A stretch of DNA of 58,087 nucleotides from a virus: positions 1 through 58,087 of the IMG/VR virus record IMGVR_UViG_3300022912_000001; one strand, given 5' to 3'. Position 1 is the stretch's first letter. Each line of letters opens with the position of its first letter. The translations under genes were made by a program, and so were the position numbers. This document shows, one piece after another, positions 1 to 58,087 of the stretch. Below the pieces are notes generated by a model. It saw only the letters and a program-made list of their open reading frames with translations, was not told where the DNA came from and searched no databases.

Positions 1-92
1 GGCGCATAAAAGAATATGGCTACAGCAAGAGGGCGAGACTACTTGGTGTCAGGATAAAATTAACGATGATGATATTGAGTACGTTTTAGCCA
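1..92. repeat. Terminal direct repeat, left copy (circularity overlap)
   Basis: These 92 bases are identical, base for base, to positions 57996-58087. A coding frame continues through the join without interruption, so the overlap most likely marks a circular or circularly permuted molecule assembled as a linear contig rather than a packaged short terminal repeat. The cut lies inside a gene, which argues against a physical end. Confidence 0.95.
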
Positions 93-292
93 CTCCCCCA
101 CAATCCCCAGAGGCGAAGATAGCGGAAGGGTTGGAAGCGTTGGTTAAAGATGGAGACATTGGTTATCTCATTTCTCTTGATGTCAGAAATAAGTTGATGG
201 AATCGAGAATAGAACATGAGCCTTATGAAATATCACTATTTATTGATGCCCTTTTAGCTGTCTGTGAAACCGATAAGGAGGAAGAGGGATGA
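1..292 (+). CDS. Hypothetical protein, 3' part of a gene split by the contig join
   Basis: The frame entering at position 2 has no start here. It is the continuation of the ORF that begins with ATG at 57970, behind an AAGGAGG-type ribosome site, and ends with TGA at 290-292. Joined across the 92-base overlap it makes one protein of 105 aa. It is acidic and soluble, with no signal or membrane segment and no motif I recognise. Its stop overlaps the next start (ATGA), so it is co-translated with the following small gene. Confidence 0.8.
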   Translation, partial: AHKRIWLQQEGETTWCQDKINDDDIEYVLATPPQSPEAKIAEGLEALVKDGDIGYLISLDVRNKLMESRIEHEPYEISLFIDALLAVCETDKEEEG

Positions 293-489
293 AATTAAAA
301 GTAAGTTTAATGCGAAGATTCACGGCTCTTGGTGGCGATAAGAAGGGGCAGAAAGTTGGTCATATTGATGGCAAGTTTGAATATTCTGAAGATGAAATAT
401 TGGCATTAATCCTTGCAGACATAGACCCAACCAAACGCCACGATGATGATGAGTTTGAGTTGTGGCTCGATGCGGTCATACATGATTAA
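289..489 (+). CDS. Hypothetical small protein (66 aa)
   Basis: Starts in an ATGA overlap with the preceding gene, behind GGAGGAAGAGG. The N-terminus is basic and the C-terminal half strongly acidic (a run of aspartates near residues 51-56). There is no recognisable domain. Its position just before dUTPase puts it in the nucleotide/replication operon, but no function can be read from the sequence. Confidence 0.65.
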   Translation: MKLKVSLMRRFTALGGDKKGQKVGHIDGKFEYSEDEILALILADIDPTKRHDDDEFELWLDAVIHD

Positions 490-517
490 CCCTAACCCCA
501 TAGAATCGGAGTGAGAG

Positions 518-997
518 ATGAATTTATTAAGAATACGAATTAAAGATGTACCACATGAAATACGAGACTTGTACGAAAAGCAAATAAAAGAGCGTGATGT
601 TATGGATGCAGGGTTTGACTTGTTCATCCCAGATACACATGTTCTATTAGGCTCAAGAACTTCAATTAAACTAGACCATAAAGTACAAATTGAATATTAT
701 AAAACTACACATCATGATGGAATACCAGTCAGCAAGCCATCACACATAATGATGATACCACGCTCAAGCATGAGTAAAACGTCTATTCGCCTTGCTAACT
801 CTGTTGGCCTTATAGATGCAGGATATAGAGGCAATCTCATGGCCTTTGTTGATAACTTAGGCAAGCAGAGAGATGTTGATGCAGGCACAGCTTTATTCCA
901 ACTAATAGTAGGAGAGAATTGTGAAATTCAAATCGTTGACACACTATCAGAATCAAAACGTGGAACTGGTGGCTTTGGTTCTACAGGGAATATTTAA
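518..997 (+). CDS. dut: dUTPase (deoxyuridine 5'-triphosphate nucleotidohydrolase)
   Basis: Converts dUTP to dUMP and pyrophosphate, keeping uracil out of phage DNA and feeding dTMP synthesis. All five motifs of the trimeric dUTPase family are visible in 159 aa: DAGFDL (30-35), PRSS (81-84), SVGLIDAGYRG (95-105, with the catalytic aspartate), GTALFQLIV (123-131) and the C-terminal RGTGGFGSTG arm (148-157). The length is normal for the family. The start follows GGAGTGAGAG. The 3' end contains the ribosome site and start of the next gene. Confidence 0.96.
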   Translation: MNLLRIRIKDVPHEIRDLYEKQIKERDVMDAGFDLFIPDTHVLLGSRTSIKLDHKVQIEYYKTTHHDGIPVSKPSHIMMIPRSSMSKTSIRLANSVGLIDAGYRGNLMAFVDNLGKQRDVDAGTALFQLIVGENCEIQIVDTLSESKRGTGGFGSTGNI

Positions 998-1202
998 AGT
1001 TCTTGTAATTACGCTTTTGTGTCTTATATTGACAGCATATCGAGAAAGCAATCAGTTACGAAAAGATATACTGAACCAGCAAAAGATATTTAATTCACGC
1101 ATAAACACACTCCAGAATACAAAATCTAGAATACATTATAAGAGTAATCTTAGACTAGCTATTAAAATAGCTAAAACTATGAGAGGAAATGTTGGTGGCT
1201 AG
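921..1202 (+). CDS. Small membrane-anchored protein overlapping dUTPase
   Basis: A GTG start at 921 sits 6 bases after a good TAGGAGAG ribosome site, both embedded in the dUTPase gene, giving a 77-base out-of-phase overlap. A later GTG at 969 is possible but lacks such a site. The 93-aa product has one hydrophobic segment (about residues 25-41) followed by a basic, helix-prone tail, so it is probably a single-pass inner-membrane protein with a cytoplasmic or periplasmic coil. Function unknown. Confidence 0.6.
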   Translation: MKFKSLTHYQNQNVELVALVLQGIFKVLVITLLCLILTAYRESNQLRKDILNQQKIFNSRINTLQNTKSRIHYKSNLRLAIKIAKTMRGNVGG

Positions 1203-1608
1203 AACATTCTTTTTAGGTACATGTCCTCGGTGCGGGTTTACTAATGGGAAGCAACAAGACGACCCTACTAATGAACTGAACTCGCTCTGGGGACAACGTG
1301 GCGAATCTGCAAAGAAGTCGCTGAAGAAAGCCTCTGAGCTTATAGGGGCTAACATACCATCAGACAATACAGTAAAAGCTAAACTAGCATTCATGCACAA
1401 AATATCAGACATTAAAGACCCTGAGTTAATTCGTGGATTACAGCAATATATTAATTCAACTCATTGGCAAACAGGCAAGGGTTGGCACTACTTAGCGGCT
1501 ATTATTCGCAACGTAGGTCAGAACTCTGAAAGGTTTAAATATAACGAAAAGAAACGGATAGGCACTAGTCCTCCAGTAAGGAAACTTGATGGGAATGATG
1601 GAACGTAA
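1189..1608 (+). CDS. Hypothetical protein with N-terminal CPRC knuckle
   Basis: 139 aa starting ATG at 1189; GTG at 1195 is better spaced from the GAGAGGAA ribosome site and may be the true start. One CxxC pair (CPRC near residue 12) suggests half of a zinc knuckle, but no second pair is obvious. The rest is soluble with a central Lys/Ala-rich stretch and a conserved-looking segment GKGWHYLAAIIRN near residues 96-108. It overlaps both neighbours. I do not recognise the family. Confidence 0.65.
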   Translation: MLVARTFFLGTCPRCGFTNGKQQDDPTNELNSLWGQRGESAKKSLKKASELIGANIPSDNTVKAKLAFMHKISDIKDPELIRGLQQYINSTHWQTGKGWHYLAAIIRNVGQNSERFKYNEKKRIGTSPPVRKLDGNDGT

Positions 1609-1945
1609 ATATCAAGTAATAAACAACACATCATATCATATAGAAACACCAAGAGATTTATGTCTAATACTTGAAATACTGAGAAATGACAAAACGAGAA
1701 TAAAGCTAAATTATGGTGATGTAAAAACAGGAAAGTCATGGGAAGATAAATATGACATTACTGGAACAATAGGTCGTTCAACAGGAACATCTAAGATACC
1801 GCTATTGATTCATAATATTCGGTCATTAGGCGGTGGTGCAATACTAGACCATTGCATTATTGAAATAACTGAATCAAGAAAGCCGTATAGAAAATTCTAT
1901 ACCTGCAAAGCTTTACAACAAAAAAGGAAGTTAAACAATGATTGA
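1589..1945 (+). CDS. Conserved phage-type hypothetical protein
   Basis: ATG at 1589, 6 bases after TAAGGA, is preferred to the TTG at 1586. The 118-aa product contains a glycine-rich block (IGRSTG, then SLGGGAILDHCII) that resembles, from memory, small conserved proteins of unknown function in phages and mobile elements. It is likely cytosolic and overlaps the next gene by 8 bases. No catalytic motif is evident. Confidence 0.7.
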   Translation: MGMMERKYQVINNTSYHIETPRDLCLILEILRNDKTRIKLNYGDVKTGKSWEDKYDITGTIGRSTGTSKIPLLIHNIRSLGGGAILDHCIIEITESRKPYRKFYTCKALQQKRKLNND

Positions 1946-2741
1946 TATTGCAAACTATGAAGATGTAATTTTTCCAGTAACAGAAGTACCAATACCTTTG
2001 CCACAAATGCCAAATAATTCATATATATTGGATTCTGGCTATGGCGATGATTCACAATTTAAAATGATAGTCAGGGAAGATACAGGAGAACCTATTTCCG
2101 TCATGTCTAAGGACTATCGCCTTGTAAGCAATCAGGACTTATTGATGGCTGCTTTACCTCACCTTAATAAGTTCGGTGCTGTAATGGCAAATGATGACCT
2201 TGAAATGCGGTCAAACCATGTGTTCGGCAATGCTCGCTCACAGTTTTCGTTTGACTTTCCCCTGAGTGAGATAGCAATAGCAAAGGGTGATGACCTTCAT
2301 CCACGCTTAACCCTCATCAATAGCTACGATGGTACAAAACGTGTAGGCTTTAAATACGGAGCCTTTCGCCTTGTATGTAGCAACGGAATGATGATAGGTG
2401 ATGCTAAGACTGAAACGTATATGCACATTGGAGCAAGGACTGAGCTTGATGACATTGGCAACATCATTGAACGTGCTGTTGGTAATATGCAAGAGATGCT
2501 TGGCGAGAAGTTCGGCCCACTGCTTGAGCAGAACCTTGAGATGCACAAAATCTCTAAACTCATTGAGATGTTTCCTAAAGTTCATCGTGGCCCAATGTAT
2601 GCTCAAATACAGTCTCAGAATGCATGGGATGTTTACAACGCAGTTACATTCATGACTACACATATGATGGACAGCAACAAAGAGTCCACACACAAACTAG
2701 AGAGTGATGCATACAGATTCATTAAAAGGAATGCTGCATAA
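1938..2741 (+). CDS. DUF932-family phage/plasmid protein
   Basis: 267 aa. The central segment (about residues 125-155), with NSYDGTKRVGFKYGAFRLVCSNGM, matches what I know of the DUF932 (phage/plasmid-like, TIGR03299-type) family, whose signature is a basic strand-rich core ending in 'VCsNGm'. The biochemical role of that family is unsettled; members sit beside replication and recombination genes, as here. It is followed directly (TAATG) by the sliding-clamp homologue. Confidence 0.8.
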   Translation: MIDIANYEDVIFPVTEVPIPLPQMPNNSYILDSGYGDDSQFKMIVREDTGEPISVMSKDYRLVSNQDLLMAALPHLNKFGAVMANDDLEMRSNHVFGNARSQFSFDFPLSEIAIAKGDDLHPRLTLINSYDGTKRVGFKYGAFRLVCSNGMMIGDAKTETYMHIGARTELDDIGNIIERAVGNMQEMLGEKFGPLLEQNLEMHKISKLIEMFPKVHRGPMYAQIQSQNAWDVYNAVTFMTTHMMDSNKESTHKLESDAYRFIKRNAA

Positions 2742-3328
2742 TGGTCATAGATTACAAAAAGCTCTTTAAAGATGTTGTTTCTAAAGATGAGTATAAGCCA
2801 GCATTAATGCACCCTGCATATGATTGTAAGAATGATGTATTGGTTGCAACAAATGGTCACTTACTTGTAAAAGTCGCAAAAGTATCTAATGATTTGAAAA
2901 TTATAACTGATAGAGAAGATATTGCTATTATACCAATGAGAATATTTGAAATGTTACTTGAACTAAATAAACCATATAAAAAACTACCAAAAAGAGTACA
3001 CCATCTTCATATCGGTGGAGAAAAGGCAAATATCTGGCTAGATGAGGAACTTGTCTATGGTGAAAAGCTTATTGATGAACAATATCCACAATATAGTTCA
3101 GTTATTCCTGAGCCATATACAGGTACACCAGAAGTGTCTAGTGTGGGAATTAACCTTAAATACATGAAGGCGCTTGCAATGGCATTAAGCCAGGGCATTA
3201 GTCCATTGCATGTTGAGTTTAATTTTGCAAGAGAGATTGCACCAGTATTAATGTTTTGCGAAAGCTTTAATGTTAATTTCAATGTTGAACTTACAGTGTT
3301 GCTAATGCCAGTAAGGTTACATGACTGA
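2741..3328 (+). CDS. Minimal DNA sliding clamp homologue (DnaN/beta-clamp-like)
   Basis: At 195 aa this is about half the length of bacterial DnaN (about 366 aa). Family marks are VATNGHLLVKV (35-45, like 'ATDGHRLA'), YPQYSSVIPE (115-124, like 'YPDWRRVLP') and a C-terminal LLMPVRL (187-193), the classic 'MPMRL' end that closes the third domain. It likely tethers a polymerase to DNA as a ring. The small size suggests two clamp domains per subunit, as in trimeric phage clamps (inference). No phage DNA polymerase is visible, so its partner may be host Pol III. Confidence 0.8.
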   Translation: MVIDYKKLFKDVVSKDEYKPALMHPAYDCKNDVLVATNGHLLVKVAKVSNDLKIITDREDIAIIPMRIFEMLLELNKPYKKLPKRVHHLHIGGEKANIWLDEELVYGEKLIDEQYPQYSSVIPEPYTGTPEVSSVGINLKYMKALAMALSQGISPLHVEFNFAREIAPVLMFCESFNVNFNVELTVLLMPVRLHD

Positions 3329-4133
3329 ACTAAAGCAGAAACAAGTCTTTGCCTATTTTGGGGGCAAACAAGGTGTTGCCTCTAAAATAGTTGCAATGAT
3401 TCCACCCCATACTCATTACATCGAGATGTTTGCAGGAGGGCTTGCGGTTTTCTTCCGTAAGCCCAATGCAACGTGGAGTTGTGTAAATGACTTAAACAAA
3501 GACATAGCAAACCTATATCTCTGCCTATCCATGCCGAAGGTCTTTGCTGAAGTAGCATGGAGACTCAAATGGCTTGTACAGTCAAGAGAGCTTTATGATA
3601 TTGCAGACCGAATGAGAAAAGTTGAAGAATTTAATATACCAAACATTGAACGTGCAACACTATATCTATTCTACATATCTAACTGCTTTAACCAGCGTAT
3701 AGGAACTGGCTTTAGTGACAAGTCCTCTAACTGGAATAGCGGTATAGCTGAACGCTTAATGGAATCACGTAAGAAACTTAACAACACTATAGTTGAAAAC
3801 TTAGACTATGTAAAGCTTGTTGATAAACACAAAGACAAAGAAAACTCATTTTGGTATGTAGACCCACCCTATTGGATAACAGGTAAAGTACCATATTACA
3901 AATTCAACTTTGGCAAAGAAGACCATGAAAAATTAAAAGAACAAATGGATGTACTTGACAAAGCTAATGCAAAGTTCCTAATAAGCTATGATGATATTCC
4001 AGAGATACGAGAACTATACAAAGACTACAATGTTAAACCCTTCATGGTGAGGTACGGTTCAAATAGCGTACTGAAGCAGGAACTCGCAATAAGCAACTAC
4101 GCTTTTGCTGAACAAGAAACCTTGGAGTTGTAA
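3321..4133 (+). CDS. dam: DNA adenine N6-methyltransferase (Dam / D12 class)
   Basis: 270 aa. AYFGGKQGVASKI (11-23) matches the family's N-terminal 'R.Y.GGK' signature, EMFAGG (35-40) is the S-adenosylmethionine site, and WYVDPPYW (178-185) holds catalytic motif IV (DPPY). It transfers a methyl group from AdoMet to adenine N6 in DNA, probably protecting phage DNA from host restriction or marking it. Length is normal for Dam. No cognate endonuclease is recognisable nearby, so it acts as a solitary methylase. Confidence 0.93.
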   Translation: MTELKQKQVFAYFGGKQGVASKIVAMIPPHTHYIEMFAGGLAVFFRKPNATWSCVNDLNKDIANLYLCLSMPKVFAEVAWRLKWLVQSRELYDIADRMRKVEEFNIPNIERATLYLFYISNCFNQRIGTGFSDKSSNWNSGIAERLMESRKKLNNTIVENLDYVKLVDKHKDKENSFWYVDPPYWITGKVPYYKFNFGKEDHEKLKEQMDVLDKANAKFLISYDDIPEIRELYKDYNVKPFMVRYGSNSVLKQELAISNYAFAEQETLEL

Positions 4134-4225
4134 TGAAATATATCAATATTGAAATCGGTACAAACCTCACAATAGTTATACTGTTTGTCATCTTCTTAAT
4201 TGCAGTAATTGTCTACCCATCATGA
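4133..4225 (+). CDS. Very small membrane protein (30 aa)
   Basis: This short ORF fills the gap between dam and the helicase. Its ATG overlaps the dam stop (TAATG), with GGAG just upstream, and its TGA overlaps the helicase start (ATGA). After a polar N-terminus of about 11 residues, residues 12-28 are almost entirely Ile, Val, Leu and Phe, a clear single transmembrane helix. The perfect double coupling is the main argument that it is translated. Function unknown. Confidence 0.6.
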   Translation: MKYINIEIGTNLTIVILFVIFLIAVIVYPS

Positions 4226-5517
4226 TACCACATAGTGAAGAATCAGAAAAAGCGGTAATTGGAGCTGTCCTTGTTGACCCTGTTGTATTTGAAGAGGTTG
4301 AGGGATGGCTTAGAAAGCCAGGCATATTTTACAAGAACAACAACAAGATTATATGGAACAGAATACGCACTATGGCCAAGGAGAACAAGCCCCTTGACCA
4401 AATTACTATATATGAAGAACTCAGAGAAAACAATGAAATTGAAAAAGCAGGTGGCGGTCTTTATTTAAGCAGTCTTGCTGAAATGACACCATCAACTGCC
4501 AATGCACAATACTATGCTAAAGTCGTATATCAGAAATATGTTCAGAGGCAAGTTCTTCAGACCAGTGCTGAACTACAGAAAATGTCAGAGGAAGGCTCTT
4601 TCTCCGATACCTCAGAATTACTAAACAAGCATGCACGATATATTAATGAATTACAGGATTTGCAACCAACACGAAAAGTTGAAATTGGTGACGTACTAGA
4701 TACATCCTTTGAGTCTATTATTACAAGTGATGACATTATTAAGTTCGGAATACCTGAACTCGATGACTTCGCTGGAGGTATGACGAGAGGTGAAATAACA
4801 GCATTAGGTGGCAGACCTTCACATGGCAAAACCACTCTTATGATTAACATTGTTGACAGTCTGCTTGCACAGGGCTTGACAGTTATGGTATTCAATAGAG
4901 AGATGCGTAATGCCGCAATGATAGAGAAGCTTGTTGCCTTGCGTGGTGACTTTAAATATAGTGAATTAAGACGGAAGAACTTTACTGAATCAGACGTTGA
5001 GAGGTTGAGTAAAATAAAAGAGCAATTCAAAATTAAATACAAAAACCTTATCATGTATGATGACGTAAGAGACTTAGATGAGTCTATTAGAGAAATTAAG
5101 AGATATAAGCCAGATGTTGTTATTGATGATTACATTCAATTAACCAAAGTTGACATTAATAAGAAAGACCGCAGATTTGAAGTAGAAGAAATCATGAATG
5201 AATACAAATGGGTTGCTAAGTCATTACACCTTGCAGTTATAGCTGTGAGTCAACTCTCAAGAGAGATTGAAAAGCGTATTGACCCTAAACCTAAGATGAG
5301 TGACTTCTCAGAATCTGGCTCAATTGAGCAGGTTGCAGAGACAGCATTGTTTGTATTCAGAGGTTATGTATTCAATAGCGATGACTATAGTGAATATGCT
5401 ATGGAACTCATTGTAGGCAAGTCACGTTACGGAAGGGTTGGCACTTATGAAGTAGGCTTTAACGGCAATAGGTGTAAGTTCTATCGTGATGAAGAGTCTG
5501 CAAGGAAGGCAGCATAA
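4222..5517 (+). CDS. dnaB: Replicative DNA helicase, DnaB family
   Basis: 431 aa with the full DnaB plan: an N-terminal helical domain (1-100, starting IPHSEESEKAVIGA), a linker, and a RecA-type ATPase. Walker A is GGRPSHGKTTL (196-206), Walker B is VVIDDYIQL (299-307), followed by AVSQLSREIEKR (341-352) and DFSESGSIEQ (361-370). It unwinds the fork 5'-3' as a hexamer and recruits primase. No separate primase or loader is recognisable here, so host DnaG may serve. It is the central replication gene of the plus-strand operon. Confidence 0.96.
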   Translation: MIPHSEESEKAVIGAVLVDPVVFEEVEGWLRKPGIFYKNNNKIIWNRIRTMAKENKPLDQITIYEELRENNEIEKAGGGLYLSSLAEMTPSTANAQYYAKVVYQKYVQRQVLQTSAELQKMSEEGSFSDTSELLNKHARYINELQDLQPTRKVEIGDVLDTSFESIITSDDIIKFGIPELDDFAGGMTRGEITALGGRPSHGKTTLMINIVDSLLAQGLTVMVFNREMRNAAMIEKLVALRGDFKYSELRRKNFTESDVERLSKIKEQFKIKYKNLIMYDDVRDLDESIREIKRYKPDVVIDDYIQLTKVDINKKDRRFEVEEIMNEYKWVAKSLHLAVIAVSQLSREIEKRIDPKPKMSDFSESGSIEQVAETALFVFRGYVFNSDDYSEYAMELIVGKSRYGRVGTYEVGFNGNRCKFYRDEESARKAA

Positions 5518-5912
5518 TGACTGTATCGTATACGTTAGCAATTAAAGATAAAGATGGAAAATATCATAGGCATGAAGTAAGTGCTGAAGTTTATTTATAT
5601 GTTAAACAACTTGAAGCATATATTAAACATCCTAATGATTCTAAATTACCTGAATTTTATGCAGATAGATTTGGATGGATTCCTACGATTACAAGACCAG
5701 TAAATAATGGTATTAAAGCAACTCTTGTAGGTGGGCCATATGATACAGACAAATGTTATGTACTAGATGTTCACTTTTTAATTCCAGTCACTAAGCGAAT
5801 GGAAGAATTACCACGAAAAATGCACTTTTACAAAAGCTTTGGAGAGCTAAGAGATGATTTCTCTGAGACATTTGAATATCAGGGAATAATTGATTGGCCA
5901 TCGAGTAAATAA
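5517..5912 (+). CDS. Hypothetical protein (131 aa)
   Basis: Start overlaps the helicase stop (TAATG). The protein is soluble, rich in Tyr and Lys, with a mixed alpha/beta appearance. I do not recognise a family. Being the last gene before a short gap with repeated GTATACTTAA sequences, it probably ends the helicase transcription unit or is read through into the next. Confidence 0.65.
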   Translation: MTVSYTLAIKDKDGKYHRHEVSAEVYLYVKQLEAYIKHPNDSKLPEFYADRFGWIPTITRPVNNGIKATLVGGPYDTDKCYVLDVHFLIPVTKRMEELPRKMHFYKSFGELRDDFSETFEYQGIIDWPSSK

Positions 5913-5925
5913 TGCTTGTAAGTAT

Positions 5926-5973
5926 AAGTATACTTAATTACATTAGAGGGTTAGCAGTCGCTTGTATACTTAA
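5926..5973 (+). promoter_or_regulatory. Candidate operator pair: AAGTATACTT palindrome and GTATACTTAA repeat
   Basis: The 76-base gap after 5912 holds a perfect 10-base palindrome AAGTATACTT (5926-5935). Its right half extended, GTATACTTAA, is repeated exactly at 5928-5937 and 5964-5973, 36 bases apart. Such spaced sites fit binding of a dimeric regulator or a phage promoter element ahead of the 5989 gene. No convincing sigma70 -35/-10 pair is visible. Function is inferred only. Confidence 0.35.
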
Positions 5974-5988
5974 AAATAAGGTGTCAAT

Positions 5989-6246
5989 ATGACCTCAGAC
6001 CCTGTTTCAGACCTGAAATCGAGAGAATATCGCAGAATAAAGTCCTGGAGGGATGATAACCCCGACAAGATAAGACAGTACAATAGAGAATACTATTTAC
6101 GAAAAAAGAATGGCTTAGTTGAGACTAAACATACAGGCGATGATGCTTGCAGATGCGGAGGAAAACTCATCTTCTCCAGAAAGGTTGGTGATGACTACAT
6201 AATGAAATGTAAAACATGCCTAAAGACTAAGGTTGTAAATGGCTAA
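5989..6246 (+). CDS. Small zinc-ribbon protein with basic helical N-terminus
   Basis: 85 aa. The N-terminal 40 residues are a charged helix (REYRRIKSWRDDNPDKIRQY) like the leader helix seen before many HNH endonuclease cores. The C-terminal half has CRCGG and CKTC pairs (about residues 54-79), a treble-clef or ribbon zinc site. No HNH His-Asn-His triad is present, so a nuclease call is not supported; nucleic-acid binding is the likely role. The start is preceded by a weak AAGGTG site. Confidence 0.7.
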   Translation: MTSDPVSDLKSREYRRIKSWRDDNPDKIRQYNREYYLRKKNGLVETKHTGDDACRCGGKLIFSRKVGDDYIMKCKTCLKTKVVNG

Positions 6247-6466
6247 ATTCTACAGTATAGAAGAAACGAAAGAAGATAAGACTTCAAAAGTATTCACAGA
6301 CATACCACCAATGCGTTTTGAAGAATGGAAACAAATACATCCTAATTATACAACTCATGTAGGGATAGACCCAGCCTCTGAACGTGGCGATGAGTCATGG
6401 GAATTAACTATACTGCAATGTTTAGATACAAGTGTACTATTCGTAAAGAAGGCTAGAAAATTATGA
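6239..6466 (+). CDS. Hypothetical protein (75 aa)
   Basis: Overlaps its upstream neighbour by 8 bases and its downstream neighbour by 4 (ATGA), so it is translationally coupled on both sides. The most distinctive stretch is HVGIDPASERGDESWE near residues 40-55, which superficially resembles the first RNase-H-fold strand 'GiDpg..GD', but the rest of that fold is absent. Cytosolic; no function assigned. Confidence 0.6.
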   Translation: MAKFYSIEETKEDKTSKVFTDIPPMRFEEWKQIHPNYTTHVGIDPASERGDESWELTILQCLDTSVLFVKKARKL

Positions 6467-6966
6467 GAAACATATATATAGGCATTGACAACGGTGTGAC
6501 AGGCTCGATAGGAGTCGTTAGCTCTGATGGTGATGCAATACAGATTAAAACGCCTGTGAAGAAAGAGCAGGATTACATAAAGAGTAAAACTCGAATCATT
6601 AAGCGAATAGACTTTATTGCCCTGTATGAATTTCTCAAACAATTTAAAGATGATGAGACTGTAAAGAATATTACTTGCAGACTTGAGCGACCAATGATAA
6701 ACAATAGATTCTTTCATACAGCCATAAGTGCCGCAAGGTCTATGGAAGCTACAATAAATGTACTAGAACTATTACAGATTCCTTACGACTACATAGATTC
6801 AAAAGAGTGGCAACGATACATGTTCCCAAAGGGAACTAAGGACACAAAAGTTGCCAGCAATACAATAGGGAAGCGGTTCTTTCCTACTGCAAACATACAC
6901 AGCCATGAGGACTTCGATGGAATACTTATTGCTGAGTACATGAAACGAAAGGATAACAATGGATAA
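6463..6966 (+). CDS. ruvC: RuvC-like Holliday-junction resolvase
   Basis: 167 aa with the RNase-H-fold acidic residues of RuvC: IGIDNGVTGSIG (D9, first strand), LERP (E75, second) and EDFDGILIAEY (D150/D152, last helix). SKEWQRYMFP (113-122) is typical of the phage RuvC branch. It should cut branched recombination or replication intermediates before packaging. Length is near the bacterial norm. It sits in the replication operon, overlapping its neighbours by a few bases. Confidence 0.88.
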   Translation: MRNIYIGIDNGVTGSIGVVSSDGDAIQIKTPVKKEQDYIKSKTRIIKRIDFIALYEFLKQFKDDETVKNITCRLERPMINNRFFHTAISAARSMEATINVLELLQIPYDYIDSKEWQRYMFPKGTKDTKVASNTIGKRFFPTANIHSHEDFDGILIAEYMKRKDNNG

Positions 6967-7171
6967 AATTACAGTTGCCCTTGGACAATTTCACAAAAAA
7001 TGTTACGACAGAATGGTATATAAAGAAGATGCAGGTGTAACTGGATGGGATAAGCCTGAAGAAGTTAGTGATGCAGAACTCAAGAAAATTCTAATTGAGA
7101 ACATGCAGGCTGGAGACTTCGTTGACGTTTCTAATATCGCAATGATACTAAACTATAGGCAGAGAATATGA
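6959..7171 (+). CDS. Small phage protein of unknown function (70 aa)
   Basis: Starts inside the end of the resolvase gene. It ends with GDFVDVSNIAMILNYRQRI, which resembles the 'D..DVAN.aMML..R' ending of many short phage proteins of unknown role, and has the GW near residues 28-29 often found in that group. Soluble and acidic. The resemblance is from memory and no activity is implied. Confidence 0.65.
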   Translation: MDKITVALGQFHKKCYDRMVYKEDAGVTGWDKPEEVSDAELKKILIENMQAGDFVDVSNIAMILNYRQRI

Positions 7172-7440
7172 GCAATGACCAAACAGTAGGCAGGATTACA
7201 CAACTAGCAGACAAGCCAGCATTAGAACAAATTGAACAAGAGATTAAAGACTACGGAAAAACAGACCCTAAAATATATGAAAATACTATACCACAACCAC
7301 TAGCAGGATTTGTTAAAATTTCATTTTGTAGAGAATGTGGCTTTACTGGCCCAGAAGAAATCATTGGATGTGTCTGTGAGAATTGTGCAGACGACAAGCT
7401 AATACAAGCCGTACATAGAGGCGATGGGCAAGGTTTTTGA
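7168..7440 (+). CDS. Small zinc-ribbon protein (90 aa)
   Basis: ATGA-coupled to the gene before it. The C-terminal half holds CRECGFTG (about 54-61) and CVCENCADD (about 68-76), a Cys-rich site able to bind one zinc ion. The N-terminal half is helical with no motif. It could be a nucleic-acid-binding or transcription-modulating protein; nothing more specific can be said. Confidence 0.65.
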   Translation: MSNDQTVGRITQLADKPALEQIEQEIKDYGKTDPKIYENTIPQPLAGFVKISFCRECGFTGPEEIIGCVCENCADDKLIQAVHRGDGQGF

Positions 7441-7627
7441 GTACGCAGTAGAGTATGCTTTAGAGTCTGGGAAAGACATTGAAAGCTTTGAAACCTCTGT
7501 TGCATTCAGTCGCCATATCGCACAAAGGTCAAGAGAACTTGAACGAATACCAATAAGAATTAGGAGGACAACACTTGAAGACTTTCATAAAAGACAAAGA
7601 CGGGAACAAGGTAATCCTCCACAATGA
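7424..7627 (+). CDS. Hypothetical basic protein (67 aa)
   Basis: Starts ATG at 7424 within the previous gene's last codons and overlaps the next gene by 53 bases in another frame. It has an acidic, helical first half and a strongly basic C-terminal half rich in Arg (residues 41-63). No known motif. The long overlap makes it slightly less certain than its neighbours. Confidence 0.5.
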   Translation: MGKVFEYAVEYALESGKDIESFETSVAFSRHIAQRSRELERIPIRIRRTTLEDFHKRQRREQGNPPQ

Positions 7628-7958
7628 TGGAATACATTTGAAGCTAAAGGGTGACCCAAGGCTTCGCAAAATCTTCACGTTTAATAGCGGAAGAATAACG
7701 AGAATGGTACCGACTAGCAATATCATGTTGCAAAATCGGGTCAAGGGGGGCATGATAGGGTTTAACTACCATGCCCTTACTTTGATTGCCACATCGGAAC
7801 TACTATCAAAAAAACCTATATTACTATTGATTGGCAAAAATAGATATGAAGTATCAGCAGATGATGTTATCGCAGAGAAGGAATTTCTCCACTTTAAGTC
7901 AGAAGGTGCTGAACTACAATGCTTCTATCCTATACTAAAGATGAATAAAATTAAATGA
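7575..7958 (+). CDS. Hypothetical protein with TTG start (127 aa)
   Basis: A TTG start at 7575 lies 6 bases after TAGGAGGA, one of the strongest ribosome sites in the window, so the rare start is well supported. The product is soluble, beta-rich and basic, with no domain I recognise. It ends in an ATGA overlap with the last gene of the plus-strand block. Confidence 0.65.
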   Translation: MKTFIKDKDGNKVILHNDGIHLKLKGDPRLRKIFTFNSGRITRMVPTSNIMLQNRVKGGMIGFNYHALTLIATSELLSKKPILLLIGKNRYEVSADDVIAEKEFLHFKSEGAELQCFYPILKMNKIK

Positions 7959-8188
7959 CAAGATTCACGTTTATATCAGAAGTGCTATGGGAGAAAAACA
8001 TATCATGGCTATTCAGTATAATATCTATACGCATAAAATCAGATGCTGGCATGCAAAGGATTACAACCCTTGAATTTGCTGGCCTTGTAATACAACTTAC
8101 TTACAGATATAAGTCTGCTTTTGAAATCTCGATAAGAGGATACAAAGAGATTGGTGTGTCTCTTGTATTCCATCTTATTCATCACTAA
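7955..8188 (+). CDS. Hypothetical protein at the end of the plus-strand block (77 aa)
   Basis: ATGA-coupled to the gene before it. It is hydrophobic in patches without a clean transmembrane helix. Its last 14 bases overlap the 3' end of the minus-strand 1183-aa gene, so the two transcription blocks collide here. I see no hairpin-plus-T terminator on either strand at this convergent point, so transcripts may run into each other. Confidence 0.55.
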   Translation: MTRFTFISEVLWEKNISWLFSIISIRIKSDAGMQRITTLEFAGLVIQLTYRYKSAFEISIRGYKEIGVSLVFHLIHH

Positions 8189-11100
8189 AGATTTCATTAT
8201 ATAAGTCAGCACTATCTGTAATTTGGCGGAAGAGCAGTCCGATGAGTGCTGGAGTAGTAAACATTAGTATACTATTCTGAGCATTCTCGGACACTTCCCC
8301 ATACTTTTCATCATCATCATCATATCCCATCATAAACATAGCTGTGAAAGCAGCCATCTTAATTGTCTGAGATAATATTGGAGACTCACCTGAGCGAACA
8401 AGAGTTGAGCCAAAGTTAAACACACTTACCTTCCTGATAATTGTAGATAGCAATGGAACTAGACTTATGAAAGTTGACAGTCCAGATGCTAGAAACCTCG
8501 TATACATTAAACGCAACATAATGACTGCATCGCCATCAATACTTGTATCTGCATTAAACGCTATTTCAGCCTCTTGCTTATTGAAATGCTTATTGTATAA
8601 ATGCTTTAATATTTGCATTTGTGCATTGTGCAACCTCTGTATGCTGTGAGCAGAACTCCTACTACCAGCAAAGAATCCCTTCATAGTGTCAAATTCAAAT
8701 TGTGTTTGCTGTGTCTGATAGCCCTTGTACTGGTTTAGCAGTCTAAATATACCAGAGAATGCCTCACCTAAATGAGCCTCAGTCATTCCAAACATCGTTG
8801 CGTATACAGCCCGCCTTCCTATCTCAATAGCCTGCGGTGAAGTATATACCTCATCCATAGTTTTAAGGTCTTCGGGCTTAACGCCTATCCTTGAAATGAT
8901 ACCCCTGTCAATAGCATCAAAGATGGCCGCTAGTGCAGTCATCTTCCTCATGTTTTTTTCACCGCCTGTGAACGTAAATAGTTCCTTGCCAGGCAAAGAC
9001 TCAAACCACCAAGACAACTTCCATGTTACCATAGCTTTGAACCTATCCTCTGCTATATTGCCAACAAGGGCTTTAAGCCTGCCTGCAACTAACTCCCTAG
9101 AATCCCCTTTTTTGGAAGCGATGAGTTGGTGAAGCATCTTCCTCGCATAGCGAATATCCTGCTTTTTGTCGCCATGATATTTTTCCTGTATCCTTGCCAA
9201 TAGTGCATCTACTGACTTTTTCTTCCTGTCACTAAATTTACCATTGACAAAATCACTTTGACTCAGCTTTGCAAGTCTAGCCCAGTCTATCATTGTAAGC
9301 GATGGAATGTTTGTGCCTGGGATGTTAGGCGTGTCAAATGGGTCTATAGTAGAATCAGATAACAGATAGTGTTCAAAGGCTGACAGCATATTTTCAACAC
9401 CCATTTGCGCAACCCTATCATCCCAAACTTTACGCTCTTCAACAGTACCTGAATTAATAGATGACCATGCCTCACCTATCGGCTTCATCCCATAACGAAT
9501 ATAGTTGTTGAGAATCTGTGTATTATTGCCTAATGCACCCTTTGCGCCCAATACACGCATTGATACTGCGCCAGCCATAGTCAGAATTAACTTCCTTGCA
9601 GAATAGGCATCGTATGTAGAGCCACCAGTAAAGGCTTTAGGCAATTTATTTAATAGGTTTGCGACCCATATATAGTTGCCCTTGTCTTTGTTCTTACCTA
9701 ACAACCCTCTAATGCTTGGGTCGCCAAGTGTCTGCCTAACCTTCATCTCTGCATAGTCAACTACATTGTGGTTCACACCAGCCTTAGTCATGTTAAATTT
9801 AGACTCTAATAATTTCAGGGTAAGCTCATTGTTGAATTGTTGGGTAAGAGCACCCTTCATATAGTCAGACACAACATTCGCACCCTTACGCCTTTTCAGC
9901 GGGTCAGTCCATGACACTCTTGACTTAAATGAATTAATTTGCTTATTGAGGATGGTTGAATTTACAGTCTTCCCGTCATCACTACCGCTTGACCTCTCCG
10001 AGTTATATGTTCTGAGTTTTTGTATATGTGCTCTACTCTCTTTGAGTTTTTTGAATTGCTTTATATGTGCGGCCTTCTCTTCGGCAGTAAACTCAGATGT
10101 GTCAAATCTTGCGTTAGTATCCATCTGATTCTGAATACTGAGGATTTCCTTATCCATCATTTCATCAAGAACTTCACCCCTGTAACTGCGTGGAAAATAA
10201 TTCTCACGAATATAACTAAACCATGAGTTGCCAGTCTTTATACGGCCATGTCTATCACGATATACGCGATTCATGACATCGCCAGAATATAGCACATCGT
10301 TTATCCATTCATCTACATCAGTCGTAGTGCCGTTCTTCTTATCCTCTTCTGCTAACCATGCTTCTATACTATCTGCTACATTGTTAAGCTTTTGCTCTGT
10401 AATCTCATTCCTTCTTGCAGTTTCTTCTGCAAACGTTCTCAAGTCACTACGCTTGATTGCAAGTGCCTCATAGAACTCTTGTGTGAATATGCCCTTGTTT
10501 ACATCTGGCATTAGAGTGAATTTCTTATATACTGGATATTGGTTTCCATCATGAGTCTTTATATATGAAACATAGTCTGAACGATAATAGCCGTCAGCTG
10601 GCATCTCTTTGATATGAGTATTCCCACTATCTACAAGACTATGCCATTTCCCATCTGCCTCATCCTGCTCACTTACAATGTATGCATCTCCATTGCCAAC
10701 AGCATCCTTGTCCTCAATTATTACATACATGTAGTTCGTTGTGCCAATTCTAATATACTGCTTTTTACTATTCTTATCTTTATCATCTAACAGTTTACGA
10801 AACTCAGCATCATCCCTAAAGTCATCCTCAAGTCTATTGAATCTTCTGAACTTTAGCTTCTTCACTTGCCCATCAAGTATTTCCTGAGTGAATACGGCAG
10901 ATACCATAAGGGCTAATTTTTCCTTATATATCTTGTCTGTGAGGTTTGTCTCACCTGCTGTATGCCACTTCTTGTCAGTCCACATATACTCCCTGCGACC
11001 GCCAACTATACGCATATCTATAATTCGTATATCTTTATTTGCCCTGTTTTGGTTATGCATTGGGCCAAGTCCAAGATTGCCGATATTCAAAGCGTTGTCA

Positions 11101-11726
11101 GCAATCATCCCATTCAATACTTTTGTAAGCTCTGCTTCTGAGGCATTGATATTAGCCATGTACTTAAAGAAGTGTTGGTTAATAATATCAGGTGTGTCCA
11201 TAGCTAAACGCACAAGCTTCTGAGCTATACCTGACTTATCCCAGTTAAACATAACAACAGCAGGGCGACCTAAAGCTCTGTCTAATAGTGGAATATCACC
11301 CTTGCCTCCATTAGCGGCTAACGCCTTTGCAACCTTGCCATTCCTGTTCTTAATTGTCTTGTCTACTATCTTGACTAAAGCCATTGCCCTGCGTGGCCCA
11401 TTAATAACTGTTTCAGGGTTAATGCTTTGGCCGCCTGTGAACCTTGTCAACTCCTCATTCCACCCAGTAACAAGGTCTTCGATGATAGTGGTGTCATATT
11501 CCCTGAATGAGCCGACTTCTGTAATGTCAGTCACAAGCATATTGTTCAATACTCTTGCAAACTTCAGTCTCGCTGCTTCATTGCCAGTAGCGGCCTTCAC
11601 ATCAGCTTCAGTAACATTGCCTACCATCCTATTGACATGAGCCTTTGCCATCATTATATATGAATTTCTTGCAATATTCTCTAAAGACTTGTCGCGGTTG
11701 CTGTTTTTACTACACGTTGTTGCCAT
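8175..11726 (-). CDS. Large virion/ejection-type protein (1183 aa)
   Basis: The last gene of the late block, 2 bases after the 2782-aa gene. It is mostly helical and charged, with hydrophobic stretches near the C-terminus (about residues 1070-1165, including FLASGLSTFISLVPLLSTII) and an acidic DDDDE cluster before its end. Size and position match internal virion or ejection proteins of podoviruses, which enter the cell with DNA. I recognise no enzymatic motif. It may be the structural partner of the polymerase-like protein encoded just upstream (inference). Confidence 0.8.
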   Translation of the reverse strand: MATTCSKNSNRDKSLENIARNSYIMMAKAHVNRMVGNVTEADVKAATGNEAARLKFARVLNNMLVTDITEVGSFREYDTTIIEDLVTGWNEELTRFTGGQSINPETVINGPRRAMALVKIVDKTIKNRNGKVAKALAANGGKGDIPLLDRALGRPAVVMFNWDKSGIAQKLVRLAMDTPDIINQHFFKYMANINASEAELTKVLNGMIADNALNIGNLGLGPMHNQNRANKDIRIIDMRIVGGRREYMWTDKKWHTAGETNLTDKIYKEKLALMVSAVFTQEILDGQVKKLKFRRFNRLEDDFRDDAEFRKLLDDKDKNSKKQYIRIGTTNYMYVIIEDKDAVGNGDAYIVSEQDEADGKWHSLVDSGNTHIKEMPADGYYRSDYVSYIKTHDGNQYPVYKKFTLMPDVNKGIFTQEFYEALAIKRSDLRTFAEETARRNEITEQKLNNVADSIEAWLAEEDKKNGTTTDVDEWINDVLYSGDVMNRVYRDRHGRIKTGNSWFSYIRENYFPRSYRGEVLDEMMDKEILSIQNQMDTNARFDTSEFTAEEKAAHIKQFKKLKESRAHIQKLRTYNSERSSGSDDGKTVNSTILNKQINSFKSRVSWTDPLKRRKGANVVSDYMKGALTQQFNNELTLKLLESKFNMTKAGVNHNVVDYAEMKVRQTLGDPSIRGLLGKNKDKGNYIWVANLLNKLPKAFTGGSTYDAYSARKLILTMAGAVSMRVLGAKGALGNNTQILNNYIRYGMKPIGEAWSSINSGTVEERKVWDDRVAQMGVENMLSAFEHYLLSDSTIDPFDTPNIPGTNIPSLTMIDWARLAKLSQSDFVNGKFSDRKKKSVDALLARIQEKYHGDKKQDIRYARKMLHQLIASKKGDSRELVAGRLKALVGNIAEDRFKAMVTWKLSWWFESLPGKELFTFTGGEKNMRKMTALAAIFDAIDRGIISRIGVKPEDLKTMDEVYTSPQAIEIGRRAVYATMFGMTEAHLGEAFSGIFRLLNQYKGYQTQQTQFEFDTMKGFFAGSRSSAHSIQRLHNAQMQILKHLYNKHFNKQEAEIAFNADTSIDGDAVIMLRLMYTRFLASGLSTFISLVPLLSTIIRKVSVFNFGSTLVRSGESPILSQTIKMAAFTAMFMMGYDDDDEKYGEVSENAQNSILMFTTPALIGLLFRQITDSADLYNEIFSDE

Positions 11727-11728
11727 GA

Positions 11729-14700
11729 TTACACCTTACACTTATTATAATATTCATCAACCCTCTTAGACAAAGCCTCTCTTATGGCTTCCCTACCCTC
11801 AACTGTTGCAATAGCCTGTTGTATAGACTTAAACCTCCAGCCCCTTAATTGGGTATATGCATCATATATCTTCTGTGACTTCATTGTATCTGCTGGCTCT
11901 ATCAATTCATAGCCATGCTCTTCAACCATTGTCTCTATAGTTTGAGTAACATCACCATCAAACTTAACTAAGTTATTAAGAGCTTGCTGTCGTATCATTC
12001 CATACATTTGATATATCTTATTATGTTGGAACCTTACTGGGAATAGCTTTTGGAAGTCAACTTTATTCGTAGCCTTCCCTTCCTTATTCCTTGTATCTAA
12101 TGAAGTTAGCGAGTGTAGCGTAGCAATCATTTTCTGTGTATCTGTTAATGCATTCCACACAACACCAGCATCCTCAAACAACTTAGCAAAGCGGTCATTC
12201 TTGTCTATTTTCACCTTATCTGGGTCGCCAGTCTCATCAATAACTTTCATGTACTGAGAGTTAAAACCATCTGCCCAGAGAACTGCTTCGGCTAGTTCTG
12301 CATCTGTAATTCTATCACCTTCTGTAAGTGTATTATATACATCAACAAGTGCCTGCCCTGCAATGACATGAGCCGCTGTATTCATTCTTGGAGTCCAATG
12401 CAATGGGTCATATTTAAGATTGCCATTGTCTAGCTTAGATGCTTCCTCTCCGAACTTAGCAATCATTGATTCAATAGGGCTGAGTGATGGGTTGCCCATT
12501 TCAATGCTAGTCTTTTTATAATACCCACTATTTATCTTAGCAGTATAGTCTCCATCAAGCCTGTTTATAGTTTTAAGGAACTGTTCCATTTGGTCATCAA
12601 GTTGCTGTTGAAAATGCTCAGGTTCTGCATTGTATAAGTCATTCAGACTCTCAGCCATAGATACAAGGTCATTAAAGTTAAGCTGGTTGCCGCCAAGCTT
12701 ACCCTGTCTACGACCTATTTGGTTTAGGAACTTCATAGCGAACCCGCTAATTGCCTTCCTGTCCTTGTCGCCAGTCTCACTATCGTCTACTGGAAACTCT
12801 TCCGCAAACATAAGGTCTTCGATATAATTTGCAGGTAGTTTGGATAGTAAGCCAAATTTAGCATCATCTGTAGCGGCCTGTGTCAGTATTGAATATACAT
12901 GCTCTACTGTAGTTTTTAAATATACAGGGTTGTCAAGTTTGCGCAATTCTTCAACTGTAGTAAACTCAACTTCGTTACCATCAACAAGGTCATCAACTAT
13001 AATATCACCCTGAGCTATAATATACTTCTGTATGTCCTCATTACTAAGGTACTCAACGTCAAGTGGGATTGGGAATACTTCATTAGGTGCAAACGTTCCT
13101 TCTATTGGCTCACCATCTTCATCATATTCTCTTTCGTGAGGTTCTTTCATTGTGTACGTTCTGCCATTGACAGTAATTTTCACCTGTTTGTATGATAGAG
13201 ACTTGTGCAATGATGCCTGAGTCACAACTATACCAACTGCATTTTCCGCTACATCTTGATTCTGAATAACTTGCTTCATGTCGCTGTTTATCAAAAGGTT
13301 ATTCGAGCCAATCTTATCTAGCTTCCTGCTGAATAGCTCAAGCCGTAATAGCTTGTCTCTCCATTTCTTATCTACGCTCTTGCCCTCAAAAGCATCACGA
13401 TAAGCCTGGAGATAACCACTCTCAACATCCTCAGTCCTGAAGAAGTCATAGTAGCCCTTGTCACCATCCCAGTCACCCTCAAAGATTTCAGTAATGTCAG
13501 CCCATGTGTGAAATACATTTGAGCCTGCACCGAATCTGAATGGAGCAAGCTTAAAGGGTCTTGCAGTAGTCCATCTATTAACTGGCTGTCTTGAGGCTAA
13601 TACATAAACCTCTCCACCATCTGTAATCCACTTGTTAATTATTTCAACTCTAGCCTTTAATGGTTGAGCATTAAATTCTCTGAGTGTAATATCTTTGTCT
13701 AGCAGATAGTGCTTAACTGCCTGGTTCAATGCAGACTTGTTATCAACACCAAAGGCAACTTCCCCATCCTTAACTTCATCGGAGAATATGTCTGGCTGAT
13801 AGTATGCTTGAGTCTGCGAACCATCATTCCTTCGCCCCTTAAAGATATTGTTCTTGATATACTTGTTTGCAAGGTAATCAAGCATTAACGGCATGTTTGT
13901 AGGATGAGACAGCATTGAGCCTGTAGGGTCTTTAATTAATACCTGTTGTAATTCTGTAGGTATCTCTCCATCCTCAAGTGTCCTGTTGATTTCAGCCTTC
14001 ATAACAGCAGGATTTGACAACAATTCAAACAACACGCCTGAATGCTTAACAACATTAAGATTGTTATTCTCTATAATTGCATCTACAAGCGCATCTATAT
14101 GTTCATCCTGAAACCTTGTGGACATCATCTCTGCGGCCGCATATGGAAAAGCTGAAGTAGTTGTTGACTTGTTTCCGTTTGTAGTCAGTAGCTTAACATC
14201 ATTTTCATCTAGCTCATGTATTTCATACATAGCATCGAATCTACCATTGGTATTCTTTGCCTCATTCGGAGATGCAATCCTGTCGAACCGCTTGCCTCCT
14301 GCCATGAAATAAGTGCCGTCTTTAGCCTTGCCTGTAGTAGCAATAACAGTACCATCTGGGCGTTTAAATACCAAACCTTCAGGCAGTACAAACTCAGCAT
14401 GCTTCATACCTAAGTAGTCAGTAATGCCAGGCTTACTCAGCTCATGCTTGCCATTGTCATCCCTGTGGTTAATAACAGTTTTAGCATATGCTAAATTATG
14501 ACCATCGCCAGTACGCTTATACCCAAATACTTCAGCATAGGCATTCATTAAGCCGCCTGATGTAAGGGTGGCACCATCAATCTTACTGTACTCAACCTCC
14601 CTGCCGTTTGGCATCACAATAATAGTATCTTCAGGAACTATCATAATTGTATTTGTAACAGCAGTATTCTCTATATACTTATTGAGTCCAACAGGTGTCT

Positions 14701-17700
14701 TGCCCTCAGTCATATCAATACGCAAGCGGTTGAAAAAGTCTTCAATACCCTTCCACTTGCCAGGCATTAGATACTGTCTATGTCGAGTCTCTTTAGCCCA
14801 CTCATGCACACCTATAACCTGCATTAAGGCATAAGGATTCTTCTTCAATAGCGGTAAATTAGCTTCATAGATTTGGTCTGCCATTACAACTGGAATAGTC
14901 CCATCCTCAACTTCAGCATCTATGTATGCTCGATATGTTTCCTTCTGTGTTTCTATAAACTCAAGATAGTTAGCTCTCGTTACATTCTTATCAAAGGGAA
15001 CTTCAACTGAGGCAAATGTAAGTTGACTACCATCACCACCCTTAGTTGCCGCAATAGTATATAGCTTGTCGAAAGCACCGCTCTGAAAGCTCTTTGCGAA
15101 TTGCTTGTTAAGTTCATCTACAAGGGATACTGTTATGCCATCTGCATTCTTCTTGAAGAAGTTATATTTGCTCTCATCTTCGCCAACCTTTTCATCAAAG
15201 ATGTGCTCCAGTAGGTCATTCTTAGATATTGAATGGGTCTCAATTTTAAGCTTACTGTTCAGCTTCCTGCGCCTCTCTAGGAAGTTCTCGCTGACCATTA
15301 GGGCTAATAGCTTATCTGCCGCTTTATCCCATAGTCTACCCTTAACTTCAGGATGCTCTTGCTTGCGCTGAATAGTTTGAAATTCACCAGCTTTGTCAAA
15401 TATCACTTCCCACATTGTGCGTAGGATGCCTTGATTGTTTTCTGTAGTATAATACTCTGTAGCTGAAATTTTACCTGCAAACATCTGTTTCAATGAGTTC
15501 TCGAACTTGTCACTAAATTTATTCCAGTTTTCAATCTTAGATTTTGGTATTCTATCCTTAAAGCCTTCATATCTAATTTCTGTACCATCTTCATTGGACC
15601 CAAGACTCCTACCTTTCTCTCCGAACTTGCGAAAGTTATTAATAAATGTAGTGACATTCGGGCTTTCCCTGATAACGTCAACAAGCATTGCATACTCTTC
15701 GCCAGTGAAGTTTACGCCTATCTCACTAAGGAATACAACAGCATCATTACCGCCTGTACCTACTGCAATATTATTAACGTCTGAGTTTTCTTCTGTGTTC
15801 TTAGAGTAGGCAACACCATCATAATATGATTCTACCGTTTTAAGGTCTGCATTGTAGAACATCTCTCCAAGTAAGTCGCCTGTAGCATCTACATTGCCTA
15901 GAAAGCCCTTAACTGCCTGTACAAACTTCTTTAGCCAGTTACGCATCAGGTTCTTTTCGTATGTACCCTCACGCATCTTGTTTGTATAGTATTCGCCTAT
16001 CTTCTGTACAAGTGCTTCTTCTGCCTGCTTCTGTGTCATACCAGGCTTTCTGTAGCGTTTGAGACCAAGCTTGACAGCGTATGTATCACGCATCATTGAA
16101 ACCCAGATATGTGCGAACTCATGAGGAATGGTGTCAATAGTACCTTGCTCACTAATAGTAATCATATCACGAACTGCCATGCCGAATGCCTCAATGCCAT
16201 TGGCTTGAATTAGCTCTTCAATTATCTCTACCTTAACATTCGGGAACTGCTCATGTAAACGCTTGAGCATCTTAGCTGATAGTGACTGGTCATCCTTTAC
16301 AAGCGTTTCATTTTCAGTTATGGATTCTTTGAAAACATGGTCATCATTGCTTGTCTTGTTGTTACCATCAGGCGTATCGAAAAAGTCATCAACATCTTCT
16401 TTAGTTGGAGTTGTATCTTCTTTAATATCCTCTGCAAGTAATTGTTCAAGCCCCTTATCTTCTCTATATTCTTGTATAAACTGTTCGTCAACAACTCTAT
16501 CTTGGTGCCTTTCAGCTAAAGCTTTCCTAACCCTAATAGCAACAGTTGGGTCTGATTGTGCCGCCATCAATACTGCATTTTGCAAGCTTGTAGATACTCT
16601 TGCATTCATGTTTTTCCCAGTAACACGATACCTTCCATCATCAAGCCTTATAAGCGTTACGTCTGATTTTGATATACGGTCATTGTCAACTTTTGCCTGC
16701 TCAATAAATTCATTAAGAAATTCTACTGCTTCATCATCAGTATATCTATTAGTTTTCTTATTGAAATAATTACCGTGGCGAGTAAAGTCCTCTATCTCTT
16801 TTTCAATTGGAGTAAGTGATTCACGTCTAGCTCTTTCAGCAGCCAGTTTCTCGCGTGCAGTAAGCTTAGTCTCCTGAGTTGGCTTAGTTGCTTTAGTACC
16901 AAGAGCTTTTGCTAGTGTTACATCGCTTAGTCTTGTCCCTCTTGTCTTTGTACGATTGCCCTTTTCGTCAACCCTGTATTCATCAACGAACAGCATGTCT
17001 GACACTCTATTTGGAGTGCTTGTTACAACATAGACATTACCATCAACGCCAGTAAACTCATCTCCCTGAACAAAGTCCTGAATAACACTTTTACCTTCCC
17101 TGCCTGTAGTCTCTTGAGTAGTCTTTGTAGCTTGAGTAGGTGCGGTAGCTTTCGTTGCTTCTCGCTTAGTATTGATAGCCTCAACAATACTGTCCATGTT
17201 ACCAGTATATTTAACGCCTTCATCTTTGGCAAGTTTTACGAGTTCATCTCTATTCTTGAACTGCTCTTTAGTAACAGGTTCAGTGGCTTGAGTTGGTGCT
17301 GTAGCTTCAGCCTTATCAAACATAGTTGGAAGACCACGAACATATTCAGCTTCTATGATTTGCGAAAAGTCATCACTCTCAATTAACTGCTCATCAGTAA
17401 CCCCATACGGGCTTTCTTCATCTAACAGTTTATCATAGTTATCAATAAGTGCGTTTGCCTCTGAGCTAGTAAAACCTGCTTTTGTAAGTGTCTCATGGAC
17501 ATATTCTTCCTTAATATTATCCATAAGATAAGTAATGGCATTTTCTTCAGCATATTCCTCTTCAGCATCTTGGTTATCTTTTTTATTCTCCTTTGATACC
17601 AACTCTCTTACTCTATTAAGCTTTGACCTGAGTACATTCTTAGCACCCTCAACAGTACCATCTGATTCTGCGATAGGCGTTTCCTGCTGTTGCTGTTCAG

Positions 17701-20077
17701 CCTCCCTCGCTGCTTTAGCTGCTTTGAGTTGCGCGAGCTTTGAACCACTACCTGCAACTGGAGTAGCATTATCATCTGCCTCTTGGTTACCATCTGCCGT
17801 AGCATTATCTGTAGCCTGAGAGTCGTTAGCAACCTGAGAATTTGTAGTAGGCTGACTTCCTGTAGCTGGCCTTCTGCCAGTAAGTTTTTGATTCTTTCCC
17901 TTATTCTGCCCTGGAACATAAGGTGCTTTATCTGCCTTATTAAATGTTGTTGAGAATTGCTCTGCTGGAGTTTTTGGAGTAGTAGTATTGTGAGCGTTCA
18001 TTAGGAACGTATTGCTTGCGGCTACCAACGATTCCTGAGTTTTTACATCAACATAGTCTGCAAGCTGTGCTTTCGTAAGGGCAGTTGTATTCCCATCCTC
18101 AGTCCTTGCAAAATATCCAACATCGTTACCTACCCTGCCAACACCAATATCTATACTTGTCCCCTCTTCATTAACAACAGTTACAGATACTTCGCTTTCG
18201 CCAAGGTTTGTAGATACAGTTTTAATATTCTCGTTATTCTTCGCAACACGATTCTGCTCACTAACATCAACAGTATTTGTTTCTGTGCTGACTTCAGGGG
18301 CAACTACAACTGGAGCTTCTTGAGCCTTCTTAGCCTTCGCTGTCTCTTCATTAATACGAGCTATTAATTCTGGCTTGTAGCCACTATCATCAATACCCAT
18401 TGCCTGTGCATGCTCTTGAAGTTCAGCCTTATTCATCTTGCCTATAGGCTTGCTAGGCTCGACTATCTTTACTGTAGGCTCTTCTTTAGGTGTAGGTGTA
18501 GGTGTCTCAGCCTGAGTTTCAGGAGGTGTTGTAGTCGTAGCCTCTGCTGTCTCATCCTCTATCTCCTGCGCCTCACGCTTATGACGAGCTAAAGCCTCAG
18601 CCTTCGTTTCACCACGCTCACTTTGCTGACCACGCTTAACTGGAGTCATCTCACCTTCGGCAGTCATCTCACCATCTGCTGACATGCCATCAGAAGTCAT
18701 ACCGCTATCTGGGGTCATGCCTTCAGTAAATGCATCACCGCCAGTATTGCTAGTACCCTTCAACAGTTCTTCTTGTTGCTCTGGAGTTAAGTCCTCACCT
18801 AGTTGTTCATATGCATTCTTTAAAATCTTTTCAGGGTCTAGCTCTTTTTTGCCGCCAGACCTATCGGGAGTATTCCTAAGAAGTGAAGTTGGCCCAGTAA
18901 TAGCGGCACCAGTTAATAAACCGCCAAAGAATGACTCCCTTGCCTCTGGAGACCAAGCCTCACGCTTCCATGCCTCTGAGAAATTCCTGAATGCCTCTTC
19001 AGGGGAGTCTCCCCATCCCTCTTTATAGGGAACCTGAACTGCAACCTGCGCCATATACTGCAACCACTCAGTAGTACCTTCCTCTGCGGCTTGCTTTAAG
19101 CCGTCTTGAGTAAGATGGCCAGCCTTTCGTATCACAGCAGATGTACTTTTTGCAAATAGCTTTGCACCCTCCCTTTTTGTCTCGTTGAGGATGCCTGCCT
19201 TTTTGAGCATTCCTGCCATTGGCATATACTCAAAACCCCCAGAAACAAGACCATATATCATTGCAGACGGCCCAGCCGCTTTTGCTGCTTCTTCAACAGA
19301 CTGACCCTCTTCATCTACAAGATATGACATTGCCTCATTGTACTGACTTGAGCCTTCAAGCATTGTCATCCCAGCCATAGATGTTCTCTGCGCAATAGTA
19401 TCTAGTGTCAGGTCGCGTGTAGCTTTCTTAGCCGCTTCTTCAAAGCCTTCTTTAGTCATCTCTTCGCCAGACTTAGCAATCCTAAGTAATGCAAGCTTCC
19501 TGCCTTTTTCAGAGACAACCTTAGCCATTGTTTTTCCAGAGGCTTTCGTCAGTAGTGAACCGATACCTTTTGACGTTACAGCTATAGCTGCCATTTCTAC
19601 GATAGATGGAAGTGATGATGCTAGAGTTCGCGAAAGCATATCTAGTTGCCAGAAGTTATCGAAACCTATAGGTTGGTCTGCCTGCCACTCAATGAGAGCT
19701 TGTAATTCAATATCGTTTGCAATCTGCTTGCGAGTTTCTTCCTCGCCTTTAAGTTGCAATTCTCTAGCATAGTTTGAGATTACATTGTTGGGGTCTAGGC
19801 CGAGAGCACCAGCTACATAGCCAGCTATACCTACGTTACCTGAGATGAATGAGTCCATGTGTTGACCCATGTTGAACATGAATTGGTCTATGAAGTTAGG
19901 GGCTGCTTCACTACCTGATTGCTCGTAGGCTGTTTTGCCTGCGGAGTATGACTGTTGATTCTTTTCATTTTCAAAGTAAGACTTCATTACTCTGTCTACG
20001 TCATCTGGCGTGAAACTTACATTATCTTCTTTGTAGCCGGAGATAATCCTATCGCGGACGTATTGTTCTGATGGCAT
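11729..20077 (-). CDS. Giant polyvalent virion protein with zincin and RNA-polymerase-like (DxDGD) modules (2782 aa)
   Basis: At 8.3 kb this is 14% of the genome. Visible parts: an N-terminal helical region with hydrophobic segments (1-400); Thr/Pro/Glu-rich linkers; SAP-like segments at about 543-583 and 940-973; a zincin site HEFAH (1319-1323) with a downstream Glu pair (1353-1354); and a polymerase-like core. The core has IDGATLTSGG (D1834), K1866 and K1892 in two lysine-bearing strands, ASRQP (R2163, P2165) and GDWDGDKG (D2202, D2204, D2206). The order DG...S, K, K, RxP, DxDGD(K) is that of two-barrel RNA polymerases (QDE-1, YonO, crAss-like phage polymerases). The late-block position suggests it is packaged and injected to transcribe early genes (inference). 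Translation follows an AGAGG site. Confidence 0.85.
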   Translation of the reverse strand: MPSEQYVRDRIISGYKEDNVSFTPDDVDRVMKSYFENEKNQQSYSAGKTAYEQSGSEAAPNFIDQFMFNMGQHMDSFISGNVGIAGYVAGALGLDPNNVISNYARELQLKGEEETRKQIANDIELQALIEWQADQPIGFDNFWQLDMLSRTLASSLPSIVEMAAIAVTSKGIGSLLTKASGKTMAKVVSEKGRKLALLRIAKSGEEMTKEGFEEAAKKATRDLTLDTIAQRTSMAGMTMLEGSSQYNEAMSYLVDEEGQSVEEAAKAAGPSAMIYGLVSGGFEYMPMAGMLKKAGILNETKREGAKLFAKSTSAVIRKAGHLTQDGLKQAAEEGTTEWLQYMAQVAVQVPYKEGWGDSPEEAFRNFSEAWKREAWSPEARESFFGGLLTGAAITGPTSLLRNTPDRSGGKKELDPEKILKNAYEQLGEDLTPEQQEELLKGTSNTGGDAFTEGMTPDSGMTSDGMSADGEMTAEGEMTPVKRGQQSERGETKAEALARHKREAQEIEDETAEATTTTPPETQAETPTPTPKEEPTVKIVEPSKPIGKMNKAELQEHAQAMGIDDSGYKPELIARINEETAKAKKAQEAPVVVAPEVSTETNTVDVSEQNRVAKNNENIKTVSTNLGESEVSVTVVNEEGTSIDIGVGRVGNDVGYFARTEDGNTTALTKAQLADYVDVKTQESLVAASNTFLMNAHNTTTPKTPAEQFSTTFNKADKAPYVPGQNKGKNQKLTGRRPATGSQPTTNSQVANDSQATDNATADGNQEADDNATPVAGSGSKLAQLKAAKAAREAEQQQQETPIAESDGTVEGAKNVLRSKLNRVRELVSKENKKDNQDAEEEYAEENAITYLMDNIKEEYVHETLTKAGFTSSEANALIDNYDKLLDEESPYGVTDEQLIESDDFSQIIEAEYVRGLPTMFDKAEATAPTQATEPVTKEQFKNRDELVKLAKDEGVKYTGNMDSIVEAINTKREATKATAPTQATKTTQETTGREGKSVIQDFVQGDEFTGVDGNVYVVTSTPNRVSDMLFVDEYRVDEKGNRTKTRGTRLSDVTLAKALGTKATKPTQETKLTAREKLAAERARRESLTPIEKEIEDFTRHGNYFNKKTNRYTDDEAVEFLNEFIEQAKVDNDRISKSDVTLIRLDDGRYRVTGKNMNARVSTSLQNAVLMAAQSDPTVAIRVRKALAERHQDRVVDEQFIQEYREDKGLEQLLAEDIKEDTTPTKEDVDDFFDTPDGNNKTSNDDHVFKESITENETLVKDDQSLSAKMLKRLHEQFPNVKVEIIEELIQANGIEAFGMAVRDMITISEQGTIDTIPHEFAHIWVSMMRDTYAVKLGLKRYRKPGMTQKQAEEALVQKIGEYYTNKMREGTYEKNLMRNWLKKFVQAVKGFLGNVDATGDLLGEMFYNADLKTVESYYDGVAYSKNTEENSDVNNIAVGTGGNDAVVFLSEIGVNFTGEEYAMLVDVIRESPNVTTFINNFRKFGEKGRSLGSNEDGTEIRYEGFKDRIPKSKIENWNKFSDKFENSLKQMFAGKISATEYYTTENNQGILRTMWEVIFDKAGEFQTIQRKQEHPEVKGRLWDKAADKLLALMVSENFLERRRKLNSKLKIETHSISKNDLLEHIFDEKVGEDESKYNFFKKNADGITVSLVDELNKQFAKSFQSGAFDKLYTIAATKGGDGSQLTFASVEVPFDKNVTRANYLEFIETQKETYRAYIDAEVEDGTIPVVMADQIYEANLPLLKKNPYALMQVIGVHEWAKETRHRQYLMPGKWKGIEDFFNRLRIDMTEGKTPVGLNKYIENTAVTNTIMIVPEDTIIVMPNGREVEYSKIDGATLTSGGLMNAYAEVFGYKRTGDGHNLAYAKTVINHRDDNGKHELSKPGITDYLGMKHAEFVLPEGLVFKRPDGTVIATTGKAKDGTYFMAGGKRFDRIASPNEAKNTNGRFDAMYEIHELDENDVKLLTTNGNKSTTTSAFPYAAAEMMSTRFQDEHIDALVDAIIENNNLNVVKHSGVLFELLSNPAVMKAEINRTLEDGEIPTELQQVLIKDPTGSMLSHPTNMPLMLDYLANKYIKNNIFKGRRNDGSQTQAYYQPDIFSDEVKDGEVAFGVDNKSALNQAVKHYLLDKDITLREFNAQPLKARVEIINKWITDGGEVYVLASRQPVNRWTTARPFKLAPFRFGAGSNVFHTWADITEIFEGDWDGDKGYYDFFRTEDVESGYLQAYRDAFEGKSVDKKWRDKLLRLELFSRKLDKIGSNNLLINSDMKQVIQNQDVAENAVGIVVTQASLHKSLSYKQVKITVNGRTYTMKEPHEREYDEDGEPIEGTFAPNEVFPIPLDVEYLSNEDIQKYIIAQGDIIVDDLVDGNEVEFTTVEELRKLDNPVYLKTTVEHVYSILTQAATDDAKFGLLSKLPANYIEDLMFAEEFPVDDSETGDKDRKAISGFAMKFLNQIGRRQGKLGGNQLNFNDLVSMAESLNDLYNAEPEHFQQQLDDQMEQFLKTINRLDGDYTAKINSGYYKKTSIEMGNPSLSPIESMIAKFGEEASKLDNGNLKYDPLHWTPRMNTAAHVIAGQALVDVYNTLTEGDRITDAELAEAVLWADGFNSQYMKVIDETGDPDKVKIDKNDRFAKLFEDAGVVWNALTDTQKMIATLHSLTSLDTRNKEGKATNKVDFQKLFPVRFQHNKIYQMYGMIRQQALNNLVKFDGDVTQTIETMVEEHGYELIEPADTMKSQKIYDAYTQLRGWRFKSIQQAIATVEGREAIREALSKRVDEYYNKCKV

Positions 20078-20092
20078 ATTCTACCTCTTTTG

Positions 20093-22501
20093 TTACATTG
20101 TTATTCCACTCCGAGCTAACCTCTCTAGGTCAGCATCAGATAATTCTTTTGTCTTGCCCTGCATTAAGGCTTCATCTATTCGGTCAACGCCAGTAAACTT
20201 TCCTGCATTGACTTCACGCCAATTCATAAGGTCTGTTTCCTTGACCCTCCTTGTGAACTCAATAAATTGCTTGACTTCAGCCATAGAGGTAATTTTGACT
20301 TCATGCATCTGGGCTTTAAACTTTTCATCTTTCCATAATTTCTCTGCCGCAACATCATCCGTTGAGGATGAAATGGTCTCCATTAGCAAATTGAATACTG
20401 GGTCGCCCTTACTCTTTGCAAGTTTATTATACTTAGTTTCAAGTGCCTTAGCATCTTCTCTTGTAATGGAACTATTTTTGTCAGCAACAAGGTTGTCAGT
20501 TTTTGTGGCTTCACGCTTTGATATTTCTTCTTTGCTAAGAGACTTTAATTCCTTAGTCTTTGCCATGCGCTCTTCTACAGTCTCATGCTTACCAAACTCG
20601 TCTATAAGATTTTCTTGACCTTCAAGATATTTGTTTTTGTCTGGCTTTTGAATGCCAGCATTAGCTGAACGTGTCTCTCTGTCCTGCTTACGCTTCAGGG
20701 TCTGTATTTGATTCTTCCAATGTTTCTCAATACGCTCTTCGCTATTCTTCTTCTGAATAGCACTCATATCAGGCTTTGGCCCAAATTCAGCAATAGCCTT
20801 ATCCATGCTAATTTTAAATTCAGCCTGCCCAGCTGGCTCTAGTTCTGCAAGTTTTGCCTTCTGAGATTTAGATTCTTTTGGAGTCCATGAGAAGTTTTTA
20901 ATTGCATCAAAAAGACTATCTCTCAATACCTTTGCTTCTGCCTCAGATGCAGTCTTGCCTGACATTATACCGCTTGCAATACTGCTTGCGCTACCAGGTT
21001 CAGATTCTTTTTCTCTTGCTACTATTGAATTAAAGGTAGCATCTGCTTTTTCTGCATCGCCATACTTTTCCTGCAAGGCTTTATACTCTTCATTCTCATC
21101 CAGCTTGGCTTTCACATCATCTGTTGATGCATTATAAGCCTCTAAAATCCTATTGTATTCAGCACGACCCTTTGCAAAGTCGGCAGATGATTCATCAGGT
21201 AATGCATTTGTTGCAGTATCTTTATCGCTATCGCCAGTGCCGTCACTATCTTTTCTTCTCTGTGCATCAATAGCATCATTAGTAGCCTTGCGTTCCTGTG
21301 CTTGCGCACTTGACTTTCCATTCATTGGATTCCAATAGTCCTCGATAACCTCAGTAAGTTTCTCAACTTCCCTTGGCTGAAGTCTGCTGTTATAGAATTT
21401 ATCTCTGTACTTATTGACTGCCGCACCAGGATTCTCAGCATTTAACATTTCAAGTGCCTGTTCTTTTGTGAAGTCTGGCTGATTCCCAAGCTCAGTATTA
21501 CGCATAACACCAAGAACCATATTTACAGTATTCGACTTGAAGTTGCCAACACTACCCTTCGCTGAACCAGTCTCGATAGTGTCTCTGGCAATCTTATTCC
21601 ATGTAATAGCACTTGAGTCTTTATCATCATCAGGAGGAAGTCTAAAACCACCTCTCCTGTTGTAGCCATGAGATTGAACAAGTGCACCTGAAAGGATGCC
21701 ATTATTTGCGTCTTCAGCTTTCTGCAACTCTGTAATATTCTCAAGCTGTAGTTTTGCCGTCTCTGCATCAGCTTTATTAATAGCAGCTTCATCCTTTGCA
21801 ATCCCAGCTTTCAAACCCTTAATTCCGAGAGCCGCTATTTCATCAGCATTCTCAAGTTTAAGTCTTGTAGCTTGAGCATCAGCGGCCGCTTCAGCATATC
21901 CTGGAGCATTCTTAGTAAAGTTATCTTTAATGTATTGAAGTTCGCGCTCATCAAAATCAGATACTTCAGCAAAAGCTTTAAATTCTTCGTCAGACATTGC
22001 AAAGTTCTTGTCTGTATCTGCCCCTGCAAACATTGCTTCTGTACCTCTATCAATAGCCGCAAACCTAGCTTCATTTGCATACAAGGCATCATTGGCTTGT
22101 GCTAAATCATCAATAAAGGCAATTAACTCATTCTTGCTTGCCTCATCATTTTTATAGCCCTGTTTTACAAGTTCAATATAACCCTTTGTATATTTATCGC
22201 CAGAGCCAGCATCTTCAATGGCGATACCCTTTAATTCCTGTGCTTCAAGTCTTTGCTTGTATGTATTGATTGACTCATCAATTTCTTTGAGTACAAGTTT
22301 ATGTGCAAACTGGTTTTCTTCATACTCACGGGCAGAATCAATTCTTGCTGTTTCATACTCCCTATTTAAAGCCGCTTGAGTTTCCTGTGAGGTAATTCTC
22401 TGGCTTTGCAGTTCAGCATTAGTAGGCTTAAACAACTGGCCAACCTGTGATATGCCACCTGTAATAGCTCTTATTAAGTCTGCATCACTTTGTCGTGCCA
22501 T
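20093..22501 (-). CDS. Ejection-type internal virion protein, coiled-coil (802 aa)
   Basis: Almost wholly helical and highly charged, with long Lys/Glu/Ala coiled-coil stretches throughout and very few aromatic residues. There is no signal peptide or transmembrane helix. Gene order (nozzle-like protein, then small and large helical proteins, then giants) matches podoviral ejection proteins that form the trans-envelope channel. It overlaps the upstream gene's stop by one base. The role is inferred from context; no catalytic motif seen. Confidence 0.75.
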   Translation of the reverse strand: MARQSDADLIRAITGGISQVGQLFKPTNAELQSQRITSQETQAALNREYETARIDSAREYEENQFAHKLVLKEIDESINTYKQRLEAQELKGIAIEDAGSGDKYTKGYIELVKQGYKNDEASKNELIAFIDDLAQANDALYANEARFAAIDRGTEAMFAGADTDKNFAMSDEEFKAFAEVSDFDERELQYIKDNFTKNAPGYAEAAADAQATRLKLENADEIAALGIKGLKAGIAKDEAAINKADAETAKLQLENITELQKAEDANNGILSGALVQSHGYNRRGGFRLPPDDDKDSSAITWNKIARDTIETGSAKGSVGNFKSNTVNMVLGVMRNTELGNQPDFTKEQALEMLNAENPGAAVNKYRDKFYNSRLQPREVEKLTEVIEDYWNPMNGKSSAQAQERKATNDAIDAQRRKDSDGTGDSDKDTATNALPDESSADFAKGRAEYNRILEAYNASTDDVKAKLDENEEYKALQEKYGDAEKADATFNSIVAREKESEPGSASSIASGIMSGKTASEAEAKVLRDSLFDAIKNFSWTPKESKSQKAKLAELEPAGQAEFKISMDKAIAEFGPKPDMSAIQKKNSEERIEKHWKNQIQTLKRKQDRETRSANAGIQKPDKNKYLEGQENLIDEFGKHETVEERMAKTKELKSLSKEEISKREATKTDNLVADKNSSITREDAKALETKYNKLAKSKGDPVFNLLMETISSSTDDVAAEKLWKDEKFKAQMHEVKITSMAEVKQFIEFTRRVKETDLMNWREVNAGKFTGVDRIDEALMQGKTKELSDADLERLARSGITM

Positions 22502-22989
22502 TAGACTAAACCCCCATTACCAAACTGGTCTTCTACATCAAAGTCATAGTCGCCAGCATCAAGGTTAAGCCTGTTAGACAAGAATGAAGTATATGCTTCT
22601 TGCATGCTAGACTTCACGCCAAATATACTTTCTCTCTGCGCTTTAGCCGCTTGATTCTCGCTCTGCCTCTGTTGCAACATACTCATTTTAATTGAATCAT
22701 TGAAGCTTGTGTCTGCACTAGCATTTACTGCAAAGTCTGCCTTGCCGATTTTAAAATCATATTCAGCCCTTACCCCCTTACGCTCAAACTGTCCTGACTG
22801 CCCTGCAAACTCCATAGCATTTGTATAGTCATCTGCTATACCAGCTTTTTCAGAGCTTAATAGTCCAATAGTATCTTGAAAGTTTGCGTATGATTCTTGG
22901 TCAGTTGCATAGTCTTTATCGCTTCCAGCTTTACCGCCATAGTGACCTCTCCCAAACCAACCCTTGTCTTTATTGTATAGCCAACTCAT
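22501..22989 (-). CDS. Small ejection-cluster virion protein (162 aa)
   Basis: Glycine- and aromatic-rich N-terminus (SWLYNKDKGWFGRGHYGG), then a helical Gln/Ser-rich body and an acidic C-terminal tail. Its stop and start each overlap the neighbouring genes by one base, so three ejection-type genes are translated in a chain. Likely a minor virion component delivered with the genome; no known domain. Confidence 0.7.
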   Translation of the reverse strand: MSWLYNKDKGWFGRGHYGGKAGSDKDYATDQESYANFQDTIGLLSSEKAGIADDYTNAMEFAGQSGQFERKGVRAEYDFKIGKADFAVNASADTSFNDSIKMSMLQQRQSENQAAKAQRESIFGVKSSMQEAYTSFLSNRLNLDAGDYDFDVEDQFGNGGLV

Positions 22990-24404
22990 TATCTTCTCCC
23001 TCCCTTACTCAGCGCATTGAAGCCAAATTTACTTAGGGCCATTCCACCACCAACGATAGCACCTATCGGCCCACCAAATGTAGCGGCTCCTGTAGCAGTA
23101 AGGTCGTAAATGGCTCCAAGTCTATTCGAGTCTTTTTGTGCCTGAGTTCTACCTACCCCACCAGTAACTAAATCTTTTGCACTCATACCAGCACCTATAA
23201 GATTCAATGCTCCAACTGCCTTACCTGCAAATTTACCTACACCGCCAGTTGAGTCTGCGAGTAAATTAGTTTTGTCTGCGAGTGCAGTAGTCTTGCTGTT
23301 TAATATATCAAGAGCTTTTGGTGTTGACCCTGAATGCAATCCAATACCAGTCTCAATAGCCCTACCGCCTGCCCTTGCATGAATTGTAGCATCAGACAGT
23401 CTTGCACCTGCATTTTTTATAGCATGGGGGAAAACAACACCCTTGCCACGCTTTGCACCGGCTACAGCCTCTTTAGTAAGGCTTGAATTAACTCCAACCT
23501 GCGCTCCTGCCTGCCTAGCCTGCTTACTTACACGCATATTTGTCAAGTTATCTTCATACTTAGATACATCAGTACGAAGTTCTGGGCTACTTCTGTTGAA
23601 CGCTCTTCCAGAATACTTCTTAGCTTCTTTAATCTTTGATATTCTATCTACTATTGGCTTTGGGCTTGGCTTTTGAAACTGCATCCCCATACTACCTGTA
23701 GATTTATCTCGTATTCCTATTCCCATTACACTCATATCTAACAACTCTGGAGAACCACCCCTAACAGTAGGGTTTGCAATTTGACTAAGCACGTCTTGGT
23801 CAACAAGGTCTGTTCTAGGTGCTACTTCACCCATCAACTTATCTGAAGACTTATTAAGACCGTCAAATGTAGTCCCTCTATTCGGGTCTCTCATTGGTGG
23901 CTTAACATTCGGCCTAACCTTTTTAGCTTCTGCAGTTCTACCAAGTCCAGAATCTAACTCTGGTCTTCCAGGGTCTGTCAATAATTGTTTTGATAGGTCT
24001 GCTTCACTACGCTTAAAGCCATATTTAGCATTAAAGGCATCAGCACTTTTTTGTGGAGCAGCCTTTATTTCAGCATTTAGAGCTTCCTCTGCTTGACCAG
24101 CCTTTGTAAGTTTGAAATCTTTTTGACCTGGCAACAACTTGCGCCTAATAAGACCCAATGTAGAGTCTGGTGAGTCACCATATTCATACATCTTCTCGCC
24201 AGATTCAGTTGTCTTGCCTAGAAACTTGTCCTCAACAAGACCCTTTCTGAAGTCAGCACCCTGAGTAAGTCCTGTTACAATCATTTCACCCAATGCAATA
24301 TTGCGACTTCTGCGCTCATCCTCTTGGATTGTCTGATTTCTGAGCTGAGTTTCACGGGTTCTCATCTGCGCTCTAACAAAATTTTGATATTGGTTACCCA
24401 TCAT
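22989..24404 (-). CDS. Internal virion protein with glycine-rich membrane-active C-terminus (471 aa)
   Basis: Starts ATG-ATG after CAGGAGCG. The N-terminal half is basic and helical. The C-terminal 90 residues are Gly/Ala-rich and amphipathic-hydrophobic (for example ATGAATFGGPIGAIVGGGMA near 439-458), like the membrane-inserting tails of small podoviral ejection proteins. It is probably carried in the head and inserted into the host envelope during injection (inference from composition and gene order). Confidence 0.7.
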   Translation of the reverse strand: MMGNQYQNFVRAQMRTRETQLRNQTIQEDERRSRNIALGEMIVTGLTQGADFRKGLVEDKFLGKTTESGEKMYEYGDSPDSTLGLIRRKLLPGQKDFKLTKAGQAEEALNAEIKAAPQKSADAFNAKYGFKRSEADLSKQLLTDPGRPELDSGLGRTAEAKKVRPNVKPPMRDPNRGTTFDGLNKSSDKLMGEVAPRTDLVDQDVLSQIANPTVRGGSPELLDMSVMGIGIRDKSTGSMGMQFQKPSPKPIVDRISKIKEAKKYSGRAFNRSSPELRTDVSKYEDNLTNMRVSKQARQAGAQVGVNSSLTKEAVAGAKRGKGVVFPHAIKNAGARLSDATIHARAGGRAIETGIGLHSGSTPKALDILNSKTTALADKTNLLADSTGGVGKFAGKAVGALNLIGAGMSAKDLVTGGVGRTQAQKDSNRLGAIYDLTATGAATFGGPIGAIVGGGMALSKFGFNALSKGGRR

Positions 24405-24455
24405 TCGCTCCTGTTACAATAATATAAACATTTTCAAGCTAAATACAATATAAAT

Positions 24456-24647
24456 CTATGTTTGGGTGTATTTAGATGATTTAAAAATCTTGTTGTTGAG
24501 CTTTACGAACTGATAAACTCCATCTCCAGGGATAAAACGTATCACTGGAACGTTTTCCTGTAGCTCATCAAGTTTAGGCCGGCCTATAGCGACCTTTTGC
24601 ATCGGTTGCTTCGTGTGGTCATTCTGCCTTTGGTTCTTATTTAACAC
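24456..24647 (-). CDS. Small late protein with GTG start (63 aa)
   Basis: The GTG at 24647 overlaps the stop of the 844-aa gene and lies 6 bases after AGGG. The protein is basic, with a conserved-looking core (IGRPKLDELQENVPVIRFIP). No homologue comes to mind. The 51-base gap to the next gene holds only AT-rich sequence and the next ribosome site. Confidence 0.55.
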   Translation of the reverse strand: MLNKNQRQNDHTKQPMQKVAIGRPKLDELQENVPVIRFIPGDGVYQFVKLNNKIFKSSKYTQT

Positions 24648-27171
24648 TTTTTACCCTAAATATTAATGTGCAATCATTAATTTCCATGTTTGAGCTGATA
24701 GCATTGGCCCCAGCATCTATTTTAAACTGAAAGGAATAGCCAGCAGACTTGACTGAAAATACTTGCACAGCAAATGTTGCATTCGCATCAAAATATCCAG
24801 CATCAACCCATGAACCCCTGTCAACTCTATACCATAATTTCAATGTTGTGGCAAGAATACCCTTATGTGTTACATAAACCTTGTAGAATTTCTTCCTAAT
24901 ACCAGAGAACTCAAGGTCATCATCCTTAAACTCTACAATTACGTCACTATTAGACCAGATGAAGCCCATATATTCAGAATATCCATCACCGTAAAAGTAT
25001 GTAGCATAACCATCTTTATTTGTTATGAAATTACTCTTGTAAGTTGTCTGGAATAAACCATCAATTCTAGTGAAATGCTTATAAGACATTGAAAATCTAT
25101 AACCATCTGCTCCATATGGAGTATTCGCAACAAGAATATAGTCTCCCCTTGCAGAGAATCCAACAGTTGGGTTATTCATGTTCGTAGCCCATTCGTTAGC
25201 TTCTATTCTGTTATCAATAAGGTTAATAATTCCCTTATCAGAGAATAGATATAAGCCATACTCATTAACGAATACGATACCATTGTTAGTTCTGCAATAA
25301 GCGGCATCAGACCATATGCCAAGTCCTGCATGTGTAGACTCAAGATACTCAAAATCCTGTGCCGTATTTATCACATACAATGTTTTGCTTTTAAACTGGA
25401 GTAATCTATCGCCAAATGATGCTATAGCAGTTACATCTTCACCGTCATTTATAGCTACGTCAATTTTGTTCTGTAACATTAACGTATCAAACCTATTTGG
25501 TGGAGACTTTATCATTGTATCAGGATAATGCTTTCCGTATATCACTACATTACCAACATATACAGACCTATTAAGAACTTCGGCAGTTAGAAACTTAGCT
25601 GAAATCTGCTCTTCATTTGTAATTGTAGTTATATAGCCAGTCTCAGTATTGTATGTATCTGCAACAACGACTTCAGCAAGCAATACATTACATGTAACGA
25701 ATGAAGTCCCTACATATATATCTGCTGAATCATTCCATGCATTAGGTGCATCAAGCCCATTCTCAACACCGCCCTCTTCAAGGTCATATATTGCCTGCAA
25801 GTACCATTCCTTTGTGCCGTACTCTTTAGCATATACCTTGTATGAAGTAATGCGTTCACTTATTTCAGCTTGTGCATCGCACTTAACGCCAAACATTAAG
25901 TTCACAGAATTATCAACGGCAATAGAAATATAGCTATCGTATGGTGCGGCTGCATCATCTATAGCATATCCAGTTGAAGGTAGTGATAATGGAGACTCTT
26001 GGTTTCCATCGTACACAGAAGATACTGCAAACTCCCAGTTCTTAGCACCCCATGAACTCCCAGTTGTCGATACTTCTAATATATTTAATGCAATCTCACC
26101 ATTCGCTGTTGGTTCATGGATTGCTAGTCCAGCATCATCTTCATTTACTATCTTAAGGTCTGGAGGATATAGCTTATTGACAAGAGCTTTCATGCCAACT
26201 TCAGGTATTCTAATGTCAGTTAAAGATGTAGAATAGTTTTTAAACCTAACCTTGTTGACAAAGCCATACCAAAATGTATCACCACTAGCACTTCTTGGAC
26301 TTGAATTACAAATTCTTAATGCGCCATCTACAGAAAACATAGCTGGAACTGGTGCTGAGCCATCTGCATAATCAAAAGGCAATCCTGTTCCATCTGGATT
26401 CCATCCGTAGTCATGGCAATACAGGTTCAAAACACCTTCAGAATCAGCATGAACTGTATTGTCGCCATTGCCAAGCCCATATATAATATAGCCAAGAATT
26501 AAGTCTTGTTCAGTATAAGTTAATCCGCTACCATTAGTGATTGATATACCAACATAGTCTATATCTGTATAGTCTGGACTGCCAAATGAACTGCTATGTC
26601 CACCCTCTTCTAGGATAAATTCATTCCACTCACCGAATATAATATCTCCAGCACTTATATCGAAGTTATAATAATTCGCTGTCCCTGTTTGCGCCCTAAG
26701 TGTAATGCCTGCTGGAGCACTAAACAATGAAGAACCTACAAATATATTAACATAGATATGTCCACCCTCCATATTAACAGATGTAAATGCACAACGATAG
26801 TCTGCTGTCAGGTCTGCACCAACTAACTTCTGACAACCAACTCCGTATCCACCATATTTACTATCTGCATCAGGAACAACCAGTGTTATTGCAGACCCGT
26901 AAAGAAGAGTCCAGTCTGCTGTCTGCTGACTGTCATCAAGAACGTGAAATATTTTATCATTATCTAGTGTTAATGCGCCATAGCCAGGTTCTACAATGCC
27001 AGCCTTTTGTACATTATATGTATTGAAATGTCTCTGTGCGCGGATAAGCCCAGATATATCCAGGTCAACATTCTTTGCCTCTGAAAGCTCATTCGTCTTA
27101 ATATCTTTTGGGTCAGAGAATGTATTAAGTCCGCCACTGTAATTTCCATATTTCTTAGTTTTCTTTGGCAT
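24637..27171 (-). CDS. Tail nozzle / tail-tube B-like structural protein (844 aa)
   Basis: Begins KKYGNYSGGLNTFSDPKDIK and ELSEAKNVDLD, the 'GGLN...P..i..nE...a.N.d' opening typical of podoviral nozzle proteins (T7 gp12-like and related stabilisation proteins). The body is beta-rich with many Tyr/Gly/Asp, consistent with beta-propeller and jelly-roll domains. It would close the tail end and gate DNA. Length fits this family. It follows a repeat-bearing leader and a strong GTGAGG site. Confidence 0.75.
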   Translation of the reverse strand: MPKKTKKYGNYSGGLNTFSDPKDIKTNELSEAKNVDLDISGLIRAQRHFNTYNVQKAGIVEPGYGALTLDNDKIFHVLDDSQQTADWTLLYGSAITLVVPDADSKYGGYGVGCQKLVGADLTADYRCAFTSVNMEGGHIYVNIFVGSSLFSAPAGITLRAQTGTANYYNFDISAGDIIFGEWNEFILEEGGHSSSFGSPDYTDIDYVGISITNGSGLTYTEQDLILGYIIYGLGNGDNTVHADSEGVLNLYCHDYGWNPDGTGLPFDYADGSAPVPAMFSVDGALRICNSSPRSASGDTFWYGFVNKVRFKNYSTSLTDIRIPEVGMKALVNKLYPPDLKIVNEDDAGLAIHEPTANGEIALNILEVSTTGSSWGAKNWEFAVSSVYDGNQESPLSLPSTGYAIDDAAAPYDSYISIAVDNSVNLMFGVKCDAQAEISERITSYKVYAKEYGTKEWYLQAIYDLEEGGVENGLDAPNAWNDSADIYVGTSFVTCNVLLAEVVVADTYNTETGYITTITNEEQISAKFLTAEVLNRSVYVGNVVIYGKHYPDTMIKSPPNRFDTLMLQNKIDVAINDGEDVTAIASFGDRLLQFKSKTLYVINTAQDFEYLESTHAGLGIWSDAAYCRTNNGIVFVNEYGLYLFSDKGIINLIDNRIEANEWATNMNNPTVGFSARGDYILVANTPYGADGYRFSMSYKHFTRIDGLFQTTYKSNFITNKDGYATYFYGDGYSEYMGFIWSNSDVIVEFKDDDLEFSGIRKKFYKVYVTHKGILATTLKLWYRVDRGSWVDAGYFDANATFAVQVFSVKSAGYSFQFKIDAGANAISSNMEINDCTLIFRVKSVK

Positions 27172-27190
27172 GACTACCTCACTACTTTCT

Positions 27191-27254
27191 TAATGCACAT
27201 TTATACACCCTCATAGGTCATCTAAGCTCATCATTTTGAGAGGCTTATACAGGA
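27191..27254 (-). repeat. Imperfect intergenic repeat, copy 1
   Basis: About 64 bases resembling 27841-27904: both share GCAC(A/G)TTTA, ACACC, an ATCTAAGCTCAT core and TATACAGG in the same order and spacing. It lies in the leader of the 844-aa gene on the late strand. The two copies follow related C-terminal coding sequences, so they look like remnants of a tandem duplication that took in the intergenic region. A regulatory or RNA-structure role is possible. Confidence 0.75.
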
Positions 27255-27280
27255 TAAGTTAAACATCATCAAAGTGAATC

Positions 27281-27352
27281 CTAGAGGTATATGATTTCTG
27301 TGTATATGTCGTCACCATCATAGCGTTCAATAGGATATGGTTTTTTAGGCAT
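27281..27352 (-). CDS. 23-aa remnant or mini-gene related to the duplicated virion proteins
   Basis: ATG at 27352 follows AAGGTGG just after the stop of the 154-aa gene. The peptide ends GDDIYTEIIYL, nearly the same as the C-termini of the two full-length neighbours (GDIYTEVIYL and DDIYVEIVYL). The bases after its stop continue the similarity into the repeat at 27191-27254. It is best read as a third, internally deleted copy; whether it is translated is uncertain. Confidence 0.5.
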   Translation of the reverse strand: MPKKPYPIERYDGDDIYTEIIYL

Positions 27353-27363
27353 ACTATACCACC

Positions 27364-27828
27364 TTATAGATAAACAATTTCAACATAAATATCGTCAGTT
27401 TCGGCATCGAGATAAAATAATGCTATATCATTGATATTGGAGTTTAACTCATGTAACAACAAGCTTTCCCCGGGATATAACTGAAACATAGGATTGGCTG
27501 CCCAAGGGCCACCAAGTGCAACTGCAAGACCTTCTGTTGAAGGGGTTGGAAGCGTCTTAGCCGCATCCTTAAACCCTGTATGCTTAATGTATATAAACTT
27601 AGTTATCGTTGCTGTTCCACCAATTTTAGATTCATTTATATCCTGAACCTTACTAACATCATTGTAGGCAACATTAACACCATTATAAATTTGGAAGTCA
27701 ACATTGCCACCAAGACCCTGAACTGCTGTATCAAGTGTACTTGTCTCGACTTCAGGCTGGTCACCAGAGGTTGGAATCTTATGTAGAACCTCCACACTTT
27801 GATGAACTCTCATTCTAGTTGTAGCCAT
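27364..27828 (-). CDS. Small virion-type protein, paralogue B (154 aa)
   Basis: A paralogue of the gene at 27934-28395: both begin with T-R-M-R and a V.HK/RVP..GD block, contain a glycine-rich GLGG(N/K).DF segment near residues 38-48, share FIYIKHTGF / FLYIKHSGF, and PGES(L/V)LLH near residue 125, and end IY.E(I/V).YL. Beta-rich and without a signal, it is likely a head or tail surface subunit. It follows a GGGAG ribosome site. Function inferred from location only. Confidence 0.75.
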   Translation of the reverse strand: MATTRMRVHQSVEVLHKIPTSGDQPEVETSTLDTAVQGLGGNVDFQIYNGVNVAYNDVSKVQDINESKIGGTATITKFIYIKHTGFKDAAKTLPTPSTEGLAVALGGPWAANPMFQLYPGESLLLHELNSNINDIALFYLDAETDDIYVEIVYL

Positions 27829-27840
27829 TATAACTCCCTA

Positions 27841-27904
27841 TGATGCACGTTTAGACACCTTGAAAGGCAATCTAAGCTCATGATTTTTATACGCCTATAC
27901 AGGT
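27841..27904 (-). repeat. Imperfect intergenic repeat, copy 2
   Basis: Partner of 27191-27254. It lies between paralogues A and B, in the leader of paralogue B. A short CCTT/AAGG pairing near 27858-27867 has a weaker CCT/AGG equivalent in copy 1, hinting at a small conserved hairpin. Whether it is a processing site, a promoter or only a duplication scar cannot be told from sequence. Confidence 0.75.
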
Positions 27905-27933
27905 ATGAAAAAAGCAATCGAATCACCTTCGCC

Positions 27934-28395
27934 CTATAGGTAAATGACCTCAGTATATATATCTCCAGAGGCTGACTCTAAATTCCAGTTTGCAATATCA
28001 TCTACACTGGTACCTAAACCGTGTAAAAGTACAGATTCGCCTGGAGCTAATGTGAAGCCTATTACATCAGGGTCGCCAACACCATACTTTAAAAGCTGAG
28101 TTGTTGCTACAGTTTTTAAAGCAGTCGTAAAACCTGAATGCTTGATGTACAGAAATTTACCTATAGCATCTGAACCAGCAATAGGAACTCCACCTGTACC
28201 TGCTACAGCCACTTTACTTGCATCAGTATATGTTACATCAGCATCGGCCTCTATCTCAAAGTCTCCCTTGCCACCAAGACCAATAACATCTTCATCGCTG
28301 GTAGCTATATCTTTCGTTGCCATGTCACCATCGGCAGGAACACGATGATAGACACTCAAGCCCTGACTGCTTCTCATTCTTGTTGCATTAGCCAT
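27934..28395 (-). CDS. Small virion-type protein, paralogue A (153 aa)
   Basis: Shares start, core and C-terminal motifs with the 154-aa protein downstream (see that entry). It is rich in Asp, Thr and Gly, with the PGESVLLHGLG segment near 124-134. Two bases separate it from the upstream 84-aa gene. The PGES-type block also appears, as SAGESYEIDV, in the 129-aa protein at 33587-33976, so three small late proteins may share one beta-sandwich fold. Confidence 0.75.
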   Translation of the reverse strand: MANATRMRSSQGLSVYHRVPADGDMATKDIATSDEDVIGLGGKGDFEIEADADVTYTDASKVAVAGTGGVPIAGSDAIGKFLYIKHSGFTTALKTVATTQLLKYGVGDPDVIGFTLAPGESVLLHGLGTSVDDIANWNLESASGDIYTEVIYL

Positions 28396-28396
28396 T

Positions 28397-28651
28397 TTAT
28401 AGCCTTCCCGCTATCCATCTAAGTCTTGCATCAGATGTTGATAGCATCTTTTTAAATTGCATATTTGAGCTTATGTCAATATTGTAAGTTGGCAATACGC
28501 AAAAGTCACCAATACCATTAAGCTCTGCAACTATGTTTGTTCCGTCTAAACTTATTCCTACGCTTGGCTCTGTAGAACCTAACGCCTTAACTATTTCAAT
28601 TTCTAATATCTGAACAATAGATGAAAGCAATAGTTTAGCAATATCAGCCAA
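28397..28651 (-). CDS. Hypothetical late protein (84 aa)
   Basis: Starts within the last codons of the amidase gene (8-base overlap) and stops 2 bases before paralogue A. N-terminal helix (ADIAKLLLSSIVQILEIEIVKAL) is amphipathic to hydrophobic; the rest is beta-like. It could be a small structural or lysis accessory protein; no family recognised. Confidence 0.6.
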   Translation of the reverse strand: MADIAKLLLSSIVQILEIEIVKALGSTEPSVGISLDGTNIVAELNGIGDFCVLPTYNIDISSNMQFKKMLSTSDARLRWIAGRL

Positions 28652-29075
28652 GTAAACCTCTCAGGTAGTCCATGTTAATACTAGGGCAATTAGGTTTCTC
28701 AGGGTTAAGCTCGTAATGACCTACGACCTCAGCATCAGGGTAAGCATCCTTAACCCTTCTTATTAAGTGTGCAAGTGAAGTGTACTGCTTAGATGTGAAG
28801 TCCCTCATGCCTACAAGAGCAATGCCTACCGATTCATTATTGAACCCCTTGCAATGTGCGCCACGAGTACCGAATACCCTGCCTATTTCTATCTTGCCAT
28901 CATTCTTAAATACAGGCTTCCTATCTCTCCAGCTTGCGGCTGTAGGGAAGCAATTATCAATGAGCCAATGATAGCCACACATGTCAAACCCCCTCTCCCT
29001 GTGCCACTTGTCAACAAGCTTAATATCACCAAATTTAGATTCTGTACGATGCACAACAATATATTTAATATCCAT
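28644..29075 (-). CDS. N-acetylmuramoyl-L-alanine amidase (T7-lysozyme-like endolysin)
   Basis: 143 aa, close to T7 lysozyme (151 aa). It begins KYIVVHRTES (zinc ligand H9), has DKWHRERGF..CGYHWLI (about 22-38), the NNESVGIALVG strand (80-90), and GHYELNPEKPNCPS with H120 and C130 as the other likely zinc ligands. It cleaves the bond between N-acetylmuramic acid and L-alanine in peptidoglycan for lysis or entry. There is no signal peptide, so it needs a holin to reach the wall. In T7 the same protein also inhibits T7 RNA polymerase; no such target is visible here. Confidence 0.9.
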   Translation of the reverse strand: MDIKYIVVHRTESKFGDIKLVDKWHRERGFDMCGYHWLIDNCFPTAASWRDRKPVFKNDGKIEIGRVFGTRGAHCKGFNNESVGIALVGMRDFTSKQYTSLAHLIRRVKDAYPDAEVVGHYELNPEKPNCPSINMDYLRGLLG

Positions 29076-29614
29076 TATCTAACTATCTCCCAAATTAGCA
29101 TTCCTGTAGGCAGCAACCACCAAACTAACTTAGCTGCTTCAAGTAGCGTTATCTCATCCTTCTCGAATGAAATGATAATATCACTTATGGTAATGTTATT
29201 CTCGATAAGGTTGACTGGACTGAAGTAGGCAGAAGTTGCAACTCTGGCAACTAGGCTATATTTAACAGTATCTTCATCTAGTACGTTAAACCCTGAAAAC
29301 TTGGCTGAGTCCCGTGCTGAGATAAATGGTATAGCGAGCCAAACAGTATCAACAATAGTAGTGTCAGAAGTGTCAACATGAGTCTCGTATTTCCAAATAG
29401 TTTTTGTAACAGTCTTGCCAAACTTCTCGATAGCTTCTTCACGACTTAATAGACCCTCCGTAGCATTGCTAATTATACTTGCAGAATCAACTGGCATTGG
29501 CACATCAACATACTGAACGTCTGTAATATGCGAAGCTGGCTTTAGAAGCCAGCCTGCATACACTAGGAGAATTGCTATCGCAATCAGAACAATATGTTGT
29601 AACTTATTTTTCAT
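29075..29614 (-). CDS. Membrane protein of the lysis region (179 aa)
   Basis: ATG at 29614 (preferred to GTG at 29650) puts the hydrophobic helix HIVLIAIAILLVYAGWLL right at the N-terminus (about residues 6-23). A polar, probably periplasmic domain follows, and a second hydrophobic stretch near the C-terminus (KLVWWLLPTGMLIWEI). It overlaps the upstream 56-aa gene by 11 bases and the amidase start by one base. It is plausibly a spanin- or holin-associated protein; this is inferred from topology and position. Confidence 0.65.
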   Translation of the reverse strand: MKNKLQHIVLIAIAILLVYAGWLLKPASHITDVQYVDVPMPVDSASIISNATEGLLSREEAIEKFGKTVTKTIWKYETHVDTSDTTIVDTVWLAIPFISARDSAKFSGFNVLDEDTVKYSLVARVATSAYFSPVNLIENNITISDIIISFEKDEITLLEAAKLVWWLLPTGMLIWEIVR

Positions 29615-29774
29615 TACCTTGGTGCTTGTGGTCAACAGCACCCTGCACACCAGAGTAGGTCATTCCTGCCAAGCCTATAGCTGGACATGAATACATGCTC
29701 GTTTCAGGCGAAGCTATTACAGCAATAAGAATAGCAATAATAGTTACAAAAAAAGCAGCGAATTTCTTGCTCAT
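29604..29774 (-). CDS. Small membrane protein, possible holin-type (56 aa)
   Basis: A short ORF between two annotated-size genes, starting ATG at 29774 with a 4-base overlap with the upstream stop. After MSKK there is a clean transmembrane helix (FAAFFVTIIAILIAVIA, residues 5-21), then a short polar tail containing one Cys and His/Lys near the end. Topology and its place beside an amidase suit a pinholin or lysis accessory, but the single helix alone does not prove that. Confidence 0.6.
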   Translation of the reverse strand: MSKKFAAFFVTIIAILIAVIASPETSMYSCPAIGLAGMTYSGVQGAVDHKHQGNEK

Positions 29775-30085
29775 TCTGCTGGCCTCCGAATAGGAAGTGC
29801 AACCTTCAACTCTTTGGCAACAGCCTCAAGTATGTCAGTATGATACACAAGGTCGCCCTTGATGTTCTTCACTTCATTTTGATTACCAGCATCAACGTCA
29901 CGCAAAGCTTCAAGCTGTATTGAATGTTCAGCAACAGCTTCTTCAACTACTACGATTTTCTTCTCATTTGCATTCGCCTTCAAGTTCCCGCCAGACACAA
30001 ATAGCAGGGCAAGAACAAACATCCCAATTAGTTGCAGTATATTCCCAAATGTTAATGAACTTAAAGCTTTGCGCACGTTAGCCAC
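29771..30085 (-). CDS. Membrane-anchored coiled-coil protein of the lysis region (104 aa)
   Basis: One transmembrane helix (ILQLIGMFVLALLFVSGG, about 16-33) is followed by a helical, charged coil (about 40-95) of the type found in phage holin/spanin-like proteins. It would sit in the inner membrane with the coil outside. It is separated from its upstream neighbour by no bases and overlaps the next start. Holin or i-spanin is the best guess; no family signature is clear. Confidence 0.65.
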   Translation of the reverse strand: MANVRKALSSLTFGNILQLIGMFVLALLFVSGGNLKANANEKKIVVVEEAVAEHSIQLEALRDVDAGNQNEVKNIKGDLVYHTDILEAVAKELKVALPIRRPAE

Positions 30086-30607
30086 CTATTTCTTCTTAAA
30101 GTTTATGAACCAGTCTAATAGCTCTATCTGCTCTCCAGTCATTGCAAACTTCTTGCCCTTCAACTCAGGTACTGTGTATGAAATGAAATTAGACTTAAAT
30201 TCACCAGCTGGTATCTTATTAACTTTCACAGTAATTTCTTTTTCATCGAGCTTATCTGCTTCTGCACGAACTATGTCCATAGTCGCATTGTATTCAGCGA
30301 TAGCCCTATTGTTCGACTCATTCATTGCTTCAACATCTTTTGCAGTCATACCCCCTTCAGGCTGTTTCAATACTGGCTGTTTAATTGCAACCATATCCCT
30401 GCCTGTTCTTGGGTCTTGCTCTTCAACTCCACCATTAGCTTTCAGTATGCTAAGATACTGCTCACGGAGTTCTTCAATTAATCCAACAGCATGTGCAAGC
30501 TCTTCCTTGACCTTCAATGCGAAGTCAAACTCCCATAGAGTTCTACTTCTAAAAGTCTTAATTACATCTTCACACGCTAACAGTTCTTTTGCCTTCATCT
30601 TTCCCAT
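30086..30607 (-). CDS. Hypothetical late protein (173 aa)
   Basis: ATG at 30607 is chosen over GTG at 30625 because a GAAGGGAAACAC ribosome cassette, shared with other well-expressed genes of this phage, lies just before it. The protein is soluble, helical (residues 5-60 and 85-130) and ends in a basic FINFKKK tail. No known domain. Its place between the fibre and lysis genes does not define a role. Confidence 0.65.
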   Translation of the reverse strand: MGKMKAKELLACEDVIKTFRSRTLWEFDFALKVKEELAHAVGLIEELREQYLSILKANGGVEEQDPRTGRDMVAIKQPVLKQPEGGMTAKDVEAMNESNNRAIAEYNATMDIVRAEADKLDEKEITVKVNKIPAGEFKSNFISYTVPELKGKKFAMTGEQIELLDWFINFKKK

Positions 30608-30634
30608 CTTAGTGTTTCCCTTCACTATTCGTTG

Positions 30635-31015
30635 TTATTTAAACAGCCCGAACAACCAGTCCGCAAACTGAGTAATTTTCCTTACTAACCAAAACTGCCA
30701 CAAGTATTCACTAAAGAAGTTGTGTGCAGGCGAATGGTATAATGGCTTGAATTTATGCACCTGCTCGTGGTGTTGGTCAAACCAGTCATCATAGAACAAA
30801 TACATTCCAATAAATATTAAAACTTCACCAAACAATATAGCAGAATAACTGTCAAAAGTCAATAGCCAAATTCCTAGAGGCCATAGGCCGAAGGGGTAGT
30901 AGCCATGATGTGTCTGAAAAAAATCACATCTAACATGGAAGCCTAAGATGTTATGCACAGGACAAATATCCCATGTACCATCTGCATTCCTTACTCCATC
31001 TTTATATGGTATCAT
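30635..31015 (-). CDS. Multi-pass membrane protein (126 aa)
   Basis: ATG at 31015 is chosen because AAGGA lies at proper spacing; the longer frame would overlap the fibre gene. The middle holds two adjacent hydrophobic segments (YPFGLWPLGIWLLTF and ILFGEVLIFIGMYLFYDDWF), flanked by His/Trp-rich stretches (HHGYYP; DQHHEQVHKFKPLYH). The many His could bind metal. It may be a holin-like or host-takeover membrane protein; unassigned. Confidence 0.6.
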   Translation of the reverse strand: MIPYKDGVRNADGTWDICPVHNILGFHVRCDFFQTHHGYYPFGLWPLGIWLLTFDSYSAILFGEVLIFIGMYLFYDDWFDQHHEQVHKFKPLYHSPAHNFFSEYLWQFWLVRKITQFADWLFGLFK

Positions 31016-31029
31016 TTTCATTCCTTCTC

Positions 31030-33582
31030 TTACCACGTTGCTATTGCGGCTCTTAGCCATGTATTTGTTGCAGAACATACATAGATGTAGTTAGCGTCCC
31101 AAGCAACTGTTCCTGCAACTCCTGTTGCTCCTGCGCTTGCTGGTGTTGAAGATGTTGGGAGAATTAGCTTATCTCCAATACTTACTCCACCTGTGCCACC
31201 ATTGAGAGTGAGCAAGTTATTTGATGTTGTTTGTATTGTTCTTGCACCAGTACCTTCAAAGGTACCATTAGATAGAATGCTCCACCGCTTTGTTGCAACG
31301 TCACCAGTTGGCTGTGTATAAAAGCTAATAACACCTGCATCATCTGCACCATCTAATGAGCATTCAACACTTGCAACATTATCAACACCACGGACAAACT
31401 GAATGTCACCAACAACACCACTACCTGTTACTGTTGCCGATGCAATTTCAAGCCTGCCACGATTTGTAGTTAAGCCTTGAATTGTGGCAACTGTGGCGGC
31501 GGTTCCTGCTGAAAGCAAATCTGCACTTCCACCAATTCCTACATCCCCACCAAAGGTTGAGCTTGCATCTGTACCATCAACATAAATGGCATTTACACCT
31601 GCATTTGAACCAACTGCGAAATCCATATCTTCAGATGTAGATGGATTGATATATATAAGCTTAGGTGATGACTGTTCATCAAAACTCATCATCGTATAAT
31701 TACCTACAACAATATCTAATTTATCAGCAGAAACTTCATGAAGGTATGTATTACTACCACCATCTAAATATAAATATTTTGTAGCTGGAATCCTTACATG
31801 ACCACCAAAGGTTGCGGCACCATCAGTATACAAATCTGTCCCATCAGAATGCCAGCCCTTGTAACTCAAGACTTCTGCACCAGTTTTGGTTCCGTGATTA
31901 TCATTACCAGAAACATCGTACCAGTATCCATCCGAAATCGAGTCTTGGGTGTATAGGGCTACTGCGCCCTTATAAATCACAGTAACATTATCAATTAACA
32001 TGACCTGCCCTGCGGCACCGTCAGCATTAAGGTACATGTCGGCATGGGAAGCAATAAAAGTAGCTTCGTAATATGTCTCTGTTCCCGTTGGGGTAAAGTG
32101 ACCGCCAATAGTGTAGTCTGTGCCATCTCCGATATAGGGAGAGAAACTTGCGCCAGTAAGTAATTTGGCTTGAAGCCGAACAGTTACCTCTTGACCAATA
32201 GTAAATACTCCCGCGATGCGAACCCCACTCCAAGAGCCACCCGTATCATAAGTGATTTTTCCAATTCCTGTACCTCCAGCGCCTGCCCAATCACCGACAA
32301 CACCCGTGAATACGCCACCCGAAAAATCAAGCCAGTTGCCTGTGTCTGTGTCAAAATCCGAATCGTCACCAGTTACTGTACTCGTCTGACTACCGTACTG
32401 CCACTTGAACGGGATATTACCTGAGATGAGGTCTTTCACCTCACTTGCTGAAAGGGCTGTGTTGTACGCCTCAACAAGTCCTATTGAGCCATTAAATAAA
32501 AGGTTGTTATCAACCCTTGCACCAATTTTGAGTGCGGAACCAGTGGTGATTGTTCTAAAAACAGATGAAATATCAACTGTTCCAACCGCCACGCCATCCA
32601 CATATCCAGTTGCATTCCCAGATCGGTCAAAAGTCACAACAATATCATATTCAGTCCCTGCTGTGAATACATCTGTTCCAATTACTGCACTTGCATCTGC
32701 GGTTGCATCATCAAAGCGAATCCATAGGTCATTAGTTCTTAATTCAATGCCATAGTCAACACCCGCAGCCCCTTTTGACACGAGATAAACCTGTGCATCT
32801 GTCACATTTTCAGGGGTATATTTTATGTGAAACGAGAAGTCTCCTGTACCAAAGTTTACGTTTGGGCCATCTGTTACAGTGATATAATCATCCACCCCAT
32901 CAAATCGGTACACCGTACCCTTCGACATCATATTGGTTGTGGTTTGGTCGTTTAGGAGGTAACCACCTGAGAAATTCAAGTCCAAGTTAGAATCAGATAC
33001 AAGTGCTCTGCTTGCTTCAACGATTCCTTCTGTTGTTGGTGCAAAAGAATCTATAGCAGACTGGACATTTGTATCGCTGAGATAACTTACAGCAGGATTA
33101 AATGTAATATCTTCTGCATCTGCAGCAGTAATATGAATCCACGCATCACCATCCCACATATACTGTTCAGCTTCACCTGGGTCTATTGTAATGGTTCTAG
33201 CACCGATAACATCAAAACTGTGACTAGAGCTATCATCGTTGACTACCCAGAATCTACTGCCTGGGTCTGTGTTCGTAGGAACACCAAAAGTTTGGTCTGC
33301 ACCTGCACCTGTAGTGAGTATGATAACACCACTATATGCATCGAGTACAGCAGTAACGAGTGCAGTATCTACAAGAGGGTCAGTCTGAGTATCCATTGGC
33401 AAGGTGCTATTGGCTGTCAGGACTTTATCCCAAGTAGCTACACCGCCTGTTACGTCAAGTAATGCGTAAAGCTCATTTGTGTCCTGCTTGAGCCAGAACT
33501 TACCTTCTCGCATTCTGTCGCCAGTTGTAGGCGCAGAAGTAAGGCTTAATTTAGCATTGTTGTTTGTGAGTTGACGAATCAT
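31030..33582 (-). CDS. Tail fibre / receptor-binding protein with LamG-like domain (850 aa)
   Basis: The N-terminus (1-120) looks like a short virion-anchoring domain with GKFWLKQDTNELY. Residues about 220-385 form a concanavalin/LamG-type jelly roll (YRFDGVDDYITV, FTAGTEYDIVVTFDRSGN, GYVDGVAVG, SIGLVEAYNTALSASEV). A second beta-sandwich, carbohydrate-binding-like segment spans about 400-525. The C-terminal third is repetitive, with GTAATVATIQG and a GVAGTVAWDANYIYVC ending. It likely binds host surface glycans. The LamG part looks richer in GC than flanking sequence, consistent with exchange. Confidence 0.8.
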   Translation of the reverse strand: MIRQLTNNNAKLSLTSAPTTGDRMREGKFWLKQDTNELYALLDVTGGVATWDKVLTANSTLPMDTQTDPLVDTALVTAVLDAYSGVIILTTGAGADQTFGVPTNTDPGSRFWVVNDDSSSHSFDVIGARTITIDPGEAEQYMWDGDAWIHITAADAEDITFNPAVSYLSDTNVQSAIDSFAPTTEGIVEASRALVSDSNLDLNFSGGYLLNDQTTTNMMSKGTVYRFDGVDDYITVTDGPNVNFGTGDFSFHIKYTPENVTDAQVYLVSKGAAGVDYGIELRTNDLWIRFDDATADASAVIGTDVFTAGTEYDIVVTFDRSGNATGYVDGVAVGTVDISSVFRTITTGSALKIGARVDNNLLFNGSIGLVEAYNTALSASEVKDLISGNIPFKWQYGSQTSTVTGDDSDFDTDTGNWLDFSGGVFTGVVGDWAGAGGTGIGKITYDTGGSWSGVRIAGVFTIGQEVTVRLQAKLLTGASFSPYIGDGTDYTIGGHFTPTGTETYYEATFIASHADMYLNADGAAGQVMLIDNVTVIYKGAVALYTQDSISDGYWYDVSGNDNHGTKTGAEVLSYKGWHSDGTDLYTDGAATFGGHVRIPATKYLYLDGGSNTYLHEVSADKLDIVVGNYTMMSFDEQSSPKLIYINPSTSEDMDFAVGSNAGVNAIYVDGTDASSTFGGDVGIGGSADLLSAGTAATVATIQGLTTNRGRLEIASATVTGSGVVGDIQFVRGVDNVASVECSLDGADDAGVISFYTQPTGDVATKRWSILSNGTFEGTGARTIQTTSNNLLTLNGGTGGVSIGDKLILPTSSTPASAGATGVAGTVAWDANYIYVCSATNTWLRAAIATW

Positions 33583-33586
33583 AATA

Positions 33587-33976
33587 TTATCCCTTCACGA
33601 CTTTAACTGAAGTCGCTACAGCGTTTACCCTCTGAAGTTGGAGATATACACTATTCTTTGTCTCTTCGACTGCTTCGCCCCAAGGTACGTCTATCTCATA
33701 GCTCTCGCCAGCTGATAAAACATGAGCATTAGCTGTAACTATAACATCTGTTGTACTAGATGCAAAGTCAATATAAACGTCATTGTCTGGCGTTAGGATT
33801 AATGTAAGAACTGGGTTACTAGGTGTGTTTGGTGTATCGTTATCCCATGTGAGTTCTGTTGCTACTGTAGCTCCAGTTGCGAGAGAGATGGGTGCAATCG
33901 TATTCCAATTGCCCTGAACAATTTTTGAAGCAGCGTTTTTCTCTGCGCCTGCTACTCTACGGCCAAGGTTTGCCAT
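33587..33976 (-). CDS. Small virion protein, fibre- or neck-associated (129 aa)
   Basis: Behind a perfect AAGGAGG ribosome site. After a basic N-terminus it is a predicted beta-sandwich rich in Thr, Asn and Val, with SAGESYEIDVPWG near residues 92-104 resembling the PGES block of the duplicated proteins at 27.4-28.4 kb. Likely abundant in the particle, judging from its ribosome site. The 98 bases upstream hold a weak GGGG/CCCC pairing and no clear promoter. Confidence 0.7.
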   Translation of the reverse strand: MANLGRRVAGAEKNAASKIVQGNWNTIAPISLATGATVATELTWDNDTPNTPSNPVLTLILTPDNDVYIDFASSTTDVIVTANAHVLSAGESYEIDVPWGEAVEETKNSVYLQLQRVNAVATSVKVVKG

Positions 33977-34074
33977 AAGTGTTGCCTCCTTTTAAAGCCC
34001 CTCCGCATACGGCTACGTTAGTGAGGATGCTATGAGTTATAAAAAGCTAGGTGGGGATGAACAACACCCCCTTG

Positions 34075-34866
34075 TTATCTCATGAATGAGGTTGCTTTGT
34101 TTTTAGGTCTGGCTACATATGCGCCACGACCCTTGCGAATAACAACCGCCTGATTCGCTTTGTCTCTAAAATTTTTCATATAGTTCTCACCAAGGTTTAC
34201 ATCGCTGGACATAGCTATCTTTCCTTTGACAAATTCGATAATGGCGAGGCTAAGGTTTTCATCTGCATTAATATAGCTAAACTCATCAGGTGAAGCAATC
34301 TCAGTCACGTTCTCCCAAGTGTCGGTATCAGAGTAATCTACTGTAGTTAAGTCAGCCGAAGCCTGGTTTGCTAAAGCCTTATAGTAATTGTAGCGTTCAC
34401 CGCCTGAAGCGTGTCCATTTAGAACATATACAATTTCATCCTCTAAAACAGTCTCTGTGCCTGTGCTTGTATAGTCATAGTATGTAGCATCACCTTCAGG
34501 ATTATAGACAAACATCATGCCTAGTGAGGTATGCACAATAGCAATACCATCAGTCAAGGCTTCATCAGGTGCAATAAACTCACCTGTGTCATAACTCTTC
34601 TTGAGTATCTTTAGCTTCCTGCCCTGAATAGTCCACTGATAGTCCTCATAGTTTGTCAAGGTCTTACTTATCTCGATAGCACTATTCATGACAAAGCCCT
34701 CTGGCAAGTCATAAAGCTTTTGACCAACAACAAGGTCTATATAGTTAGTCTCAATATTCTCATGATACTTTGATTCAATTTCAAGGAATGCATCACGAAT
34801 ATTATCAATGACAACACCAGTCTCTCTTGAGCCAGCTTTCTCCATCACCTTCAATACCTGTATCAT
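34075..34866 (-). CDS. Head-tail adaptor / tail tubular protein A-like (263 aa)
   Basis: Starts in an ATGA overlap with the 897-aa gene. N-terminal helices are followed by a strand region with YDLPEGFV (about residues 53-60) and the LSLAIIEFVKGKIAMSSD helix near 208-225, in keeping with podoviral adaptor proteins (T7 gp11-like). It would form the ring linking portal to the nozzle. The call rests on size, gene order and these weak features. Confidence 0.6.
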   Translation of the reverse strand: MIQVLKVMEKAGSRETGVVIDNIRDAFLEIESKYHENIETNYIDLVVGQKLYDLPEGFVMNSAIEISKTLTNYEDYQWTIQGRKLKILKKSYDTGEFIAPDEALTDGIAIVHTSLGMMFVYNPEGDATYYDYTSTGTETVLEDEIVYVLNGHASGGERYNYYKALANQASADLTTVDYSDTDTWENVTEIASPDEFSYINADENLSLAIIEFVKGKIAMSSDVNLGENYMKNFRDKANQAVVIRKGRGAYVARPKNKATSFMR

Positions 34867-37556
34867 TGTGCCACCTGTCCTCTGGAGTTATTGATTACAG
34901 AATCTAATGATTGCCTAGCAACATTGAACATAGCCACACCGTTTTGTGAAAATTGCTGTGCAAGACCTAGAGAAGCATTAATTGAAACTTGCAATGTGCT
35001 TGCGGCATCAAGATATGATTTAGCTTTAGCAAGTTCGCCACCAAAGCGTGAATCCTCAGCCTGCACAAGTGCGCTAAATTCCTGTATCTTAGCACCCACT
35101 TCAGCACCATAAATTGCTGTATCTGCTCTAGCGGCTTCAATTTCCGCCTGCATATCTGAGGCTGAATCTTGCTGTTCTGATGCATAGACTTTAATTGTGA
35201 TGTCTGCATCTCCAGTTTTCTTAGCAAGCTCTGTGTTGTATTTCTGCAACTCAAAATTAACACGTTTAACATCAGTATCAACTTCGGATGTAAAGTCCTG
35301 CAATAGAGTTTGAACTTCCGCAGAATAGACTGCTATTTGATTCTGTGTGCTTTCTACTAATGCTTGAAGTGTTGCGCTGGCATCTGCCTGTTCTGCACCG
35401 TATGATTTCAGTAATACCTCTGAGTCTGCAATAGTTTTTTGCAATTCGGCACTATATTTTTGCAATTCAAATGATACACGCTGGACTTCAGCTTCAATAT
35501 CTGCTGAGTATTGTCCAAGTATAGACTGCACTTCTGCTGAGTAAACGGCAATTTCACTACTTGCAGTTTCTACCTCTGCTTGAAAGTCAGTTCCAGTATC
35601 TTTTTGCTCAGATGCATACGATTTCAGTAGGGCATCAACTCCAGCCACTTCTTTTTGCAGTTCAGCATTATAGCTCTGTATATCTGACTGAATGCGTTTT
35701 GCTTCTGCTTCAATATCTGACATAAATTTGTCAAGTATTGTTTTTGAATTGACGCCAAATATTGATATTTGCTGTTTGTCAGTTTCTATTTCAGCTTGCA
35801 GATTGGCAGCAGAATCCTTCTGTTCTGAAGAATAAGCTTTCAGGTTTGCATCAATATCTGCAATACCCTTCTGTAAGTCTGCATTATAGTTAGCAATCTC
35901 AGTCTGGACACGGGTTGATTCTGCTTCAACTTCCGTTTTGTACTGATTGAGTAGAGACTGAACTTCAGTTCCGTAAATAGAGATAGCGTTCTTGTCACCC
36001 TCTATACTGGCCTGCAACTCAGCACTTGCATCTTTTTGCTCTGCGCTATAATTGGCAAGTAAAGACTGTACTCTCTGGACTTCCTTTTGCACATCAGCCT
36101 GATACTTATTGATTTCAGCACCAACACGCTTTGTCTCACTATCAAGACTAACGCTAAACTTCTCAAGCAATGTTTTCTGCTTACCAAGTTCTGTGCTTGC
36201 ACGTTGAACCTCTTGAGCGGCTGACTGATTCGTTGACTGAACCATCTCTGGGTCTTCATCGTTTAGCCAGTAGCCTGCTGAGTGTGCTGTGACTGGCCCT
36301 TCTGCTGTTATACCAGTATCAATAAGAAGCTGTGCATTTGACATAGCATCTGCAAAGTTTGTAAAGTCAATAGCTGGCAATGCAGGGTTGGCAACAGTAG
36401 GCAATGATTCAGTTATTGACAATGAATCAGGTAACGTGTAACCAGTAGGGGCAGTATATGTACTACCTATAACTGGAGCAACAGGGAGTGAGGGTGGGTC
36501 TGGCATTGCAACTACAGGCAACGTCTTTGTCACGGTAATTGACTTGTCAAACGTATACCCACCTGGGGAAATATATGTGCTACCTACTGTTGGAGCATTA
36601 GGTAATGCGGGAGTAGGTGGAAATATAGGTTTGGGCAATGCTGAAGTTATTGTAATTTCAGCAGGCAATGTATAGTCACCAGGCTTAGTGTAGGAAATTG
36701 ATATAGTCGGGCTAACTGGTAACGTAGGTGAAGCAGGCATTGCGATTGTAGGCAATACAGTAGAAACTGTCAATGTTGCTGGTAATGAATAACCAACTGG
36801 GGATATATATTGAATAGATATTGTAGGTGCTGTAGGCATTGTTGGATATTCAGGTATAACTATAACAGGAAGCACAGTATCCATCTCTATACCTGAAGGC
36901 AATGCAGTAGTTGGCTTAGTATATGCTATTGCGATAGTTGGCACAGTAGGCAACACAGGGTCAACTACAGGGTCGTAGGTCGGCAAGGCAGCAACAAAGT
37001 CATCAATATATCCACCAGTACCATTGATACTTACAATATCTGCCTCAGCTTTGGCTGCATATATTGCGAATTGATGCATATAGTCAATATAGCAAGCATA
37101 GTTCATTCCAATGCTTTCATACTTGCCGAGAAAAGTTGTTGATATTGAAGATACAGTTACATCTTTAGCTATGGCACAAAGACCTAGCTCGTCATCTTCA
37201 GGGTCTGGCTTAATAAAAATTTTGTTGTTCTTAATGAATGCAAATGGGAATAGTTTAGTTGGCTTGTAGATACTGTCAATAGCAGTCTCAGTAGCATAGA
37301 AGCCATCAAGTGGCCTTATCTCTGCCTCTCTACCATTACGCTCTGCACCAAGTACGACTTCACCTGTAACGTCAATGCCAGTACCATCAGCAACACTTGC
37401 TGTCTGCCCACGAAAAGAAGTTTGTAGAATATCAAGAGGGAGTGATGCTAAGACAAACCCCTGTGCATCATCCAGAGCTTGAACAATTAAATCATCAGGC
37501 ACGTCACCAACAACGCTACCTGTTACTTGTCTAACCTTTGCTATTAAAGTAGCCAT
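34863..37556 (-). CDS. Neck/tail structural protein with 39-aa and 72-aa internal repeats (897 aa)
   Basis: Three parts are visible. Residues 1-200 look like a gatekeeper/adaptor domain (QALDDAQGFVLASLPLDIL at about 26-44). Residues 203-398 contain five tandem 39-residue repeats of the form 'aPTI..sY..P.GY.LP...T.t..LP....P..P.LP'. Residues about 434-865 form a long helical rod of 72-residue repeats anchored at EQKD/EQAD/EQQD (506, 578, 650, 722, 794). It may be a whisker or fibre projecting from the neck. No homologue recognised. It is coupled to the adaptor gene downstream. Confidence 0.75.
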   Translation of the reverse strand: MATLIAKVRQVTGSVVGDVPDDLIVQALDDAQGFVLASLPLDILQTSFRGQTASVADGTGIDVTGEVVLGAERNGREAEIRPLDGFYATETAIDSIYKPTKLFPFAFIKNNKIFIKPDPEDDELGLCAIAKDVTVSSISTTFLGKYESIGMNYACYIDYMHQFAIYAAKAEADIVSINGTGGYIDDFVAALPTYDPVVDPVLPTVPTIAIAYTKPTTALPSGIEMDTVLPVIVIPEYPTMPTAPTISIQYISPVGYSLPATLTVSTVLPTIAMPASPTLPVSPTISISYTKPGDYTLPAEITITSALPKPIFPPTPALPNAPTVGSTYISPGGYTFDKSITVTKTLPVVAMPDPPSLPVAPVIGSTYTAPTGYTLPDSLSITESLPTVANPALPAIDFTNFADAMSNAQLLIDTGITAEGPVTAHSAGYWLNDEDPEMVQSTNQSAAQEVQRASTELGKQKTLLEKFSVSLDSETKRVGAEINKYQADVQKEVQRVQSLLANYSAEQKDASAELQASIEGDKNAISIYGTEVQSLLNQYKTEVEAESTRVQTEIANYNADLQKGIADIDANLKAYSSEQKDSAANLQAEIETDKQQISIFGVNSKTILDKFMSDIEAEAKRIQSDIQSYNAELQKEVAGVDALLKSYASEQKDTGTDFQAEVETASSEIAVYSAEVQSILGQYSADIEAEVQRVSFELQKYSAELQKTIADSEVLLKSYGAEQADASATLQALVESTQNQIAVYSAEVQTLLQDFTSEVDTDVKRVNFELQKYNTELAKKTGDADITIKVYASEQQDSASDMQAEIEAARADTAIYGAEVGAKIQEFSALVQAEDSRFGGELAKAKSYLDAASTLQVSINASLGLAQQFSQNGVAMFNVARQSLDSVINNSRGQVAQ
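34976..36257 (-). repeat. Coding repeats of 216 bp (72 aa) in the neck protein gene
   Basis: Four complete 72-residue units plus partial ends, in strict register with no insertions between anchors at residues 506, 578, 650, 722 and 794. Each unit has the pattern EQ.D....LQA, (I/V)(Y/F)...V..(L/I)L, (F/Y)..(D/E)(I/V)(E/D), LQ.Y..(E/D)L.K. The units are similar in protein but well diverged in DNA, so the array is old and held by selection on helix length. Confidence 0.85.
36360..36950 (-). repeat. Coding repeats of 117 bp (39 aa), proline-rich, in the neck protein gene
   Basis: Five tandem units between residues about 203 and 398, each with PT(I/V)..(A/S/T)Y..P, GY.(L/F), T.(T/S)..LP and P..P.LP. 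The regular Pro/Tyr spacing suggests a repetitive beta-arch or polyproline shaft joining the adaptor domain to the helical rod. Divergence between units is moderate at the DNA level. Confidence 0.8.
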
Positions 37557-37570
37557 GATGCTCCCTAGTT

Positions 37571-37625
37571 AAATGACCTTCAGGGGTGGATAGTCTGGGA
37601 AACACCCACCCCATCCGGTCAATTT
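37571..37625 (-). other. Stem-loop in the leader of the 897-aa gene
   Basis: In the 81-base gap, AAATGACC (37571-37578) pairs with GGTCAATTT (37617-37625, one bulged A), and inside it GGGGTGG (37583-37589) pairs with CCACCCC (37606-37612). There is no T-run after it, so it is not an ordinary terminator. It may be an mRNA-processing or stabilising hairpin between the decoration and neck genes. Confidence 0.55.
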
Positions 37626-37637
37626 AATTTCTGATAA

Positions 37638-38069
37638 TTAAGCTATCGTCATGTGGTCATTATCATGTTCCATGCCATTGACATAGAAATAATCACCATC
37701 AAATTCGATTTCAGCCCAATCACCTGGAGCGGCCTTGCTTGCAATGAATGTTAATTCATCAACAGCAGTATCGGCAGATTCACCACCAGTAGCATCTGCT
37801 GAACATATCATTCCAAACATCAAGTCACCATCATCATCTGCAACACTAATGACAACATCTTTCGAGCTTGCAGTTTTCAAGATAAACTTGGCTTTCCAGC
37901 CAGGTTGTATCGTTGCAATCTCAGGAAGCTGTATGTCAAGTGCTGAAGTAGCGTTCTGGACAACCATGAAGATTTTACCAGCATCGCCAGCTAACAGTTG
38001 TTGGTCAGCGGATAGAGATTCTACTCGCTTATAATCCCAACCATGTGATACACCTAATTTTGTACTCAT
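37638..38069 (-). CDS. Capsid decoration / minor head protein (143 aa)
   Basis: Directly after the major capsid gene in transcription order, with a GAAAGGA ribosome site. It is beta-rich and acidic, with a short hydrophilic C-terminal tail of His/Asp (NGMEHDNDHMT). Gene order and size suit a head decoration protein or a head-fibre base. The fold resembles small beta-sandwich subunits by composition only. Confidence 0.65.
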   Translation of the reverse strand: MSTKLGVSHGWDYKRVESLSADQQLLAGDAGKIFMVVQNATSALDIQLPEIATIQPGWKAKFILKTASSKDVVISVADDDGDLMFGMICSADATGGESADTAVDELTFIASKAAPGDWAEIEFDGDYFYVNGMEHDNDHMTIA

Positions 38070-38094
38070 AAGTCTTATTCCTTTCGGTTACGAC

Positions 38095-39765
38095 CTATAG
38101 CCAAACAGCGTGTAGGTAAGGTTTGCTGTGATGGAAGCCAAGGTCAGCATCAATGATGTCAACTCTGCGACTCTCGCCAGTGTTAGCTTTCGTTTTCACA
38201 CCCTGATGAACATGCACATCATTGCTGATACCGTTACCGATAAGAGGTCTGATAGCAGTTCCATTCATGTCAATACCTAACAACTTGACATTTGTGCCGT
38301 CAAGGTGAATGTCACGAACAAGTTTCATTGTCGTGCCATCTACGTCAAGTACGCGAGTTGGAACACCAACAAGCTTCTTGAGGCTACCTGATGCAGAAAT
38401 GCGGTAGTTGTTTGATTCCTCTGCAACATTCTTCATGTATGAAGTTGTACCGATTCTACCGAACCAGTTCCATACCTGTGTGTTACAGTAGTAAACCTTA
38501 CTTGAACCCATAGTTGGACTGTAGCGTGGGTCATTGAAGGCTGACATATCTTCAAGGAAATCATCATAGGTCTTTGAGGTCAGGTCAAGAGCAAACTGGT
38601 TTCCGTTGTTAAGGATGTAGTTCACAATTCCTTCAGTATATGTAATACCGTCGGCATCTGTCATCTGTTCGCCAAAGTATGCTGTGCGAGCCATATCAAG
38701 GTTCATTTCCAACATCTTGTCATTCCACTCTTCAGACCAAGGATTCTGTTCAAATTTCAGCTCTGTACTCATGGCACGATATGACATGATTGCTTCTTTT
38801 TTGAAAATCTGTGTCAAGCCATTGTCAACACGATATTCCTTGTCACGATGTACTTCACCAAAGCCAGAAAGCTCATGATAAGCAGTACCTGAAACGTAGG
38901 TACGCATAGGCTCTAGCTTCTGAGCAATACTGTTTGCGGCTGTGCCGTGTGCAGTATCAGTCAGCAATGCTGTGGTTTGGTCAAAAGTTGAACTTGCACG
39001 ATATGAAGTCGGCTTCAATGCAGTTGCAGGCCGTTTCAGTAAAAGGACATTCACCATCAATGCTTCACCATAAGCACTACCTGTCATTGTGTATGTTGAC
39101 AACACACGCACAAGGGCATAGTCTTCAACAACTACTGCGCCAGCGGCTGTAGTAGGTGTAGTTGACGTGGTAGGAATACGGAGAATTTGATTTGGATGAA
39201 TGTAATTCGGTTTCGTTCCTGCTTCACCGAGAGTAATACCATCAGATACAGCCTGACCAATACGATTCTCTTTTTGACCGATGATAGTGAAATCACCCAT
39301 CATCAAAAGGCTGAATGTTGAATCAGCGGCTGGCAATTCTGCACTTGCATACATATTTGCATTGCCATTGACAGTCGCGGCTAGGAACAGCAAGTAACGT
39401 GTTGTGTCCCAAGCTGTTGTTGCTGTTACAGTTTGGTCTGCGGCGGACACTTCACCTGCGGCTGACATGCCCATAACGTAACCAAAGCGTTTCAGAGCGG
39501 CAGACTGCTTCTTCGATGTAACCTTGAAGTTAGGGTCTGTCGTTGGAACTTTACGCATCATGTTCAAGTGATGCAGGTATGGGTCACGTAAGAAGGAAAT
39601 CTTGGTATATGAGCTACCAAAATCATACGAGCGTCTTAAATCACCAGTGTCAGGGTTTGATGCCCTGGTTACCTCTGCAACATCCGACTGGTTCAGATTT
39701 GTTGCAGGGTGCATAACGGTTAAAGGCTCATCGCCTCCAGTAATTCTACTATAATCATCTGCCAT
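38095..39765 (-). CDS. Major capsid protein (556 aa)
   Basis: The position after portal and scaffold, the size, and a balanced alpha/beta composition without membrane segments identify it as the capsid subunit, presumably HK97-fold. The N-terminal region (about 50-75) has SYTKISFLRDPYLHHL. A Thr/Ala-rich insertion (about 95-240) could be a surface domain. It is considerably longer than a minimal HK97 subunit (about 280-390 aa). Ribosome site TAAGGA. Confidence 0.85.
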   Translation of the reverse strand: MADDYSRITGGDEPLTVMHPATNLNQSDVAEVTRASNPDTGDLRRSYDFGSSYTKISFLRDPYLHHLNMMRKVPTTDPNFKVTSKKQSAALKRFGYVMGMSAAGEVSAADQTVTATTAWDTTRYLLFLAATVNGNANMYASAELPAADSTFSLLMMGDFTIIGQKENRIGQAVSDGITLGEAGTKPNYIHPNQILRIPTTSTTPTTAAGAVVVEDYALVRVLSTYTMTGSAYGEALMVNVLLLKRPATALKPTSYRASSTFDQTTALLTDTAHGTAANSIAQKLEPMRTYVSGTAYHELSGFGEVHRDKEYRVDNGLTQIFKKEAIMSYRAMSTELKFEQNPWSEEWNDKMLEMNLDMARTAYFGEQMTDADGITYTEGIVNYILNNGNQFALDLTSKTYDDFLEDMSAFNDPRYSPTMGSSKVYYCNTQVWNWFGRIGTTSYMKNVAEESNNYRISASGSLKKLVGVPTRVLDVDGTTMKLVRDIHLDGTNVKLLGIDMNGTAIRPLIGNGISNDVHVHQGVKTKANTGESRRVDIIDADLGFHHSKPYLHAVWL

Positions 39766-39786
39766 TGCTGGACTTCCTTATCTTAA

Positions 39787-40560
39787 TTAAGCTGTTGTCT
39801 CAAAAGTTTTGTCATCTACTCCGAAATATTTATTGAAAAGTTGAGCATCACTCAAGGGCTGTTTCGGTGCGCCAGCATTTCCAGCTAAAGAAGGAATGTA
39901 AGATGAAACCCTCTCCCTCTGTTGCGAAAACTGTTTTGCTGTGGAACGTGAAACATTCTCAGCGTACTGCTGGCGATTGATTGTAAGAAACATATCTTCA
40001 AGTGTAAATTCTCTTGCTTCCATCTGCTTCTCAAACTTAGCATAACCAGCTTCATCAAGCTTATATTTCTCCATAAGCTGTTTCTTCTGCGTGTTATACT
40101 GGTCTTCGCCTGCTTTTTGCTGTCTCTTTTCATCTTCGGAAAGCTGAAGCCGTTTTGCCTGTATAGCAATTCGTGCATTAAGATAACGACCTGAATCACT
40201 ATCAGGGTCATCAACTGCTTCTGCTTCATCATACACAAAATCCTCTGGCAAGCCGAGAGCTTCCTTTAAATTCTTAGGAGCTGGTTTCTCTTCTTTATGA
40301 GGTTGATTTGAGTTTTGTAGATTCTGGGATAGAGTTGAGACTAAAGTCTCCAACTGTTCTCCCTGTTTAGCAACTGTTTGAAGTAACGCTTCTGATTCGG
40401 ACCCGCCCTTTTTCTCAGGTTCTGCAGGCTGATTAAGCTGGTCAACAAGTTGTGGTAGTGGAGGCTTAGGGCTTCCACCGGGCATAACTATTGTCTCTGC
40501 TCTCTCATCATCCATCAATGCAAATGCATTGTCGTTAAAATCTAAGTCGTTTTCACTCAT
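39787..40560 (-). CDS. Capsid scaffold protein (257 aa)
   Basis: Between portal and major capsid genes. It is highly charged and rich in Glu, Gln, Lys and Ser, with a disordered acidic N-terminal half and helical coils (about 135-215), the normal make-up of podoviral scaffolds that guide procapsid assembly and leave. It is preceded by a GAAAGGGAAAC ribosome cassette. No protease motif is visible, so it is a scaffold only. Confidence 0.82.
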   Translation of the reverse strand: MSENDLDFNDNAFALMDDERAETIVMPGGSPKPPLPQLVDQLNQPAEPEKKGGSESEALLQTVAKQGEQLETLVSTLSQNLQNSNQPHKEEKPAPKNLKEALGLPEDFVYDEAEAVDDPDSDSGRYLNARIAIQAKRLQLSEDEKRQQKAGEDQYNTQKKQLMEKYKLDEAGYAKFEKQMEAREFTLEDMFLTINRQQYAENVSRSTAKQFSQQRERVSSYIPSLAGNAGAPKQPLSDAQLFNKYFGVDDKTFETTA

Positions 40561-40621
40561 TGTACGGTTTCCCTTTCATTGTTAATATACTGTCAGACTA
40601 TCCTATATACAAGCCTGTTAG

Positions 40622-40649
40622 CCTAGCCCAAGTGTCAACTTGAGCTAGG
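40622..40649 (-). other. Stem-loop spanning the portal stop codon
   Basis: CCTAGC..CAAGT (40622-40633) pairs with ACTTG..GCTAGG (40638-40649) with a single C/A mismatch and a 4-base loop; the portal TGA is at the apex. No T-run follows on the late strand. It may stabilise the upstream mRNA, set the portal-to-scaffold ratio, or be a processing site. Confidence 0.55.
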
Positions 40650-42923
40650 TTTTGTTGGTTTTGTAGCTAATTTAGCTTCCTTCTCAATTTGAGCCATATT
40701 AGCAATATGCTTATCAAGTGCAAGTTGTGCTTTATTCTCAAATTGCTGTAATGCAGTCTCTGTCTCAAGTACACCCTTGCGAGTTTCCATCTCTCCAGAC
40801 ATTGAATTAATCTTAATTCTTGACTGGATGACTTGACGTTCAAGTGTCTCATTGTCGCCTTTAAGCTTCTTGAGTTCATCATTGAGGCTTTCGATTTGAT
40901 TCTGCTGTTGAGCTTGGAGACTCTTCTCTTTAATCACAGCTTCTTTGTCCTCAATATCTGTGTACTTAATCATTGTAGTATCTGGAATCAATCCATCTTT
41001 GAAATACTCATAGTATTTACTCTCTCGCATCTCACGATTAGTTGGGAATGTGGAGCCTGCAACAACACGAATGTCAAAGTTTGCAGTTTCGTAGTCAAGG
41101 TATTTACCAGAGATTTCACCATTCTTGTCATACAGTGGAACATTAAGCTCGTAGTCCTCAAAGCCGTTTTCATTGACAATGCGGAAGATTTTGTGAGCCT
41201 TATATACATGTTGTGATATGTCAACAAAGACATTACCAATGTGAGTTAATGCAGGCTCGAAAACGCTATCAATCCACGCCTTCAGCTTACGAGTACCAAA
41301 CTCATCATTGGCCATTAGTGAGCGAAAGGGAATGCGGTCTGACACATCAGCCATACCCATCATTCCAGAGTTTACGCCTGCTGTATATTCCAGTTCGTTT
41401 TTGCCCTCATTCATAATGGTGTAAAAGGCGTTGTTCAAAGGCAAAGGCATGATGCGTTCAGGCTTGCTCTCAGGGCCAGAGTAAACATACTCAAGAATAC
41501 CGCCTGGCATAGTCGAGTTCTCTGTCCACACATCCATATCAATCACAGAACCTGAGTTCACTAACCACTGGCCATTAGAGGAAAGCGTAGCATTGTGAAT
41601 CATTAATTGATGAGCCTTGTTGATTTCTTCCTGCTTACCCATAAGATACTTCATAGAAGAGATAGGGTAAATGTTTCCTGTATATACATAAGGAATTGGA
41701 ACGAGGGGATAGTGCTTGTAGTCGAGGTCAATTTCATATAGCATTGTATCGTCACCAACAGAACACTCAAGCTTAACCCTCATATCCCAAAAAAGAATCT
41801 CTTCAAGAATATCTTCTGGGTTTACAACACCCTTCTTGATAGCATCTTCATATTCACTTTTGCGAATTACAACACTTTTTATCTGGGCTTTCAGTTGCTC
41901 AACAGCACTGGCAAAAGCCTCTGTTTGTGCGTCAAGCTGTTGCTCAAGTCGCCTGCGCTCTTTGGACATTTCAAGTTCCATACGAGCAGGAAGCATTTCC
42001 TGTGCATCAACCATTTTCTGAAATTGAGCCTCTTTCTCTTGTAGGCTAACGTCAACTTCCATTGCCAGTTCCTCAAGAGACACCCTGCCCTCCATCTGCA
42101 TCTCCCTGACTGCATCAGGTGAAGGAATATCACGAACCATTAGGTTGACAAATTCAACAGGAACACGCCTGTATGTTTCGATGTATGGAATTACTTCCTC
42201 ATACTGACCATCATAGCCATTAATTGCATCTGCATTAACCTGACTATTTTTAGTTTCCTTCGTTCCATCGCCACCAGTATCAGTAAGAGCAGCACCTGAA
42301 GCGGCCCATATTTCCTTGTGAAATTGTGGCAGTTTATTCGATATGCTCGTCTTTGACATATTGCGAGCTACCTGAATCCAAGCGGCATCTCTAGCAAACA
42401 TATCACGACAAGTTGGGTCTTCATATACATCTTCAGGATTGATAGTCCCAAACATGACTTCACCCATTCCCCTGTCTGCATCCTTGTCAACATATAAATA
42501 AGGAACACCTTTGGACTTCGTAAGAATGTCTAAGGCGACCTGACCCATATGCATCTTGCCATTTGATTGCTCAAAGGAATAGTCCATTAGTCTAGCGGCT
42601 ACACCTGCAATCATGGAGTCATCACCTCCGCGACCAGTAGCAGACCAACGTGGGTTGTTAGCAGTTATAAAATACTTTTGGGTATCAATAACAGGAGTAG
42701 ACCTATTAGACGTAAAAGTTGGCATATTTGCATCTTCTAAATCCTCCAATTCATCTTCATCAATTTGCTCATCTTCATAAAAGCGTTCACCCTTATGTAA
42801 GTCTCCGAGCCATTTGTTCCTTCGCCCATTATTAGCAAACTCAATGAGTTGCCTATTGCTGTGAGCAGTAGCTACCTTTGCATGTGGTACTGACTGTTGT
42901 AAAGCCATTACATAGTTCTCCAA
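40635..42923 (-). CDS. Portal protein (762 aa)
   Basis: Overlaps the 3' end of the large terminase gene by 16 bases in the usual terminase-portal-scaffold-capsid order. Size fits the long portals of P22/N4-like podoviruses. The N-terminal part has an acidic DEDELEDLEDAN stretch (about 55-66); a middle helical coil (about 290-350), a core domain with SVIDMD and DRIPFRSLMANDE (about 525-545), and a C-terminal coiled-coil barrel (about 670-755) can be seen. It forms the dodecameric DNA gate. Confidence 0.88.
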   Translation of the reverse strand: MENYVMALQQSVPHAKVATAHSNRQLIEFANNGRRNKWLGDLHKGERFYEDEQIDEDELEDLEDANMPTFTSNRSTPVIDTQKYFITANNPRWSATGRGGDDSMIAGVAARLMDYSFEQSNGKMHMGQVALDILTKSKGVPYLYVDKDADRGMGEVMFGTINPEDVYEDPTCRDMFARDAAWIQVARNMSKTSISNKLPQFHKEIWAASGAALTDTGGDGTKETKNSQVNADAINGYDGQYEEVIPYIETYRRVPVEFVNLMVRDIPSPDAVREMQMEGRVSLEELAMEVDVSLQEKEAQFQKMVDAQEMLPARMELEMSKERRRLEQQLDAQTEAFASAVEQLKAQIKSVVIRKSEYEDAIKKGVVNPEDILEEILFWDMRVKLECSVGDDTMLYEIDLDYKHYPLVPIPYVYTGNIYPISSMKYLMGKQEEINKAHQLMIHNATLSSNGQWLVNSGSVIDMDVWTENSTMPGGILEYVYSGPESKPERIMPLPLNNAFYTIMNEGKNELEYTAGVNSGMMGMADVSDRIPFRSLMANDEFGTRKLKAWIDSVFEPALTHIGNVFVDISQHVYKAHKIFRIVNENGFEDYELNVPLYDKNGEISGKYLDYETANFDIRVVAGSTFPTNREMRESKYYEYFKDGLIPDTTMIKYTDIEDKEAVIKEKSLQAQQQNQIESLNDELKKLKGDNETLERQVIQSRIKINSMSGEMETRKGVLETETALQQFENKAQLALDKHIANMAQIEKEAKLATKPTKPSSS

Positions 42924-44695
42924 CTTCTTTTGCGCTTCGGTTTATTAATGTGGTTGTTAAGACGTTGTACCCTAACAAGGTGGTTGTTTGTATTATTCCC
43001 AACACCCTGCTTAGTAACTCTCTTCGGTCGTGGCGGATAAGAGCCAACGCAAGCGTAGAAGAACCCTTCTATCGTATCATCATGCGCCATGAATGGCCCA
43101 AATTTCCAAGTCTCATCTATTAATTCATAATGATTCTTCCTGTAGAATACCATCCCGTTGGAAAAGTCAGTTGATAAATGAGAGTAAATTCTATTGTGTT
43201 TGTTCGTTCCCCCTGGAGCGTGTGGTGCATATATAGCATAGTTAGCATTAAGCTTCTGCTTCAAGTCATTGAGCGCACTAAAGACACTACGATTCATCGC
43301 AACATCCTCTATGCGACCACCCTGTATATTGTAGCGTTTAGCAAAGTCAACAAGGTAGTCAACAACACCCATCTTGCCTATCAGTTCATAGTCAACTATC
43401 TCACCATCGACTATTTTGGGTTCTCGTCTTCCAGCAGTAGGTATGGAGCGGTGACGTTCATATTCAAGTACATACTTCCGCCCCTGCGCGTCAACAGCCA
43501 CCGCCATAATAACTGAATAGTCAGAACTATTGTTATCAATATCAGTAGCAGGGTCACAGCCAACGAATACATTAACAGGAAACATGTCACCATTAAAGTG
43601 TAAATAACTTTGACCTTCGATAAACATGTACTGTCCATCATGGAATCTAATGTGCTCCTTAGTCCACTTAGCATCTTCACTTGACTGTACCTCCAACTCA
43701 TATTCTTGATTGTAGCCAGATACACCCCTTGGCCCTTTTTGATAGACAGCTTTTATCTGGTCTAGTACGGCTCTAGGTCTGTGAGAGTGCCATAGGACAC
43801 CTCCAGGCATTGTAGGCTGTGTAGACTTGTAGGTAATCACCTTCCAGGGGAACGACTCTTCAGTTCCCTCTTTTGTCACCGTAGCCCAGTCATCAAGAAG
43901 ATTCTGAGCCATAGCATCAAAGTGGACAGGTGTACCTGTAAAAATCATTCTTCGTCTTGGGAAGTTCTTTTCAATTCCAGGCAGAAGTCCATTGAGCAAG
44001 CTGTCTTTAAGACTATCTCTCGACTTGGCAGTTTTGGTGTTTTCTTCGTTTTCGGCATCATCAATAAATGCCCTAGATATTCTTTGCGCACCCTTCTCAA
44101 TGTCAGGAAGTGTTTGTCCGCGAGCGGAGCGTAAAGTGGAGAATGATGAGAGCCTACAGCCATTTGAAAGGACAAGTTCTTCCTTGTTCCAAGTTTTTCC
44201 TTTCCAATTTTGACAGTAACGCTTGAACTTCTGATTCCCTTCGAGGTGCATAGCAATGTATTCAACATTTGTAAATGAGTCCTTCTGTGATTTAGCTACC
44301 CAAACATAGAATAACTTTTCGTCATAGTCACGCCAGCCCCAGTCAAAAGCAAGTTTGGCAAAGAAGAAGTCATGTAAGATACTACCTTTGACAAGGGTTG
44401 TTTTTGCGCTTTCTCTCGGAAGGATTACAGCTAGAGGTTTCTCACTATCTGAATCCAATTCGTCACATATTTCGTAGTGAAAGAATGGTGTCTCTGACTT
44501 CATAAAGTCACCTGCAAGGAACATCTTGCCAAACACTACTGTTTTCCTAAAAGCCATATAGAGCATTCGCTCTTCCTTAGAGGGATTACCTTTAAGGATA
44601 TTGAATGTTTTTATCTTGCCAGTCTTTAACTCCTCTTTGTACTCCTTCGGAGTTACAATAGGCTTGACTTGCGCTATAGGGCTTAGTGTTTCCAT
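42908..44695 (-). CDS. terL: Terminase large subunit (packaging ATPase-nuclease)
   Basis: 595 aa. Walker A PRESAKTTL (93-101, the variant with upstream Arg typical of terminases), Walker B AFIDDAENEE (209-218), coupling motif IFTGTP (251-256) and the RNase-H-fold nuclease beginning VFVGCDPATDI (376-386) and including HDDTIEGF near the C-terminus. It cuts concatemeric DNA and drives it into the head. The ATPase opens with an N-terminal adenine-binding region, as usual. Start overlaps the stop of the 60-aa gene (TAATG). Confidence 0.95.
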   Translation of the reverse strand: METLSPIAQVKPIVTPKEYKEELKTGKIKTFNILKGNPSKEERMLYMAFRKTVVFGKMFLAGDFMKSETPFFHYEICDELDSDSEKPLAVILPRESAKTTLVKGSILHDFFFAKLAFDWGWRDYDEKLFYVWVAKSQKDSFTNVEYIAMHLEGNQKFKRYCQNWKGKTWNKEELVLSNGCRLSSFSTLRSARGQTLPDIEKGAQRISRAFIDDAENEENTKTAKSRDSLKDSLLNGLLPGIEKNFPRRRMIFTGTPVHFDAMAQNLLDDWATVTKEGTEESFPWKVITYKSTQPTMPGGVLWHSHRPRAVLDQIKAVYQKGPRGVSGYNQEYELEVQSSEDAKWTKEHIRFHDGQYMFIEGQSYLHFNGDMFPVNVFVGCDPATDIDNNSSDYSVIMAVAVDAQGRKYVLEYERHRSIPTAGRREPKIVDGEIVDYELIGKMGVVDYLVDFAKRYNIQGGRIEDVAMNRSVFSALNDLKQKLNANYAIYAPHAPGGTNKHNRIYSHLSTDFSNGMVFYRKNHYELIDETWKFGPFMAHDDTIEGFFYACVGSYPPRPKRVTKQGVGNNTNNHLVRVQRLNNHINKPKRKRSWRTM

Positions 44696-44877
44696 TATTC
44701 GCTTTGCGATAAGTCGCTTAGTTTAATTGTCTGGGCTTCGCCCAATCGCTCTGCACTATTAGCTTTCTTAGAAGCAACAGCACGTTCAGGAAGGTGAGGC
44801 TGATGGTCGTCACATAAACCATTCTTGTTCATAGTAGGAGCCTCACAGTCGTGGCAATGAAAAGGTATTGGCGTCAT
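44695..44877 (-). CDS. Small Cys/His-rich protein next to terminase (60 aa)
   Basis: HCHDC (about 8-12) and CDDHQPH (about 22-28) could bind zinc; the rest is polar and disordered. It is coupled to both neighbours by 1- and 4-base overlaps. The role is unknown, perhaps an accessory to packaging given its position. Confidence 0.6.
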   Translation of the reverse strand: MTPIPFHCHDCEAPTMNKNGLCDDHQPHLPERAVASKKANSAERLGEAQTIKLSDLSQSE

Positions 44878-45077
44878 TTTGGCATCTGAAACATTTCGTG
44901 TTCCTCCCAGCTCTCAACCATACGGCTAACAGCCACTTGCAGGGAATCCCCATAGAAAGGTTCATCCCTGCGGTTCTTAACAACAAAATTACTACCACTC
45001 ATAGATACACTACCACCCTTACGCAACTCAGCATCGAGTTCCCAAAAGAGTTCGCTATCTGTGAGTCTGACACCCAT
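44874..45077 (-). CDS. Hypothetical late protein (67 aa)
   Basis: Starts right at the stop of the GroES-like gene (shared base) and ends overlapping the next start. Short, soluble, mixed charge, with a Ser/Gly/Asn turn region in the middle. An opposite-strand frame of similar length covers it, but the tight coupling to the late operon favours this strand. Confidence 0.6.
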   Translation of the reverse strand: MGVRLTDSELFWELDAELRKGGSVSMSGSNFVVKNRRDEPFYGDSLQVAVSRMVESWEEHEMFQMPK

Positions 45078-45415
45078 TAGACCTTACCGACCTTCTCAGC
45101 ATCTTCCTGTGCTACATAACCATCTATGTGTGCCCAGATTTGCTCTGGTTGACAAAGGCGGTATTCAAGGTCATTAAGGCGTATTTCCTGCCCTGCAAAG
45201 TGTGGACACAATACATTGTCACCCTTCTTAGGCATTTCATACTCATTACTCTCAAGAGGCTTGCCAACACTAATGACTTCAAAAGCCCTCATAACCTCAC
45301 CGAACTCAGGCATTACAGCTTGAGGTATGATGATGCCAGTTGCAGTCTTCACCTCACCTGCCTTATGTGGGCGCATAATGAAGCGACCCTTAGTTGGTTT
45401 TAGTTTTACAGCCAT
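45077..45415 (-). CDS. groES: GroES-like co-chaperonin
   Basis: 112 aa. The start KLKPTKGRFIMRPHKAGEVK follows the GroES pattern 'i.P..drv.v......', a mobile-loop region with TGIIIP lies at about 26-31, GEVMRAFEVISVG (40-52) matches 'GeVlavG.G', KKGDNVLCPHFAGQEI (63-78) matches 'vGD.Vlf..y.g.ei', and a C-terminal 'iwA.I' closes it. It would cap host GroEL to fold phage proteins, most likely the capsid, as T4 gp31 does. Its place in the head-gene operon supports this. Confidence 0.85.
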   Translation of the reverse strand: MAVKLKPTKGRFIMRPHKAGEVKTATGIIIPQAVMPEFGEVMRAFEVISVGKPLESNEYEMPKKGDNVLCPHFAGQEIRLNDLEYRLCQPEQIWAHIDGYVAQEDAEKVGKV

Positions 45416-45417
45416 GA

Positions 45418-46104
45418 CTATTTCTTTCTATTGTCGGGAGCTTTTTTAGCTTTAGCTGGAGCCTTTTTAACTTCAACGTCAGCATTAGAATCTGGAGTGT
45501 CGTCAATTTCAACCTTTTCATCTGGAGCTTGAGTAGGCACAGAGGGAACTGGAGGGAGGTCTTTAAAAGCCTGAAGTGTCTGCTCAAGCAGTCCAGCCTC
45601 TTTAGTGAGGCTTGATACAGCATCCTCCGCCACAGCAAGGCTGTCCTTCGTGTTCTTTAGGTCGGCAATCATATTCTCATAATCTGCCTTCAGTTCGGTC
45701 AATTCTTTCTTTGTAGAAAGTAACTCAAGCTTCACATCCTCAACGATTGAGATTTCATCAACATCGCCATCATCAGTTCTCTTGATTGGGTCATAACCCT
45801 CTTCAAAAGCTTCAGCAGGTGAAAAGCTCTCATAGCCATCTTTGTAGCGTACAAAGTAGCCACCGCCACCAGGCATGTGTTTAGAGGAAAAGGCACGGGT
45901 AACGATGAAGGGGTCATAGTCTCTATTTTCTGGAATCAGAAGAGTCCCACTCACCGTTATTCTCGCCTCATCAATTTTCAACGCCTGCACAATTTTGTGA
46001 GCCTTGTACTCAGGCATCCCATCTTTTGCACTCAAACGCTGTGAAACCTTTATGGCCTCCACTTCATCCCTGTCAACATTTGTTGATACTGCACTTTCAA
46101 TCAT
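45418..46104 (-). CDS. Coiled-coil late protein (228 aa)
   Basis: Starts after the AAGGGAAACACAAG ribosome cassette. The N-terminal half has a strand region with PGGGGYFVRYKDG (about 75-87); a continuous coiled coil runs from about 125 to 190; and the C-terminus is a Lys/Ala/Pro-rich basic tail (KKAPAKAKKAPDNRKK) that may bind DNA. Between the terminase small-type gene and the co-chaperonin, it may take part in packaging or head assembly. Family unknown. Confidence 0.65.
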   Translation of the reverse strand: MIESAVSTNVDRDEVEAIKVSQRLSAKDGMPEYKAHKIVQALKIDEARITVSGTLLIPENRDYDPFIVTRAFSSKHMPGGGGYFVRYKDGYESFSPAEAFEEGYDPIKRTDDGDVDEISIVEDVKLELLSTKKELTELKADYENMIADLKNTKDSLAVAEDAVSSLTKEAGLLEQTLQAFKDLPPVPSVPTQAPDEKVEIDDTPDSNADVEVKKAPAKAKKAPDNRKK

Positions 46105-46116
46105 CTTGTGTTTCCC

Positions 46117-47109
46117 TTATTTGTAAGCTGTTATGTCATCACCATCAGGTGTGACTGTCTGTTGTTCAATTTTAGGCATCTGGGGCTTTTCAGTAAGTGA
46201 TACGCCAAACTCAGCCTCTATATCAGTGAAGTCGGCCTCTTCAGCCTCATCACGCTTAGGCTCATCCTTGCCATCACTAAGCTTGTCCTGACCAAAGCCA
46301 GTGAATCCTTCAGGCAGTTGGTTAGGGTCTTGTGAATCATCATCCATACCTATCATCTTACCAAGAGACAAAAACGCATTAAGGCGCACATCATCCCTGT
46401 TAGAATCTTCGGCTATTCCCTTTATTCCGCCTATAATGAAGTCCACATCAACTTCATGCTTTTCAGCGGCCGCTTTAATTTGGTCTGCTAATACTCTCAC
46501 GACTGTTTCATCCCTTAAAAGTTTAAGTCCTTTTTCATATGCCTTCATTGGCGAACCAGTCCAGCCAAAAGCCCGCTGGTAGGCAACGATAAGCATTTCG
46601 TAGAATTTCATACTCTGTGACAATACCACCACTTGAGCTATGAAATCCCTCTTCTTATTTCCCAATCTTGATTGTCTTTTCTTTGGAACGTATGTTGAAG
46701 GGTCAACCTTCTTAAAGCTGTAGCGTGTAGGGTGTGCGAGGAAGTCTGTGTCCATCTTAATGTTGTCATTAGCTATAAATGTGCCGACTATAGTGCCAAC
46801 GTAGCCATTCTTCGCATATGTGTACTTGCCCTGCTTCTTTCCATCCTTCGGGTGTGGAATATGCTCCTTGCGCCTAAGTACCTGACAAACACCGCCATCA
46901 TCAGCCCTCACCCAGTCACCCTTTTTGCTGTGACGCCAATTCTCCACCAATTCAGGGATAACGCCCTGCTCCATCATGAAGTATGTCTCAAAGTCCGACA
47001 CGCAGTCAAATACATAGTGTTTCTCATAAGTTCCGTCAGTCTTGCTGCGGATAGGCTGCCATTCTACGGCTATACCATGTTTGGTAAATTCATGTACTTG
47101 AGGCATCAT
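46117..47109 (-). CDS. Putative terminase small subunit-like protein (330 aa)
   Basis: A large part of the middle (about 195-260) reads like the terminase small-subunit helix bundle: KLLRDETVVRVLADQIKAAA, then DVDFIIGGIKGIAEDS and RLNAFLSLGKMIGMDD, the 'e.il..l..iA......r..AL..LGk.lgm' pattern. N-terminal ~140 residues are a separate domain of unknown type, and the C-terminal 70 are acidic and disordered. If correct, it recognises packaging sites and loads TerL. It is longer than most small terminases (100-200 aa). Confidence 0.6.
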   Translation of the reverse strand: MMPQVHEFTKHGIAVEWQPIRSKTDGTYEKHYVFDCVSDFETYFMMEQGVIPELVENWRHSKKGDWVRADDGGVCQVLRRKEHIPHPKDGKKQGKYTYAKNGYVGTIVGTFIANDNIKMDTDFLAHPTRYSFKKVDPSTYVPKKRQSRLGNKKRDFIAQVVVLSQSMKFYEMLIVAYQRAFGWTGSPMKAYEKGLKLLRDETVVRVLADQIKAAAEKHEVDVDFIIGGIKGIAEDSNRDDVRLNAFLSLGKMIGMDDDSQDPNQLPEGFTGFGQDKLSDGKDEPKRDEAEEADFTDIEAEFGVSLTEKPQMPKIEQQTVTPDGDDITAYK

Positions 47110-47272
47110 CTATTCCAAAATAAAGCTTTAGCTCATAAGCCCTGATTTCATCTTTTGTTTGAGGAAAGTAAGTCTTGGCAATCTCTGCCATATTCTCTTG
47201 ATATGCAATTTCCCATTTAGAGAAAACTGGAGTAGGTTTAAAGAAGTTTACAATGGCTTTAATGAATTTCAT
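47090..47272 (-). CDS. First gene of the late block, hypothetical (60 aa)
   Basis: A short basic-then-acidic protein with an amphipathic N-terminal helix. It overlaps the next start by 20 bases. No ribosome site precedes its ATG, and the only good promoter here would start transcription within a few bases of the ATG, so it might be read from a leaderless mRNA or might not be expressed. Function unknown. Confidence 0.5.
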   Translation of the reverse strand: MKFIKAIVNFFKPTPVFSKWEIAYQENMAEIAKTYFPQTKDEIRAYELKLYFGIDDASST

Positions 47273-47278
47273 GTATAC

Positions 47279-47308
47279 AATATACTATAGGTCAATAGCC
47301 CAAGTCAA
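47279..47308 (-). promoter_or_regulatory. Candidate sigma70-type promoter of the late block
   Basis: Reading the minus strand, TTGACT (47308-47303) is followed after 18 bases by TATATT (47284-47279). The predicted start point falls at about 47272, at the ATG of the first late gene. A second TTGACC overlaps the spacer. It lies immediately next to the paired palindromes that could act as operators. Confidence 0.5.
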
Positions 47309-47324
47309 GATATTTCCTATACCA

Positions 47325-47371
47325 CTTAAAATTTTTAAGCAAAATAATAGTCCAACCTTAAACTTTTAAGG
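47325..47371. promoter_or_regulatory. Two matched palindromes, candidate operators
   Basis: CTTAAA-ATT-TTTAAG at 47325-47339 and CCTTAAA-CT-TTTAAGG at 47356-47371 have the same arms. Their centres are about 31.5 bases apart, close to three helical turns, so a dimeric protein could bind both on one face of the helix. They lie upstream of the late promoter's -35, in the divergent control region. Confidence 0.45.
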
Positions 47372-47562
47372 CTAAACTATCTAATTACGTTAAATTTCCT
47401 TTATTTCACTTTTTTCCTTGCTTTGGCACGATTATTAGAGTAGATTGCTACCGCTGAGGTTAAGGCAAACTATATAAACTTTCTTTAACATTACCAACCA
47501 TATATATATAGCTTAAATCTGTTTATTTTCAGACCATCGCAAAAATCCTCAAAAACCCTCTC

Positions 47563-47617
47563 AATTTGTTTAAAAAATGTGACGTAACAGTATTCGTGTG
47601 CCGAATTTGTTTAAAAA
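47563..47617 (+). repeat. Direct repeat AATTTGTTTAAAAA in the divergent control region
   Basis: The 14-base sequence occurs exactly at 47563-47576 and 47604-47617, 41 bases apart, in AT-rich sequence upstream of the first early gene. A shorter tandem pair (AAAAATCCTC / AAAAACCCTC) lies just before at 47541-47560. These could be phage promoter elements, binding sites for a replication initiator, or a DNA-unwinding element. No DnaA-box array is obvious. Confidence 0.45.
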
Positions 47618-47727
47618 TTACAACTCTATCGCGTGTGTGTAACCTTACAACCAGTACCCCCTAGCATCGTGTTTTTACATGATGAAGTTTCGTTATTTTC
47701 CATTAATTTAGATGAAAGGACAACACC

Positions 47728-47928
47728 ATGTCTATTATCAAATTTACAGACGACATTCTCTTCACAGGTAAGGTATCTCGCAAGGGTATGACCATCAAGA
47801 CCAGCAAGACTCAGACCTGTGACATGACATTCAACACCAAGACAGGGCAAATCTGCTTTGCTTCAGGTGCTGAGGACTGTGTCGTTCCAGAGGCTGACAT
47901 TGCAGAGTTCACAGCTCTCATCAGCTAG
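47728..47928 (+). CDS. First gene of the early block, hypothetical (66 aa)
   Basis: ATG follows GAAAGGA at good spacing. The protein is small, beta-rich and Thr/Lys-rich, with three Cys, and has no recognised motif. It uses C-ending codons (ATC, ACC, GTC) more than its neighbours, which may indicate high expression. Standing alone between two long non-coding stretches, at the head of the early block, it is a candidate host-takeover or regulatory protein (inference). Confidence 0.65.
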   Translation: MSIIKFTDDILFTGKVSRKGMTIKTSKTQTCDMTFNTKTGQICFASGAEDCVVPEADIAEFTALIS

Positions 47929-48139
47929 TCATTGTAGGGGTGCTTCCACAGGCCCCTGCTTCGCAGTTGCAACCAATATAGGTAGTGAGAGGCAATAGCC
48001 ATACTCTCTTCCTTATCCTACACATATATAGCACAATTCAGACTATTAAACTATAACTTGGTATACATAAGGGGTATTCATATTTTGGACTAGAACAGGG
48101 GTGTAGACCACCCAAAGGGACAACCTAGAGAGGAATCCA

Positions 48140-48184
48140 ATGCGGAAGACCGAGACTAGGTTACAAAATGCCAGGTGCACCTGA
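48140..48184 (+). CDS. Possible 14-codon leader peptide
   Basis: ATG at 48140 lies 5 bases after GAGAGGA and reads 14 codons (MRKTETRLQNARCT) to TGA at 48182. The ribosome site touches the left arm of the AACCTAG/CTAGGTT stem, and the stop lies in the CAGGTGCACCTG palindrome, so translation would disturb both structures. This could be a leader peptide, but a 14-codon frame can arise by chance. Confidence 0.25.
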   Translation: MRKTETRLQNARCT

Positions 48185-48247
48185 GCTGTCAGGCCATTGT
48201 AGTAGGCCGTGAAATGACTGTACCCTAACAGAGCAAATACAATTTAA

Positions 48248-48277
48248 GGTGCTGGGAGCAATTAAGCTTCCAGTACC
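48248..48277 (+). promoter_or_regulatory. 12-bp hairpin just before a ribosome site
   Basis: GGTGCTGGGAGC (48248-48259) pairs with GCTTCCAGTACC (48266-48277), with two G-U pairs and a 6-base AATTAA loop. It ends 3 bases before the AAAGGAGAGCAAGG ribosome cassette of the 48295 gene. There is no T-run. It may protect the mRNA 5' end, be an RNase III-type processing site or control ribosome access. Confidence 0.6.
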
Positions 48278-48294
48278 ATCAAAGGAGAGCAAGG

Positions 48295-48564
48295 ATGACC
48301 GCAACAGAGGCTTATAGGATTGCATGTAATTTCATTGATAGGGCTTACGGGGCTAATATGTTCCAGATAGAAGCCAGGATAGGCTATTGTGAAGAAGTGA
48401 CAAATGAGGGTGGATTTCATACTATTAGGGAGTTTACTATCTTGCTGAGTGATGAGCTGAAGGTTGATGGCATTAATGCAGGTGAGGTTAGGGATTACAT
48501 TCTTGACCTTAATGAGCGTGAGTGCAGTGATATTTGGTTGCGAATGCTAGCAAGTGATGTATAA
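48295..48564 (+). CDS. Hypothetical early protein (89 aa)
   Basis: ATG after AAAGGAGAGCAAGG, the strong cassette shared by this region. Soluble and acidic, with helix-strand-helix appearance and an acidic C-terminal half. No motif recognised. Probably a small host-interaction protein, judged only from early position and size. Confidence 0.65.
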   Translation: MTATEAYRIACNFIDRAYGANMFQIEARIGYCEEVTNEGGFHTIREFTILLSDELKVDGINAGEVRDYILDLNERECSDIWLRMLASDV

Positions 48565-48576
48565 AGACTTGTCAAG

Positions 48577-48615
48577 GGGTGGGCTGTTATATAGGTTAGC
48601 TACCTAAGCCCACTC
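48577..48615 (+). promoter_or_regulatory. Nested stem-loop in the leader of the 48641 gene
   Basis: GGGTGGGCT (48577-48585) pairs with AGCCCACTC (48607-48615) over 9 bp, one of them G-U, and encloses a second hairpin AGGT-TAGCT-ACCT (48593-48605). It ends 17 bases before the AAGAGAGAGCA ribosome region. No T-run follows, so termination is unlikely. Confidence 0.6.
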
Positions 48616-48640
48616 AAAACATTTAGAAAGAGAGAGCATA

Positions 48641-48922
48641 ATGAATAGTATTTACAAGTATGAGTTGGAGATAAAGAGCTATCAGCAATTAAGGCTTCCG
48701 TCAGGTGCGGAGGTCTTGAAGGTTGCAGAGGCTTATGAGAGAATATTTGCGTGGGTACTAGTCAATGTAGACTATCTAAGTGTTACAGAGATGATAGACT
48801 TCTACATATATCCAACAGGCGGAACAATGACTGACAACGCATTGAATGAGATGACATATATTGATACATTAGTCATGCCAAATGGTTTGGTGTGGCACAT
48901 TTATAAAGGAGAGCAAGGATGA
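48641..48922 (+). CDS. Hypothetical early protein (93 aa)
   Basis: ATG after GAAAGAGAGAGCATA. Soluble, Tyr- and Met-rich. Its last codons, K-G-E-Q-G, are encoded by the ribosome cassette AAAGGAGAGCAAGG of the next gene, with which its stop overlaps (ATGA). No known domain. Confidence 0.65.
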   Translation: MNSIYKYELEIKSYQQLRLPSGAEVLKVAEAYERIFAWVLVNVDYLSVTEMIDFYIYPTGGTMTDNALNEMTYIDTLVMPNGLVWHIYKGEQG

Positions 48923-49251
48923 GTAAGAATATAGCTATATGTGCAGGCAAGGGCTTTCACATGACATTTAACAATGGATATGGAATATCTGTACAGTTTG
49001 GCTGGGGTAACTATTCTGACAACTATGATGCACAGCCAAGCGATGTGCTTGACTTTATTGCTCTCCTTAGAGAGTCAAATATTAATCTTGGCAGGGAAGG
49101 TAGCAATACTGCTGAGATAGCAATTCTTACCCCAAATGGAGACTTGTTAGATATGCAAGACGAGTGGGGTGATGATGTCAAGGGTTATGTTGAGCCAAAT
49201 GAAATACTTAAATGGATGAACTATACATCCAAACTTAAAGGAGAGCAATAA
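48919..49251 (+). CDS. Hypothetical early protein (110 aa)
   Basis: Coupled to its neighbour by ATGA; ends K-L-K-G-E-Q, again using the next gene's ribosome cassette as coding sequence. Glycine- and aromatic-rich N-terminal half (FNNGYGISVQFGWGNYSDNY), acidic C-terminal half. Beta-rich, soluble, no family recognised. Confidence 0.65.
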   Translation: MSKNIAICAGKGFHMTFNNGYGISVQFGWGNYSDNYDAQPSDVLDFIALLRESNINLGREGSNTAEIAILTPNGDLLDMQDEWGDDVKGYVEPNEILKWMNYTSKLKGEQ

Positions 49252-49817
49252 TGCTTACGAAGAGTGTTATCAAGAGAATACGGGAAGAGATTGCTTCAGC
49301 CCGTAAGAACATCAGAAACTATCGTGCTGTTAGTGTTATAGCTAAACAGCTAGAGCCTTTAGTTGCGATGGAAGGCTGGAAGACGAGAGTGCAGAGCAAT
49401 AGCTTTACAGTTGAGAAGGAATGGGGTTTCAAGCCAGAGGGCGAGACCGATATGCAATACTTCCTCAATATGTGTGGCATTATAAATGATGCGCTGGGTC
49501 AGAAGCTTGATATAAAGATTGGCACACACTGGAATGATAAGCCTGAATTGTCAGCGCATCTCATTATTGAGGTTAAGCCACGCATATCACAGCATCTGCC
49601 AACTATTCGTGCACCGAAGGTTGTAGTCAGGGATAAGACCTGGATTAAGGGCAATAAGCTGATTCAGCCTCAAGAGGCTAACAGGGTTTATGTATTTGTA
49701 AGGTTTGGTGAAACTTCAGACTGTGAGTTTGTGGTCGAGGAGACAGTTGAGACTGTTACGAATAAGACAATTAAACTCACTGGAGCCTGTGCTGAAGCTA
49801 TTGCATCAATGAACTGA
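49251..49817 (+). CDS. Hypothetical early protein (188 aa)
   Basis: Start overlaps the previous stop (TAATG) behind AAAGGAGAGCA. Basic N-terminal helix, then a mixed domain; Trp-containing segment KTRVQSNSFTVEKEWGF near 43-59. No catalytic motif is apparent. It is the last of four consecutive unknown early genes that share the same ribosome cassette. Confidence 0.65.
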   Translation: MLTKSVIKRIREEIASARKNIRNYRAVSVIAKQLEPLVAMEGWKTRVQSNSFTVEKEWGFKPEGETDMQYFLNMCGIINDALGQKLDIKIGTHWNDKPELSAHLIIEVKPRISQHLPTIRAPKVVVRDKTWIKGNKLIQPQEANRVYVFVRFGETSDCEFVVEETVETVTNKTIKLTGACAEAIASMN

Positions 49818-49827
49818 GTGAAGATAT

Positions 49828-49891
49828 AGGGATGATGATAGACTTGTCATGATTGAATGACTTGTGATGCTGAAGCTTAGTCATCATCCCT
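49828..49891 (+). promoter_or_regulatory. 11-bp perfect stem-loop in the leader of the RadC-like gene
   Basis: AGGGATGATGA (49828-49838) pairs perfectly with TCATCATCCCT (49881-49891). The loop holds a near-duplicated GACTTGT(C/G)ATG element and a smaller TCAT/ATGA pairing. The stem ends 5 bases before AAAGGAGAGCATAATG. There is no T-run. It is the third early gene whose ribosome cassette is immediately preceded by a long hairpin. Confidence 0.65.
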
Positions 49892-49909
49892 TATTTAAAG
49901 GAGAGCATA

Positions 49910-50365
49910 ATGAATTTGAACAAAGTACCAGACAACGAGATAAGAGAAGAGTTTATATCTCGCTTTAAGAAGGTTGAGGGAACCAAACTCAAGAGCACAA
50001 GAGATACTGCCAATCATGTCATAGCATTCTTTCAAGAGCTTGATATGACTAAAGAGAATTTCGTAGTTATCTATCTTGACAACCAATTAACAATTATAGA
50101 TAGTCAGGCATTATTTGTTGGTACTATTGATAGTGCCGCAGTATACCCAAGAACTATCATTGAGAATGTTATCAGCAAGGGTGCTAATGGTGTGATACTT
50201 GCACATAATCATCCAAGCGGTGAAACTTCTCCAAGCAGTCCAGATAGGAATGTGACTGCAAAGATAAATACTGCATTGAGTTCTATTGATGTAGACTTAC
50301 TAGACCATATCATTGTAGGCAAGGGTTGCGATTTTACATCCTTTGCAGATATGATGCTATTATGA
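49910..50365 (+). CDS. RadC-like JAB/MPN-domain protein
   Basis: 151 aa. Near residues 95-112 it has ILAHNHPSG...S..D: the JAMM signature H99-x-H101 with S109 and D112, as in the RadC (DUF2466) family; an acidic residue in an upstream strand completes the metal site. Only the catalytic domain is present, without RadC's N-terminal helix-hairpin-helix. RadC-like domains are frequent in phages and mobile elements; their activity (possibly isopeptidase or nuclease) is not firmly established. Confidence 0.88.
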   Translation: MNLNKVPDNEIREEFISRFKKVEGTKLKSTRDTANHVIAFFQELDMTKENFVVIYLDNQLTIIDSQALFVGTIDSAAVYPRTIIENVISKGANGVILAHNHPSGETSPSSPDRNVTAKINTALSSIDVDLLDHIIVGKGCDFTSFADMMLL

Positions 50366-50511
50366 AACTGTCTAAGTTTGACAGACTGTTTAATTGGTCT
50401 ATAGCACTAATAGTTACATTATTACTATCATACGCACATGATGGAAACATTCCAAACTATAGCATTATGCTAATTGTAATGTATATATTTGCAAGAGGTG
50501 AAATTAAATGA
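50362..50511 (+). CDS. Small two-helix membrane protein (49 aa)
   Basis: ATG at 50362 overlaps the RadC-like stop (ATGA), which I prefer to the TTG at 50326 that lacks a ribosome site. It has two hydrophobic segments (WSIALIVTLLLSY and YSIMLIVMYIFA) joined by a short polar turn, so probably a small inner-membrane hairpin. Unknown role. Confidence 0.6.
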   Translation: MKLSKFDRLFNWSIALIVTLLLSYAHDGNIPNYSIMLIVMYIFARGEIK

Positions 50512-50729
50512 AACTATCTGTCCAAACATACAAAGTTAGTGATGGCGTTCCTGCTACACCAAAGAATGTAAGTCAACAGTTTACACCTTTTGCTGAACCA
50601 GTCTACAGTACATTAGATAGATGGAAAGGTAAGGATGGTAATTATAAGGAAGATGGTCATAAGTTCAAAGAGCTTTGCAAAAAGTGTGGCAGAGCATTTG
50701 GAGACCATTATCATAATCAATGCTATTAA
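50508..50729 (+). CDS. Small zinc-knuckle protein (73 aa)
   Basis: ATGA-coupled to the membrane protein. The C-terminal end has CKKCGRAFGDHYHNQC (about 57-72), a Cys2-His-Cys arrangement suited to one zinc ion. The N-terminal half is Thr/Pro-rich and unstructured. Likely nucleic-acid or protein binding; no family known. Confidence 0.6.
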   Translation: MKLSVQTYKVSDGVPATPKNVSQQFTPFAEPVYSTLDRWKGKDGNYKEDGHKFKELCKKCGRAFGDHYHNQCY

Positions 50730-50741
50730 GGAGAGTGATAA

Positions 50742-50963
50742 ATGATTAACGACCAAGCATATGCTGTAATATATTTTGTTTGTGCAATCATATCTCTTGT
50801 ATTTATACAGGAGGACAGCAAGAGCAATGGCTTTACTGGCGCACAGTACGCACTAGCAAATGTTGTTGTTGCATTCATGTGGCCTATCTATTATGTCTTT
50901 AAGATGATACGATTATGGGCGCATTGGAGAAGGCGACTCAAACATCCCTGGTTAAACGAATAG
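50742..50963 (+). CDS. Small membrane protein (73 aa)
   Basis: ATG after AAGGAGAGTGATAA. Two hydrophobic stretches, AYAVIYFVCAIISLVFIQ (5-22) and YALANVVVAFMWPIYYVFKMI (35-56), are followed by a basic, Trp/Arg-rich tail inside the cell. It is the last gene before the structured intergenic region. Function unknown. Confidence 0.65.
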   Translation: MINDQAYAVIYFVCAIISLVFIQEDSKSNGFTGAQYALANVVVAFMWPIYYVFKMIRLWAHWRRRLKHPWLNE

Positions 50964-51214
50964 AGCATTCAACTGACAGGCACTACTGTTTGCTCTCCGA
51001 AGTTCCAGTAGGTGTTCCCCCACTTTAGCCTGTCAGTAATATTACATGCGCAGGAGCCTGTGCTACCCACGCCTAACGGCTTCTAAGTAGTATTGGGTGA
51101 CTGCGCTCCTATTGAGCCTGAAGCCCTGGCATACCAAAATAGCCTTTAGCATGTCAGGGTGGCTCATATATCCATTGACTTTTAACTTTTAACAACTAAA
51201 TTGAAAGACTAAAT
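50964..51214 (+). ncRNA. Structured intergenic RNA candidate with three adjacent stem-loops
   Basis: No ORF here. Stem A: ACTGACAGGC (50972-50981) with GCCTGTCAGT (51028-51037), enclosing CTACTG/CAGTAG (50983-50988, 51006-51011); AGAGCA (50962-50967) can pair with TGCTCT in its loop (50991-50996), a possible pseudoknot. Stem B: AGGAGC (51052-51057) with GCTCCT (51105-51110), and ACCCA/TGGGT inside. Stem C: GAGCC (51114-51118) with GGCTC (51161-51165), and CCCTGGCAT/ATGTCAGGG inside. The compact series suggests a functional RNA; a weak TTGACT-16-TAAATT promoter (51175-51202) follows. It is not a tRNA: no T-loop or acceptor stem is seen. Confidence 0.5.
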
Positions 51215-51682
51215 ATGATAAGACCTATTATAGAGATGCCACTTAGTGATGCGATTATAGATGAGAGACTGTCTACAAAGGCAGAGCCAATAATACTTAA
51301 TGGCAAAAACTCTAATGCTGTCAAAGAGACAGTCAGGAAGATTGGACAAGACTTATTAGATACAGCCTATTCAAATGAACGCTGTTTAGGTCTTGCTGCA
51401 AATCAAATTGGACACATAACTCGCATGTTTGTGTTTAAATTCGGGGATAAGTTTATATTGGCCATTAACCCTGAAGTAATTATGTACTCAGTTGACACAT
51501 TCCCTAGTTGGGAGTCATGCTTGAGTAGGCCAGGGCGTGAGCCAATAAAGGTGAGACGATTCAAGAGATTGAAGGTAGGATTCCTCAATGAGAATTTTGA
51601 ACTAAAGATAATGAAGCTTGCAGGCCGAACGGCTGTTGAGTTTCAGCATGAACTTGACCACTTGGAGGGCAAATTGATATGA
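51215..51682 (+). CDS. def: Peptide deformylase
   Basis: 155 aa with all three deformylase motifs: GLAANQIG (59-66), ESCLS (100-104, normally EGCLS) and QHELDHLEG (144-152). C102, H145 and H149 are the metal ligands. It removes the formyl group from nascent N-terminal methionine. It is shorter than bacterial enzymes and stops just after motif 3, like other phage deformylases, which lack the C-terminal helix. Phage copies probably keep phage or host proteins maturing late in infection. The ribosome site is weak (GAAAG). Confidence 0.95.
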   Translation: MIRPIIEMPLSDAIIDERLSTKAEPIILNGKNSNAVKETVRKIGQDLLDTAYSNERCLGLAANQIGHITRMFVFKFGDKFILAINPEVIMYSVDTFPSWESCLSRPGREPIKVRRFKRLKVGFLNENFELKIMKLAGRTAVEFQHELDHLEGKLI

Positions 51683-52005
51683 CGAAGAAAGAGGTTTTTA
51701 GCAATAGACCTGGAGTTGTCTATGAGGGGCATGAGAGCAAAGATGTATTGTATGAGCTTACTCATGTCAAAGAGGGTAGTAGTTGGCGTACAGTATATGT
51801 AGCTGAATATCACGCTCGTGGTAATGTTGTTGAGGTATTCATAGCAGATAAGCAAGTTGATGCTGAACGTCATTTCTTTGGCGTGTCTGAGGGTACTGTT
51901 GCACCAATACCTGACCTGTATGTTTATCAAGAGACTATTTATCCTGCTGAACAATTAGCGGATGAAGCAACGCTTGATTTGTTCGATGCGAAGGAGAGTT
52001 TGTAA
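51679..52005 (+). CDS. Hypothetical protein (108 aa)
   Basis: ATGA-coupled to the deformylase gene. Soluble, beta-rich and acidic towards the C-terminus. No motif recognised. The tight coupling suggests co-expression with deformylase, not shared function. Confidence 0.65.
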   Translation: MTKKEVFSNRPGVVYEGHESKDVLYELTHVKEGSSWRTVYVAEYHARGNVVEVFIADKQVDAERHFFGVSEGTVAPIPDLYVYQETIYPAEQLADEATLDLFDAKESL

Positions 52006-52301
52006 TGCGTGAGAAATATACACCTGGAGCAATAGGCATATCTAAAGGTGCAACAACTATAGCACTTCATCCTATAGCTAGTGGTGTTAAAGATGATATT
52101 ATTGAGACTAAGCACTCTCTATCTATTTACTCCATAATGAATGATGAAGGTCGTATTAAGCAGATTACAAGCATTAATATGACTGAAGATACAATGCGAG
52201 TATTACATGATACTCTTTGTGCTTACATTTCACAAGTCAACGATAATAAATTGAATGAACTGGAGGATATTGATGCCAAACAAGAAGGCGAAGAATCGTA
52301 A
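52005..52301 (+). CDS. Hypothetical protein (98 aa)
   Basis: Starts TAATG on the previous stop and overlaps the following 43-aa gene by 29 bases. Mixed alpha/beta, acidic tail (EDIDAKQEGEES). It carries the GGAGG ribosome site of the next gene inside its own coding sequence. Unknown family. Confidence 0.6.
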   Translation: MREKYTPGAIGISKGATTIALHPIASGVKDDIIETKHSLSIYSIMNDEGRIKQITSINMTEDTMRVLHDTLCAYISQVNDNKLNELEDIDAKQEGEES

Positions 52302-52404
52302 AATTAGGCGTGAAGAGATGGACAGAAAGCTGTCAAAGAATGGCAGAACTCCTGGTCAAATAGCGAGAGCTAAACGCAAAGCTGAACGAAAGAGTTCCTT
52401 GTGA
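52273..52404 (+). CDS. Very basic small protein (43 aa)
   Basis: ATG at 52273 lies 6 bases after GGAGG. The 43 residues include about 17 Lys or Arg (NKKAKNRKIRREEMDRK; RAKRKAERK), predicted mostly helical. Its TGA overlaps the GTG of the next gene (GTGA). It resembles a small nucleic-acid-binding peptide; no family is known to me. The strong ribosome site and coupling support translation. Confidence 0.65.
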   Translation: MPNKKAKNRKIRREEMDRKLSKNGRTPGQIARAKRKAERKSSL

Positions 52405-52745
52405 GTAATATTGATAGACTATATCGTATCAGCGCAACGTCTTATGCCTCATTGTCCGTTGAAGAAATGTGCATTAGGGTTATGACGTTGCCTGGTAGGG
52501 TTGCAGTCAGTAGCGATGCAAGTGATGAATATTATATTACTACTAAAGGTAACTACTGGAAAGATGAAACAACTGTTGAGCAAGACACAAGGAAGATACT
52601 TGGCTTAATACTTGACCATCCTTCAATACAAGATGATTTGAAATTGTCCTTTCGTGCAAACTTTGGCGCAGGGATAGATATACTATTTCATATAACCATA
52701 TCTTATGAGCAAGTTCGTGAGATAGCAATGAAACTGAGTAGATAG
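52401..52745 (+). CDS. Hypothetical protein with GTG start (114 aa)
   Basis: The GTG overlaps the stop of the 43-aa gene, and AAAG lies just before it. Soluble and beta-rich at first, helical at the C-terminus. No recognisable motif. Confidence 0.6.
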   Translation: MSNIDRLYRISATSYASLSVEEMCIRVMTLPGRVAVSSDASDEYYITTKGNYWKDETTVEQDTRKILGLILDHPSIQDDLKLSFRANFGAGIDILFHITISYEQVREIAMKLSR

Positions 52746-52755
52746 GAGAGCTAAA

Positions 52756-53181
52756 TTGGATAGCAAGACGAAACAAGAGGCAGAACAGGGAGTAAACATC
52801 CAAGACCTGCCAAAAGAGCTTCAGGATGAATTTGAGGCTATAATTGAACCTACTAAGACTGAACTATTCCTTACCATTAAGGATTTGGTCAATGCCCTGA
52901 ATAGCAATGATGGTGAGGCTGTAGGTAAGTCTCTATATCGTGCAAGTATTGGCGTTACTGTTATGAGTGTTGATATTGTTCAGTCACTTAAAGACCACAA
53001 GCATCTGCTCATGAAGCGCATAGCTAAACTGTCTGCTGATGTTGCAAGCCCAAAGATGATTAAATTCCTTGAGGGTACTGATGACCTTAGTTATACTGAC
53101 AGGGTTAAAGTTATCCATAATGCTCTAGGCATTGAAGCTGAAGCAAAGAGTAGAGCTGAGTCGGAAGTAGGGTTTGACTGA
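52756..53181 (+). CDS. Hypothetical protein with TTG start (141 aa)
   Basis: TTG at 52756 follows TAGGAGAG, the same ribosome cassette as elsewhere in this block. The protein is helical and acidic, with no catalytic signature. Its stop overlaps the start of the nuclease gene, so it may be an accessory to the recombination module that follows (inference from coupling). Confidence 0.6.
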   Translation: MDSKTKQEAEQGVNIQDLPKELQDEFEAIIEPTKTELFLTIKDLVNALNSNDGEAVGKSLYRASIGVTVMSVDIVQSLKDHKHLLMKRIAKLSADVASPKMIKFLEGTDDLSYTDRVKVIHNALGIEAEAKSRAESEVGFD

Positions 53182-53951
53182 TGTTATACGGCCCACTTGT
53201 AAGCAACGTTTATGATAGTTACATTGATGACTTAAACGCTGCAAAGAAGGCCGACCGCTATGTGGGGCATGAAGATAAATTTCATGCCTCTAGTGCGGGT
53301 CGTTGTATAAAGATGCAGAAATACGCTGTTGACCCTACTGTAGAGCCACGCAAGCCTGATGCAAGTAAGCTGAGACTGTTTAGACTCGGTGATATTGTTC
53401 ATGAGGATATTCAAGCGGCTGTTCAGAAGATAGCTGATGAGGGTGGCTTTCCTGATGTTATTACATTGATAGAGGAAGAAATCAATATACCTGAATGGAA
53501 TGTTAGGGGATTCTTCGACCTTGCATTCTATCATGTCAAAACAGGCATCCTTGAGGTCATTGACATTAAAACTTCTGCAACATATACATGGTCTAAGACA
53601 TTCGGAAGGCAAAAGAAGCCTACTAACGGATGGTATGAGAAGCAACTCATGACATATGGCATAGGACTTGAGCGAAGTGAGCTTATTCCTGGGCCAGTTA
53701 AGACTATATTGCACAGTAATGTTTGGTATAAGAAAGAAGATAGTGCAATGAAGCATAATCCTATTTCTGCCGAGACTTGGAGACAACCTACTATTGATTA
53801 CTGGACTGCTGTTTACGGAATAGTAGAATCTGGTGAGAAATTAATTGCAGGTGAAACACATGGTTGTCCATTCTATTCATTTGAATGTAACGGATACTGT
53901 GACTATGCATATATTTGTGGCTCGCCACTTACTAAGGCTAAGAAGAAATGA
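53181..53951 (+). CDS. Cas4-like PD-(D/E)XK exonuclease with putative Fe-S cluster
   Basis: 256 aa. RecB/Cas4-type core: RLGDIVHEDIQ (68-78, H74), RGFFDLAF (109-116, D113), EVIDIKTS (125-132, D128 and K130) and QLMTY (155-159, the QxxxY motif). C42 and the C-terminal C229, C236, C240, C246 are placed like the four-cysteine Fe-S cluster of Cas4/AddB nucleases, with one extra Cys. It probably resects DNA ends to give single strands for the annealing protein encoded two genes later. No CRISPR array is present. Confidence 0.88.
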   Translation: MLYGPLVSNVYDSYIDDLNAAKKADRYVGHEDKFHASSAGRCIKMQKYAVDPTVEPRKPDASKLRLFRLGDIVHEDIQAAVQKIADEGGFPDVITLIEEEINIPEWNVRGFFDLAFYHVKTGILEVIDIKTSATYTWSKTFGRQKKPTNGWYEKQLMTYGIGLERSELIPGPVKTILHSNVWYKKEDSAMKHNPISAETWRQPTIDYWTAVYGIVESGEKLIAGETHGCPFYSFECNGYCDYAYICGSPLTKAKKK

Positions 53952-54241
53952 TAACTGGCGTTAGAGTTATCAAAACTATAGCCTATGATATGCGAATAGG
54001 TGAAGTGCTGACTATTGGCAACCAAAAGGTTTCAATAGCTGGCTTCTCTGATGACATGAAACAAGTACAATTAACGCCAATATATGATACTGACACATTA
54101 CATGACCCTAACATTCGCAGATTGAAGGCTGGAGCACAGTACGCTCTTGACATAAATGTACTTCAACCTGAAAAGAATGTTGTAACCCTCAACGAAACAC
54201 GCTTGCCTATAGGAGATATAGCACATGGAGACAAACTCTAG
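53948..54241 (+). CDS. Hypothetical protein of the recombination operon (97 aa)
   Basis: ATGA-coupled to the nuclease, and overlaps the annealing-protein gene by 17 bases. Beta-rich, soluble, with an IGEVLTIGNQKVSIAGF segment (17-33) like a small barrel strand set. Its placement between nuclease and annealase suggests an accessory role; unassigned. Confidence 0.6.
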   Translation: MITGVRVIKTIAYDMRIGEVLTIGNQKVSIAGFSDDMKQVQLTPIYDTDTLHDPNIRRLKAGAQYALDINVLQPEKNVVTLNETRLPIGDIAHGDKL

Positions 54242-54977
54242 CGTTCAAACAATACCTCAAAATCAGTTGATAGGCTATAAGCCTGATGAAATAAAGGAAT
54301 TTCTCAAGTCTATTACTGACCAACATAGGCTTGTTAGTAATATACCTACTCCAACAAATGAAGTTAAGAAGGATTTTAACGGAATGGAGTATGTTGAGGT
54401 CAGTTATATGCGTAGGATTGCTAATGAGCAATTCCCTGGATGGTCTTTTACTGTCCTATCATACACTACGCACAGAGTTGACAAGTTTGAGGTCGCCTTT
54501 ACTGTGCATGGTAGGCTCACATGGTACGATAACGGCATACTAAGGCAGGGAGATATGGTTGCTAGTCATGCGAATCTCTTTGTTTACCTCAAGAAAAACG
54601 GTGTAGCTGTTGAAGATGAGGCCGGAAATAAGGTTCCATCAGGCTATCTTTCTGTGTCCAACGCATGGAAGAGTGCAGTTACAGAGTGTCAGAAGAAAGC
54701 ATTCAATAGTTATATGAATATAGCTGATGATGTTTACAGGAATGTTGACGTTTCACTCGATGAAAAAGAGCGAACAGAGCTTTTACTCATCATACAACCT
54801 ATTTCTTCAAGATGGCTAGAGGAAGAATATGGGGAAACTGTCGAATCAATGAATGATAAGGTGCTCTCAGGCACTATAAACAAGAGTAATATCAATGCCT
54901 CTCGCAGAAAAATGAACACTATGCTAGAGGATTGGAATGATAACAAGGAACAATGGGAAAAAGACAACAATTCTTAA
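54225..54977 (+). CDS. Rad52-family single-strand annealing protein
   Basis: 250 aa. Family-like features are YVEVSYMRRIANEQFPGWSF (about 56-75, like the 'L.e.FG..gW...v' part of Rad52/Sak), a central sheet, and NAWKSAVTECQKKAF (about 146-160, like 'A.tdAlKrAa..lG') followed by IADDVY. The C-terminal 60 residues are acidic and helical. It would coat resected single strands and anneal homologous partners, making concatemers for packaging, together with the Cas4-like nuclease and SSB-like protein. Confidence 0.75.
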   Translation: METNSSVQTIPQNQLIGYKPDEIKEFLKSITDQHRLVSNIPTPTNEVKKDFNGMEYVEVSYMRRIANEQFPGWSFTVLSYTTHRVDKFEVAFTVHGRLTWYDNGILRQGDMVASHANLFVYLKKNGVAVEDEAGNKVPSGYLSVSNAWKSAVTECQKKAFNSYMNIADDVYRNVDVSLDEKERTELLLIIQPISSRWLEEEYGETVESMNDKVLSGTINKSNINASRRKMNTMLEDWNDNKEQWEKDNNS

Positions 54978-55006
54978 TGTTTTTTGACATTTTTAACAAA
55001 CAACGC

Positions 55007-55034
55007 TTGCATTATGCTAGTATAGGATTATATT
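55007..55034 (+). promoter_or_regulatory. Candidate sigma70-type promoter for the SSB module
   Basis: TTGCAT (55007-55012), 16 bases, TATATT (55029-55034). A perfect TTGACA also lies upstream at 54984-54989 but has no -10 at the right distance. A start near 55041 would give a 40-base leader ending in the GAAAGGGAAACACA ribosome cassette at 55065-55079. The gap 54978-55079 is otherwise AT-rich and holds nothing else recognised. Confidence 0.5.
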
Positions 55035-55079
55035 AGTAGCATGATAAGCAACCTAACCGAAACACGAAAGGGAAACACA

Positions 55080-55514
55080 ATGGCAAAATCATTCTTACAG
55101 AAGATGGTTGAAGATGGTAAATATGAAGGTTCCGTAGAAATTCTTGTCGGAGCAATCAATGACAAAGAGATTACCATTTCTCTTGATGAATGTCTTACAG
55201 TCTCCAAGCTGACAAAGAAAATCAGCATTCCAGATTGCAAGAAATACATCAAAGCTGGTCTTCTGAGTGGCTCCGTAGAGTCATATCAGGATGCAGGATT
55301 TGTTCGTGCAGGTACAGTAGGTGGTGAAGGTCGTTCCGCAGGTCCAGTGCAGTTTATTCAGGTTGGCGATGCAAAAGCCATGCCTAAATTGTACTTCAAG
55401 TGGGATGGCGATAAAGCTGAAGATGCAGACCTGTCTGCTGTTGAAGCTTTGAGAACTGCCGTACAAGCTGTATTCGCAGAGCATTGCACAGTTGAAACGA
55501 AAGCGACTAAATAA
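55080..55514 (+). CDS. Unknown, probably highly expressed protein before the SSB-like gene (144 aa)
   Basis: ATG at 55080 is chosen over 55041 because the GAAAGGGAAACACA cassette lies directly before it. The product is soluble, with a strand-rich first half and a Gly-rich turn (GTVGGEGRSAGP, about 92-103). It has its own promoter, a strong ribosome site and a strong terminator, as expected for an abundant DNA-metabolism protein. Family not recognised. Confidence 0.7.
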   Translation: MAKSFLQKMVEDGKYEGSVEILVGAINDKEITISLDECLTVSKLTKKISIPDCKKYIKAGLLSGSVESYQDAGFVRAGTVGGEGRSAGPVQFIQVGDAKAMPKLYFKWDGDKAEDADLSAVEALRTAVQAVFAEHCTVETKATK

Positions 55515-55560
55515 GTCAACACTGGTTTCAACGCCACATCGAACTGAATTAAAGAATAAG

Positions 55561-55591
55561 CCCCAGCGAGCATGTCTCCCTGGGGTTTTTT
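55561..55591 (+). terminator. Intrinsic terminator
   Basis: CCCCAG..GAG (55561-55570) pairs with CTC..CTGGGG (55576-55585), one C/C mismatch, 5-base loop, followed by six Ts (55586-55591). This is the best-formed terminator in the window and ends the 55080 transcript. Confidence 0.88.
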
Positions 55592-55627
55592 CATCTTAAC
55601 AACACAAATGTAAAGGAAACACCAAAA

Positions 55628-56230
55628 ATGCGTGAACCTGCAAAACAACAGACCTTCGGTGACAATGACCGCAGAGCAATGTTTCAACCTGGTATATATA
55701 ATGCTCATGTATCTGAGCTTGTGACTCGTGAATTTGAAGACCACAACGAAGTGTTCAACGTGAAATTCAAGCTGGCAAGAGAAGGCTTGAAAGACATTGT
55801 AATACCTTTCGCAGTCTATGACGAAGGTGAAGAGGGTAAGCAGAAAGCTATCCTTGATAAAGATGATAACCCTGTTCTTATTGACTGCCTACGCTTTGAA
55901 GGTCGTGAGTTCAAACTGCCTAATGGCATGTGGTTCTATGAAAGCACAAAGTATGACTGGCAGACGAATGAGCAGTATGCTAATATCTGTGCTGCTATTG
56001 GCGTAGACTTCCCTGAGAAGAAAGTTGCAGGAGTAATGGTCAAAGTCTTGCAGAAGATTGATGGCGATGATATTCTCGGCAAGCCAGTAAAAATCAAAGT
56101 AGGTATGGCTAAATGGACAAACAAGAAGGCTGGTACTTCAGGTGAGTTCATGGCTGTCCTTGATGTATTGCCCTGGCCTGAAGGTAAGGCAATTACCATC
56201 GAAGAAGCTAAAGAGGAAGCACCCTTCTAA
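55628..56230 (+). CDS. Putative single-stranded DNA-binding protein (SSB-like, 200 aa)
   Basis: Begins after AAAGGAAACACC. The N-terminal 150 residues look like an OB-fold set of strands (GIYNAHVSELVTREF, EVFNVKFKLAR, GKPVKIKVGMAKW). The C-terminus is acidic and ends EEAKEEAPF, matching the acidic '-PF' tip by which bacterial and phage SSBs recruit partners. It likely protects single strands at the fork and during annealing. It lies between two terminators, a separate expression unit. Confidence 0.75.
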   Translation: MREPAKQQTFGDNDRRAMFQPGIYNAHVSELVTREFEDHNEVFNVKFKLAREGLKDIVIPFAVYDEGEEGKQKAILDKDDNPVLIDCLRFEGREFKLPNGMWFYESTKYDWQTNEQYANICAAIGVDFPEKKVAGVMVKVLQKIDGDDILGKPVKIKVGMAKWTNKKAGTSGEFMAVLDVLPWPEGKAITIEEAKEEAPF

Positions 56231-56255
56231 ATTCGTGCAGGATAAGTTGGGAAAC

Positions 56256-56290
56256 AAAAAGGGGTTGTATTTATTTACAGCCCCTTTTTT
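56256..56290 (+). terminator. Intrinsic terminator, potentially bidirectional
   Basis: AAAAAGGGGTTGT (56256-56268) pairs with ACAGCCCCTTTTTT (56277-56290), with one T-G pair, around an 8-base loop. The T-run on the plus strand and the A-run before the stem would allow termination in both directions. It ends the SSB-like gene transcript. Confidence 0.88.
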
Positions 56291-56303
56291 ATAGGAGAGC
56301 ATT

Positions 56304-56492
56304 ATGCTGGATAATATGCACAACAACCACCAGATATTCATGTGGGCTAGAGGCCTGGCAGTGAATGCTAGAGTTAAGTGGGAAGCCAGACGTATGAAAA
56401 AAAGATTTGATAAAACGTGTAAGTGTGGTGTTGCCTATAAAGGACTCCGCAAATATTGCTCAACTAAATGTGAAAGGAAGTATGATGGATAA
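56304..56492 (+). CDS. Small zinc-finger protein (62 aa)
   Basis: ATG after ATAGGAGAGCATT. The N-terminal half is a basic helix; the C-terminal half has CKCG (about 39-42) and CSTKC (about 52-56), a single zinc site such as in DksA/TraR-like or treble-clef fingers. Overlaps the next gene by 8 bases. Probably a nucleic-acid or RNA polymerase interacting protein; not assigned. Confidence 0.65.
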   Translation: MLDNMHNNHQIFMWARGLAVNARVKWEARRMKKRFDKTCKCGVAYKGLRKYCSTKCERKYDG

Positions 56493-56955
56493 TTTTACTG
56501 TTTACATTGCAATACCTTTAATGTTTTTAGCTATTGTATTTTTATTCTTTGCCGTTGTCTATAAGAATAGTCAGGTGAAGATGTATTACAGAAAATGGCA
56601 AGAAGTTATTAAAAGCTATAACAACATGAAAGAATATTATAACCAAAGAGTAGAGCGACAAAAAAGAAATGACAGATTAAATACAGAATGGCGAAATAAG
56701 AGAGCTGAAAAAGCAGAAGCTAAAGGATATAAATATAATCATCTTGTAAGCACCATTCCAAATACAAAAGAGAATAGAGCTATTGTTGCACAACTAAACA
56801 AAATGATGAAACTTTCAGAATCGAAGTATAGACTGATTATCAAATACCGTAAACCTAAAGATGGCTATAGCAACTATCAATTCAATTCTCATGTTAGACA
56901 AGAGGATGCTTTGCTGTTTTCAGTATATTTAAGGAATAAAGTTTATGAAAACTAA
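56485..56955 (+). CDS. Single-pass membrane protein with basic coiled coil (156 aa)
   Basis: ATG at 56485, 6 bases after AGGA, puts the hydrophobic helix (VYIAIPLMFLAIVFLFFAVVY) at residues 5-25. A long, basic, coiled-coil stretch (about 40-90) and a basic domain follow. The topology is N-terminus out, bulk in the cytoplasm. It might tether phage DNA or a host complex to the membrane (inference). Longer in-frame start codons lie inside the preceding gene and lack a ribosome site. Confidence 0.65.
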   Translation: MDNFTVYIAIPLMFLAIVFLFFAVVYKNSQVKMYYRKWQEVIKSYNNMKEYYNQRVERQKRNDRLNTEWRNKRAEKAEAKGYKYNHLVSTIPNTKENRAIVAQLNKMMKLSESKYRLIIKYRKPKDGYSNYQFNSHVRQEDALLFSVYLRNKVYEN

Positions 56956-57133
56956 AGACTTTGAATCATATAAGAATTTCTTTGGTTCTTATACTGTAGA
57001 AAATAGGAAGACAAGGAAAACTATTGAGTGGAGTATGCGTTGCCATAAAGCTTGTGACCTTGTGCGTAAATTACAGGAAGAAAAAGATATACAAGACAGA
57101 GAATATTTGGAAGAGAAAGGGGATGCAATTTGA
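56945..57133 (+). CDS. Hypothetical protein (62 aa)
   Basis: Starts within the end of the membrane-protein gene and is coupled to the next gene's TTG. Charged, helical, with a C-terminal Glu/Lys coil. No motif. Confidence 0.55.
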   Translation: MKTKDFESYKNFFGSYTVENRKTRKTIEWSMRCHKACDLVRKLQEEKDIQDREYLEEKGDAI

Positions 57134-57366
57134 AAATACAACTTGAACTTTGTGATGTAGAACATGAAGGAGATATTGAACAAGTAAGACAAGCAATATC
57201 TAATGCTGGCGGTAGCCTTGTTGACTATGACCATCATTATGATGCTGAACTTTTGATATGTACTATTGAATGTACTAATTCATCTAATTTTCTTGACTTT
57301 GAATGGATGGGAACAGAAGTTCCTATTGAGAACCAAGGAGATGGTCTAGGAGGCGCACTTATATGA
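57130..57366 (+). CDS. Hypothetical acidic protein with TTG start (78 aa)
   Basis: TTG at 57130 is 7 bases after AAAGGGGA and overlaps the previous stop. The protein is acidic (about 14 Asp/Glu), with a ferredoxin-like strand-helix-strand opening (KIQLELCDVEHEGDIEQVRQ). No known family. Confidence 0.6.
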   Translation: MKIQLELCDVEHEGDIEQVRQAISNAGGSLVDYDHHYDAELLICTIECTNSSNFLDFEWMGTEVPIENQGDGLGGALI

Positions 57367-57599
57367 GTTGGTCAACCTGTCCTAATTGTGGTCATAATTG
57401 GGTAGAGTTTCTTGAAACTCCTGGATATGGTATTTGTCCTAGATGTGGCCACGACAGAAATGAAGTGCCCGAACCTGAAGAACCTGAATATCTATCTAGC
57501 TGTTGTAGTATGCCAAGAATGGATGATTCTGATATATGTTCTGACTGTAAAGAACATGCAACCTTTGTTGACGAAGATGGAAATGAGGAGCCAGAATGA
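57363..57599 (+). CDS. Double zinc-ribbon protein (78 aa)
   Basis: CPNCGHNW (6-13) and CPRCGHDR (25-32) make one zinc ribbon. CC (47-48) and CSDC (about 59-62) could make a second. The remainder is acidic. ATGA-coupled on both sides. Proteins of this form often bind RNA polymerase or nucleic acid; nothing further can be said. Confidence 0.65.
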   Translation: MSWSTCPNCGHNWVEFLETPGYGICPRCGHDRNEVPEPEEPEYLSSCCSMPRMDDSDICSDCKEHATFVDEDGNEEPE

Positions 57600-57973
57600 G
57601 TAGAATACCTGACATAGGAACAGCATTTAGATGTTTAAGACAGCTACCTAAACTGTTGAAGATATATGAGCCAGAATCACCAAAGCTCAGAGAAGATGTT
57701 ATTGACTCTATTGATATGCTCGAATCCCTATGCGAGAAACAGGCTGAAGCGATTAAATCTTTGAATGAAGAACTTGACCAATCAGCTATTGACATAATAA
57801 TGGTTGGCGGTAAGGGAATGAAGATTGAATCTGAGCGTGACACATTACAGGCAAGGATTAAGGATGCGCCAAAGAGGGCATACTACAAAAAGAATGGTGA
57901 GTTATGGGAAGCCGAGAACGTACTTCAAGCCGAGATAACTTGCGCCATCGTAGAGATAAAGGAGGAATCATGA
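57596..57973 (+). CDS. Hypothetical coiled-coil protein (125 aa)
   Basis: ATGA-coupled to the ribbon protein and to the gene crossing the join. Helical through residues 30-85 with a coiled-coil pattern (DMLESLCEKQAEAIKSLNEEL). The organisation resembles phage ead/Ea22-like small proteins in length and coil, but the similarity is too weak for assignment. Confidence 0.6.
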   Translation: MSRIPDIGTAFRCLRQLPKLLKIYEPESPKLREDVIDSIDMLESLCEKQAEAIKSLNEELDQSAIDIIMVGGKGMKIESERDTLQARIKDAPKRAYYKKNGELWEAENVLQAEITCAIVEIKEES

Positions 57974-58087
57974 CTAACGAATCGGTAGAGTTGAAGGCGC
58001 ATAAAAGAATATGGCTACAGCAAGAGGGCGAGACTACTTGGTGTCAGGATAAAATTAACGATGATGATATTGAGTACGTTTTAGCCA
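57970..58087 (+). CDS. Hypothetical protein, 5' part of the gene split by the contig join
   Basis: ATG at 57970 follows AAAGGAGGAATC (a strong site) and overlaps the previous stop (ATGA). The frame runs off the window and continues at position 2, ending at 292, for 105 aa in total. See the entry for 1-292. Confidence 0.8.
   Translation, partial: MTNESVELKAHKRIWLQQEGETTWCQDKINDDDIEYVLA
57996..58087. repeat. Terminal direct repeat, right copy
   Basis: Identical to 1-92 over all 92 bases. Removing one copy gives a circle of about 57,995 bp with an intact gene across the join. Confidence 0.95.

What the first reader, a model, noticed from the sequence alone, without database searches (positions are those of the whole stretch)
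13440..14600. Two-barrel RNA polymerase signature inside a 2782-aa late virion-type protein
Seen: in order, IDGATLTSGG (D1834), K1866, K1892, ASRQP (R2163/P2165) and GDWDGDKG (D2202, D2204, D2206). Known: the DxDGD triad with an upstream R.P in the beta'-like barrel, and DG..S plus lysines in the beta-like barrel, mark QDE-1/YonO and the crAss-like phage virion polymerases. Inferred: this phage, otherwise not recognisably crAss-like in size or gene order, packages such a polymerase and injects it to transcribe its early genes. If so it would extend that transcription strategy to another phage group.
Basis: partly seen in the sequence, partly recalled or inferred. Interest (0 to 1): 0.92.

Follow-up and report, generated by a model that had tools for sequence, protein, structure and literature searches.

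The report
New phage virion RNA polymerase family
A 58-kb uncultured phage carries, in a giant protein encoded among its particle proteins, the catalytic core of a two-barrel RNA polymerase; it is probably packaged and injected to start transcription, a strategy known from crAss-like phages and here found in an unrelated, uncultured phage lineage.

Summary
The polymerase reading is strongly supported. IMG/VR relatives were found by a motif scan and, independently, by a metalloprotease-domain scan. In 19 sequences only 15 of 701 core positions are invariant, and all eight named residues (D1834, K1866, K1892, R2163, P2165, D2202, D2204, D2206) are among them. AlphaFold2 on the core gave pLDDT 80, pTM 0.78. 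All 50 listed PDB fold matches are RNA polymerases with this active site; the best 15 are QDE-1 and the crAss-like phi14:2 virion polymerase 6VR4. Direct profile comparison with crAss polymerases fails, but two intermediate phage groups link them with catalytic residues in register. Pfam, PHROGs and PDB sequence searches do not recognise it. The phage is not crAss-like by terminase or portal, but 10 of 13 examined relatives share its terminase and 9 its portal. It keeps a cellular-type DxDGD triad, unlike crAss DFD[IV]D. Packaging, injection and early-gene transcription are inferred, not shown. A new family of a known enzyme kind.

The parts
11729..20077 (-). giant late protein P0001, 2782 aa: conserved N-terminal region, SAP-like, zincin-like, two-barrel RNAP, C-terminal region
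12758..15100 (-). two-barrel RNA polymerase module, residues about 1660-2440
   Evidence: alignments A3/A4, AF2, Foldseek
14552..14581 (-). IDGATLTSGG in the beta-like barrel; D1834 and G1835 invariant
14480..14482 (-). K1866, invariant; aligned through the bridge group with a crAss RNAP lysine (YDKTA in L002)
14402..14404 (-). K1892, invariant second lysine of the beta-like barrel
13583..13597 (-). ASRQP; R2163 and P2165 invariant, counterpart of the R.P before the beta' triad
13454..13477 (-). GDWDGDKG, catalytic triad D2202/D2204/D2206
13187..13288 (-). predicted long helix, residues 2264-2297, about 60 residues after the triad; candidate bridge helix (assignment inferred)
   Evidence: secondary structure of both AF2 models
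15866..16279 (-). zincin-like metallopeptidase domain, H1319-E1320-x-x-H1323
18347..18445 (-). SAP-like DNA-binding motif (just below the Pfam cut-off)
18638..20077 (-). N-terminal region, residues 1-480, conserved in the closest relative L049 and partly in others; candidate ejection/packaging region (inferred)
8175..11726 (-). P0002, 1183 aa, starts 2 bp after P0001; homologue directly downstream of the RNAP gene in relatives, fused to it in L049
20093..24404 (-). three proteins (802, 162, 471 aa) in the same tight operon upstream of P0001; candidate ejection/internal virion proteins (inferred from position)
40635..44695 (-). portal and large terminase: head module of the phage group
47110..48294 (+). 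AT-rich divergent region ahead of the early (+) operon, with two exact 14-bp copies of AATTTGTTTAAAAA at 47563 and 47604; candidate early promoter region (speculative)

Best explanation
P0001 is a multidomain ejection protein whose residues about 1660-2440 are a single-chain, DNA-dependent, two-barrel RNA polymerase. The beta-like barrel supplies D1834, K1866 and K1892; the beta'-like barrel supplies R2163, P2165 and the metal-binding triad D2202/D2204/D2206. The protein is made late, packaged in the particle, injected with or before the DNA, possibly processed by a zincin domain, and transcribes the early (+) strand genes at about 48.3 kb onward before host RNA polymerase takes over. Shown here: motif constellation, invariance, predicted fold, homology chain to crAss vRNAP, late-operon position. 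Inferred: enzymatic activity, packaging, injection, early-gene transcription, proteolytic processing.
For: All eight residues invariant in 19 diverse homologues. Core AF2 pLDDT 80, pTM 0.78; Foldseek PDB top 15 are QDE-1 (E 2e-7) and 6VR4 (E 2e-5), then archaeal RNAP, plant RDR2, Pol I, plastid, bacterial and AR9 RNAPs, with no other fold among the 50 listed. hhalign chain: P0001 family to L062/63/64/66/70 probability 100, E 4e-43; to L079-83 96.2, E 2.5e-9; L079-83 to crAss vRNAP 99.4, E 9e-22; reversed-sequence controls at most 0.3. Catalytic residues in register. Tight late operon with virion genes. HExxH zincin domain upstream, similar to one in a crAss-like contig. No + strand ORF longer than 431 aa, so no room there for another single-chain RNAP. 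The gene is present across a coherent phage group with shared TerL and portal, i.e. it looks like a core gene.
Against: No protein or particle data. Direct profile comparison with crAss RNAPs is not significant (probability 2.8). TM-scores to QDE-1 and 6VR4 are moderate (0.34-0.45 of query length), as expected for remote homologues but not proof of activity. No convincing shared early promoter motif was found with relatives L104/L105. The zincin domain is absent or replaced at this position in the closest relative L049, so processing by it is not a universal requirement.
Confidence: 0.8

Rival explanations
1. It is a genuine two-barrel RNA polymerase but not injected: made late in infection, it transcribes late genes or makes primers, and its place among virion genes is incidental.
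For: No direct evidence of packaging; P23-45 shows that two-barrel phage RNAPs can also be non-virion (PMC10770324).
Against: It is fused to an N-terminal region and a zincin typical of injected multidomain proteins (PMC5512222) and sits in the late virion operon, so it would be made too late to serve early or middle genes.
Confidence: 0.13
2. The two-barrel fold is retained but serves another nucleotidyl-transfer role (RNA-dependent RNA synthesis like QDE-1, or DNA polymerase D-like synthesis).
For: The closest solved folds are QDE-1, which copies RNA and DNA.
Against: The listed fold matches contain no archaeal PolD; the homology chain leads to the DNA-dependent crAss vRNAP; the phage is a dsDNA tailed phage with DnaB helicase and recombination genes.
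Confidence: 0.06
3. Chance motif resemblance inside a structural or toxin-like giant protein.
For: The GDWDGDK string also occurs in many unrelated ORFs, and no sequence library recognises the protein.
Against: Invariance of the complete constellation and the fold match.
Confidence: 0.01

Closest known systems
crAss-like phage virion RNAP (phi14:2 gp66, PDB 6VR4)
   Same: Single-chain two-barrel fold, order beta-like then beta'-like barrel, R.P before the triad, giant virion protein, zincin domain in or next to it in some members, neighbouring large partner protein.
   Different: No direct sequence-profile similarity; triad DWDGD (DxDGD in relatives) against DFD[IV]D in crAss and DYDID in Fipvunavirus; partner P0002 not detectably related to gp65; phage smaller (58 kb) with no crAss-like TerL or portal match listed.
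QDE-1 / eukaryotic RNAi polymerases and SPbeta YonO
   Same: QDE-1 gives the best Foldseek matches (E 2e-7); single-chain two-barrel enzymes with a DxDGD triad (triad from general knowledge).
   Different: Not fused to virion/zincin regions; no sequence-level match here; YonO was not compared directly.
Thermus phage P23-45 gp96 tail-tape-fused vRNAP
   Same: Two-barrel vRNAP with DFDGD in a giant virion protein that also carries a metallopeptidase domain and showed no detectable sequence similarity to known RNAPs (PMC10770324).
   Different: Siphophage with an extremely long tail; RNAP at the N-terminus of a tape measure; has a second, non-virion RNAP. Not compared directly here by sequence.
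N4 (Schitoviridae) vRNAP
   Same: Giant ejected protein of a short-tailed phage combining RNAP with an HExxH domain and N-/C-terminal ejection parts (PMC12633501, PMC5512222).
   Different: N4 catalytic domain is T7-like, not two-barrel, so the shared layout would be convergent; N4 needs two phage RNAPs.

Membership tests
two-barrel RNA polymerase superfamily | two double-psi beta-barrels with a shared active site | tested here: met
   AF2 core pLDDT 80; the 50 listed PDB matches are RNAPs with this active site; QDE-1 alignments cover about 500 columns. Barrel topology was inferred from the match, not traced strand by strand.
two-barrel RNA polymerase superfamily | DxDxD triad in the beta'-like barrel preceded by R.P, invariant in homologues | tested here: met
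two-barrel RNA polymerase superfamily | two conserved lysines and an acidic residue in the beta-like barrel | tested here: met
   D1834, K1866, K1892 invariant; K1866 in register with a bridge-group lysine that aligns with a crAss lysine
two-barrel RNA polymerase superfamily | RNA synthesis in vitro | not testable with these tools
   needs purified protein
crAss-like phage virion RNAP family | significant direct sequence-profile similarity to crAss RNAPs | tested here: not met
   hhalign probability 2.8; linked only through intermediate groups
crAss-like phage virion RNAP family | triad DFD[IV]D | tested here: not met
   DWDGD here and in the 13 closest relatives
Crassvirales | crAss-type terminase and portal, genome about 90-105 kb | tested here: not met
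   58 kb; no record named crAss among listed TerL or portal hits; 23 weaker TerL records were not listed
N4-like vRNAP | T7-like (palm) polymerase domain | tested here: not met
   no T7-type family match in Pfam; the fold matches listed are two-barrel RNAPs
virion RNA polymerase | present in the particle and injected | not testable with these tools
   only operon position and architecture
polyvalent injected proteins with zincin domain (Iyer et al. 2017) | several effector-type domains plus an HExxH metallopeptidase in one late protein | tested here: met
   HExxH conserved; SAP-like motif; a relative carries AlkB-like oxygenase and PIF1/RecD-like helicase domains

The most novel reading that the evidence does not exclude
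An uncultured lineage of roughly 55-60 kb phages uses a single injected two-barrel RNA polymerase as its only phage-encoded RNAP, with the canonical DxDGD centre. Together with the intermediate groups found here it belongs to a continuum of giant virion polymerases that includes crAss vRNAP, so two-barrel virion transcription is a widespread ancestral or repeatedly exchanged module rather than a crAss speciality.
Probability: 0.5. Interest if true: 0.75.

Novelty: new variant of a known kind. Interest (0 to 1): 0.62.

Why it matters
Virion RNA polymerases of the two-barrel type are known from few phage groups, and the families are so diverged that sequence libraries miss them. This adds such a family, places it in an uncultured phage group as a conserved gene, and supplies intermediate sequences that connect it to the crAss enzyme. 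That helps both the study of how single-chain RNAPs evolved and the search for early promoters in uncultured phages. It also makes a concrete prediction: such phages should start transcription without host RNA polymerase.

Tried and rejected
Single-protein scans of IMG/VR with P0001 and a genome-contig scan gave no relatives. Pfam, PHROGs and PDB sequence searches with P0001 or the alignments gave nothing on the polymerase region beyond marginal RNAP-named hits. Direct hhalign of the P0001 family against crAss RNAPs was negative. A first residue mapping by column counting gave a wrong register and was replaced by reading the hhalign alignment itself; only the reversed-sequence controls are used. 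My early impression that IDGATLTSGG equals the crAss LDSSTKSGG stretch was wrong: in the alignments D1834 pairs with the crAss TDATTWIS segment, via an N in the L079 bridge sequence. P0002 is not detectably a homologue of crAss gp65/gp49. Sigma-70-type sites exceed shuffles in the early half (55 against 33 +/- 5), which is weak and not specific. I did not pursue host assignment; 26 of 46 starts have a Shine-Dalgarno-like string, not decisive.

Full report
Observation. The contig has a 92-bp terminal direct repeat, so it is probably a complete genome of about 58 kb; it is an IMG/VR virus record. No Pfam, PHROG or PDB sequence profile recognises the region, and the only match in 50,697 public phage records is the zincin-like segment 1267-1404 in a human-gut contig, MT835645. 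Read with TAG=Q, that contig encodes a 5334-aa crAss-like giant protein that contains, near its C-terminal end, a YRVPTQG...GADFDIDKLF polymerase signature, directly followed by the ORF with the zincin match; its polymerase part matches 6VR4, the phi14:2 virion polymerase.

Relatives. A DNA scan of IMG/VR for the triad region gave 42 stretches: 7 true relatives and 35 unrelated ones, which shows that the triad string alone proves nothing. Searches with alignments of the core and, independently, of the zincin domain added more. The closest, L049, is a 59-kb contig with 35% identity over the polymerase half, where P0001 and P0002 are one protein. In 14 sequences the triad, R2163, P2165, D1834, G1835, K1866 and K1892 are invariant. 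Adding five sequences found through the zincin domain only, with triads DNDGD, DSDGD, DGDGD (twice) and DYDGD, leaves 15 invariant columns over 701 residues, which include all eight named residues.

Fold. AlphaFold2 on residues 1600-2782 gave mean pLDDT 69, pTM 0.64; on residues 1740-2440 with 19 sequences, pLDDT 80, pTM 0.78. Foldseek against the PDB returned QDE-1 and 6VR4 as the leading matches in both cases, followed by RNA polymerases of cellular organisms and phage AR9. Both models show a long helix about 60 residues after the triad, where a bridge helix would be expected; that assignment is inference. Among viral predicted structures the best matches are unnamed proteins (E down to 2e-34), then crAss-like proteins and a protein named 'RNA dependent RNA polymerase' from Podoviridae sp. 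ctxqo3, so related proteins are already deposited, mostly without a function.

Link to crAss. Direct comparison of the P0001 family with crAss RNAP profiles is negative. Two groups bridge the gap: L062/63/64/66/70 (probability 100, E 4e-43, with D1834, G1835, K1866, K1892, R2163, P2165 and the triad in register) and L079-83 with D[AS]DHDGDK or NADNDGDS triads (96.2, E 2.5e-9; R, P, the triad and K1866 in register, D1834 and K1892 not matched by identical residues). The second group matches crAss RNAP at 99.4, E 9e-22, with RVP...DADHDGDK over YRVP...GADFDIDK. Reversed-sequence controls score at most 0.3. The triad of the crAss-like enzymes examined is DFD[IV]D, so this family keeps the cellular-type DxDGD.

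Context. P0001 starts 15 bp after the preceding late gene and P0002 2 bp after it, in a long - strand run of head, tail and lysis genes. A P0002 homologue follows the RNAP gene directly in the A3 relatives with enough flank. Early genes (DnaB helicase, Rad52-like, exonuclease, dUTPase and others) are on the + strand; the longest + strand ORF is 431 aa, leaving no room there for a second single-chain RNAP. Of 18 related contigs tested, 11 carry a TerL match and 10 a portal match: 10 and 9 of the 13 with the P0001-type polymerase, plus L063's contig from the second group. Contigs of L062 (23 kb), L070 (22.6 kb) and the three L079-83-type contigs tested gave none; several contigs are fragments. 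TerL identities are 44-57% and portal 37-47%. Listed TerL and portal hits among public phage records are below 25% identity and none is named crAss-like. This is a coherent, uncultured phage group.

How it probably works. The layout (N-terminal region, HExxH domain, polymerase, C-terminal region, partner proteins in the same operon) parallels N4 vRNAP, an ejected T7-like enzyme with an HExxH domain (PMC12633501, PMC5512222), P23-45 gp96 (PMC10770324) and crAss gp66. I infer that P0001 is packaged, injected and transcribes the early strand; the variable middle section carries extra domains in relatives, such as an AlkB-like oxygenase and a PIF1/RecD-like helicase in L052. Activity, packaging and promoter use are untested.

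Novelty. Two-barrel virion polymerases are known, and the strategy is not limited to crAss-like phages (P23-45, phiKZ-like phages). What is new here is a distinct family, unrecognised by sequence libraries, in an uncultured phage lineage with its own head module, plus intermediates that tie it to crAss. The literature searches found no description, but only open-licence papers are held. I rate it a new variant of a known kind.

Noticed in passing
L052 (3803-13270), residues about 854-985 and 1101-1590: The relative's giant protein carries an AlkB-like 2OG-Fe(II) oxygenase domain and a PIF1/RecD-like helicase domain between the N-terminal region and the zincin; L051 carries a DUF7831 domain there.
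   Followed up: partly
L079-L083: Contigs of 26-71 kb with giant proteins (2980-4347 aa) bearing D[AS]DHDGDK / NADNDGD triads, intermediate in sequence between this family and crAss vRNAP; TerL and portal of the three tested do not match this phage.
   Followed up: partly
L049 (giant ORF 6029-16993), residue 829: In the closest relative the zincin at the usual place is missing, and a different HExxH segment (LHEATH) lies further upstream.
   Followed up: no
window 47563-47576 and 47604-47617: Two exact copies of AATTTGTTTAAAAA, 41 bp apart, ahead of the early operon and nowhere else exactly in the genome.
   Followed up: partly
window 48281-49254: Three early genes share the ribosome-binding stretch AAAGGAGAGCAA.
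   Followed up: no
IMG/VR contig IMGVR_UViG_3300030329_001359 (111,116 bp, L050): Holds two TerL and two portal matches about 60 kb apart: probably two related phage genomes joined or a concatemer.
   Followed up: no
L048 (Flavobacterium phage FpV4, Fipvunavirus): An 88-kb phage not placed in Crassvirales, with a crAss-type RNAP (DYDID) in a protein annotated only as virion structural protein.
   Followed up: no
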